This document shows, one piece after another, positions 1 through 35,602 of a DNA stretch of 35,602 bases. The position numbers were made by a program, and so were the translations under genes. The notes beneath the pieces are model-generated. The model searched no databases and was not told the DNA's origin. It worked only from the letters and a program-made list of their open reading frames with translations. Every line of letters starts with the position of its first letter. The first letter of the stretch is position 1. The stretch is from a virus. The DNA is taken from the IMG/VR virus record IMGVR_UViG_3300036832_000890, positions 1-35,602 of that record; one strand, given 5' to 3'.

Positions 1-1
1 G

Positions 2-382
2 CGCAAAGGCCGGATCGGCTCATCCGAGGAGGCCGGACTGGTGGCCGAGCAGATCCTGGTGGCCGAGAAGGCGATCAAGCAGAACAAGGAGGCGCTCAAG
101 GCGTGGTCGTCCGCGCACGGGCCGGTGCCGATCCGCGACGCCAAGGCCAACAAGGTGTACGGCCACCGCGTCTCCCGCCGCGTGGACCGGCCCACCCGCG
201 AGCAGATGGAGCGCGCGATCCAGACCGGCGAGACGCTCGATGACCTTTACCGTGAGACAATCGGGACTCGCTTTGACATTCACATCCCGAGGCCCGACCT
301 GGAGCCCGAACCCGACCCGGACCTGCTCGATCAGCTTGAGCGGTCTGTCGCATTAGCGGAGGAGAGGAAGCGAAATGGCTGA
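2..382 (+). CDS. C-terminal part of a probable phage recombination nuclease (truncated by the window edge)
   Basis: The reading frame is open to the left edge, so the true start lies outside the window; a GTG at 41 is only an internal candidate. The visible 126 residues are charged and probably helical. They include a stretch of the type EALKAWSSAHGPVPI, which resembles the C-terminal region of PD-(D/E)XK (RecB/Cas4-like) nucleases often encoded next to RecT. No catalytic motif is visible because that part would be upstream. The stop overlaps the start of the RecT gene by 8 bases (ATGGCTGA), so the two are translationally coupled. That coupling is the best support for a shared role in double-strand-end recombination. 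The nuclease assignment is an inference from partial sequence and neighbourhood; an unrelated RecT accessory protein is possible. Confidence 0.5.
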   Translation, partial: RKGRIGSSEEAGLVAEQILVAEKAIKQNKEALKAWSSAHGPVPIRDAKANKVYGHRVSRRVDRPTREQMERAIQTGETLDDLYRETIGTRFDIHIPRPDLEPEPDPDLLDQLERSVALAEERKRNG

Positions 383-1304
383 GACCGAGACAGCTAGACC
401 ACCCGTGTCGCTCGCGCGGCTCGGGCCCACGCCCGTCACCCAACCGGCGCGGTTTGCGTTCGACAACGAGCAGCTCGCGCTGATGAAGCGCACCGTCGCC
501 CGGGGTGCCGACGACAACGCGTTTCTGCTGTTCCTGGAGCTGATCGGGCGCTACAAGCTCGACCCGTTTGCCGGACACGCCTACCTGGCCAAGATGCCGG
601 GCAAGGACGGCGAGCCGCCGAGCTTCAAGACACTCATCTCGCGCGACGGGCTGCTGTCCATCGCGAACCGCAGCAGCGACGAGTTCGAGGGCATGGAGGG
701 CGACGTGATCTATGCCAGCGACACCATCGAGCGCGACCGCGAGAAGGGATTCATCCACACCTACGCAGCGATCCCCGCAAGCGAACGGCTGGCGCAGAAG
801 ATCGCCGGATCGTGGGCGCGGGTGTTCCGGACGGACCGTCGGCCGACGTTCTTCCTGGCTCCGTTTGAGAGCTACAACCGGCCGAACATGAAGCGGACGT
901 GGGGCAAGTATCCCGACGCGATGATCCTGAAGTGCTCGGAGTCGATGGCGCTGCGTAAGGCGTTCTCGATCACCGGCCTGATCCCCGAGGACGAGGTGGG
1001 GGCCTACTACGACGAGCGCGTCGGCGCAGTGGTCGATGCCGGATCGGCCGCGCAGGAGCCCGACTGGGGCCCGGATGAGGACCTGGCTCAGCGTCTGCAG
1101 ACCGCGTTCACCGAAGCCAACCGGATCCGGCCAGGCAGCTTCCTGCCTCAGAAGGTTCGCCTCAAGCTCGCCGGTGCCGATCAGCTCAAGCGCGCCGAGA
1201 TCCTCCAGGAGGTCACCGACTACGTGCTCGCCAACGGCGGCTCGATCCCGATCGAGGGCGAGGCGGTCGAGGAAGCTCCCGAGGAGCCTCCGCCCGCGGT
1301 GTGA
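375..1304 (+). CDS. recT: RecT-family single-strand annealing protein
   Basis: The 309-residue product matches the RecT/Bet family in length and order of motifs. The N-terminal half has the family pattern around residues 45-65 (LIGRYKLDPFAGHAYL, usually R-x-x-LDPF). A central region includes FKTLISRDGLLSIANR. A C-terminal segment, KCSESMALRKAFS, corresponds to the conserved K...E..ALR.AF region. RecT proteins bind single-stranded DNA and anneal homologous strands, usually with a partner exonuclease; the truncated upstream gene fits that partner. The ATG at 375 is preceded by GGAGGAGAGGAAG, a good ribosome binding site. The acidic, Pro-rich tail (about residues 285-309) looks disordered and could bind a host single-strand-binding protein, which is inference. 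Confidence 0.92.
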   Translation: MAETETARPPVSLARLGPTPVTQPARFAFDNEQLALMKRTVARGADDNAFLLFLELIGRYKLDPFAGHAYLAKMPGKDGEPPSFKTLISRDGLLSIANRSSDEFEGMEGDVIYASDTIERDREKGFIHTYAAIPASERLAQKIAGSWARVFRTDRRPTFFLAPFESYNRPNMKRTWGKYPDAMILKCSESMALRKAFSITGLIPEDEVGAYYDERVGAVVDAGSAAQEPDWGPDEDLAQRLQTAFTEANRIRPGSFLPQKVRLKLAGADQLKRAEILQEVTDYVLANGGSIPIEGEAVEEAPEEPPPAV

Positions 1305-1365
1305 GCCTGCGGGTAGGATCGCTAACGCGCGGGCCGGTGCACCTCTGAGAGGACCGCGGCAGCTC

Positions 1366-1668
1366 ATGACCCGGCTCGCGCCACTAGTCGTCGTGGCCGT
1401 GGCCGTTTTCATCGGCGGCTGTGGCAGCAGCGGCGCATCGCACGACTACGAGTCGAGCTACCCGATCTCGTTTCGCCGCGATTTCGTGCGCCTATGCGCA
1501 CAACGTGAGCACGAGATGGGCGTCCCGGATTTCGTACGCATATGCGGCTGTACGCTGAGCCAGATCGAGCAGCGGCAGCCGTATCACGCACTCCTTGACG
1601 CAGCCGAGAACGGCGACACCGATCGGCTGCTGGCCGACACCGTCAGCCGCTGCCGCGCTGAGCGCTGA
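1366..1668 (+). CDS. Small phage-encoded lipoprotein, function unknown
   Basis: The 100-residue product begins MTRLAPLVVVAVAVFIGGCG: a basic start, a hydrophobic core and a lipobox (IGGC) with the lipidated cysteine at about residue 19. The mature part is about 80 residues and holds further cysteines at about 44, 60, 62 and 96, so disulphides are likely. The charge and cysteine pattern, not any family match, support it as real. A GAGAGGA at 1346-1352 is a rather distant ribosome binding site. It follows recT by 61 bases and precedes a hairpin terminator, so it probably ends the recombination transcript. Phage lipoproteins often act at the cell surface against superinfecting phages, but that role is only inferred here. 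The larger open frame extending upstream through recT in another frame is a shadow. Confidence 0.72.
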   Translation: MTRLAPLVVVAVAVFIGGCGSSGASHDYESSYPISFRRDFVRLCAQREHEMGVPDFVRICGCTLSQIEQRQPYHALLDAAENGDTDRLLADTVSRCRAER

Positions 1669-1675
1669 CAAAGGA

Positions 1676-1697
1676 ACGGCCCGCCGAAGCGGGCCGT
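1676..1697 (+). terminator. Hairpin terminator-like element after the recT-lipoprotein genes
   Basis: A perfect 9-base-pair stem (ACGGCCCGC / GCGGGCCGT) closes a CGAA tetraloop 8 bases after the lipoprotein stop. No run of T follows (CTAACGCG), as is common in GC-rich genomes, so termination strength is uncertain. Its place at the end of a plus-strand gene set supports the call. Confidence 0.65.
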
Positions 1698-2036
1698 CTA
1701 ACGCGATGGCGCCGAGCCTAATCCCGACCGAGGAGAAGGGTTCCCTGCGTCCGATCGCGTCCTGCAGAGCATACAACAGGGGTCAGGGGCTCAGATCAGC
1801 GCCCCTGCCGGGAGGCCGATGAGTCCCCGGCTGGCTGGGCGTCGCCATTCCCTTACAGCGGTCAACAGTGCGGTTGGGTGTCTGCGAGCCCGCGCCGCAC
1901 CTCCGCCTCGGCTTATGGATAGATTGCGGTTACTGTATCGCTTGTGATTAGGCCCTAGGGGGCGAGACGAGCCGCTCACGATGTGCGATACGGTGCCGCA
2001 GTTTTCCGTTCATCCCTTACCGAGGAGGTAAGACGT
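1698..2036. other. Intergenic region upstream of the collagen-like gene; no gene recognised
   Basis: About 340 bases without a credible gene on either strand. A second weaker hairpin lies at 1784-1807 (CAGGGGC / GCCCCTG around a 10-base loop). A comparatively AT-rich stretch at 1914-1952 is the most likely promoter area for the collagen-like gene. It has only a poor -35/-10 match (TTGCGG at 1924, GATTAG at 1946), so no promoter is called. The region ends in the strong ribosome binding site GAGGAGGTAAG at 2022-2032. Confidence 0.5.
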
Positions 2037-2762
2037 ATGCGCAAGGCATTCTTGGCGATCCCGATGATGCTGGCGATGCTGGCCTTATCGGCCGCCCCAG
2101 CCCTGGCCTGGAACCGGCCGCCAGGCAACGACCAGGGCCCGCCTGGCTGTGAGCCGTCACACAACACACCGATGAAGTGTTGTCCGCCTCGCGAGTTCCG
2201 CGTCAGGGCTCACAGGGCCCACAAGGCTGACGGTCACATGATCAAGTGCGTCAAGCCGCCGCCCCAGCCTCAGCCTCAGCCAGGTCCGCAGGGTCCTCCC
2301 GGTCCTCCTGGTCCTCCCGGCTCACCTGGAACACCCGGTCCTCCTGGTCCTCCCGGTCCTCCCGGTCCTCCCGGTCCTCCCGGCACTCCCGGCACTCCCG
2401 GCACTCCCGGTCCGCAGGGACCGCAGGGCCCCGGCCCCAAGCCGTGCCGCAGCACTGTCCGCACCGCGCAGCTCGGGCCGCTGCCGGTCCGGTTCACGAT
2501 CGGTATGCACGTCCGCGTGGTGGTGCACGGCACCGCGCATTTCGGCACGGTTGTCGGCACCGGGCCGCGAGGCCACGTGACGGTTCATCCGTTCGGGCTG
2601 CCGTGCGGCGTCTACCCGATCGTGGTCAATGACCAGCCCAACACCCGCGCGGTCCGGCCGGTCATGCGGATCTGGGTGATCCGCGGCGGGAAGCGGATCG
2701 ACCGCATTGGGTTCCCGCTGCCCGAGCCGCCGATCGGCCTTTCCTTCAAGCGGGCGAGCTAG
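2037..2762 (+). CDS. Secreted collagen-like (Gly-X-Y repeat) protein
   Basis: The 241-residue product starts at the ATG at 2037 behind a textbook ribosome binding site, GAGGAGGTAAG. Residues 1-24 form a signal peptide (MRKAFLAIP... ending ALA, likely cut before Trp25). Residues 25-80 hold four cysteines (38, 48, 49, 71) and a Pro-Gln repeat. Residues 82-132 are about 17 Gly-X-Y triplets, mostly GPP, GTP and GPQ, which should form a collagen-type triple helix and so a trimer. Residues 137-241 form a beta-rich C-terminal domain with two cysteines (137, 190) and no recognised family. It is not part of the structural operon, lies on the opposite strand, and would be exported by the host. A host-surface or adhesion role is inferred; a stray virion fibre is less likely given the signal peptide. 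Confidence 0.8.
2281..2427 (+). repeat. 9-base tandem repeat encoding the collagen Gly-X-Y stretch
   Basis: Degenerate tandem copies of a 9-base unit (GGTCCTCCC or GGTCCTCCT, plus three adjacent GGCACTCCC copies) encode GPP and GTP triplets. Unit length is a multiple of three, so slippage or unequal crossing-over would change helix length without breaking the frame. The strong strand asymmetry also produces long shadow frames on the minus strand. Confidence 0.85.
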
Positions 2763-3916
2763 GTCTTGATGATGTAGGTGGCGGCGACCCACGGCGGCAT
2801 GTTGTTGTGGGCCCCGCCACCTCCGTCGTTGCCGATGCCATGGGCGTGACGGGCGTTCGCGCCATACGAGGTCACGCTGAACGAGTGGGAGTGCGCCGCG
2901 CTGCGCCCGGTCGTGGCCCCGACGACCGTCGCGCGGTTGGCCAGCCATGCCGGGGTGTGACCCGCCGCGACCCCGCCTGCCGGATAGATGTTGACGAGCG
3001 CCAGCGAGCCGTCCGTCGTAGCGAAATCGCCCGAGCCTCCGGACCCGTGAGTGTGGTCGGCCGACTCGGTGCCGGTGCCTCCCGCCACGCCGTGCGCGTG
3101 GTCAGGCGAGTCGTTGCCGGTCCCGCCACCGTGGCTGTGCGTCGGCATCTCGCCGTTAGCGAGGATGTGCGTCTCCTCGCCGCGCGTGGGCGAGGCGGTG
3201 TCCAACGTGCCGCCGCCGTAGCTCCCGGCCGCGCGGTTTGACAGCCCGCCGCCCTGTCCGGCCCCAACCGGGGTGCGGCTGCGGAGGTCGGGGACGTTGA
3301 ACGTGGTTGCGCCGTCACCCTGACCCCACGGCGAGTTTGCGCCGCCCAGCACCGCGTACAGCGCCGGATAGGCGTTGCGGCTGACCGCCGAGCCGTCGCA
3401 CGGCAGCCATCCGGCAGGGATCCCCACCACGCCGGTCAGCTTGATGTCGCCGGGCTGCCAGAGCTGCGAGCCGTCGACCGCGCCGCCGACGGTCTGACGC
3501 AGGCCGGTGATCCGCGTCCCATCGAATATCGCCTCGCCGATCTTGCGGTAGTGAGGGGTCGTGGGGTTGCCGGTCAGCAGCGCGGTGAGCGCGAACGTGT
3601 AGTCGGTCGAGTCGATCTCGGGCGGCGGCGGCGACGGGTTCGTCGCGAACGCGTTGGCTCCGGTGGTGGCGAAGATCGTGTAGGTCCCAGCTCCGCCGGT
3701 CACGGTCGTCTGAACAGTCGTTGACACATAACGCCACAGCCCGTCGATCCCAAGCGCGACCTGGGCGTTGCCTACGCCTGCGGCGATCTGAATCTGGTTG
3801 GCGCCGATCTGCGTCAGAACCAGGTTGCGGCTGCCTGAGCCGATGAACTCCTGCAGCGCATCCAGGAAGTCCTGGGGGACTGGCTGGCCGTAGCTGAGCT
3901 GGCGGTGTTTGCTCAT
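2759..3916 (-). CDS. Tail collar-domain fibre protein (MdpB/XkdV-position receptor protein)
   Basis: The 385-residue protein is the last gene of the structural operon. Residues 1-150 form an N-terminal beta domain that probably attaches to the baseplate. Residues 153-212 are a phage tail collar domain ([20 protein letters not shown] then [13 protein letters not shown]). The rest is Gly/His-rich with repeated H-x-H motifs (THSH at about 260, HAH, HTH, HSH, HAH). It ends in the typical [15 protein letters not shown] found in short-fibre and MdpB-type proteins, where paired histidines bind metal along a trimer axis. It lies downstream of the DUF2313-like gene, the place of the fibre gene in PBSX-like operons. 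No good ribosome binding site precedes the ATG at 3916. The 3' end overlaps the convergent collagen-like gene by 4 bases. Confidence 0.88.
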
Positions 3917-3947
3917 GACGGAAGCCTACGTTCGGGTCAACGCTCGC

Positions 3948-4502
3948 TCACAGATTGCTTCCGATGCTCGTGATCCCGACGAAGAAGCCCTCCGAGTAGC
4001 CCTCGTTGATCGCCAGGTGCGCGGGCGTGAGGTCGCGAATGAACGGCCAGCCGATGCCCGCGTAAGCCTGCGGAATCTGGATCATCACCGTGTTCGGCGG
4101 CGGGGAGTTCGCGTCGTTGGGGTCGTGCTCCTGGTAGCTCCAGCCGGGCCCGACGAGCTGGGTGATCGTGTCCTCCCAGTCAAGCCCGCGGCCCTGGCCC
4201 TTGAGCCGCCGCATCGTGGCGAGCACGAGCTGCTGGCGAGAGGCGAGCCTCAGCGGCGGGTTGATCGGCAGGGCCAGAAGTTGCTCGAACATCGGCAGCA
4301 GCGCGTCGGCGGTGGCGGGCAGGAAGTTCAGGATCAGCGCCTGGCGGGCCGCTTCGAGGCGCTGTAGCTCGTTGGCGACCGCGTGCAACACCGCCTGGAT
4401 CTCGATGGCCGCACGCTCGTACTGCGGCAGCTCGCTCACCATGTCGACCGGGTCGGTTGGCGGGACGACGGTGAATACCGCGAGCGGGTCGCCGTTGGCC
4501 AT
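3948..4502 (-). CDS. Baseplate/tail protein of the DUF2313 (YmfQ/XkdU, Mu gp48) family
   Basis: The 184-residue product matches the family in size and in its context directly downstream of baseplate J. It has an N-terminal helical half (LPQYERAAIEIQAVLHAVANEL, then a block with LPATADALLPMFEQLLALP). A C-terminal half has WEDTITQLVGPGWSYQEHDP and ends in a beta-rich stretch. The family links the baseplate wedge to the tail fibre. Start is ATG at 4502, three bases after the baseplate J stop. The residues following LPINPPLRLASRQQLVLATM correspond to the usual region that packs against the wedge. Confidence 0.8.
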   Translation of the reverse strand: MANGDPLAVFTVVPPTDPVDMVSELPQYERAAIEIQAVLHAVANELQRLEAARQALILNFLPATADALLPMFEQLLALPINPPLRLASRQQLVLATMRRLKGQGRGLDWEDTITQLVGPGWSYQEHDPNDANSPPPNTVMIQIPQAYAGIGWPFIRDLTPAHLAINEGYSEGFFVGITSIGSNL

Positions 4503-4505
4503 GGG

Positions 4506-5990
4506 CTAGCCGTCCGTCAGGGTCGTGGTGCCGAGCTGCGCCACCTGCGGGGAGGCTCCGGCGGCGAGCGGAATGTCGGCCGTGCCGCCATTGACCTGCA
4601 AGCCGTTGACCTTGTGCACGCCGGTGATGAAGAAGCACGCCTGCACGTGCTCGTAGACGATGGTGTCGCCGGGCTGGAGCCCGGACAGGTAGGCGGCCAG
4701 CGCAGTGGTGATCGCCTGGCGGGTGGCGATCGTGTTGCCGGTGCCGTCGAGCGAGTAGCCGGACTCGGCCACGACCGTGGCTGTGATCGCGACGACCAGG
4801 ATCCGCGACGTGACGACGGTGACGCTCGCCCCGATCGGAGCTTGTCCGTGACCCAGGCCCGCCACCGGGTCAAGGAACTGCTGCAACGCCGTCACGACGG
4901 TGCTTGCGACCGGCGTCCCGTCCGAGTTCATCGCCACCACCAGCACAGTGCCCGGGCCGTTCCAGACCGGGACGACGGCTACGCGCGACACGCCCTGCGC
5001 CGCCGACCAGCGGCGGTAGTCGGTGATGTTGCCGCCGCCCGAGGTGCCTACGAACTCCCCGAGGATCCGCAGCCGAAAGTCGTTGTCGGATTCCTCCTCC
5101 TGACCACCGCTCATCGGGTCGAGGTTCGTAACCGAGATCACCGTCGGCAACACCGTGTCCAGCGACGTGATCGCATTGGGAGCGACGTTGCCTGCGGTGC
5201 CCGGCGTCAGCGCGGTGGCCGCGAGCGTGATCCCCGACGTGGTGTTCGTCGTCGGCTCGGGCGACGCCGGGTCCGGCGTGACGCTGCCGCTGTCGGTCCA
5301 GGTCGGGCTGGTCGTCTGGCCGAGAAGTAGACCCGGCGTGTTCGGGGTCTGCGTGACGTACACCCGATAGGCGGTCGCGTTCGGATTCGCGGTCCAGGTG
5401 ATCGTGTTGCGGCCGGTCGTTCCGGTGGTGACCCCCGCCTGGTCGACGTTGCCGGTCGTCTCGCCGAACGCGTTGAGCGCGGTGACGTGGTAGTAGCGGG
5501 TGCCTGCCGTCAGCGAACCACCCGTGTTGCTGGCCGCGACCGACACGCCCGCGGGCACCGTCAGCGGAGAGTTCGTGGTGCCGCCCTCGGTCGTCTGATA
5601 GCTCTGCACCTCGCCGGTCACGGGCGTGACCGCCGACGCCTGCGTCCCGGCGGCGATCAGCGTTGCTTGGGATGCGAGGAACGTCAGAAACCCGGTGGCC
5701 GAGACCGCTGGATTGCGCGTCAGCCCGAACGTGGTGCCGTGCTCGTCCAGGTAGTCGCCCCACGCGGTGCTCGGGAACGCGGCCGCGATCGTTTCGGTCA
5801 GCGCGTCCCACAGCCGAGCGCACTCCATCGCCGACGGCTGCGTCAGGTCCCAGTAGAACGTGCCTTCGCGCGTATCCACCCAGTCGGGGTCGTCGTCGGT
5901 CAGCCCGGCATGGGTGTCCTGGTCCATGCGCGCCCGCACGCGCGCGAGCGTCTCGGAGAAGATCTCGGTGAGGTCGGTGACGTCGGTCAT
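4506..5990 (-). CDS. Baseplate J-like wedge protein with an inserted Ig/FN3-like domain
   Basis: The 494-residue product is a Mu gp47/PBSX XkdT-type baseplate J protein. Residues 1-100 show the helical N-terminus and the family pattern GDYLDEHGTTFGLTRNPAV. Residues 250-330 carry the core motif with the acidic turn (MSGGQEEESDNDFRLRIL then GEFVGTSGGGNITDYRRWS). Residues 335-494 are the alternating beta/alpha C-terminus. Between about 142 and 247 lies an extra beta-sandwich-like segment (TRYYHVTALNAFGETT ... TITWTANPNATAYRVYVT) that reads like a fibronectin III/Ig domain and interrupts the usual domain. It overlaps the upstream gene in an ATGA and probably forms the wedge that expands during sheath contraction. 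Confidence 0.9.
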   Translation of the reverse strand: MTDVTDLTEIFSETLARVRARMDQDTHAGLTDDDPDWVDTREGTFYWDLTQPSAMECARLWDALTETIAAAFPSTAWGDYLDEHGTTFGLTRNPAVSATGFLTFLASQATLIAAGTQASAVTPVTGEVQSYQTTEGGTTNSPLTVPAGVSVAASNTGGSLTAGTRYYHVTALNAFGETTGNVDQAGVTTGTTGRNTITWTANPNATAYRVYVTQTPNTPGLLLGQTTSPTWTDSGSVTPDPASPEPTTNTTSGITLAATALTPGTAGNVAPNAITSLDTVLPTVISVTNLDPMSGGQEEESDNDFRLRILGEFVGTSGGGNITDYRRWSAAQGVSRVAVVPVWNGPGTVLVVAMNSDGTPVASTVVTALQQFLDPVAGLGHGQAPIGASVTVVTSRILVVAITATVVAESGYSLDGTGNTIATRQAITTALAAYLSGLQPGDTIVYEHVQACFFITGVHKVNGLQVNGGTADIPLAAGASPQVAQLGTTTLTDG

Positions 5991-6520
5991 GGTGTGAGCG
6001 GGATGTTCGAGAACTCCAGGGGCTGGGCTTCTAGCGGCGGCGCGTAGTCCACGATCACTGTGAAGGATGCGTAGAGCACTTCGTCAAATGGATCCTGGGA
6101 GAAGTCGAAGCCCTCGACGGACACGATCCGGTCGTGGACCATCAGCGCATCGACCAGCCCGTCTTCGTAGTCGGAGAGCATTTCCTCGTCGAGCTGCTCG
6201 CCGATGTGCTCGCCGATGCCGCCTTCGACGCCGTACTCGTCGGAGTAGATCATGTGCGTGTACCGCGCCGTCCGCGCGGTCTTCTCGATCCAGACGATCA
6301 GGCTGTCCAACTCGTAGGTTTCCTGCGGCGCGGAGCCATCCTTGACGAACTGTCCGGCGATGAAGTCAAACCGCCAGCTTTTGCCGAACGGGATGGGCGT
6401 GTCGGTTTCGAGGTCCTCGACCGGCGCGAGCGTCGCGTCGAGCGCGAGGTCGGGATTGATCAGCCCGGGATCGGGCGGGATCAGGTCGTAGTCGAGCGAG
6501 TCGGGTTCGATGATGCTCAT
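5987..6520 (-). CDS. Baseplate protein of the DUF2634/XkdS type (gp25-like)
   Basis: The start chosen is the ATG at 6520, giving 177 residues (MSIIEPDSLDYDL...) and an ATGA overlap with the gene before it; the longer open frame upstream lacks a ribosome binding site. The N-terminus is acidic and Pro-rich. The middle has GKSWRFDFIAGQFV and then a long region with KTARTARYTHMIYSDEYG and LSDYEDGLVDAL, matching the DUF2634 pattern (E/K-rich, Y-x-x-Y, then an acidic helix). It lies directly upstream of baseplate J, as xkdS does upstream of xkdT. The family is thought to cap the sheath-baseplate junction. The assignment rests on pattern and order, not on a search. Confidence 0.75.
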   Translation of the reverse strand: MSIIEPDSLDYDLIPPDPGLINPDLALDATLAPVEDLETDTPIPFGKSWRFDFIAGQFVKDGSAPQETYELDSLIVWIEKTARTARYTHMIYSDEYGVEGGIGEHIGEQLDEEMLSDYEDGLVDALMVHDRIVSVEGFDFSQDPFDEVLYASFTVIVDYAPPLEAQPLEFSNIPLTP

Positions 6521-7923
6521 GTGTGTCCGATCATGTAGCCGAAGAACTGGGCGCCCCCCGGGGCGTACAGGCTGACCGTGGCTAGACCACCCCAAGTCGC
6601 CCACGCCTCGAAATAGTCAGTCGTGCCGTTTGCCAGCACCACGCCGGTAGCGCTCGCGCCAGCGCCTGTCGCCACGATCGCTGGACCACCACCCGCACTA
6701 GTGCCTGCGATGACGGGGCCCCCGGCCCCGTTCTTTAGGACGCCCACCTGAAAATATCCGGTGTTCGCCGGGAGTGCCTCATTGATGAAAACGACCGTCG
6801 AGAGGAAGTAGTAGCCCGCCACTTTCGGCGTGAACCGACCCTTATGAGTTGCCAGGTCGATCCACGTGGGGTCCGCTGCGGTGAACAGCGCCGTGTCGAG
6901 AGCGACGATCGTTCCGGCAGGAGTGCTCATCGTCTGCCCGGCAGTGTTGTAAATCCCGAACGCCCCTCTGGCCTTGGCGCTGACCACGGTCGGGTTGGGA
7001 TAGGTGCCCGATAGGTCACCGCCAGCAGCTCCCGAGGGCGAACCGCCAGCGGGGATCGTGATCACCGTGCGGTTGTTGGCTGCATCGTCAGCCGCGCTGA
7101 CGCCCGCCCCGGTGAAGTTGAGCGCCGCGCGCTGAGTCAACGTGGTGCCCTCGTCCTGCACCGTGTTGATCGGTCCGGCAGGACCGGGCGGGCCGGTAGC
7201 GATCCCGTTCGCCACGGTGATGCCCTTCACCTTGACGATGTATGCCAGCACGCAGTAGGGCGGCATGTTGTTATGCGCCCCGTCGCTACCGGCACCACTG
7301 GTCGCACCCGTACCACCCGCTCCGGTAGCCGACATTGCGTACATCTGGTTGGGGAAGCTGGCGCTCGGAGCGCCAATCCCGAGCGGCTGCCCCGCGACAC
7401 CGGTGGCACCGATGAAGTTGACCGCATTCCCGGATGGTCCGTGGGTATGCGACGGCCCGGTGTGGGTATGCGACGGCATCTCGCTGGCAACTAGCTGGTG
7501 CGTGCTTTCACCACCCTTAGTGCCCCACGCGGCCGACGTCGAGCTGCTCAGCAAGAACCGATCGCGCAGATCCGGGACCGTGAACGTCTTGGCGGTAGTG
7601 TTCGCCGCCCACAGCGGGTTGCTTGCTCCGACCTCAGCCACGGCGAAGTCATAGCCCTGCGGATACACGGCCTGCGTATATGTCGCCCCGTCGGCGAGCA
7701 CGTAGCCGAACGGCAGCGTCTTGCTCGTGAACGTCGCGACGGTGCCGATCGGGTTGCCGTCGTAGCTCGTGCCTGCTGATCCACTGCCCGAAGTGACCCA
7801 CGCGGTCCCGTTCCAATAAAACAGCGTGTTGGATCCGGTGTCGTAGTACATCTCGCCGAGAACGGGCGAGGCCGGGGCCGCGGGGAGGCATGGGCTGCGA
7901 AGTCGGCCGATGGTGTCCGGCAT
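6517..7923 (-). CDS. Tail fibre: N-terminal adaptor module, tail collar domain, C1q-like jelly-roll head
   Basis: This 468-residue protein is modular. Residues 1-45 are the adaptor shared with neighbouring fibres (GEMYYDTGSNTLFYWNGT). Residues 55-125 are a tail collar domain (LPFGYVLADGATY then FTVPDLRDRFLL). Residues 140-162 are His-rich (SHTHTGPSHTH). The collar part ends around 218-232 with NNMPPYCVLAYIVKV. A short collagen-like GPPGPAG follows at about 244, then GGDLSGTYPNPTV (301-313), a linker common in fibres. Residues 318-466 look like a C1q/TNF-type jelly-roll (VAGYYFLSTVVFI, ANGTTDYFEAWATW). It probably projects from the baseplate and binds a host receptor. It is the last gene of the adhesin block and overlaps the following baseplate gene by four bases. 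Confidence 0.82.
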   Translation of the reverse strand: MPDTIGRLRSPCLPAAPASPVLGEMYYDTGSNTLFYWNGTAWVTSGSGSAGTSYDGNPIGTVATFTSKTLPFGYVLADGATYTQAVYPQGYDFAVAEVGASNPLWAANTTAKTFTVPDLRDRFLLSSSTSAAWGTKGGESTHQLVASEMPSHTHTGPSHTHGPSGNAVNFIGATGVAGQPLGIGAPSASFPNQMYAMSATGAGGTGATSGAGSDGAHNNMPPYCVLAYIVKVKGITVANGIATGPPGPAGPINTVQDEGTTLTQRAALNFTGAGVSAADDAANNRTVITIPAGGSPSGAAGGDLSGTYPNPTVVSAKARGAFGIYNTAGQTMSTPAGTIVALDTALFTAADPTWIDLATHKGRFTPKVAGYYFLSTVVFINEALPANTGYFQVGVLKNGAGGPVIAGTSAGGGPAIVATGAGASATGVVLANGTTDYFEAWATWGGLATVSLYAPGGAQFFGYMIGHT

Positions 7924-7926
7924 GGC

Positions 7927-8298
7927 TCAGGTTCCCGAGGTCGAGTCGAGCTGTCCGACGACTAGCCGGATCAGCAGATTTGCTTGGCGAGTCAGCGACT
8001 GGACTTGGGCGAGCACCTGCGCATTGGTCGGCGACTGCAACGCCTGGAAGTTCGCGTTGGCATTCAGCGCGCTCCTAGCCTTCTGCGTCAGCGCTCGCTG
8101 GTTGGATTCGACGACCGGCTCGGAGAACGTCGTCCCGTCGTAGGTCCAGCCGACCTGTGGCCGCGGATCCACGTCGGTGATGTCGATCCACTCAAGCTCG
8201 GGGCGGGCCGGGTTCGGGTGGGTGGCCACGGGGTCGTTGTAGGTGACGAGCCGCACCACCGTGTCGTTCGTGGTGTCAACGATCGCGTAATCGGTCAT
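7927..8298 (-). CDS. Small tail-fibre-associated protein
   Basis: ATG at 8298 gives 123 residues and overlaps the preceding gene by four bases (ATGA). The N-terminal half contains PQVGWTYDGTTFSEP, a motif seen in short proteins located next to phage tail fibres (DUF4376-like/fibre assembly contexts). The C-terminal half is an Ala/Gln/Leu-rich helix (NAQVLAQVQSLTRQANLLIRL) that could form a coiled coil. A role in fibre assembly or attachment is inferred from motif and position between fibre genes. No enzyme motif is seen. Confidence 0.62.
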   Translation of the reverse strand: MTDYAIVDTTNDTVVRLVTYNDPVATHPNPARPELEWIDITDVDPRPQVGWTYDGTTFSEPVVESNQRALTQKARSALNANANFQALQSPTNAQVLAQVQSLTRQANLLIRLVVGQLDSTSGT

Positions 8299-8552
8299 AG
8301 CGCGACCGCCGCCGTGAGATCCACGGGCACGGGCGGGACGGTGGTTGCGAGGGCTTCGTGCACGTAGACCTTGTGCGCCGGGATCGTCCCTCCTCCGGCG
8401 GCGGATTCGTGCTCGGCGACCATCCAGCCGGTCGGCCCGCACACGCAACTCGGATTCAGCTCGTGCTCGGGCTCGCCGTCCGCGGTCCACCAGCAGTGCA
8501 CGTCCTCGCCGGTCAACGACACGGTCCAGTAGGCGCTAGGCGATTCGCTCAT
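8295..8552 (-). CDS. Small hypothetical protein in the fibre block
   Basis: ATG at 8552 gives 85 residues; the stop of the upstream paralogue overlaps this start as TAATG, supporting coupled translation. It has WTVSLTGEDVHCWWTADGEPE and then CVCGPTGWMVAEHES, ending in a hydrophobic stretch. The CxC pair and an upstream Cys suggest a small disulphide or metal-stabilised beta domain. No family recognised; its position suggests a virion or fibre accessory component. Confidence 0.6.
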   Translation of the reverse strand: MSESPSAYWTVSLTGEDVHCWWTADGEPEHELNPSCVCGPTGWMVAEHESAAGGGTIPAHKVYVHEALATTVPPVPVDLTAAVAL

Positions 8553-8995
8553 TACTCGTGCTCCCAACAGACTGACGCGCCGCCGTCGCTGGTATCGAAC
8601 ACGACCTGGGCGCTGGCGTTTACATACAAACCCGTGAGGATGCTGTGCGCCCCCGGGGCCAGAACGGCCGTCCACCACTCAAACGAGCACCGCACATGAG
8701 CGACGTTGACCGGAACGAAGAAGCTTCCCCAGCCCGTGTTGATGCCCCCACCGTCGACCCAGTAGGCGTTCGTGACGCCGCTGAAGAAGTTCGCAGAGCC
8801 GTACATGCTGTAGGTGGTGGAGCCGTAGACGGACGCCCCATCCGGGTTTTTGATCGTGATGTTGTGCCCGAATAGCTGCACCCCCGAGCCCGCGCCGAAC
8901 GTGCCCGCCCAGGTTCCACCGGCGTACGCGTTGCTCCCGCTGAAGCCCAGGTTGCGTTCGCACATCTTCTGACCGTCGAGCAGGATCGAGGGCAT
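8552..8995 (-). CDS. Member 3 of three tandem paralogues of an unrecognised beta-rich family
   Basis: ATG at 8995 gives 147 residues. It shares a pattern with the next two upstream genes: an MCER/MCEH motif near residues 11-14, W-x-G-T-F-G at about 30-35, TIKNPDGA (about 47-54), FEWW at about 105, and a C-terminus with the order GxYV...DxxDGGxxxxWE. The pattern suggests a compact beta-sandwich of the jelly-roll type, with the Cys near the N-terminus conserved in all three. Position within the fibre block suggests a virion receptor-binding head or tip, but no homologue is recognised and the role is inferred. Confidence 0.7.
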   Translation of the reverse strand: MPSILLDGQKMCERNLGFSGSNAYAGGTWAGTFGAGSGVQLFGHNITIKNPDGASVYGSTTYSMYGSANFFSGVTNAYWVDGGGINTGWGSFFVPVNVAHVRCSFEWWTAVLAPGAHSILTGLYVNASAQVVFDTSDGGASVCWEHE

Positions 8996-9435
8996 CAGGG
9001 CCACTCCCTCACGATGAACGTCCCGCCATCGTTGCCGTCGAACGTCACGGTGCCCGCTACCACGTAGACGCCGCAGTTGACCGTGTGCACGCCCGCCGCG
9101 ATCTTGCCCAGGCTGGTCCACCAGTCAAAGCTCACCGGCCAGTGCTCGTTGGTGAGGTTGAAGTACTGCCTGCCGAACAGCATCTGCCCGCCGCCGTCGA
9201 TCGTCACGCTGCCCTGGATGATGGTCCCGGCGGTGGGGGTGTAGCAGGTGAGGTCCATTGAGCCGCCGAGGTTGGCCCCGTTGCCGTTGACCACGGTGAC
9301 CGACATGTCGCCCGACAGTTGCACCCGTGCCCCCGCGCCGTAGCTGCCGCCCCACCCGCCCCAGGTGTTGGCGTAGCCCACCGCCAGGTCGTGCTCGCAC
9401 ATCTGCGTGGTTCCGACTTGGATCGGACTGGTCAC
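8995..9435 (-). CDS. Member 2 of three tandem paralogues of an unrecognised beta-rich family
   Basis: A GTG at 9435 is the start: it forms a GTGA overlap with the previous gene's stop and places the MCEH motif at residues 12-15, as in its sister genes. The product is 146 residues, with GGWGGSYGAG, a T-x-x-N-G-N-G-A segment, FDWW at about residue 105, GVHTVNCGVYVVAG and GNDGG near the end. It resembles members 1 and 3 in order and spacing, though only about a quarter to a third of residues appear shared by eye. No signal peptide or membrane segment. Function unknown; a fibre tip or decoration is inferred. Confidence 0.7.
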   Translation of the reverse strand: MTSPIQVGTTQMCEHDLAVGYANTWGGWGGSYGAGARVQLSGDMSVTVVNGNGANLGGSMDLTCYTPTAGTIIQGSVTIDGGGQMLFGRQYFNLTNEHWPVSFDWWTSLGKIAAGVHTVNCGVYVVAGTVTFDGNDGGTFIVREWP

Positions 9436-9857
9436 GCGACCTCCCAGACCAACGAGTTGCCTCCGTCGGCCGAGTTGAACACCAGCGAGCCCGAGGCGAT
9501 CCAGACGCCGATGTTGACGCTGTGCTGTCCCGCTGCCAGCTTGCCCTGCCGCCAGCAAAACGAGAACTGCCAGTGGCGCGCCTGGCTGTAGCAGAACAGT
9601 CCCCACACCACCTGGGCAGCACCGTCGATAATCGTGCTGCCCTGAATCAGCGAGCCGGTGTTGTTGGTGAGGGCCTGAAACTGCGCGCGTCCCATCAGGT
9701 AGGCCCCGTTGGGGTTCTCGATCGTGACGTTGCCGCTGAACAGCCCGACGCGGCTCACGCCAAAGGTGCCCGACCACGAACCGATGACGTTCTGTCCGTA
9801 GGCGCCCAGGCCGTGCTCGCACATCTGGGTCTTGCCGAGGAGGACCGGGCTGGCCAT
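9432..9857 (-). CDS. Member 1 of three tandem paralogues of an unrecognised beta-rich family
   Basis: ATG at 9857 gives 141 residues and overlaps the 770-residue fibre gene stop as TGATG. It begins MASPVLLGKTQMCEHGLGA, then SWSGTFG, VTIENPNGAYLMG, LAAGQHSVNIGVWIASG and SADGGNSLVWE, matching the two downstream sisters. Extra cysteines occur near the middle (FCYSQARHWQFSFCW). The first member after the long fibre, it may be the ancestor of the tandem set. Function unknown; part of the adhesin block. Confidence 0.7.
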   Translation of the reverse strand: MASPVLLGKTQMCEHGLGAYGQNVIGSWSGTFGVSRVGLFSGNVTIENPNGAYLMGRAQFQALTNNTGSLIQGSTIIDGAAQVVWGLFCYSQARHWQFSFCWRQGKLAAGQHSVNIGVWIASGSLVFNSADGGNSLVWEVA

Positions 9858-12169
9858 CAGTTCGCCTGCTGGAATCGGATGCCGGATAGCGACAGGTAGC
9901 CAACGCTCGAACGCGTTGAATAGTTCGGCACCGCTTCGGCTGTAGTCGTGTTGATCACGCCCGACGAGTTGACGTCGACGCGCATGATCTGCGTTCCCAT
10001 CGCGCTGTCGCTTGAGAAGCAGGCGAACAGCTCGTTCCCGGCGGGTCTGAACCCGGCGGGCAGCACCGCGATCGTGTCCGACGAGGTCAGCGCCGTGCTC
10101 TTGGCGATCAGGCCGCGCAGCGTCACCCAGCCAGCCGCGTCGAGCGTGTAGCCAGCAGGCGACCAGCCCGACCCATAGTCGCTCCAGCCAGCGGCAAAGA
10201 TGCCCGCCGCGGCGAACGTCACGAATGGTGGCTTGCGCAGCGACGGGTTGGGATAGTTGCCGACAAGGTCGCCGCCTGCCTGCTGGAACGTGAACGAGTT
10301 GCCGACCTGGACGACCGAGAGGTAGTTCATGGTCGGCGTGGTTGCTATCGGCAATGCTGTCGGGGCGCAGTAGTACCCCACTTCCAGATAGTCGCCTGCG
10401 TTGCACTGGATCACGTCCGCCACAACTGAGCCGATTCCCCCTGACGCGGGGGCCATCACCGTAGCCCCCTGCGCGACTAAGGTGCCGTTTTTGAGAATGC
10501 CAGCCGAGATGGATTGCCCGGATGCGGTCGCACTCACAAATACGTCACCGCTTACCTGATAAGAACCCGTAGCAGGACAGACGTAGCGACCACTCGCAAG
10601 CGACACACATCCGCCAGGATCGGAGCTAATCGTGTCCACCGGGAGCTTCGTCCAAGCGCTAGCGGTCAGGGTAAGCGCCGCATTCCGGTAGGCCCTCGCC
10701 GCCGTGACCGGCCCGACGGCTCCGGGCAGCGACGTGAGCAGCGTGACCGCGAGATAGGACCCACCTGGGCCACCGCTTAGCGCGGCGCTTGAGTAGCCGT
10801 ACAGCTCCAGGTAGTCGCCCGCGTTGCACTGGATGACATCGCTGTGTTCGATGAACTCAGCGTTGCCACCCGTTGCCCCGATAAAGACCGCCGTGCCCGT
10901 CGACACGGCGGCACCGTTCTTATAGAACGAAGTGCCAAGCTGCGTGCCCGCCGTCGGTGCCGGGAAGGAGACCCCGCCTTTTACCTCGTAATAGCCTGCC
11001 ACCGGGCAGACAATCCGGCCGTTGGCGAGCTGCACCATGCCGGATGAGTCGTAGGTCATGGCATCCAGCGGAACCTTGGTGTTCCCTGCCGCGAAGCTGA
11101 CCGCCGCGTTGCGCTGGCCTCGTGCTACGGCGGTGCCCGAGGGCGTGGCTGCCGCCTGCCCGACCATGACGACCGACAAGTAGTTGTACACCGGGGTGAG
11201 GATCGCGAGGCTCAGCGCGGCCGAGCAGTAGGCGTAAAGCTCGATGTAATCCCCCGCGTTGAGACTGAGGATGTCGGCTGCGTTGCCTCGGACATAGCCG
11301 CCAGTGTCGGCAACGTTGGTTGATGCTCCTCCCGACCTGAGCACACCGTTGACGTAGATCGCCGCCGAGAACTGGTAGTTGGTGCCAGCGGTCCCGCTGG
11401 CGATCGCCTCGCCGACCACGCTGTATGAGCCCGTCGCCGGGCAGGTATATCGCCCGCTCACTAGCGATATGCGCCCGCCAGGATCGGAGCTGATTGTGTC
11501 AAGGGGCACCTTGGCCCAGGTGGCTGCTGGCAGCGTAAAGCCCGCGCTGCGATACGCCCGCGCCGCTGTGACCGGAGCGGCGGTGCTCGCCAGCGACGAG
11601 AGCAGCGCGACAGACAAGTGGCTATTGATGCCACCTGACCCGACGTTCAGGGTGGCGGCGACAGAAACGTAAACGTACAGTTCGACGTAGTCGCCTGCGT
11701 TGAGCAGCAGGACATCGGTGGCCACGGGATTGTTCCCTGACGAGCCAGCAGGCAGGGTGGCTCGGGAGCCCCGTGTCCGCTCGCTCCCGTTTACCCAAAC
11801 CGACGCGATTACTTCAGCGCCACTCGGCGTGATATCGCCAATCTGCCCGTCGATCTTGTAGTAGCCAGCGACCGGCGGGACGATCCTCCCGTTAGCGGCC
11901 TGCGCCATCCCCGACGTATCGAAGCTAATCGTGTCAACCGGCACCTTGTTGAAGCCAGCGGAGAACGACTGGTTGCTGCCGCGATACGCTCGCGCCGCCA
12001 CTGTCGTCGGAGCGCCGCTGCTGCCTCCGCTGCCGCCGCTGACCCACGCCGTCCCGTTCCAGTAGAACAACGTGTTGGAGCCCGTGTCGTAGTACATCTC
12101 GCCCACGGCAGGCGAAGCTGGCGCCGCCGACAGGCGCGGAGGACGAAGATGGCCGAGCGTGTCAGGCAC
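9857..12169 (-). CDS. Tail fibre with four C1q/TNF-like jelly-roll repeats
   Basis: The 770-residue product starts with the shared adaptor (GEMYYDTGSNTLFYWNGT, residues 23-40). It then has four repeats of about 135 residues at 58-192, 201-337, 347-478 and 490-623. Each repeat begins with an ARAYR/RGQRN-type strand and contains K(V/L)P(V/L)D..., NGR or SGRY...CP..G.Y, a short YxNG or YKNG turn, and NAGDYxEL. These are the hallmarks of phage C1q-like domains, which form trimeric jelly-rolls. A GGDLVGNYPNPSL linker (632-645) leads to a beta-rich C-terminal domain (650-770). It probably trimerises and displays several binding domains along one fibre. Its 3' end overlaps the first paralogue gene. 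Confidence 0.85.
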   Translation of the reverse strand: MPDTLGHLRPPRLSAAPASPAVGEMYYDTGSNTLFYWNGTAWVSGGSGGSSGAPTTVAARAYRGSNQSFSAGFNKVPVDTISFDTSGMAQAANGRIVPPVAGYYKIDGQIGDITPSGAEVIASVWVNGSERTRGSRATLPAGSSGNNPVATDVLLLNAGDYVELYVYVSVAATLNVGSGGINSHLSVALLSSLASTAAPVTAARAYRSAGFTLPAATWAKVPLDTISSDPGGRISLVSGRYTCPATGSYSVVGEAIASGTAGTNYQFSAAIYVNGVLRSGGASTNVADTGGYVRGNAADILSLNAGDYIELYAYCSAALSLAILTPVYNYLSVVMVGQAAATPSGTAVARGQRNAAVSFAAGNTKVPLDAMTYDSSGMVQLANGRIVCPVAGYYEVKGGVSFPAPTAGTQLGTSFYKNGAAVSTGTAVFIGATGGNAEFIEHSDVIQCNAGDYLELYGYSSAALSGGPGGSYLAVTLLTSLPGAVGPVTAARAYRNAALTLTASAWTKLPVDTISSDPGGCVSLASGRYVCPATGSYQVSGDVFVSATASGQSISAGILKNGTLVAQGATVMAPASGGIGSVVADVIQCNAGDYLEVGYYCAPTALPIATTPTMNYLSVVQVGNSFTFQQAGGDLVGNYPNPSLRKPPFVTFAAAGIFAAGWSDYGSGWSPAGYTLDAAGWVTLRGLIAKSTALTSSDTIAVLPAGFRPAGNELFACFSSDSAMGTQIMRVDVNSSGVINTTTAEAVPNYSTRSSVGYLSLSGIRFQQAN

Positions 12170-12178
12170 CAGGCCTCC

Positions 12179-14638
12179 TCATTGCTCCCAGACCTTCCCT
12201 TGGATCCAGAGTTGACTGGGCCCGGTGTAGTACTGCCAGGTGCCGCCAGAACCACCCGAGAGGACCGCCGAGGCGGTGTAGGTGCCCGGCGCCAGGCGGA
12301 AAATCCGGGTCGCCATGCGCCCCTCGTAGGTCTGCACCGCCGAGTGCTGGGTAACCAGGTGCAGCACGGTTTGGACGCCGTCCTGGTCACCTTGGGACAG
12401 AGCGATGCCGCCGTAGAGGTAGTGGTAGTTGGCGTCGGTTTTTTGCAGCAGCCCGATTTGAGCCGTGACCTCCCAATACACCGGCACGGCAGGCGCGTAA
12501 GTAATCGACATGGGGTTGCCGCCAGCCCCGTCCAGGCAGGTCGTGTTGGCGACGCTGGGCACCGCGGCGTACCCCTCGGCGACGCCCCGCTTGATCTGCG
12601 TGCCAAGAATCACGCCCTTGCTCCTGGTGTCCGACAGCGTCCGCCAATCGCCGTTGGCGACGTTGTACTCCAGCACGATGCTCCCTACCGGTGGATAGGT
12701 GATCGACGCCGCATTGACCCCGCGCCAAATGAGCTTGCCGTTGCCATTGATCGCGACCCAGTTGTTGGGGCCGTCGAGCTGGTAGCTGTTGATGCCGACC
12801 AGCGTCCCATCGGGCGGGCTGGCCGGGAGTGTGATCGTCAGCCCTCCCGAGTTGCAGATGACGAGATCGAACGGCTGGGCGGTGTAGTTGGCCGTCGCGT
12901 TGACTGGCTTGAGGTTCGGCTGTCCCGGCGGGCCAATCGGGCCGATGGGGCCTTGCGGCCCGGGACCGGCGGTGATCAGCGTCGCGCTCAGGTAGCACTG
13001 CACGACCTGGCCAGCGGCGATGCTGAAGCCGGTGGCGGTCCAGGCCCATAGCTCAAGGGTGTCGCCCGCGTTGCAGGACACCAGCTCCGAGATCGTGAAC
13101 GTCCGATTGCCGCCGCCGCCAGCGTCGGTGCGGTAGTCGTCATTGCGGGCAACCTCGATCCCGTTCTTATAGATCGACCCGATGCAGCGGCCGGAGTAGG
13201 TCGATACGCCGAACGCCACGTTCGCGTTGACCTGGTAGTAACCAGCCGTCTTCACTTGGATGCTGCCGGAGGCAGGGTTCGCTATGCCGCTGGTGTCGAA
13301 GCTCACCGTGTCGAGCGGAATCTTCATCCAGCCGTTGACCGTGAGCGCGGCGGTGCGGAACATGCGTGCGCTGGCTCCGCTGCTGCCAGCTATAGCCGCC
13401 GTCTGCCCGACCATGACCACCGACAGGAAGTTGTTCCCGACGCTCGGCACATACAGGGCTGTGCTCGCCGTGCCTGCCCCGAACAGCTCGAAATAGTCCC
13501 CCGCGTTGGCCTGAATGACTGCCGTTGCCGTCGCGCCCGTGGTGCCGTTACCGGGCGTCTGCGTGCCTGTCGCTATGTTGGCGCCGTTTTTGTAGATGAG
13601 GCATTGGACGAAACCATTAGCGGGACAGTTGCCGTATAGCTCGCCCGTGACCAGATACGTACCCGACGCCTTGCAGACGTAGCGACCGTTAGCTAGTGAA
13701 ACGTTGCCGCCGGGGTCATAGTCGATGGCGTCAAGCGGAATCTTCCCCGTTGAGGTTGGGAGAGTAAATGCCGCGCTGCGATACGCCCGCGCTGCCGTAA
13801 CCGGGGCGGTGGTGCTCGACAGCGACGAGATCAGCGAGACGGAGAGAAACGTCTGCTGCCCGACCGTCAATGTCTCATTGGTAAATATCCACAGTTCGAG
13901 AACGTCATTCGCGTTGCATTGGAGCACATCGCCAACATGGTGGTTATTGAGGCTACCGTTTGCTGTGGTTGGGTAAAACCGCGTACCCTGTGCCGCACTT
14001 GCGCCGTTGAGATAGATGGCGACTATCGCATCCTGGCCCGCTGCCGTCGCGCTAACACCAGCACCGCCGTTGACCTGGTAGTAACCGGCCACGGGACACA
14101 CGTACCGCCCGCTGGCAAGTTGCATCCCGCCCGTGGTATCGAAACTGATCGTGTCCACGGGTATCTTGCTCCAGCCACCCGAGGCGACAGTAAGCGCCGC
14201 GTTGCGGTACGCCCGGGCCGCCATCGTCGCTGCGACCGTGCCGCCACCCTGCACGACAACCGTGTACTGGCCCGTGGTCGGGATACCGATCGTGCGCACC
14301 GTGACCGTGTTGGCGTCGGTATGCTCGACATCAGCCTCGACCTCGGCATAGGGCGAGGCCGACTGGTAGACAACGACAGCCACATTCCGTACGCCCAGGT
14401 TGTGCCTGACCACGAAGCTGTTGCTCAGGCCGTCGCCGATCGTTTGCGTGTAGACCATTCCGCCTGCGCCGCCGCCGCTGCTGCTCCCACTCCCGGTCCC
14501 GGTCGCCGGAACCCAGGTGGTCCCGTTCCACCAGTACAGCGTGTCGCTGCCGGTGTCGTAGTACATCTGGCCGCGCACCGGCGAGGCTGGCGCGGCAGCC
14601 AGACGCGGAGGTCGGAGGGTGCCGGTGATCTCAGGCAT
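12179..14638 (-). CDS. Tail fibre with three C1q-like repeats, collagen-like neck and separate C-terminal head
   Basis: ATG at 14638 gives 819 residues with a TGATG-type overlap; the longer frame upstream of this start is a shadow of the previous gene. Residues 1-45 are the adaptor (GQMYYDTGSDTLYWWNGT). Residues 62-130 are a module also found in the baseplate protein at 16511-17392 (YTQTIGDG ... HNLGVR ... [10 protein letters not shown]). C1q-like repeats lie at 139-273, 281-412 and 422-555. A short GPQGPIGPIGPPGQP collagen-like neck (about 559-573) follows. Residues 580-680 resemble a beta-rich fibre shaft segment (GGLTITLPASPPDGTLVGI). Residues 690-819 are an unrecognised head. The domain order suggests a trimeric, multi-headed adhesin. 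Confidence 0.82.
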   Translation of the reverse strand: MPEITGTLRPPRLAAAPASPVRGQMYYDTGSDTLYWWNGTTWVPATGTGSGSSSGGGAGGMVYTQTIGDGLSNSFVVRHNLGVRNVAVVVYQSASPYAEVEADVEHTDANTVTVRTIGIPTTGQYTVVVQGGGTVAATMAARAYRNAALTVASGGWSKIPVDTISFDTTGGMQLASGRYVCPVAGYYQVNGGAGVSATAAGQDAIVAIYLNGASAAQGTRFYPTTANGSLNNHHVGDVLQCNANDVLELWIFTNETLTVGQQTFLSVSLISSLSSTTAPVTAARAYRSAAFTLPTSTGKIPLDAIDYDPGGNVSLANGRYVCKASGTYLVTGELYGNCPANGFVQCLIYKNGANIATGTQTPGNGTTGATATAVIQANAGDYFELFGAGTASTALYVPSVGNNFLSVVMVGQTAAIAGSSGASARMFRTAALTVNGWMKIPLDTVSFDTSGIANPASGSIQVKTAGYYQVNANVAFGVSTYSGRCIGSIYKNGIEVARNDDYRTDAGGGGNRTFTISELVSCNAGDTLELWAWTATGFSIAAGQVVQCYLSATLITAGPGPQGPIGPIGPPGQPNLKPVNATANYTAQPFDLVICNSGGLTITLPASPPDGTLVGINSYQLDGPNNWVAINGNGKLIWRGVNAASITYPPVGSIVLEYNVANGDWRTLSDTRSKGVILGTQIKRGVAEGYAAVPSVANTTCLDGAGGNPMSITYAPAVPVYWEVTAQIGLLQKTDANYHYLYGGIALSQGDQDGVQTVLHLVTQHSAVQTYEGRMATRIFRLAPGTYTASAVLSGGSGGTWQYYTGPSQLWIQGKVWEQ

Positions 14639-16497
14639 CAGCCGACCAGCGTGACCAGCTTGGAGTTGGCTGCCACCGCGGCGGCGTAGGTGATCGTCAC
14701 GTCCCCGTTGGCAGCCACCGACACGTCGGGCAGCTCGACGTTGCCGGTCGCGTTGTCCTGGACCTGGACGTGGATCGCGCGGGTGGCATTGAGCGCGTGC
14801 GTGGCCTGCGGAATCGTGATTGTCGTCCCGGCCCCGTGCGTGGCGCTGTTGTTGTAGTAGCCCGCCGCGCCGAGGACCGTGCGAGCCCCCGGCGACGACG
14901 TGGAGCTTGTACCGCCTTTCGCGACGGGCAGGACCCCGGTGACGACCGCCTTCGCGCCGGACAGGTCCACGGCGCCAACGGCGAGCTGCGTGCCACCGAT
15001 CCCGCTCGGCTTGACCTCCAGGCTCGATCCCGCGCCCGCCGTATCGAGCGTGGTCCCGTCGGGGTTGGCCGCGAGCGTGTTCCCGGTCTTGGTGATGCCC
15101 GCACCAGCGGTAATCGAGCCCGCCCCCGAGAACTGGGTCCAGAGGATGTTGGTCGTGCCCAGCGTGCCGCCCGCGTCGGCCATACACACCCAGCCCGAGT
15201 CGCCGTTTTGGGTTCCCTGCTCGACGAACGTGAACGCCGACACGAGTTCATTCCAAGTGTCGGCGTCAGGGGCTCGCGTCCAGGCGCCCGACTGCACGAT
15301 GTAGATGCCGTTCTGCGAGGTCGTGGTCTGGTCTTTGACCAACACTCGGGTGCCCGCGATGGGGGTCTGATTGTCGATCGTCGGAAACCCGCCCGACAGC
15401 GTGATGTTGGCGGTGGTGGCGCAGTACACCGACTGCTTGGCGTCGAGCCCGGTGGCGACCGCGTCCACGTAGTTCTTGGTCGCCGCGTCCTGTGCGCTCG
15501 CCGGATCAGCCAGGCCCGAGATTGCCTGACCCGACATCGACAAAAACGTGGTCGGAGGCTGAAGCTGATCGAGCCTCGTCCCCGACCCGAGAACGGTTGC
15601 AGGAGCGCTAGCCGACCCGTTGACGACCTTGCTCGGCACCGGATTGAAGTTGATGTTGTTGGTGCCGATCGTGCCGCCCGTGATCGCGGCATCGCACATC
15701 CACAGCGACAGGTAGTTGGTGCCGAACGTCGAACCGACAGGGACCACCGCGCCGACGAGCTGAGTCCAGGTCGACGCATCCGGCGAACGAGTCCAGGCTC
15801 CGCTCTGGCAGATGTAGATGCCGTTCTGCGTCTGCGGGGTCTGGTTCTTGACCAGGACGCGATCCCCGACCGCGACCGCCTGCCCGTCGATCGTCTGCGT
15901 GCCAGACAGGGTGATACTGGCGGTGGTCGCCGCCCTGACGGGTGCCTTCCAGCTCAGATTCGTCCCCTGGCTGTCCACGTAGTTCTTGGTGGCTGCGTCC
16001 TGGGCGGCGGTGGGATCGGCCACGCTGGTGAGCTTCTGGTTGTTCATGAACAGCGAGGCTTGTGGCACGCGGACCTGGTCAAGCGACGTGTTGCCGGGCA
16101 TCGCCTGCTGTGCGCTCGGCCCGAGCGTGCGTAGCGACGGCGTGGCTGCCAGGCCGCCAACATTGGGGGAGGCCACGTCGATATCGGTAATCGTGCCGTC
16201 TGCGATCTTGGCGCTGGTGATCGCCCCGTTAGCCACCGTGGGCGCAGCGGCGGTCCCGGTCAGATCCCCGGCGAGTTGGACGACGCCCTTGACCGTGGCG
16301 GTCGCGTCCGGGGGTGCGCCGACCCCGCCCTTGGCCGACTGCCAGGTTGTACCGTCGTACCACAGCAGCGTGTTCGACGGCGTATCGAAGTACATCTGGC
16401 CCTTGACCGGCGCGGACGGCGCGGCGCTGAGATTGTGGATCGCGACGTTGCGCGCCTCCAGCTTGGCGAAGTCGAGCGCTGCTCCTAGTGTCGGCAC
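14638..16497 (-). CDS. Long tail fibre with two internal repeats (AATKNYVD type)
   Basis: The 619-residue product is first in the fibre block. Residues 20-57 carry a diverged adaptor (GQMYFDTPSNTLLWYDGTTW). Residues 60-115 are low-complexity Ala/Thr/Gly (VVQLAGDLTGTAAAPTVANG). Two repeats at 151-286 and 320-457 each start ADPxxAQDAATKNYVD, continue with a TTASITLSG or TTANITLSG strand, RVLVK(N/D)QT, QNGIYI, SGAWTR and a W-rich end. This pattern is widespread in phage and prophage long fibres and forms fibrous trimers. The C-terminal portion contains VLPVAKGGTSSTS, the usual motif just before the fibre tip. It probably links the adhesin set to the baseplate. Confidence 0.82.
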   Translation of the reverse strand: MPTLGAALDFAKLEARNVAIHNLSAAPSAPVKGQMYFDTPSNTLLWYDGTTWQSAKGGVGAPPDATATVKGVVQLAGDLTGTAAAPTVANGAITSAKIADGTITDIDVASPNVGGLAATPSLRTLGPSAQQAMPGNTSLDQVRVPQASLFMNNQKLTSVADPTAAQDAATKNYVDSQGTNLSWKAPVRAATTASITLSGTQTIDGQAVAVGDRVLVKNQTPQTQNGIYICQSGAWTRSPDASTWTQLVGAVVPVGSTFGTNYLSLWMCDAAITGGTIGTNNINFNPVPSKVVNGSASAPATVLGSGTRLDQLQPPTTFLSMSGQAISGLADPASAQDAATKNYVDAVATGLDAKQSVYCATTANITLSGGFPTIDNQTPIAGTRVLVKDQTTTSQNGIYIVQSGAWTRAPDADTWNELVSAFTFVEQGTQNGDSGWVCMADAGGTLGTTNILWTQFSGAGSITAGAGITKTGNTLAANPDGTTLDTAGAGSSLEVKPSGIGGTQLAVGAVDLSGAKAVVTGVLPVAKGGTSSTSSPGARTVLGAAGYYNNSATHGAGTTITIPQATHALNATRAIHVQVQDNATGNVELPDVSVAANGDVTITYAAAVAANSKLVTLVG

Positions 16498-16510
16498 CGG
16501 TTATCTCCCA

Positions 16511-17392
16511 TCAGTTCATGTACGCCTTGCCGCTAGTGGCCGCCCCGAAGTTGACCGTCAACGAGTTCGTATCGACGTAGTGCACATCGGCCAGCAGGAC
16601 CGAGTTCCCGGAGTCCACGACCGTGACCGAGGGGTACTTGCCGAGGTTGTGCGTGACGGACCAGGACGTCGCCGCCGTGGCTTGGGTGAACACGTACGAG
16701 AGGTCGCCGCCGGTTGCGCCCGGGCCCGACGCGATCACGGTGTACGCGCCCGAGGTCGGGATCGTGCGAGTGCGGACGGTCACCGTGTTGACGTCGGTGT
16801 GCTCGACGTCGGCTTCGACCTCGTCATAGGGAGCGGTCGAGCGGAACACCGTAACCTGCACGCCGCGCACCCCGAGGTTGTGCGTGACCGTGAACGCCTG
16901 GCTAGAGCCGTCGCCGATCGTCTGCGTGTACGCCTTGCCGCCCGCCGGGCCAGCGGGCCCTTGGGCACCGGGCGCTCCGGCAGGTCCCGGCGACCCCGCC
17001 GCGCCCGCCGTGCCTGCCGCTCCGGCAGGTCCTGGCGGGCCAGCGCTGCCCGGCACACCGGACGCGCCTGGCGGGCCTGGCGGACCAGGCTTGCCGCCGC
17101 CGAGCGCGGGCACGTCCTGATCGGAGACCACCTGGACGGCCACCCAAGCATCGCCGATCTCCTCAAGCTGCACCAGATCATCGACGTGCAGGCCAACCGA
17201 CTGGCGGTAGCTGATCAGCGTCTGCGACAGCGAGAAGTCGTCGTCCTCGAACAGGTTGTGGTCGTAGTCGTGAACGTCGAGCGTCAGCGGGCTGGTGTCG
17301 ACCACCGTCGCCCAGTGCGACCCCTTGTGCAGCTCGACCATCCGTTTGCCGTGCCGGTGCAGCGCGTCACGCAGCGCGAGCTTTCCGCTCAT
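16511..17392 (-). CDS. Baseplate protein (DUF2577/XkdR-like) fused to collagen-like repeat and fibre modules
   Basis: The 293-residue product has three parts. Residues 1-98 are an OB-like beta domain ([40 protein letters not shown]), matching the place and approximate size of XkdR-type DUF2577 proteins. Residues 101-152 are Gly-X-Y repeats ([13 protein letters not shown] and onward) expected to form a collagen trimer. Residues 155-225 are the [16 protein letters not shown] module shared with the 819-residue fibre. Residues 233-293 ([18 protein letters not shown] ... [11 protein letters not shown] ... SGKAYMN) are a common fibre C-terminal unit. It overlaps the upstream gene in an ATGA. The fusion implies a baseplate subunit that itself extends outward; the DUF2577 part is tentative. 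Confidence 0.7.
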
Positions 17393-17736
17393 GACACCAT
17401 CCCCACGGTCGCGGTGATCGGCTCGACGGCGAGCAGCGAGAGCGCCAAGTACGAGCGGCGAGTGATCCCGAGGTCGGTGCCGAGCCCGTCCTGTGAGCCG
17501 ATTACGTACACCCGCACGGTGTTGTGGCCGTAGTCGACTTCGACCACGTCGCCGACCACGTTGGCCAGCCTCATCGTCGGGTCCACGATCCCGAAGCTTC
17601 CGCGCTCGTCTGACACGCTGGCCCCGTACCAGCTCACGGTGAAGAAACCCAGGGGCGTGGAGATTCCCGCGAACGCGGCTTGGGCGTCGAGGAACGCTTG
17701 GCGTCCGGCGATCACCATCGGCTCAGGTCCGAGCAT
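17389..17736 (-). CDS. Small tail/baseplate protein between hub and XkdR-like gene
   Basis: 115 residues, start ATG at 17736 overlapping the hub stop as TAATG. The middle shows TVSWYGASVSDERGSFGIVDPTMRLANVVG then VVEVDYGHNTVRVYVIG, a beta-rich fold with an OB-like feel. The C-terminus RRSYLALSLLAVEPITATV is strand-rich. No family recognised with confidence. Position between hub and baseplate genes suggests a spike-adaptor or baseplate component. Confidence 0.6.
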   Translation of the reverse strand: MLGPEPMVIAGRQAFLDAQAAFAGISTPLGFFTVSWYGASVSDERGSFGIVDPTMRLANVVGDVVEVDYGHNTVRVYVIGSQDGLGTDLGITRRSYLALSLLAVEPITATVGMVS

Positions 17737-19649
17737 TACGCCAGCCTTACCTGCACGTCGTCGTTGGGCGACCAGCCGAGCGCGTTCTTGAGTTCGGTGT
17801 GCAGGTCGATCGCGTAGTGCGGCTGGCCAAGCTGGCCCGAGCCGATGTCGCGCTTGGTCGCGGTGACGGTCTTGCCCTTGTACTGGACCTCCAGCTTGGT
17901 GCCCGGCGATAGCGGCCCGCCTTGGCCGAGCGCCTTGCCGAGCAGGCCGCCGTAGTGGGCATTCGCGCCCGCCTGGCCCAGCTCCGCGTAGTAGGTGCCA
18001 CCGTCGGTCAGCGACCCGTACGCGCCCTGCGCGTCGCTGAACCAGGTCGCGCCCACGGTCGTCCAGCCGGTGTCGCTGGCCTTGCCCTTTTTGCCGCCGC
18101 TCTTGAAGTCGCGGATCGTCTTGTCGACCTGGGCGCGCACCTCTTGGGGATCGAGCACGTCGATGAAGCCGGTCGTCAGATCCATCGTGTAGCTCCCCGC
18201 CGCCACCGAATGCACGGCCGAGGTCACGAACGCGATGCCCTGGTTAGCGATCGGCGTAAACGCAGGTTGGTTGGCGCCGGGCTTGGCCTCATCAGCGCCG
18301 CTGCCCCCGGCTTGCGATGCGGCCTGGCCCGCAAGCTCCGGGTCGGGCTGGCCGAACATCGTCGGGTCAAGATCCTCGGCCTCCTTCAGCGCGGCCACAT
18401 ACGCCTTGGACCGGTGCTTCGTCCCCGGCGTCGCCAGCGACGTGAGCGCCACGTTGCCGTAGCCCTCCTCGGGCAGGTTGATGTGGATCGCGTCGCCGCG
18501 GCGGATGGTGGCGATCCCTGGATGGTTCAGCTCGGCGGTGCGGATCGGCGTCAGGCGCTGCGCAAGCGCGCGCTTGGCGATGATCTGCAGCTCAAGCTCA
18601 GAGGACACGGTGCCGAAGTCGACCGTCTTGCGGATAAACCCGAACCGCTTGATCGCGGCCTTGCTCTGCGTGACCGTCGTGACCTTGTGCGCCTTGCCCT
18701 TCTTGCCCTTGGCTTTGATCGTTCCGCGCGCCTCGATCACGGTCGCGAAGCCCGGGTCCTGGCTGCGGGTCAGCGTGGCGTCGAGAAGCTGCTCGCGGAA
18801 CTGGTACAGCACGCGGTTGCGGCGCATCGGGATGACTTCCAGCGCCCCCAGCAGATGCTTCTTGTCCGGCGCGCCCCAGCGGATGATGAACGTGCGGCCG
18901 GTCCGCTTGGTCTCCTCCTGGTAGGCGGCGGTGATCACATGAATCGGGGAGGTCAGTCGCGTGGCCGACGCTGACAGCGAGAAGTAGGCGGTGCCCTGCG
19001 ACAGCGTGCGGACCGGCACCCGGTAGCGCTGGCACACGTCATGGGCGATCTGGTCGCAGCGCCAGCCGTTCTTGCGCACCTTCTTGCCCGCGGTGTACTT
19101 GAAGTCGGCGACGGTCTGCGCGAGCGTCCAGAGGTCGTCGGTGAGGTTCATCGCCCAGGAGCCGTCCGCCAGCGTCACCGTCTCGGCCGTCCCCGAGTCA
19201 TAGCCCGGGCTCACTCGCATCGCCCACAGGTTGGTGTACTTGTTGCCGTAGCCGACCTGGCAGATGATCACGATCCCGAGCGCGCCGAAGCTCGACCGTT
19301 CCTCCTTGCCCCACCTAACGATCCGGGCGGTCACTGACTCGCCCGGGTACAGCAACGGCGCTAGCCGGTTGTACTGGCGTAGCGGCGGCTTGTGCATCGT
19401 GATCGAGCCGGTCATCGCCGCCTGCGTGTTGATGTTCGCCAGGTCGTCAGAGGACTCGTCCTGCCAGGAGAGGTTGTCCACCATTCCGGAGATGTCGACC
19501 GTCTTGCCCTGACCGCGCGCGAGCACCCGGATTCGCGTCTTCCACAGGTCCGGCACGGTGATCTTGTGCTCCAGGTGGCTGGTGACCATCTTCTCGAAGC
19601 GGATCTCCTCGTGGCGCTGCTTGGCAGTGATCTTCGTCGTGTCGGCCAT
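17736..19649 (-). CDS. Tail hub protein (XkdQ-like) with a C-terminal double-psi beta-barrel domain
   Basis: ATG at 19649 gives 637 residues. Residues 1-500 show the hub pattern: ITVPDLWKTRIRVLARGQGK near the start, LSWQDESSDDLANINTQAAM, a GESVTARIVRWG strand and a later NHPGIATIRRGDAIHI segment, typical of XkdQ/gpD-like hub proteins. Residues 527-637 form a different domain (TGWTTVGATWF ... GLLGKAL ... GTKLEVQYKGKTVTATKRDIG ... HYAIDLHTELKNALGW), matching the RlpA/3D-type double-psi beta-barrel fold with acidic residues at about 601 and 615. Such domains cleave or bind glycan strands. A catalytic role in local peptidoglycan penetration is inferred. It overlaps the LysM-like gene as TGATG. 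Confidence 0.82.
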   Translation of the reverse strand: MADTTKITAKQRHEEIRFEKMVTSHLEHKITVPDLWKTRIRVLARGQGKTVDISGMVDNLSWQDESSDDLANINTQAAMTGSITMHKPPLRQYNRLAPLLYPGESVTARIVRWGKEERSSFGALGIVIICQVGYGNKYTNLWAMRVSPGYDSGTAETVTLADGSWAMNLTDDLWTLAQTVADFKYTAGKKVRKNGWRCDQIAHDVCQRYRVPVRTLSQGTAYFSLSASATRLTSPIHVITAAYQEETKRTGRTFIIRWGAPDKKHLLGALEVIPMRRNRVLYQFREQLLDATLTRSQDPGFATVIEARGTIKAKGKKGKAHKVTTVTQSKAAIKRFGFIRKTVDFGTVSSELELQIIAKRALAQRLTPIRTAELNHPGIATIRRGDAIHINLPEEGYGNVALTSLATPGTKHRSKAYVAALKEAEDLDPTMFGQPDPELAGQAASQAGGSGADEAKPGANQPAFTPIANQGIAFVTSAVHSVAAGSYTMDLTTGFIDVLDPQEVRAQVDKTIRDFKSGGKKGKASDTGWTTVGATWFSDAQGAYGSLTDGGTYYAELGQAGANAHYGGLLGKALGQGGPLSPGTKLEVQYKGKTVTATKRDIGSGQLGQPHYAIDLHTELKNALGWSPNDDVQVRLA

Positions 19650-20497
19650 CAGTGGCCCTGGTGGTGGTGTTGGGGCTGGTGGGGCTTCTTCGGGATCACC
19701 ATCGTCACGTTCGGCTTGCCTCGCGACAGGCGGTGCGGATACCAGCGCTTGAAGATGAATGTGGTCGACGCGCCGCCCTTGAGGTGGTTGGCCTTGGCGA
19801 TGTGACGCCACAACGAGGCGTCGCCGTAGTAGTGCCGCGCGAGGTCAGCTAGGGACGACGCCGGTTTGGCGTGCGGGATGGTGCGGTTGGTTCTGGCGTC
19901 GTAGGCGATGTACTGTCCTCCGACCAGCCGGAAGCGCACGTGCGCGGGGAGCTTGAGTGAGCCGCGCGTCGGCTTTGAGCCGCGCGGGTCACGCCACTCG
20001 GTGAACGACACGCCCGAGAAGTAGATCGCGTCGCCCTCGCCATGCTTGTAGACCTCGTTGAAGCCGGTCAACACCGCGTAGGCGCGACGGATCGTGGTCG
20101 ACTGCTTGAACGCTGCCTTGAATACGAACGGCGACCCGGCGTTGTGCAGATCGACGAGCTGATCCTTGTACCACTCGGGCCGGTGGTACTGGCGGCTGTG
20201 GCGCTCGTGCGTTGGATACGGCACCCAGTCAGGCTGGTAGTGGCCGTGCGGCCCAACCCCGAGGTACATCGCCAGCGTGTCGAACGACCAGGTGTCGAGC
20301 TGGCGCGAGCCGCGGCGCAGGAACTGGTCGTCGTCGATCGTGTCGTAGGTGCCCATGTTGAACACGTGCGCGATCTGGAACTCCTCCAGCGGCGGGCACT
20401 GGAACACGAATGGGTGCGGCAACAGCGCGCGTCCGCGCTTGTTGACGGTCAGCCCGTTGCCGATAGCGCTGATCGTGACCTTGAGCCCGTCGGCCAT
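19649..20497 (-). CDS. Tail/baseplate protein with LysM-like domain (XkdP-like)
   Basis: ATG at 20497 gives 282 residues with a TAATG overlap on the tape-measure stop; the open frame extends upstream but is the shadow of that gene. Residues 1-190 are an N-terminal beta-rich part (LKVTISAIGNGLTV, FVFQCPPLEEFQ, AYAVLTGFNEVYK). Residues about 213-270 form a LysM-like domain (SSLADLARHYYGDASLWRHI, then VTMVIPK). LysM domains bind peptidoglycan, and this layout with the TMP upstream and hub downstream matches XkdP. It ends His/Gln-rich (PQHHHQGH). Probably part of the hub assembly; catalysis is not indicated. Confidence 0.8.
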   Translation of the reverse strand: MADGLKVTISAIGNGLTVNKRGRALLPHPFVFQCPPLEEFQIAHVFNMGTYDTIDDDQFLRRGSRQLDTWSFDTLAMYLGVGPHGHYQPDWVPYPTHERHSRQYHRPEWYKDQLVDLHNAGSPFVFKAAFKQSTTIRRAYAVLTGFNEVYKHGEGDAIYFSGVSFTEWRDPRGSKPTRGSLKLPAHVRFRLVGGQYIAYDARTNRTIPHAKPASSLADLARHYYGDASLWRHIAKANHLKGGASTTFIFKRWYPHRLSRGKPNVTMVIPKKPHQPQHHHQGH

Positions 20498-23400
20498 TAG
20501 AGCTGCGCCTCCAGCGAGTGAGCGAGCGCCTGCAGTTCCTCGTCCACGATCTTCTTGATGTCGCCCTTGCGGTGAACCTCGATCTTGTGGATCTCGATGT
20601 GGACCGGGCGGCTGGTCGTGGGGTTGCTGCGCTGCGGGGTGACCGTGACCCGCTCGCCGCCGGGCGCGTCGCCGACGCCGATCACCTGCGGACGGCGAGC
20701 GATGAAGTCCGCCCCCTGAGCGAACCACGGGATCCGGCCTCCGACCGCCATGCCGGGAAGAACTGCGGTCGGGTCAGCCAGCAGCCGCTTCTGATCGGTG
20801 GGGTGCAGCTCTTGGACCTGCTGGCCCGACAGGCCGACGCCCTTCTTGCCGTTGGGGTCGCCGCGGCGAGTCGTCCGGCCTCCCATCGCCAGTCCGGGCG
20901 GGTGACGCACCGCAAACCCGGGCCGCGCGCCGCCTGCGAACCAGCCTGCGCCGCCGCCGGGGTTCGCGCCGCTGGTCCCGAACGCGTGACCGTCGATCGT
21001 CATGTAGGTGTGCGTCGGGTTGGCGTAAATCGTGACGTGCGAGCCGGGTCCTCCGTCGCCCCATCCCGCCAGCGACCCGGACGTCAGCGGCGTGCCGAGC
21101 AGGTTCGCGGCATTCAGCACCGCTGACACCGAGCCCGAGCAGTCATAGCCGACGCCGGGCCCAGAGCCGTGGCCGGTGCCGTGCCCCGGCACGCCGATCT
21201 GGCCGTGACCGCCGCCCCACTCGTAGTTGTAGTGGTGCGAGGCGATCTGGTTGGCTTCGCGGATCATCGCCTGGACCGCCTTCGGTCCGACCATCGGCGG
21301 GCCCATCGCGCCACCAGCCCCGCCCACGTCCGCAGGCGCGGACTCGGCGATCTTCTTGTTCGCGCCCTTGGTGATCAGGTCGATCGCGCCTTGGCCGAGC
21401 GAGGTGATCGCCCCTGGCGGGCCCTTGAGCTTCGGGGCCTTGATCGTCGGGGCGATCCCGCCGAACGAGCCGCCGCCCTTGAGCCCGTTCATCAACGCCC
21501 ACGCCATTTGTGCGCCTCGCACCCGGTTCCCGGCCGCGGGGATCCCCGGACGCTCCCAGTCGGTCATCCACGTCATCGCTGCCGCGCCTGGCGACCGGGT
21601 CGCGTTCATCGCGCCCATCACCGACCGGGTCTGCGAGCGCGACAACAGGAACTGCGCCTGGATCCGCGGATCGGTCCACGATGCGTGACGACTCGCCGCC
21701 CATGCCTGCAGCGTCGGGAGTGACAGCTCACCGGCGGTGAATCCCCAGAGGCCACCGTTATTGGTTCCGGGCTCCATCGCGCTCGGGTTCCAGGTGGACT
21801 CCTGGTAGGCGTTGCCGATGATCCCGGCGGCGGCGATCTTGCTGAACCCGCCGCCCATCAGCACCGACGCGACCGGCCGCACGATCGCCGACCCCGACAG
21901 ACGGCCGCCTGCCTGGAAGCCCGGGGCGCCCAGCCGCCCGCCCGTCTCGTGCTTGGCGGCGTGCGGCGTGGTCTCGCCCGCGACTTCCCGGCCGAGCGTC
22001 GTGTTGAACCGAGCGAGTTTCTGATCGACTCGCGCTTCGGTGTGTCGGTTGACGACCAGCTCACCGCCGTCGGCGATGCCCATCAGCCCGCCGCCGCGGT
22101 CGTACAGCGGGACGTGGTCGCCCTTGGGCTCGCCGGGGATGCGCATCCCCTTCGCGCCCTTCTTCGCGCCGCCGCCACCGATCCCCTTGGGCGGCGGGAC
22201 GCCCATCGTTTTGAACGCGTTCGCCAGCTTGGTGAAGATCTGGTTGATCCCCCACTGGGTATTGAACACGATGTTCGTCCAGGACTGCTTGATGTTCTTG
22301 TCGGCCTGGTCGAAGTTCGCAGACAGCCCGTCGGTCGCCTGCTTGCACTGCTCGATCATGATCTTGAGCAACTGATCGCGCATCCACCGCGAGTCAGTAA
22401 CGATCTGAGTCAGGTCCTGCCGGGCGTTCTTCGCGGTCTGGTCGAACTCCCGGTCAACCCCGTTCATCGTCCGGCGCACGTCGCGGCCGAAGTCAGCGAA
22501 TGCGCTGCTGGCCCGGTTCAGTGAGCCGATGATGTTCCTGCGCGAGCTTTGAGCGAAGTCGAGGAAGCTGGCGGTCGCCCGGTTCATCGCGCCGATGACG
22601 CCGGAGCGTGGGTTGGTGAAGTTGCTGGTGAACGCCTTGGAGGCCTGCAGGAGCTGGTTCATCGCTCGCTGCGTAGCCATCAGCGTCTTCTGGAAGTTCG
22701 CGGTCGCTCCCGCCCCGGCCGCGGTCGCGCCGCCGACCGCGGCTGCGCCGGGTGCGCCCGTCGGCACGGGATGGCCGGTCTGCATCGCGAACTCCGGGGG
22801 AGCGAACCCGCCGGTCATCGGTGTCACCCGAGAGCCCGCGGGCAGGTGCAGCACCTCGGGTCCGGCTTCGCCGACGAGCACGTCGGTGGTGCGCGGCACC
22901 GCGCCACCGTGCGCGAAGTGGATGCTCGGCAGGTCGACCGAAACCCCGAGGATCTTGTGGCTCTTGAAGCCGATCTTCGGCAGGTGCTTTTTGACGAAAT
23001 CGAACGCCCAGATGAACGGCTTGGCGATGGCGTTGCCGAGGTCCTGGAACAGCCTGCCGCTGAACAGGCTCTTGATCGGGTCGACCACCCAGCGCTTGAG
23101 TCGGTCCGGCAGGCCACTGATCCATCGCCAGGCGCTCTTGAACGGCGACGAGAGCGCGTTTGCGACGTTGCTGACCGCTGAGCCGACGACCCGGCCGAGT
23201 GAGCTGAGCAGACGGCCCACGCGGCTTGGGAGGCCACCGATCCAACCCGCCGCCTTACGGAACGGGAACGTGAGGACGTTCCAGACGGAGCTGAGCGCGC
23301 TGCCGACCGCGCCCGGGACCTTGCTGAGCAGACGGCCGATCTTGCCCGGCAGCGACCCGATGAACCTGGTGATCTGCCCGAAGTGCTTGATCACCATCGT

Positions 23401-25656
23401 GACCACCATTCCCAACGGACCGGTGATGATGCTGATCCAATCCCAGTGCTTCTTGATCCAGCCCCACGCGTCCCCGGCCGCGCTCTTGACCCCCTTGAAC
23501 CCGGCGACAGCGAGGCTTTTCAGCTTGGCCGGTTTGAGCAGGCCCGCGGACTGAGCCGCACCGAGCGCGCCGCCGACCCCTGCACCGATGACCGTACCGA
23601 CGCCGGGAATAACGCTGCCGATCGCGCCGCCCATGGCCGCGCCCGATACCGCACCCGTGGCGATCCCGAAACCCTTGCTTCGCCCGATCGACTTGGGCAG
23701 CACGCTACCGGCGAGACCCATTGCCGCCGGAGCAAGCAGGCTCAGTCCCATCGACCCGACCCCACCGGCCAGCCTCGCGCCGAGCCCGAGCCCCTCAGCG
23801 CCCGCGCCCGCCGTCGCACCACCGCCGAGGAGCTTCCCAATGAGGGGAAGCCCCTTCACCTTACTCAGCAGACTGGCCCCTTCCTCGCCCATGCCGAGCA
23901 GGCCACCGAACTTGGTGCCACCGAACCGCGCCGCCGTCCGACCGAAGAACCCCTTTTCGGCTGCTTGCGCGCCTTCCTTCTCCGCCGTCTTCGCGCTTCG
24001 TCCGAATAGGCCGCCGCCACCGCCGGAATCGTCGAGCCCGCCTCCCACCACCGACACGAACAGCGGCTCCATCGGAGTGTCGCCGCGATCCTTGAACTTG
24101 CCGAACGCCTTGCCGACGCTGCGGGCGCCACCAGCCACGCCGCTGATCGTTTTCGCACCAACGATCCCGACGGTCAGTGCCGTGATCGCCGCGGGCGGCA
24201 GGTTCTTGAGCACGAACGTCGTGACGCTCCCCAGCGGCTTGAACACGTCGTAGATCTGGGCCAGCGACGTGGCGACGTTCTTGAGGATCGGGTACAGCTT
24301 CCCGGCCTGATCCATGGTCCGCTTGAACCAGTCCTCGATCCCCTTCGTCCCGCCCGGCTTGGCCAGCCGATCAGCGACCTTGTTGACGGAGTCCGCCCAC
24401 TTGGCGATCACCGACGTGCCGGTGCTCATCCCCGCGCCGATGACGTCGCCGATGATCCGCGCGATTCCGCCCAGCAGCCGCGACCACTCCTTGAACGCGC
24501 TAGTCATGTTCCGGATCGTTCGCTGCCCCCGTGCCGAACCGGTCCACTGGTCAAACCGATCGGCGAGCCGCTTGAACGCGCCGCCCGCCTTGTCGAGGTC
24601 CGGCGTGATGACCTTGAGGATGTTGCTGAGCCCCCTGAAGATGCTCACCACGCCCTTCATCAGGCCCGGCAGGTTGGTACGGAAGATCTTGCCCAGACCC
24701 TCGACCAGACCCTGGAACTGCCTGCTGTCCAAGAACGGCGCGAGGTACTTCTGAAACGACCGCTGGACCGCGGCCATGTTCTTGTCGACCTCGGGCGCGA
24801 GCCACCCGATGTTTTTGCGCAGCGTCTGGACGCCCTCGTTGGCGAGCTTGAGGAAGCTGGCGCGGCCCGGCGCCGTCGCCTTGTCCCACTCCTTCTTGAA
24901 CCCGGCGATGTTGCGGGCCAGCGCGGCCACGCCCGGGTTGGCCTTCGCGAGCTGATCGACCTGGCGTTGCGCCGCCTTGATCTGCCCCGGCCTGCCTGAC
25001 GCGATGGCCTTGTTGAGGCTGGTCACGGCTTTCTGGTAGTTAGTCAGGCTCGTGATCGCGGGCTTGGCGATCGCCACCACCGACCCGATCCCGACCCCGA
25101 ACGCGCCCAGCAGACCGCCGCCGAGGATCGCGCCGCCGCCGACCGCCCCGGCCAGCGACGCGGCCAGCCCGCCGAGCGCGCCGGTCAACTGGACCACCGC
25201 CGGTAACGCGGTGAGGATCAGCGTCCCGAACATCGGCAGGGCGGTCGCGAACCCCTTCAGCCCGCCGACCACGCCACCGAGGCCCTGCGAGAAGGTCGTG
25301 ATCGCAGGGTGCGCCTTCAACAGCGACCGGGTGAAGTTCTCGACGTGAGCCTTGACGTTGCGGAAGAACCCGATCGTCCGCTCGCCCTCCTTGCCGAGCT
25401 TCTTGGTCGCCTCGGCCGTCTTCTCGGTCGCTGCCGTGGCGCTCTTGGTCTTCTGCTCGACCGTGCTCAACACGTTGCCGTGCTGGTCGAGGATCTGCGT
25501 GGTCTTCTGGATCTGCTTGGAGGCGTCGCCCATCGCGCCGCCCTTGCCCATCCCCCGCAACGCCTTGTCGGTCCGCTCCGCCTCGCGCCGGATCTCGCGC
25601 AGCGGCCCGCTGGCCTTGTCCAGGAGGACGAACGCGGCTTCGATGCTTACGGCCAC
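20497..25656 (-). CDS. Tape measure protein with tail-lysozyme and NlpC/P60 domains
   Basis: At 1719 residues this is the longest gene. A GTG at 25656 follows GGGAGGA and directly abuts the frameshift extension stop. Residues 1-220 are helical with a Gly/Ala-rich hydrophobic zone (VVQLTGALGGLAASLAGAVG) and then long helical and Gly-rich regions typical of tape measures. Around residues 1255-1395 there is a phage tail-lysozyme-like domain (AAAGIIGNAYQESTWNPSAM) with a likely catalytic Glu at 1286. Around 1465-1580 is an NlpC/P60 peptidase-like domain with the nucleophile in DCSG (Cys1506) and a His at 1540 in GSHVTIY. It sets tail length and probably helps DNA entry by cutting glycan and peptide bonds. 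C-terminal residues 1680-1719 are a charged helix. Confidence 0.93.
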   Translation of the reverse strand: MAVSIEAAFVLLDKASGPLREIRREAERTDKALRGMGKGGAMGDASKQIQKTTQILDQHGNVLSTVEQKTKSATAATEKTAEATKKLGKEGERTIGFFRNVKAHVENFTRSLLKAHPAITTFSQGLGGVVGGLKGFATALPMFGTLILTALPAVVQLTGALGGLAASLAGAVGGGAILGGGLLGAFGVGIGSVVAIAKPAITSLTNYQKAVTSLNKAIASGRPGQIKAAQRQVDQLAKANPGVAALARNIAGFKKEWDKATAPGRASFLKLANEGVQTLRKNIGWLAPEVDKNMAAVQRSFQKYLAPFLDSRQFQGLVEGLGKIFRTNLPGLMKGVVSIFRGLSNILKVITPDLDKAGGAFKRLADRFDQWTGSARGQRTIRNMTSAFKEWSRLLGGIARIIGDVIGAGMSTGTSVIAKWADSVNKVADRLAKPGGTKGIEDWFKRTMDQAGKLYPILKNVATSLAQIYDVFKPLGSVTTFVLKNLPPAAITALTVGIVGAKTISGVAGGARSVGKAFGKFKDRGDTPMEPLFVSVVGGGLDDSGGGGGLFGRSAKTAEKEGAQAAEKGFFGRTAARFGGTKFGGLLGMGEEGASLLSKVKGLPLIGKLLGGGATAGAGAEGLGLGARLAGGVGSMGLSLLAPAAMGLAGSVLPKSIGRSKGFGIATGAVSGAAMGGAIGSVIPGVGTVIGAGVGGALGAAQSAGLLKPAKLKSLAVAGFKGVKSAAGDAWGWIKKHWDWISIITGPLGMVVTMVIKHFGQITRFIGSLPGKIGRLLSKVPGAVGSALSSVWNVLTFPFRKAAGWIGGLPSRVGRLLSSLGRVVGSAVSNVANALSSPFKSAWRWISGLPDRLKRWVVDPIKSLFSGRLFQDLGNAIAKPFIWAFDFVKKHLPKIGFKSHKILGVSVDLPSIHFAHGGAVPRTTDVLVGEAGPEVLHLPAGSRVTPMTGGFAPPEFAMQTGHPVPTGAPGAAAVGGATAAGAGATANFQKTLMATQRAMNQLLQASKAFTSNFTNPRSGVIGAMNRATASFLDFAQSSRRNIIGSLNRASSAFADFGRDVRRTMNGVDREFDQTAKNARQDLTQIVTDSRWMRDQLLKIMIEQCKQATDGLSANFDQADKNIKQSWTNIVFNTQWGINQIFTKLANAFKTMGVPPPKGIGGGGAKKGAKGMRIPGEPKGDHVPLYDRGGGLMGIADGGELVVNRHTEARVDQKLARFNTTLGREVAGETTPHAAKHETGGRLGAPGFQAGGRLSGSAIVRPVASVLMGGGFSKIAAAGIIGNAYQESTWNPSAMEPGTNNGGLWGFTAGELSLPTLQAWAASRHASWTDPRIQAQFLLSRSQTRSVMGAMNATRSPGAAAMTWMTDWERPGIPAAGNRVRGAQMAWALMNGLKGGGSFGGIAPTIKAPKLKGPPGAITSLGQGAIDLITKGANKKIAESAPADVGGAGGAMGPPMVGPKAVQAMIREANQIASHHYNYEWGGGHGQIGVPGHGTGHGSGPGVGYDCSGSVSAVLNAANLLGTPLTSGSLAGWGDGGPGSHVTIYANPTHTYMTIDGHAFGTSGANPGGGAGWFAGGARPGFAVRHPPGLAMGGRTTRRGDPNGKKGVGLSGQQVQELHPTDQKRLLADPTAVLPGMAVGGRIPWFAQGADFIARRPQVIGVGDAPGGERVTVTPQRSNPTTSRPVHIEIHKIEVHRKGDIKKIVDEELQALAHSLEAQL

Positions 25657-26522
25657 CTAGCCTCGTCCTCCCATCGCCCTGACGGCTTTGCCTGCCGACT
25701 GGCCACCGGCGAGCCGAGAGTCCTGGTCGAGCGCCGCCATCGCGCACCCGTACAGGAAGTGGCGCAGGCGACTCGGGTACGTCGGCGGGCAAGGCTGATC
25801 GTGAGGCCGCCCCAGTGGCCGGTAGCCCTCGTCCAAGCCGTTGTAGGTTCGGTAAGGATCCTCGCCTCCGTAGCGCCAGGCCAGGAACAGAAGCCGCGCC
25901 TCGCCCCCGGCCTTGATCAGTTTTTTGCGCTCAGCGCGTCCCGTACGTCGTCGTCGTCGAACCCCGACAGCGCCATGATCTGCGTCGCGAGCTGGGCGAT
26001 CAGGCCCGGCTTCTTGGAGAACCGCTTGAGCAGCACCGCCTCGGGCTGCTTGGCCTGCTGCTCAGCCAGCGCCTCGATGTCGGGATCGACCGAGCCCGCC
26101 ACGATCACCTTCAGGTTCCCGAGCTGGTCTACGGCCAGGTCGTCGCCACGCCCGCGGCGGCGCATCGCCGAGGTCGCGCGCTGAATCCGGCGCAGCACGT
26201 CACCGTCGATCGGCCGGACGGTCCAGGCGATCCAGTGTTCGCGCTCGCCGACGCCGACGTTGATCTCGATCACGTGCGTCTGCTCGGTGTCCTCGTCGGG
26301 CTCCTCGGACAGGAACCATTCCAGTGCCGAGGTCGCCTCGGTTTCCTGGACCGGCCGGTCCCCCGCCAACGCGTCGAGCACCTCCGGGACCGGACGGTCA
26401 TCCTGAGGCCGGTCCTCGCGACCCCTCAACGCCGTGGGTGGCGGCAGCGGCTGAGCCTGCTCAGGTTGCCGCGCGTGCGGCGACTTTACGCGGACATCCT
26501 CCGCGACGGGTACGTCTGCCAT
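25657..26522 (-). CDS. Tail assembly chaperone, long form made by -1 ribosomal frameshift (gpGT-like)
   Basis: The frame-0 product stops at 25917-25919, and the minus-one frame runs open from the slippery site at 25920-25926 to a TAG at 25657-25659. Shifting at A AAA AAC replaces the stop with an 87-residue extension. It begins LIKAGGEARLLFLAWRYGGE and ends GKAVRAMGGRG, immediately before the tape-measure start. Predicted long form about 288 residues. This is the classic arrangement for tail assembly chaperones (lambda gpG/gpGT and PBSX/SPP1 relatives), where the long form helps tube polymerise around the tape measure. The extension's length and gene position support it strongly; shift efficiency is unknown. 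Confidence 0.82.
25917..26522 (-). CDS. Tail assembly chaperone, short form (gpG-like)
   Basis: The ATG at 26522 is chosen because AAGGAG lies 9 bases upstream; an in-frame ATG at 26555 lacks one. The 201-residue product has an acidic, Pro-rich N-terminus (ARQPEQAQPLPPPTALR), then a folded part with HWIAWTVRPIDGDVLRRIQR, LGNLKVIVAGSVDPDIEAL and a helical tail (VLLKRFSKKPGLIAQLATQI ending DALSAKN). This pattern (substrate-binding N-terminus, helical C-terminus, acidic residues, next to tube and TMP) is typical of the short tail chaperone in myophages. It acts in tail assembly; no enzyme activity is expected. Confidence 0.8.
   Translation of the reverse strand: MADVPVAEDVRVKSPHARQPEQAQPLPPPTALRGREDRPQDDRPVPEVLDALAGDRPVQETEATSALEWFLSEEPDEDTEQTHVIEINVGVGEREHWIAWTVRPIDGDVLRRIQRATSAMRRRGRGDDLAVDQLGNLKVIVAGSVDPDIEALAEQQAKQPEAVLLKRFSKKPGLIAQLATQIMALSGFDDDDVRDALSAKN
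25920..25926 (-). promoter_or_regulatory. Canonical -1 frameshift slippery heptamer A AAA AAC
   Basis: On the minus strand the sequence is GC A AAA AAC TGA, with frame 0 reading AAA-AAC-TGA. It is an exact X XXY YYZ heptamer (A AAA AAC) next to the frame-0 stop. Slippage by one base lets the ribosome read CTG-ATC-AAG onward. Downstream there is a GC-rich segment with a possible weak stem (AGGCC ... GGCCT with a long loop). Confidence 0.85.
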
Positions 26523-26569
26523 GTGACTGCGCTCCTTCGGGGCCTGTGGCCTCACGATGGGTTGACGGT

Positions 26570-26776
26570 TCAGCCATGGCGCGTCACCTCGCGGAGTGCT
26601 CGGGCAGAGGACTGTCGTTGCGTGGGAATGGGGTCGAAGTCGCGCTCGCCTTCAGGTAGACGACAAGCAACCTCGACGCGGGACATTCGCGCGAGCAGAT
26701 CCCGTTGCCCGTGCGAGTTCTTCTCAACGATGTAGCTCTTGAGTTCGAGCCACGCCCGCTCATAGTCGATGATCAC
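26570..26776 (-). CDS. Small orphan protein between tube and chaperone genes
   Basis: A GTG at 26776 gives 68 residues; it starts 4 bases after the tube gene stop. The product is charged (MIIDYERAWLELKSYIVEKN, then RQSSARALREVTRHG) and probably helical. No family recognised. Only a weak upstream purine run supports initiation, so it could be non-coding leader for the chaperone, but its placement in an otherwise filled operon is consistent with a real small gene. Confidence 0.45.
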   Translation of the reverse strand: MIIDYERAWLELKSYIVEKNSHGQRDLLARMSRVEVACRLPEGERDFDPIPTQRQSSARALREVTRHG

Positions 26777-26780
26777 CGGA

Positions 26781-27326
26781 TCAGCTCAGCGAGTCGAGCA
26801 CCGTGATCGCGGGCTGGCCGGTGACCGGGTTGCTCTGACCCTGGATGATCTCGTAGGACTCCAGCGGCCGCTCGGTCTCCCAGCCGAAGCTGAAGGACTT
26901 GTCGATCACGTCGTCGGTGATGTTGAAGCCCAGCGGCAGGTCCCAGATCAGGCAGCCATTGAACTGCCAGACCTCGAACCCGAGCGCGTCCGGGTCATCC
27001 AGCCACACCTGCATCGCGAACGAGCGCATCATCCCCGCCTGCGTGCCGCGCGCGGCGCGGCGCTGCGCGAGGTTCTGCGACAAGTAGCTGTAGACGTACT
27101 TCTCCCAGTGGCTGTCGACCTTCTGGACCGAGAACGTGCCCTCGCGTGTCTCCCGGCCCGGCTTGATGCCCATGCGGGTCGCGCCGACGAGCGGCATCTC
27201 GATCTTGGCAATCGTGATCGTCGCCGTGACGTTGGTGATTTCCGCGCGAACGTGACCATCCATGATCACGTAGCCGTACATGCCGCTGATGCGGTATAGG
27301 CCCTCGCTTGATCCGATGTCAGGCAT
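26781..27326 (-). CDS. Tail tube protein (XkdM-like)
   Basis: The 181-residue product has the tube-protein pattern: N-terminal GMYGYVIMDGHVRAEITNV, a strand with IEMPLVGATRMGIKPGRETR, then GTFSVQKVDSHWEKYVYSYL and a C-terminal domain with FEVWQFNGCLIWDLPLGF. This is typical of XkdM/DUF2001-type tubes of contractile tails. A strong ribosome binding site (AGGAGGTGAGC) precedes the ATG at 27326. It lies directly downstream of the sheath, the standard order. Confidence 0.9.
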   Translation of the reverse strand: MPDIGSSEGLYRISGMYGYVIMDGHVRAEITNVTATITIAKIEMPLVGATRMGIKPGRETREGTFSVQKVDSHWEKYVYSYLSQNLAQRRAARGTQAGMMRSFAMQVWLDDPDALGFEVWQFNGCLIWDLPLGFNITDDVIDKSFSFGWETERPLESYEIIQGQSNPVTGQPAITVLDSLS

Positions 27327-27336
27327 CGCTCACCTC

Positions 27337-28812
27337 CTAGCTGATGTAGACGAGGTTGTAGATCTGCTCGACCGACCGACCGAATGCGATGCCGTAGACC
27401 AGCGCCACGAACTCGTCATCGTCTGACGGTGGCGGGATCGGGTCGATGCCGACGGTGAAGCCCGGCTGGATCACGCCTCGGTCGGCGCGGCCCTGGATGA
27501 CCTCGTGCGCGTAGCCCACGACGTACGCCCGGGTGGCGTCGTTGACCTGCAGCGAGCCGATCGCGTTCGACGTGGCCCACTCGGTGATCTCCAGCTCGAT
27601 GCCGTGCATCGTGCGGACGAACTTCGGGTTGCGGTAGATCAGGTACGGCTTGGACGAGTCGCCGCCCGTGTAGGTGGTCAGGCCCTTCTCGATCCGGACC
27701 GGCGAATCCTGGTTGGAGTCCTGGCCGAACACCACCACGCCGCCGTTGAAGCACGCGGTGACGTCAGCGTCGGACGGGAGCACTCCCGCGACCGTGTCGG
27801 CCATCCGCGCGAACGTGAGGCTCATCGACTCACCCCGGGCGGCCAGGATCCCGGCGACTCGCGACGCGAGCTGCGAGGTCGAGAGCGTGCCGAACTCGTT
27901 GTCGACCAGCGTGCCGACGCCGACGTTGACGATGTTCTCGCCGCCGCCACCTGCCGACAGCGCCTCCAGCGAGGTCGAGCGCGCAATCGCCGTGGTCGCC
28001 GTATCGGTGGACGCACCGCCGACAACCATCATGAACCGGCGGCCCGACAGGTTGGACTGCTTGCACCACTGCTGCAGCGAGGTCAGCGTTGCCGGATCCA
28101 CCACGTCGTACCCGGCGAACAACGAGAAGCGCGCGGTGGAGGCGACGGTGATCATGTCCTGCCAGTCCTGCTGGGCCAGCGCCGAACCGTCGTCACCGCC
28201 CGACAGCGCCGTGATCGTGTCCGGCGTTGTCGTGGTCGCAAGCGCCGTGCCGTCGGTCGTCAGCTCCGCGCTCACCCACACCGAGGTCGTATTGATCTGC
28301 GCGACCAAATCGGCAATGTCAGCCGCCACGTAGGAGTAGGACTCGACGAACTGCCCGTTGACGTAGATCAGCAGGTCGTTCTTGGTCACGTCCACGTCAA
28401 CGTGGCTCTTGTAGCCGATGCTGTTGCCGAACCCGCCCGGATACTTCGCGGTCAGCGTGAGCGCGGCCGCGGCAGTCGTGTTCTCAATGTCCACGCTCGC
28501 GGACGCTCCGCTGGTGCCGAGCATCCGGTAGACAAGCACCTCGCCAGCACCACCGCGCCCGGAGAGTCCTTCGCCCTTGAAGCACTGCTTGACCGCCCGG
28601 TAGCCCGCGGTGGCGGAGCTGCCGAACTTGGACTGAAAGTCGCCCAGCGACGCGGTCCCGACGACCTGCCCGGCCGGACCCCAGTCGTGAGTGATCGCGA
28701 GCAGCACGACCGAGCCGATGCTCGGGAGGATGACCTCCTGCGGCTCCGCGGCCCAGTCGAAGTAGGCACCAGGCCGCGCCGGACGCGCATCCTTGGAGAA
28801 GACGCCAGGCAT
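27337..28812 (-). CDS. Contractile tail sheath protein (XkdK-like)
   Basis: The 491-residue product is in the usual size range for this sheath type. It starts MPGVFSKDARPARPGAYFDW and has the N-terminal handshake region (VILPSIGSVVLLAITHDWGP). The middle includes LSGGDDGSALAQQDWQDMI, and the C-terminal part contains RVAGILAARGESMSLTFARM and KGLTTYTGGDSSKPY, then EVIQGRADRGVIQPGF. These are standard sheath segments, and the gene precedes the tube. A CGAGGAGGGATA ribosome binding site lies 8 bases before the ATG at 28812. It makes the phage a myovirus type. Confidence 0.94.
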   Translation of the reverse strand: MPGVFSKDARPARPGAYFDWAAEPQEVILPSIGSVVLLAITHDWGPAGQVVGTASLGDFQSKFGSSATAGYRAVKQCFKGEGLSGRGGAGEVLVYRMLGTSGASASVDIENTTAAAALTLTAKYPGGFGNSIGYKSHVDVDVTKNDLLIYVNGQFVESYSYVAADIADLVAQINTTSVWVSAELTTDGTALATTTTPDTITALSGGDDGSALAQQDWQDMITVASTARFSLFAGYDVVDPATLTSLQQWCKQSNLSGRRFMMVVGGASTDTATTAIARSTSLEALSAGGGGENIVNVGVGTLVDNEFGTLSTSQLASRVAGILAARGESMSLTFARMADTVAGVLPSDADVTACFNGGVVVFGQDSNQDSPVRIEKGLTTYTGGDSSKPYLIYRNPKFVRTMHGIELEITEWATSNAIGSLQVNDATRAYVVGYAHEVIQGRADRGVIQPGFTVGIDPIPPPSDDDEFVALVYGIAFGRSVEQIYNLVYIS

Positions 28813-28815
28813 GTG

Positions 28816-29196
28816 TTATCCCTCCTCGTCTACGGCGACGGGCTGTTGCAGCCATTCGGCCACCTTGGCCTTGGCTGATTCCACGGTCATCGTCTCGCCG
28901 ATGTCCCCAGACAGCGCGCCCATGGCGGTGTGCGACGGGTAGCCGAGGAACCCCGAGGCCTGCTCGATCAGTTGGCCGACCGGAACCTCGCGGGTTGCCG
29001 CGGCGTCCTCGGGCGTTTGCGCCTGCTGCTCGGCCTCCGGCTGCTCGGTTGCGCCCTCCTGCTGGACCTCGGGCGAAGCGCTCTCGGCCTCCTGCTCGGT
29101 GGGGGTAGCGTCCTCCTGGGCGGTGGCTTCGGGCTCGGCGGTTTCCTCAGGCTTGGCAGCCCTGGACGCCCTGCTTGCGCGTGATGATTCCGACAT
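28816..29196 (-). CDS. Acidic Ala/Glu/Gln-rich protein upstream of the sheath
   Basis: 126 residues, ATG at 29196 after AGAGAGGAG. About the first 80 residues are disordered and acidic (KPEETAEPEATAQEDATPT, EQEAESASPEVQQEGAT). The C-terminal 45 residues appear folded (VPVGQLIEQASGFLGYPSHT, MTVESAKAKVAEWLQQPV). The folded end is reminiscent of small tail-module proteins but is not assigned. Position between completion protein and sheath suggests a tail-assembly role. Confidence 0.68.
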   Translation of the reverse strand: MSESSRASRASRAAKPEETAEPEATAQEDATPTEQEAESASPEVQQEGATEQPEAEQQAQTPEDAAATREVPVGQLIEQASGFLGYPSHTAMGALSGDIGETMTVESAKAKVAEWLQQPVAVDEEG

Positions 29197-29251
29197 TCGT
29201 GCTCCTCTCTGTGAACCCCACAGACGGGCTGGAGCCGATAGTAAGCGGCGA

Positions 29252-29830
29252 TCAGCCGAGCGTCACAGATGGAGTTGAGACCGTGACCCCGGCCAGCGCG
29301 GGCTGCTCCGGGATCGTTTCGGCCAGCCGCCGCCAGGTCAGGCGCACGTCACAGACCACGGTCCACAATGTGTCGTCGTCGGGGTCGGGGAACGGCTGCG
29401 TCGAGAGGTCTGAAACGCGCATGAACGCCCGCGGATACCACGTGCCTGCGTCCCAGTGCTTGACCCGGTAGTAGTTGTACAGCGGCACCCGCAGCGCCCG
29501 GCCGTCCTCCACGCCGACGCGGAACGCGCGGTACAGCGTGTTCTCGATCTTCTGCGCGAACAGCATCGCCTGGTCTGAGTCCCGGCCTTGCGCCGGGTAG
29601 GCGGCGATCACGAACGGCTGGGTCATGTCGGCCAGCCAACGCCCGCCGGTCAGCGGGTAAGTCGTCCCAGCCACTTGCCACACGCGAGCGAACGGGCGAG
29701 CGAACGCGCCCTGCTCGCGCGCCAGGCGGACCTCCCAGTCATCCCCGAGCGCGACCGCGACATACCGCTTCACGCTGCGCAGTGCGTCGATGTGGCTGCG
29801 CCCAACGTCGAGCCCGTTGTCGTCGCTCAC
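29252..29830 (-). CDS. Probable tail terminator/completion protein
   Basis: The 192-residue product starts at a GTG at 29830. It has an N-terminal helix (GRSHIDALRSVKRYVAVALG), a strand with FARVWQVAGTTYPLT, and a C-terminal region with YNYYRVKHWDAGTWYPRAFM, DTLWTVVCDVRLTWRRL. The pattern fits tail terminator-type proteins that cap the tube-sheath before joining the head, and it sits between the HK97 gp10-like gene and the sheath. It overlaps the previous gene by four bases. The identity is mostly from position. Confidence 0.62.
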   Translation of the reverse strand: MSDDNGLDVGRSHIDALRSVKRYVAVALGDDWEVRLAREQGAFARPFARVWQVAGTTYPLTGGRWLADMTQPFVIAAYPAQGRDSDQAMLFAQKIENTLYRAFRVGVEDGRALRVPLYNYYRVKHWDAGTWYPRAFMRVSDLSTQPFPDPDDDTLWTVVCDVRLTWRRLAETIPEQPALAGVTVSTPSVTLG

Positions 29831-30369
29831 GGCAGCACCACGCCCTTCATCGACGCCAGCACCGTGACCTCCTGATCGCGCTTGTAGGCCTCCAGGTCGG
29901 GAAGCATGATCTCATTCAGGAATCCCTCGACAGCCCCAGCCGCCTTCTCGATCATGTGCGCGCCCTCGCTGCCGGGATGCCACACCCGCCGCGCGAACCG
30001 GCGCGCCCCCGTCAGCGGGTCGATCCACGACAGGAACTGACGCGGGGGGTGCGGCTCGATCAGGTACTTCGTGTGCTTCGGGCCAAACAGGCCAGTCCCG
30101 TAGTTGATGTAGGGCGCGTAGTCCACGTCGGTGGCGACGCGCGACACGTAGGCCATTGACGTGCCGTGTAGCTCGCGGGTCGTCGCCTCGCGATGCCAGC
30201 TCGTGGCCAGGTTCCCGGTCTTGACCGGCGTGAACTCCGCGATCAGCGCGTGCAGACGATCGCCGCCGGTGTCGGCCATCCGCCGCAACGCCAGCTTGAC
30301 CGGACCATCATCGAACGCTTCGGGCAGCCTCGGCCCCACGTACTTGGCTACGAACTCGGCGTCGGCCAT
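29827..30369 (-). CDS. HK97 gp10-like neck protein
   Basis: ATG at 30369 gives 180 residues with a TGATG-type overlap. The folded part contains MADTGGDRLHALIAEFTPVKTGNLATSW, a classic gp10 pattern (helix then P-x-x-T-G-x-L-x-x-S/W). It is followed by ATDVDYAPYINYGTG, also typical (Y-A-x-x-x-x-x-G-T). A long C-terminal helix closes the protein. Such proteins form the neck ring between connector and tail. The extended frame upstream of the ATG is a shadow. Confidence 0.88.
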   Translation of the reverse strand: MADAEFVAKYVGPRLPEAFDDGPVKLALRRMADTGGDRLHALIAEFTPVKTGNLATSWHREATTRELHGTSMAYVSRVATDVDYAPYINYGTGLFGPKHTKYLIEPHPPRQFLSWIDPLTGARRFARRVWHPGSEGAHMIEKAAGAVEGFLNEIMLPDLEAYKRDQEVTVLASMKGVVLP

Positions 30370-30767
30370 CAGGGCTCCGGCCGCTCGAACCCGTGCTCCT
30401 CGACGCGCGTCAGCGTCGCCATCCAGCCCAGCATCTTGCGCTTCTTGCGGATCGGCTCGCCGTCCGACGTGACCTGCCAGATCGCCCGGCCCAGCTCGCG
30501 AGAGTTGATCTCCAGTTGGTCGGCAGCGCTGATCGTCAGCGTGCTGCCGTCCTGGTCGCGCATCCCGCACATGATCTGCGCCGGGTGAGGCACGCGCACG
30601 CGACCTCCCTGCGGATCGCCGCCCTCCGGCGCCGGGCTCGGCATCATCCGGCACTTGAACCACGGGTAGTGGTAGGTCTCAAACTGCGTGGTGCCCTCCA
30701 CGCGCTGGCCGGTCGGGGTGTTCACCACCCGCCGCGCCTGGTCAACCAGCGCGGACTGAAACGACAC
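30369..30767 (-). CDS. Probable head-tail stopper/joining protein
   Basis: A GTG at 30767 gives 132 residues, directly abutting the upstream stop. The protein is beta-rich: FETYHYPWFKCRMMPSPAPE, VPHPAQIMCGMRDQDGSTLTI, LGRAIWQVTSDGEPI. Size and position between the gp6-like connector and the gp10-like protein fit SPP1 gp16-type stoppers, but sequence alone does not prove it. Confidence 0.62.
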   Translation of the reverse strand: MSFQSALVDQARRVVNTPTGQRVEGTTQFETYHYPWFKCRMMPSPAPEGGDPQGGRVRVPHPAQIMCGMRDQDGSTLTISAADQLEINSRELGRAIWQVTSDGEPIRKKRKMLGWMATLTRVEEHGFERPEP

Positions 30768-31361
30768 CTATGCGCCCCAGGTCAGCGGATCCACGAGCAG
30801 GCTGCGCATCCCCACTCCGTACGAGTACGGGTACAACCCGTCGTAGTTGCCCCAGTCGATCTCGGTGGTCTCGATCGACGGGACGTTCGCGAACGACGAC
30901 GCGCCGTTGATGACCAGGCTCCAGTACTCCTGCATCTGCGGGATGCACAACAGCCAGATGTCGTAGTTCAGCCACTCGTTCGGGTTGATCACCGGGATGC
31001 CGGTGGTGAGGCCCGCATAGCGCGTGCGCCCGGGCTCCTTGCGTGTCTCTGAGTAGTTGCCCGCCGAGAAGCTCTGGATGTTGTTGTCGTTGGTGTCGGC
31101 GGCGTAGTCCTCCTGGGACTGGAACGCCACCTGCTCGACCCGAAGCTGGACGGCCTCCTGGGCGATGGAAACCAGCGGCGGCGGCATCGTGTCGTCGATC
31201 GGCCGTCCAGTGACCATCGCCAGGTAGTCGCAGGCGCGACTGATCTGCACCTGCAAGTCGGTGTCTGAGTACGGGCCGTCAAGCCCGCTGAAGTCGACGC
31301 GGCTCCAGCCCTTGAGGTCAGCGACGGTGGGCGGCAGCGTCGCTGACGGGGTGACGCTCAC
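30768..31361 (-). CDS. Probable head-tail connector (gp6/gp15-like)
   Basis: A GTG at 31361 after AGGAGGA gives 197 residues. The N-terminal half is helical and matches the connector pattern (LKGWSRVDFSG, DTDLQVQISRACDYLAMVTGR, PLVSIAQEAVQLRVEQVAFQ). The C-terminal half has LTTGIPVINPNEWLNYDIWL and acidic-aromatic strands. Position directly downstream of the head genes supports an adaptor ring role. Confidence 0.72.
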   Translation of the reverse strand: MSVTPSATLPPTVADLKGWSRVDFSGLDGPYSDTDLQVQISRACDYLAMVTGRPIDDTMPPPLVSIAQEAVQLRVEQVAFQSQEDYAADTNDNNIQSFSAGNYSETRKEPGRTRYAGLTTGIPVINPNEWLNYDIWLLCIPQMQEYWSLVINGASSFANVPSIETTEIDWGNYDGLYPYSYGVGMRSLLVDPLTWGA

Positions 31362-31373
31362 CGCCCTGTCCTC

Positions 31374-31901
31374 CTACTGTCGACGGCCGCGCGCGCCGGT
31401 CGGCTTTGCCTGCGCTTGTGTGACGGCTGTGGCTTGCGTCGGGTCGGCTTCGCTGGCCTCCGGCTCAGACTGCGCCTCGGTCGCCTCGTCGTCCTCGGAC
31501 TCCTTCTGCGCGGACTCGACCTCCCGCTGATGCTCCTTGTCGGCCTCCTCAGGGTCCTTCGCCTTCGGAGCCAGACGCTTGGCCTGCTTCTCGTGGCCCT
31601 TGCGCTGGATCGCGTCCTTGTGCAGCACGCCGTCCTCGTCCTCGTAGACGACGACCACGAATGGGCCGCGGACCGCGAAGCCGAGCACGTTGACCTCGCC
31701 CTTGCTCTCGACCATCCCGCCGACTTCGTCCTCGTCCAGCTCGTCGGTTGCCTGCTGGTTGATCGGCCGGTTGTTCGCCGCCCGCAGCTCAGTGGACCAG
31801 CGCGCCTGGTTAGCCGCGATCAGGTCCTCGGCGTTGGGGTCTTGGCCGGTCCGGGTCGCCAGCTCGGTGCCCGCCGCATCCGCATCGTTACCGCGTGGCA
31901 T
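31374..31901 (-). CDS. Acidic, low-complexity protein between capsid and connector genes
   Basis: 175 residues, ATG at 31901 behind CGGAGGAGG. The N-terminal half includes NQARWSTELRAANNRPINQQ and a beta segment (VNVLGFAVRGPFVVVVYED), while residues about 110-170 are a Glu/Ala/Lys-rich disordered or helical stretch. Not recognised; a capsid or connector accessory is inferred. Confidence 0.66.
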   Translation of the reverse strand: MPRGNDADAAGTELATRTGQDPNAEDLIAANQARWSTELRAANNRPINQQATDELDEDEVGGMVESKGEVNVLGFAVRGPFVVVVYEDEDGVLHKDAIQRKGHEKQAKRLAPKAKDPEEADKEHQREVESAQKESEDDEATEAQSEPEASEADPTQATAVTQAQAKPTGARGRRQ

Positions 31902-31955
31902 GTGCTAATGCCTCCTCCGTAATCGTATGAGTGTGTCTCAAACTTACCCGCGCTT

Positions 31956-33011
31956 TTACGGCACGATTGCGCGGAAGGCTCCACGCGGGTCAACCGGCGC
32001 GACGCCGAAGTCCGACCGCACCTTGAAGTCCACGGAGTCGAGTTCGTACTGATACGGATCCGTGCCCGCACCGAGCGCCATTCTGACCATCGGATCCTTG
32101 AGCATCACTTGAGGCTCACTCTGTCCATTGAGGAAGCCCACAGCGAACGCTGGCACGTCCGAGGGGTCGGCGAACAGATACCAGTCATTGGAGTCCGTGA
32201 ACCACGGATCGCGCACGACGCCGTCGGCCGGAAGGATGCCCGCCAGCGGGTTCATCGTGCCCTTGTCGAACACGTTGGAGCCAACACCGGGCGCGCCCGT
32301 GTACTGGATGTTCACGCCGGTCTGAGCCGAGTTGAGGATCCGCTGCGCGATGAGCTGCATCCGGGCGTTGCGGACCACCAGCACCTGCGGCGTGATCACG
32401 ACCTGGCGGCCGTCGTCGTCGACCTGGGCCTCCATGAACCCGATCGCGTCCGCGAGCGAGTCCTCCGACAGCGGCGTGACCACCTGGTTGCCACGCGCGA
32501 CGCTGTAGAACGGCTGGCCGTCCGGCGCGTTGCCGGGGTTCTGGATCATCGCGACCACGGTCTGCAGGATGAACACCCCGGCCGCGTAGCCCATGTCCGC
32601 CGGGTTGCGGTTGAGCAGCTCGTTGGAGTCGTCGTTGATGATCGCCTGGCGGGTGATCTGGTAGACGCCGCCGTAGGTGTCGATCACCAGCCGGGCTGCC
32701 GGACGCTCGGTCCGGGTCATGCCCGGGTAGTGGCCGTGATCCCCGACGTACCCGATCCCCTGCAGGCCGTTGAGACCACGCAGGCGCCGGTCGCGGAAGT
32801 CGGGCGCTGACTCCTGGCGGGTGTAGCGCTGATACTGAGCCTGAGCGCGGCTGTAGCCGCTGTACATCGACTGGCGGACGGGGCCGAACAGGAACGACGG
32901 GAAGTCGGCCTTGGAGTCGGCCTCCTCCAGCATCCGCTCGTCGCGCCACTCGCGGTATGCCTCAAGCAGCCGGATGGGCCGCCCGAACACGCCGTATGGA
33001 TTGCCGTTCAT
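31956..33011 (-). CDS. Major capsid protein (HK97 fold, Mu gpT-type)
   Basis: ATG at 33011 with AAGGAG 6 bases upstream gives 351 residues; the longer open frame lacks such a site. Its pattern fits an HK97-fold capsid subunit: an N-terminal arm (PSFLFGPVRQSMYSGYSRAQ), a segment with YPGMTRTERPAARLVIDTYG, and a helix-strand core (AAGVFILQTVVAMIQNPG, VVITPQVLVVRNARMQLIAQ). It ends in DSVDFKVRSDFGVAPVDPRG, the typical last strand in Mu gpT-like capsids. It lies in the usual place after protease/scaffold and decoration genes. Confidence 0.85.
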   Translation of the reverse strand: MNGNPYGVFGRPIRLLEAYREWRDERMLEEADSKADFPSFLFGPVRQSMYSGYSRAQAQYQRYTRQESAPDFRDRRLRGLNGLQGIGYVGDHGHYPGMTRTERPAARLVIDTYGGVYQITRQAIINDDSNELLNRNPADMGYAAGVFILQTVVAMIQNPGNAPDGQPFYSVARGNQVVTPLSEDSLADAIGFMEAQVDDDGRQVVITPQVLVVRNARMQLIAQRILNSAQTGVNIQYTGAPGVGSNVFDKGTMNPLAGILPADGVVRDPWFTDSNDWYLFADPSDVPAFAVGFLNGQSEPQVMLKDPMVRMALGAGTDPYQYELDSVDFKVRSDFGVAPVDPRGAFRAIVP

Positions 33012-33071
33012 CGTTGCTCCTTGGGATGTGTGACTGTGCTCCCCGCCAAGGCGCAACGCGCCCATGATGAT

Positions 33072-33114
33072 GCCCCGAGGGGCCGACTCAGCCGGGTGGG
33101 GGAACCCGGCTGAG
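33072..33114 (-). terminator. Strong double hairpin between decoration and capsid genes
   Basis: A perfect 11-base-pair stem with a 6-base loop lies at 33087-33114 (CTCAGCCGGGT / ACCCGGCTGAG). It starts three bases after the decoration gene stop and is followed by a small self-complementary GCCCCGAGGGGC (33072-33083). No T run follows on the minus strand. It could be a partial terminator, an RNA stability or cleavage element that sets capsid versus scaffold level, or both. Confidence 0.6.
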
Positions 33115-33116
33115 AA

Positions 33117-33503
33117 TCAGAAGCTGTCCTTGGAATCCAGGTCGATCCTGACCCTGCCCGCCGGAACGCCCCGGTTGCCCGTGACCTCGACGATACGTCC
33201 GAACTTCGCATTGGTGTTGGTGGTGTTCAGCGCAGCCGGTGGGCCCGCCGAGATGTAGATCGGGTCGCCCTTGACGTTGGCGCTGATCCCGGCGTTGGTC
33301 ACCTGCACGACGCCCTTGGTGATGATGAAGTACGGCTCACCCGCGGCGATCATCGCCGGGGCTTGCAGCCCCGCATCCCACGCCGTTGACTGCTGCTTGA
33401 CCGCGACGCCGACGAAGCCGTTCTGCGCCACTGGCGCACCGTGCTGGACCGGCGTGGCTCCGTTGACGACGTAGACGCCGGGGCCTGGGCGGTTATATGG
33501 CAT
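33117..33503 (-). CDS. Capsid decoration-like protein (DUF2190-type)
   Basis: 128 residues, ATG at 33503 with AAAGGAG upstream. Sequence is beta-rich: GAPVAQNGFVGVAVKQQ, EPYFIITKGVVQVTNAGISA, KGDPIYISAGPPAALN, FGRIVEVTGNRGVPAGRVRI. These match DUF2190-like decoration proteins (early G-F-x-G-V-A, later G-D-x-V/I-Y). It probably binds the outer capsid surface as trimers. It precedes the capsid gene. Confidence 0.82.
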   Translation of the reverse strand: MPYNRPGPGVYVVNGATPVQHGAPVAQNGFVGVAVKQQSTAWDAGLQAPAMIAAGEPYFIITKGVVQVTNAGISANVKGDPIYISAGPPAALNTTNTNAKFGRIVEVTGNRGVPAGRVRIDLDSKDSF

Positions 33504-33530
33504 GAGTCGCTCCTTTCTGCCCTAGTCGCC

Positions 33531-34091
33531 TTAGTCGTCCCACGCCTTGGAGGGATCGACTCCTGCTTCTTGAAGGAGGCTCCCGTAGAGCGTGCCGTCG
33601 CCCCGCTTCGGTGGCTCTCCCTCGCCGTCGCTGTCGCCGCGGTTGGCGGCGCTGCCGGGCCCCTGGCCGCGAACCCTGGTCGGGCTCACCGACGCGACCA
33701 TCGCGCGCTCGTCGCTGATGATCGCTTCCACCGCCTCGGTCAGCTTGGCCTCGGCCTTCTTGGTGACCTGGCCCTCGTCGTCCACGTCGTCGACCACGTC
33801 GAGCGCGGCCGTGGGCCCGTTGTCGGTGATCTCAAACCGCGCCCGGGCCCGGTTGGCGAACGCTTCGGGTAGCCGCGCCTCGGTGATCTGCCGGTGCGCC
33901 GCATCGCGCATGTCGCGCAGGTCGAGCTGGCGGTCAGCGTCGGCCCGGGCCTCGGCCCGGATCAGCTCGCGCTCGTCCGCCACCGCCGTCTCGACAAGCG
34001 CCTTGACGCGCTCCTCGATGATCGGGTCGAGGACGCTGCGGAAGTCTTCACTTTGGAGAGCTTCCTGGAGCGCCTCTGGGGTGATGCCCAT
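33531..34091 (-). CDS. Nested scaffold protein from an internal in-frame start
   Basis: Within the protease gene, an ATG at 34091 (codon 307, MGITPEALQEALQ) has GAGGAG 6 bases upstream, a full ribosome binding site in coding sequence. It would yield a 186-residue free scaffold that is helical and charged (ADERELIRAEARADADRQ; KKAEAKLTEAVEAII). This is the lambda C/Nu3 style of nested scaffold. Internal starts are common in such fusions, but use here is inferred. Confidence 0.62.
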   Translation of the reverse strand: MGITPEALQEALQSEDFRSVLDPIIEERVKALVETAVADERELIRAEARADADRQLDLRDMRDAAHRQITEARLPEAFANRARARFEITDNGPTAALDVVDDVDDEGQVTKKAEAKLTEAVEAIISDERAMVASVSPTRVRGQGPGSAANRGDSDGEGEPPKRGDGTLYGSLLQEAGVDPSKAWDD

Positions 34092-35009
34092 ATCTGTCTC
34101 CTCTGTGTTGGCTTCCTGCGAGGACTTGGCGAGTGACTGTTTGGCCATCGCCGTGGCCTGCTTGTCTGACAGCTTCGGGTTCTTCTTCTTGAGCTTGGCG
34201 ACCATCTCGGCAAGCTCGTCGTCGCCGCTGTCCGCCACGTCCTCGGCGTCACCGTCGGACTGCTCGGTGAGCAGATGCGGGCGGACCTCCTGGACGTAGG
34301 TGATGAACTCCTCGTCGGTCATCGACTCCAGCAATCCCATCCCGTCCTCCTCGTAGGCAGCTTCCATCAGTGCGACGACGCGTCCACCAGCACCCGCCTC
34401 CGTCACCCAGTCGACCGTTCCCTTGTCCTCGATGCCCTCGACCAGCCAGGCGCGCTTGCCGTCACGCATCGTGGGCTGCACGCCGGTGGCGCTGGCGGCG
34501 ATCGAAGCCTCGACCAGCTCGGGGTCGTTGGAGGCCAGCTCGCGGATGAACGGGGTCGGCAGCGACCAGCCCACCACGGCGCCCGGGCCGAAGCCCTTGG
34601 TCGCGTCCTCGGGAACGTTCGGATCCCAGTAGCTCTCCACGATCCGGCCGCCGAGGTCGCGGATCGAGCGCGGCAGGCCCTTGGCGGCGCGGCGCGCCTC
34701 GGGGGACTGGTGGTCGATGTACTGCCGCCAGCCCGCGAACTTGTGCGCGTTCTCCTGCAGCATGTTCGCCTCGTAGATGTGGCGGCCTTTGCCGCGGCCG
34801 ACGCACGGGCGCAGGATGTGGATCGGCAGCAGCTTGTCGCGCTCGCTGCCCTCGGCGGCGGTCGCTTCCTCTAGGCTGAGGCCTCGGTCGACGAGGCGTT
34901 GGACGCGCTGTTCCTGTAGCTCCTCCGGGAACTCGACGGAGTCCGGCGGCAGCGTGTACATCGCCTCGCGCAGTTCAAGTGTTCCGTCTGTGGGCGCAGT
35001 GGTGCTCAT
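33531..35009 (-). CDS. Prohead protease-scaffold fusion
   Basis: 492 residues, ATG at 35009 after a weak GGGGCGC. Residues 55-215 form a prohead protease-like domain: HILRPCVGRGKGRHIYEANM, YIDHQSPEARRAAKGLPRS with likely catalytic His100, and ELVEASIAASATGV with a likely catalytic Ser169, then VEGIEDKGTVDWVTEAGAGG. Residues 240-300 are an acidic/Lys linker. Residues 307-492 are a helical scaffold with a final domain (LYGSLLQEAGVDPSKAWDD). It processes and guides capsid assembly, and the nested scaffold start lies inside. Fusion of protease and scaffold is common in such phages. Confidence 0.85.
   Translation of the reverse strand: MSTTAPTDGTLELREAMYTLPPDSVEFPEELQEQRVQRLVDRGLSLEEATAAEGSERDKLLPIHILRPCVGRGKGRHIYEANMLQENAHKFAGWRQYIDHQSPEARRAAKGLPRSIRDLGGRIVESYWDPNVPEDATKGFGPGAVVGWSLPTPFIRELASNDPELVEASIAASATGVQPTMRDGKRAWLVEGIEDKGTVDWVTEAGAGGRVVALMEAAYEEDGMGLLESMTDEEFITYVQEVRPHLLTEQSDGDAEDVADSGDDELAEMVAKLKKKNPKLSDKQATAMAKQSLAKSSQEANTEETDMGITPEALQEALQSEDFRSVLDPIIEERVKALVETAVADERELIRAEARADADRQLDLRDMRDAAHRQITEARLPEAFANRARARFEITDNGPTAALDVVDDVDDEGQVTKKAEAKLTEAVEAIISDERAMVASVSPTRVRGQGPGSAANRGDSDGEGEPPKRGDGTLYGSLLQEAGVDPSKAWDD
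34092..34103 (-). promoter_or_regulatory. Internal ribosome binding site for nested scaffold
   Basis: GAGGAG at 34098-34103 on the minus strand, 6 bases before the ATG at 34091, inside the protease-scaffold gene. Its quality exceeds that of the gene's own start site. Confidence 0.65.
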
Positions 35010-35161
35010 GCGCCCCGATACTAAGGCGCTCTATGCGCTACTCCGCAGATGGATTCTGTGACGCTAGGCGATGCAGTCGTGCCACCATCCAGAACCGCCA
35101 TCTGCGAGGCAGCCACACCTGATAGAGCACGCCTCGCGCTAGGGCACGAAGTACCCGTTCG
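35010..35161. other. Intergenic gap upstream of the protease-scaffold gene
   Basis: About 150 bases with no credible gene. It is the largest gap in the minus-strand operon and is a possible location of a promoter for head genes, but no clear -35/-10 pair is seen. Confidence 0.4.
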
Positions 35162-35368
35162 CTACGCATCGCGTGCCAGCGACTCCACAGCAACGAGCAC
35201 CATCGGCGTCCAGCCGGACTCCGCGCTGCCCGACCGCCACACAACCGTCGCGTCGTGATGAATGCACCACGGCAAATCGGCGGGGTCGCCGTCGTTGACG
35301 ACAGTCGTCACCATCCCGCACGTCGGGCACCCAGCGTAGGCGCGACCCTTGGGCGCACTCCAGCTCAT
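35162..35368 (-). CDS. Small zinc-ribbon-like protein
   Basis: ATG at 35368 gives 68 residues. A CPTC near residue 14 and a CIHH near residue 35 form a likely CxxC/CxxH zinc site, followed by a beta-rich C-terminus (DATVVWRSGS, WTPMVLVAVES). It overlaps the previous gene in an ATGA, so the pair is coupled. Function is unknown; small zinc ribbons near phage head genes may bind nucleic acid or a partner. Confidence 0.62.
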   Translation of the reverse strand: MSWSAPKGRAYAGCPTCGMVTTVVNDGDPADLPWCIHHDATVVWRSGSAESGWTPMVLVAVESLARDA

Positions 35369-35602
35369 GTCGTGAGTTCGGCGCGACAGTCGGCAAGCCG
35401 CACGTTGGGATAGCCCGCACGGTGGTACATGCGCAGCAGCACCCGAGCCTCGCCGTCCTTGTAGCGGTCGGCCTCGCACGTGGCGCAGATGCGCCGCCGC
35501 TGGCCGTAGTAGAGCCGGATCGTGGAGCACGACGTGCAGACCGGCAGGCCGCAGGCGTAGCAGCGTGCTCGCGTGTTGTAGCCCGGCTCGCATCCTGGCG
35601 GG
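35365..35602 (-). CDS. C-terminal part of a multi-CxxC zinc-finger protein (cut by the window edge)
   Basis: Reading the minus strand from the right edge, a frame is open for 78 residues to a TGA at 35365-35367. Its cysteine pattern is CYAC, CTSC and CATC (three CxxC pairs) with an additional early Cys, indicating at least one, probably two, zinc sites. The rest is basic and helical (ADRYKDGEARVLLRMYHRAG). The true start is outside. It overlaps the next zinc-ribbon gene by four bases. No family assigned. Confidence 0.6.
   Translation of the reverse strand, partial: PPGCEPGYNTRARCYACGLPVCTSCSTIRLYYGQRRRICATCEADRYKDGEARVLLRMYHRAGYPNVRLADCRAELTT

Follow-up and report, generated by a model that had tools for sequence, protein, structure and literature searches.

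Among the closest described systems, the XkdR family is tied to the central spike by phiCD508, whose needle tip corresponds to PDB chain 9g8s_r (PMC11948020), and the diffocin protein CD1369 is an XkdR-family central spike with a helix plus OB architecture (PMC11329794). Exchangeable host-recognition modules are known from the Alteromonas phages A5, V22, and P24 (PMC10579305), and cryoconite phages have metagenomic islands with C1q-type receptor-binding genes (PMC7468147). eCIS fibers carry N-terminal baseplate anchors (eBAP) of ∼50 residues (PMC12923769), and Ackermannviridae possess a branched multi-tailspike complex (PMC11414711).

The window analyzed here, meaning the whole stretch of 35,602 nucleotides, is a 35.6-kb fragment of a virus genome from a metagenomic virus record. 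It has the gene series of the PBSX-type, phiCD508, and diffocin baseplate module (xkdQ-xkdR-xkdS-xkdT-xkdU), and shares that module's families for the hub, the sheath initiator, the baseplate J protein, and the wedge and, with moderate support, for the gene in the spike position; a fiber gene follows the wedge gene as in that module. In the PBSX-type references (n = 10), however, the XkdR-position gene encodes fewer than ∼155 residues and adjoins XkdS in 10/10 phages and prophages, whereas in the window and its relatives it is extended by up to ∼1,480 residues and followed by up to nine more genes, nine being the number in the window.

Gene content of the interval and its flanks

In agreement with the first-pass annotation, the ORF coordinates place nine consecutive minus-strand genes (i1 to i9) between an XkdR-like gene (16511-17392) and an XkdS-like gene (5987-6520). 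The features of the region are as follows.

17736-19811, minus strand: XkdQ-like hub gene (PF24032 YQBQ-like, 2.6e-9; protein 59-74% identical in relatives), possibly with a later start than the listed GTG
17389-17736, minus strand: conserved baseplate-region gene between the XkdQ and XkdR-like genes, encoding a 115-residue protein without database match (56-84% identity in relatives)
17108-17392, minus strand: conserved domain at the N-terminus of the XkdR-like gene product, a putative OB-fold central-spike domain
16511-17107, minus strand: variable remainder of the XkdR-like gene, encoding the C-terminal part with a collagen-like stalk (PF01391, 3.3e-7) and two small tip domains
14638-16497, minus strand: i1, 619-residue fiber protein with a docking-like N-terminus, DUF5907, two internal repeats, and C-terminal tip module T3
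12179-14638, minus strand: i2, 819-residue fiber protein in which the docking module is joined by a small domain also present in the XkdR tail, three C1q repeats, and tip module T1
9857-12169, minus strand: i3, 770-residue fiber protein with the docking module, four C1q repeats, and tip module T2
9432-9857, minus strand: i4, first of three tandem paralogs of an orphan jelly-roll-like family
8995-9435, minus strand: i5, second of the three, with a jelly-roll-like model and matches to viral C1q-like and minor-tail-like folds
8552-8995, minus strand: i6, third of the three
8295-8552, minus strand: i7, 85-residue protein, after the i4-i6 trio in 3/3 contigs that have the trio
7927-8298, minus strand: i8, small protein located after fiber genes in most relatives, a possible fiber assembly factor judging by position only
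6517-7923, minus strand: i9, 468-residue collar-type fiber protein with the docking module
5987-6520, minus strand: XkdS-like sheath initiator (Sheath_initiator PF10934, 9e-18, above the cut-off; 73-81% identity in relatives), the conserved downstream boundary of the locus
4506-5990, minus strand: XkdT-like baseplate J protein (Baseplate_J PF04865, 1.5e-47)
3948-4502, minus strand: XkdU-like wedge protein (Phage_Mu_Gp48 PF10076, 3e-11)
2759-3916, minus strand: conventional terminal fiber gene (Collar, PF07484, 1.9e-17), its product 49-65% identical in five relatives

The start of i2 is placed at the ATG at 14638 on the basis of overlap and homology; the listed ORF used an upstream GTG (12179-15187). 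Gaps at the junctions are −4 to +13 nt throughout XkdQ-XkdU, which form a single operon in one direction, and no internal promoters or terminators were found within the island above shuffled expectation, with consensus sequences that may not fit the host. The island genes are not chance ORFs, since their in-frame GC3 is 0.78-0.93 and dN/dS is 0.11-0.28 when the i4-i7 family members of two other contigs are set against each other. The conventional fiber gene after XkdU is retained, as had been noted, and is conserved in relatives, and a capsid gene matching PF25209 indicates a head-bearing phage group.

Profile matches identify i1 (DUF5907, 47.3 bits against a cut-off of 27; orthologs in contigs V855 and G001), i2 (C1q, 34.7 bits, Pfam cut-off 23.7), i3 (BclA_C, 49.2 bits, Pfam cut-off 38), and i9 (Collar slightly below the cut-off, with strong tail-fiber PHROGs) as fiber-type proteins. 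The earlier description of the island products as fiber, collar, C1q-like, or beta-rich is sound for these four and, from an all-beta model, for i5, but i7 and i8 are not evidently adhesins.

The interval in relatives

Adhesin-type sequence is present at the XkdR-XkdS site in all eight complete intervals of the window's group, and no two of their gene sets are alike. Measured between the starts of XkdR and XkdS, the interval is 10.87 kb in the window and 10.64, 11.43, 2.84, 2.64, 9.98, 2.57, and ∼10.7 kb in the others; in V250, of the same group, the XkdR-like and XkdS genes are adjacent, but the XkdR-like gene encodes 873 residues. The flanking XkdS and XkdT proteins are 61-81% identical to those of relatives, and the fraction of cassette residues matched per relative is 0-73%, at 37-63% identity, with 0 to 11 C1q repeats per cassette. 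A search of genome contigs returned only distant Firmicute-type prophage regions, and the actinobacterial host marker WhiB is absent.

Within the XkdR-like gene only the first ∼95 residues are conserved across the group, the remainder being swapped for other modules in relatives. The island had been drawn from 6517 to 16497; its downstream end at XkdS is correct, but variability already sets in past residue ∼95 of the XkdR-like gene. A receptor-binding-type cassette does interrupt the otherwise contiguous xkdR-xkdS pair, but it was not placed there in this phage, because all eight group intervals are occupied. The island is probably a group-wide, hypervariable host-recognition locus that starts within the XkdR-like gene.

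The same parts recur in different settings. A putative 48-residue docking module, which was modeled, like the repeats, from these same phage sequences and whose motif resembles short motifs elsewhere, C-terminal ones included (9d83_D), is confined to N-termini in 11 fiber proteins. Tip modules T1, T2, and T3 each terminate both XkdR fusions and separate fiber proteins, and one adhesin is found in two forms, residues 256-1113 of the V555 XkdR-like protein corresponding to residues 50-889 of f1057 in V855 (45% over 889 aligned positions). At the level of sequence, the adhesin parts are carried in two ways, in one as a fusion with the XkdR domain and in the other by separate proteins that have a 48-residue N-terminus in common.

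Alternative readings of the locus

The first-pass assignments of the two boundary genes fared differently in profile searches, that of XkdS being clear and that of gene 16511-17392 to XkdR moderately supported. The XkdR family was not matched by the latter protein in a single-protein Pfam scan, and the group's own XkdR-like profile matched no PDB chain; the reference Firmicute XkdR profile matches 9g8s_r at 6e-11. DUF2577 is the top family for two of 11 group members (E 0.0074), and hhalign aligns the N-terminal domain, which in relatives is 40-79% identical to the window's (11-member alignment), with Firmicute XkdR at E 7-9e-5 and a probability of ∼60%. The AlphaFold2 model of this domain is poor (pLDDT 52.7); it predicts a helix ahead of strands, an order that parallels the helix and OB fold of CD1369. 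By family membership the domain would be mounted as a trimeric central spike. We consider, tentatively and at somewhat less than even odds, that in this phage group one protein is both the membrane-puncturing central spike and the stalk of a receptor-binding fiber that can be exchanged. Its OB-fold domain would be fused in frame, in many cases via a collagen triple helix, to modules of the collar, C1q, beta-helix, or carbohydrate-binding type, and an adhesin would hop between spike-fused and separately docked forms, with recognition on the contraction axis. If the XkdR-like domain is the spike, the locus would challenge the usual division in which fibers recognize and the spike punctures, and the clearing or use of an axial receptor-binding fiber during contraction would become testable.

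Alternatively, in the same variable host-recognition locus, the XkdR-like domain might be a wedge-side or hub-side anchor, and the adhesins ordinary peripheral tail fibers merely encoded there. The missing Pfam match, the modest hhalign probability, the poor model, and the extra conserved 115-residue gene between XkdQ and the XkdR-like gene are all compatible with such an arrangement, which we nevertheless judge somewhat unlikely. It is the XkdR-like domain that matches XkdR, whereas profile comparison (E 0.09-0.2) rules out the 115-residue gene as the true XkdR; the XkdR-like gene lies between hub and sheath initiator, and the predicted order of helix and strands parallels CD1369 (PMC11329794).

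The small genes raise a separate question. The tandem paralogs i4-i6 have no convincing database match and none among 50,697 phage records, and their relatives were found only in V1166 and G007 (in single-pair searches; the mixed alignment is without conserved stretches), and they appear to constitute an orphan adhesin-like family, represented in this analysis by three contigs only. For i5, AlphaFold2 gives an all-beta, jelly-roll-like model (pLDDT 78.9, pTM 0.74). Foldseek matches it weakly, at TMq ∼0.45 to C1q/TNF and at up to 0.65 to viral proteins, the nearest folds being viral C1q-domain and minor tail proteins. Both i7 and i8 are short, with no Pfam match and no function indicated by homology; i8 matches no known chaperone family in Pfam or NCBIfam, and in several relatives it bears C-terminal PKD or TIG domains. 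It is unlikely that i4-i8, instead of binding receptors, are separate mobile cargo inserted at this locus, for example virion decoration, fiber chaperones, or functions directed against competitors. Such cargo would account for the movement of i4-i7 as a block, for their lack of adhesin homology by sequence, and for the PKD or TIG domains, but not for the modeled fold of i5, nor for the position of the block, which in 3/3 contigs adjoins the 3' end of a gene ending in tip module T2.

A recent insertion of the cassette into this phage, followed by enlargement through tandem duplication, is very improbable. The tandem paralogs, the internal repeats of i1, the seven C1q repeats, and the xkdR-xkdS adjacency in reference phages all recommended this reading, but adhesins are present at the site in every relative and the repeats do not cluster by phage. 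The best match of six of the seven window C1q repeats is in another phage, and on the repeat tree, which is poorly resolved with one starred branch, the phage labels change 28 times, against a mean of 28.3 when they are shuffled. Moreover, V1166 and G007 both have the trio in the window's order, together with i7-i8. In G007 (GC 56%) the i4-i7 block is 74-88% identical to that of V1166 (82-88% for the trio), synonymous divergence between the two rises outside the trio, the GC3 of the trio is 0.72-0.80 against 0.47-0.54 in its surroundings, and downstream of the block come i8 and a GH25 endolysin instead of XkdS. Growth by duplication, as first supposed, is thus not upheld for the recent past; these comparisons of sequence show blocks moving between phages and parts between polypeptides. 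Scarcely credible, as far as these records reach, is the remaining suggestion, in which a diversity-generating retroelement or DNA inversion would switch among a pool of alternatives. The many adhesins that look like alternatives and have their N-terminal module in common might evoke it. Against it stand the absence of reverse transcriptase (PF00078) from the window fragment and six relatives and of serine recombinase (PF00239) from seven records, the lack of inverted repeats longer than 14-17 bp, with inverted matches of only 15-17 bp, and the arrangement of the genes, which all point the same way and overlap or nearly abut.

Proposed role and comparison with known systems

The explanation that we consider probable as a whole is that the locus, bounded by residue ∼95 of the XkdR-like gene and the XkdS start, serves host recognition in a group of uncultured contractile-tailed phages. 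By gene overlap in the window, the entire set is coupled translationally to the baseplate genes, and its products, made together, would sit on the tail tip and give one virion several receptor-binding proteins. Because the genes would be co-translated, the earlier suggestion of several types of binding protein in one virion fits. Some adhesins would be attached as direct fusions with the XkdR domain, in many cases with a collagen stalk in between, and others as separate chains docked via the common N-terminal module; i8, on gene position only, may help fiber assembly. Variety would arise by recombination of whole blocks and not by recent in-place duplication or programmed switching, and exchange of the likely host-binding proteins may be one way in which such phages change target. 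The locus would show where one uncultured contractile phage group keeps and renews its host-recognition repertoire, at a fixed address, and it supplies natural examples of compatible parts, namely an N-terminal docking module, collagen linkers, and interchangeable tip modules.

As in the modules of Alteromonas phages A5, V22, and P24, a block of adhesion genes and a small accessory gene are common to otherwise different phages; here, however, the block is inside the baseplate operon, parts are also fused to the XkdR-like domain, and a chaperone role of i8 is putative. C1q-domain receptor-binding genes form a variable spot in an otherwise conserved genome in the cryoconite phages as well, but there a single gene switches variants at one place, whereas here gene number, C1q number, and attachment mode all vary. 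The eCIS eBAP fibers likewise have a short N-terminal anchor common to otherwise unrelated fibers, including C1q fibers, several in some operons; the present phages differ in bearing heads, and eBAP and the 48-residue module are likened by description. Finally, the Ackermannviridae complex places several receptor-binding proteins, gained via gene exchange, on one virion; here several per virion are suggested by the genes, gene position and domain make-up differ, and the branching domains are likened by description.

Contents of the locus between the XkdR-like and XkdS genes

The window, a virus record of 35,602 bases in IMG/VR, has recognisable genes for major capsid, sheath, tape measure and baseplate, and all structural genes lie on the minus strand; because several near relatives are contigs of 107–125 kb, the record probably covers only part of a larger genome. 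Nine ORFs (i1–i9 in transcription order) fill 6517–16497 exactly as the first-pass annotation had placed them.

16511–17392 (−): XkdR-like gene
14638–16497 (−): i1, fibre protein
12179–14638 (−): i2, fibre protein
9857–12169 (−): i3, fibre protein
from i3 to 6517 (−): i4–i6, a trio of paralogues; i7 and i8, small; i9, collar-type fibre
5987–6520 (−): XkdS-like gene

Profiles of XkdS, XkdT, tube and the 115-aa protein were used to gather relatives, in which XkdR and XkdS were then located; there are eight complete intervals in the window's own group, window included. In six annotated reference phages (Lietuvens, BalMu-1, phiCD27, vB_BboS-125, MismyG and CHVD 5762) and four Firmicute-type prophage regions the XkdR-position gene abuts or overlaps XkdS (gap ≤12 nt), and reference fibre genes, where annotated, lie downstream of the wedge gene. 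The first-pass annotation proposed a receptor-binding cassette inserted into the baseplate operon. Gene sets differ in every pair of the eight intervals, while XkdS and XkdT are 61–81% identical. Window cassette residues that find a match are 37–63% identical to the relatives.

Locus contents in the group. Each line gives IMG/VR record (contig handles); XkdR-start to XkdS-start distance; window cassette residues matched; C1q repeats; C-terminal part of the XkdR-like protein; genes. T1–T3 are tip modules.
Window: 10.87 kb; 7 repeats; collagen + AYMN tip; i1–i9
V555, IMGVR_UViG_3300036846_000555 (L002, L007): 10.64 kb; 61%; 9; long multi-domain arm, T1 at end; 1,573-aa XkdR fusion, i8-like gene, 110-aa gene, 1,501-aa C1q protein, i8-PKD gene
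V855, 3300036832_000855 (L006, L008): 11.43 kb; 73%; 11; collagen + AYMN tip; short XkdR, i1 orthologue, 1,057- and 1,754-aa fibres, i8-PKD, 119-aa gene
V1166, 3300036832_001166 (L003, L009): 2.84 kb; 22%; 0; T2; 235-aa XkdR fusion, i4–i8 homologues, order kept
V250, 3300045283_000250 (L004): 2.64 kb; 0%; 0; one 873-aa XkdR fusion, 13 nt from XkdS, in which regions of collagen, beta-helix-like and carbohydrate-binding-like type occur
G001, 3300021560_000013 (L057): 9.98 kb; 68%; 11; C1q + collagen + AYMN tip; XkdR with C1q, i1 orthologue, 2,144-aa fibre, i8, 100-aa gene
G002, 3300036832_000582 (L058): 2.57 kb; 9%; 0; collagen + T3; 235-aa XkdR fusion, one 621-aa fibre
G004, 3300036828_000142 (L059): ~10.74 kb; 52%; 9; long multi-domain arm, T1 at end; 1,159-aa XkdR fusion, two C1q proteins, i8-TIG, collar protein, two small genes
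Further records: V784, 3300036785_000784 (L005); G005, 3300036791_000138 (L060; long multi-domain XkdR arm, T1 at end); G007, 3300036803_000077 (L038, L063)

In relatives, the C-termini of i8-like proteins bear PKD or TIG domains that are exchangeable (V555 L002:9304-9996, V855 L006:8913-9635, V1166 L009:12584-13171, G004 L059:11242-11898), and the window i8, which may be an assembly factor, stops after the shared part.

The XkdR-like protein and the proposed mounting of adhesins

Pfam makes the XkdS, XkdT, XkdU and XkdQ assignments secure; that of XkdR is weaker. A single-protein scan of the window protein returned collagen only, and DUF2577 is the best family in 2 of 11 group members (E 0.0074). 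With hhalign the group N-domain matches Firmicute XkdR at E 8.7e-5 and 7.3e-5 (~60% probability), the two alignments spanning different parts of the domain; the neighbouring 115-aa gene product did not match the XkdR profile. The Firmicute profile matches PDB 9g8s_r (6.4e-11), taken to be needle-tip protein gp63 of phiCD508 (PMC11948020), although the entry reads 'phage protein' only. The diffocin spike CD1369 has an N-terminal helix and an OB fold and forms a C3 trimer beneath the hub (PMC11329794); the AlphaFold2 model of the group N-domain, a helix followed by strands, is poor (pLDDT 52.7). Identity of the XkdR-like protein with the central spike is therefore taken as likely but unproven. 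Since only its first ~95 residues are conserved in the group alignment and the remainder is variable, the 5' boundary of the island, formerly drawn at 16497, moves to ~17107.

Residues 256–1113 of the V555 XkdR fusion align with residues 50–889 of a separate V855 fibre (f1057) at 45% identity, and tip modules T1, T2 and T3, which end i2, i3 and i1, respectively, each close an XkdR fusion in one case and a separate fibre in another. A 48-aa N-terminal module is common to 11 separate fibre proteins of five phages (46–73% identical to that of i2); its model was built from those same proteins, and similar short motifs occur elsewhere, also C-terminally (9d83_D, E 0.002). The natural reading is that the same adhesins are mounted on the tail tip in two ways, as XkdR-domain fusions or as separate chains. 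Literature searches of an open-access library returned no report of such alternation, which is not proof of absence.

Block exchange, duplication and operon structure

Part of the locus has been transferred. Contig G007 (7.6 kb, GC 56%), on which XkdS was not found, encodes a fibre with collagen, collar, C1q and T2 parts, after which come the trio, i7, i8 and a GH25 endolysin. Its trio is 82–88% identical to that of V1166 (DNA identity 78% over 1.8 kb), with GC3 of 0.72–0.80 versus 0.47–0.54 in adjoining genes. Synonymous divergence is 0.48–0.79 within the trio, reaches 1.87 in i7 and is at saturation in i8. Such a pattern marks a tract of recent exchange. The block genes have dN/dS of 0.11–0.28 and are therefore under constraint. 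No significant match to i4–i6 was obtained in Pfam or PHROGs, nor to i5 among phage records; the i5 model (pLDDT 78.9, pTM 0.74) is all-beta and jelly-roll-like, and its weak fold matches are C1q/TNF proteins as well as C1q-domain and minor tail proteins of viruses.

Growth by duplication, also proposed in the first-pass annotation, belongs to the past of the locus and not to the recent origin of the window island. In a poorly resolved tree of 46 C1q repeats, phage labels need 28 changes versus 28.3 when shuffled; 11 of the 46 find their best match in their own phage (8.6 expected at random), and i3 repeats 1 and 2 pair, in order, with V555 repeats 1 and 2. In the trio, i5 and i6 resemble their counterparts m2 and m3 (45–50%) more than paralogues resemble each other (35–43%); i4 is ambiguous.

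Once starts are corrected, window junctions from XkdQ through XkdU measure −4 to +13 nt; the cassette therefore forms with the baseplate genes a single overlapping run, presumably translationally coupled. Promoter- or terminator-like sites in the window did not exceed shuffled expectation. Long antisense ORFs opposite the cassette (14770–16134 and 15986–17533, +), expected because GC content is high, were not counted as genes.

Further features were observed among the tail and neighbouring genes.

2037–2762 (+): convergent to the terminal fibre gene; signal-peptide-like start (24 residues) and collagen-like stretch (PF01391, 1.9e-8); candidate secreted collagen-like protein from its sequence
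4506–5990 (−): baseplate J protein, insert at ~residues 140–250, fibronectin-III-like by eye; the G001 protein is larger (704 aa)
17736–18275 (−): C-terminal part of XkdQ, resembling an RlpA-type double-psi barrel by eye, for which Pfam gave no confirmation; possibly wall-degrading, by analogy with the diffocin hub-hydrolase
20497–25656 (−): tape measure protein (1,719 aa) with phage tail lysozyme domain (PF18013, 3.3e-20)

The XkdU-like wedge protein is about twice the window's length in V555 (L002:12214-13332), V1166, V855, G001 and G004; that of V555 contains an inserted carbohydrate-binding-like domain (CBM_4_9, 2.3e-7), which the window XkdU lacks.

Proposed mechanism and known systems

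All cassette products are most likely made together, and each virion would then most likely carry several receptor-binding proteins on its tail tip. One adhesin would sit on the spike or tip axis through its XkdR-domain fusion, others would attach via the 48-aa docking module, and recombination would swap adhesins by block exchange; the records analysed gave no indication of programmed switching. The site, variability, mosaicism, transfer, gene overlap and constraint are observed, whereas adhesion, joint display and spike attachment, like the assembly role of i8, are inferred.

Exchange of host-recognition modules (PMC10579305), C1q receptor-binding islands (PMC7468147), contractile systems bearing several fibres with anchors of ~50 aa (PMC12923769) and multi-spike virions (PMC11414711) are established. 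The present locus differs from these four systems in its address between the spike-position and sheath-initiator genes, in the scale of its turnover, and in having adhesins that are sometimes fused to the XkdR-like domain and sometimes encoded as separate chains.
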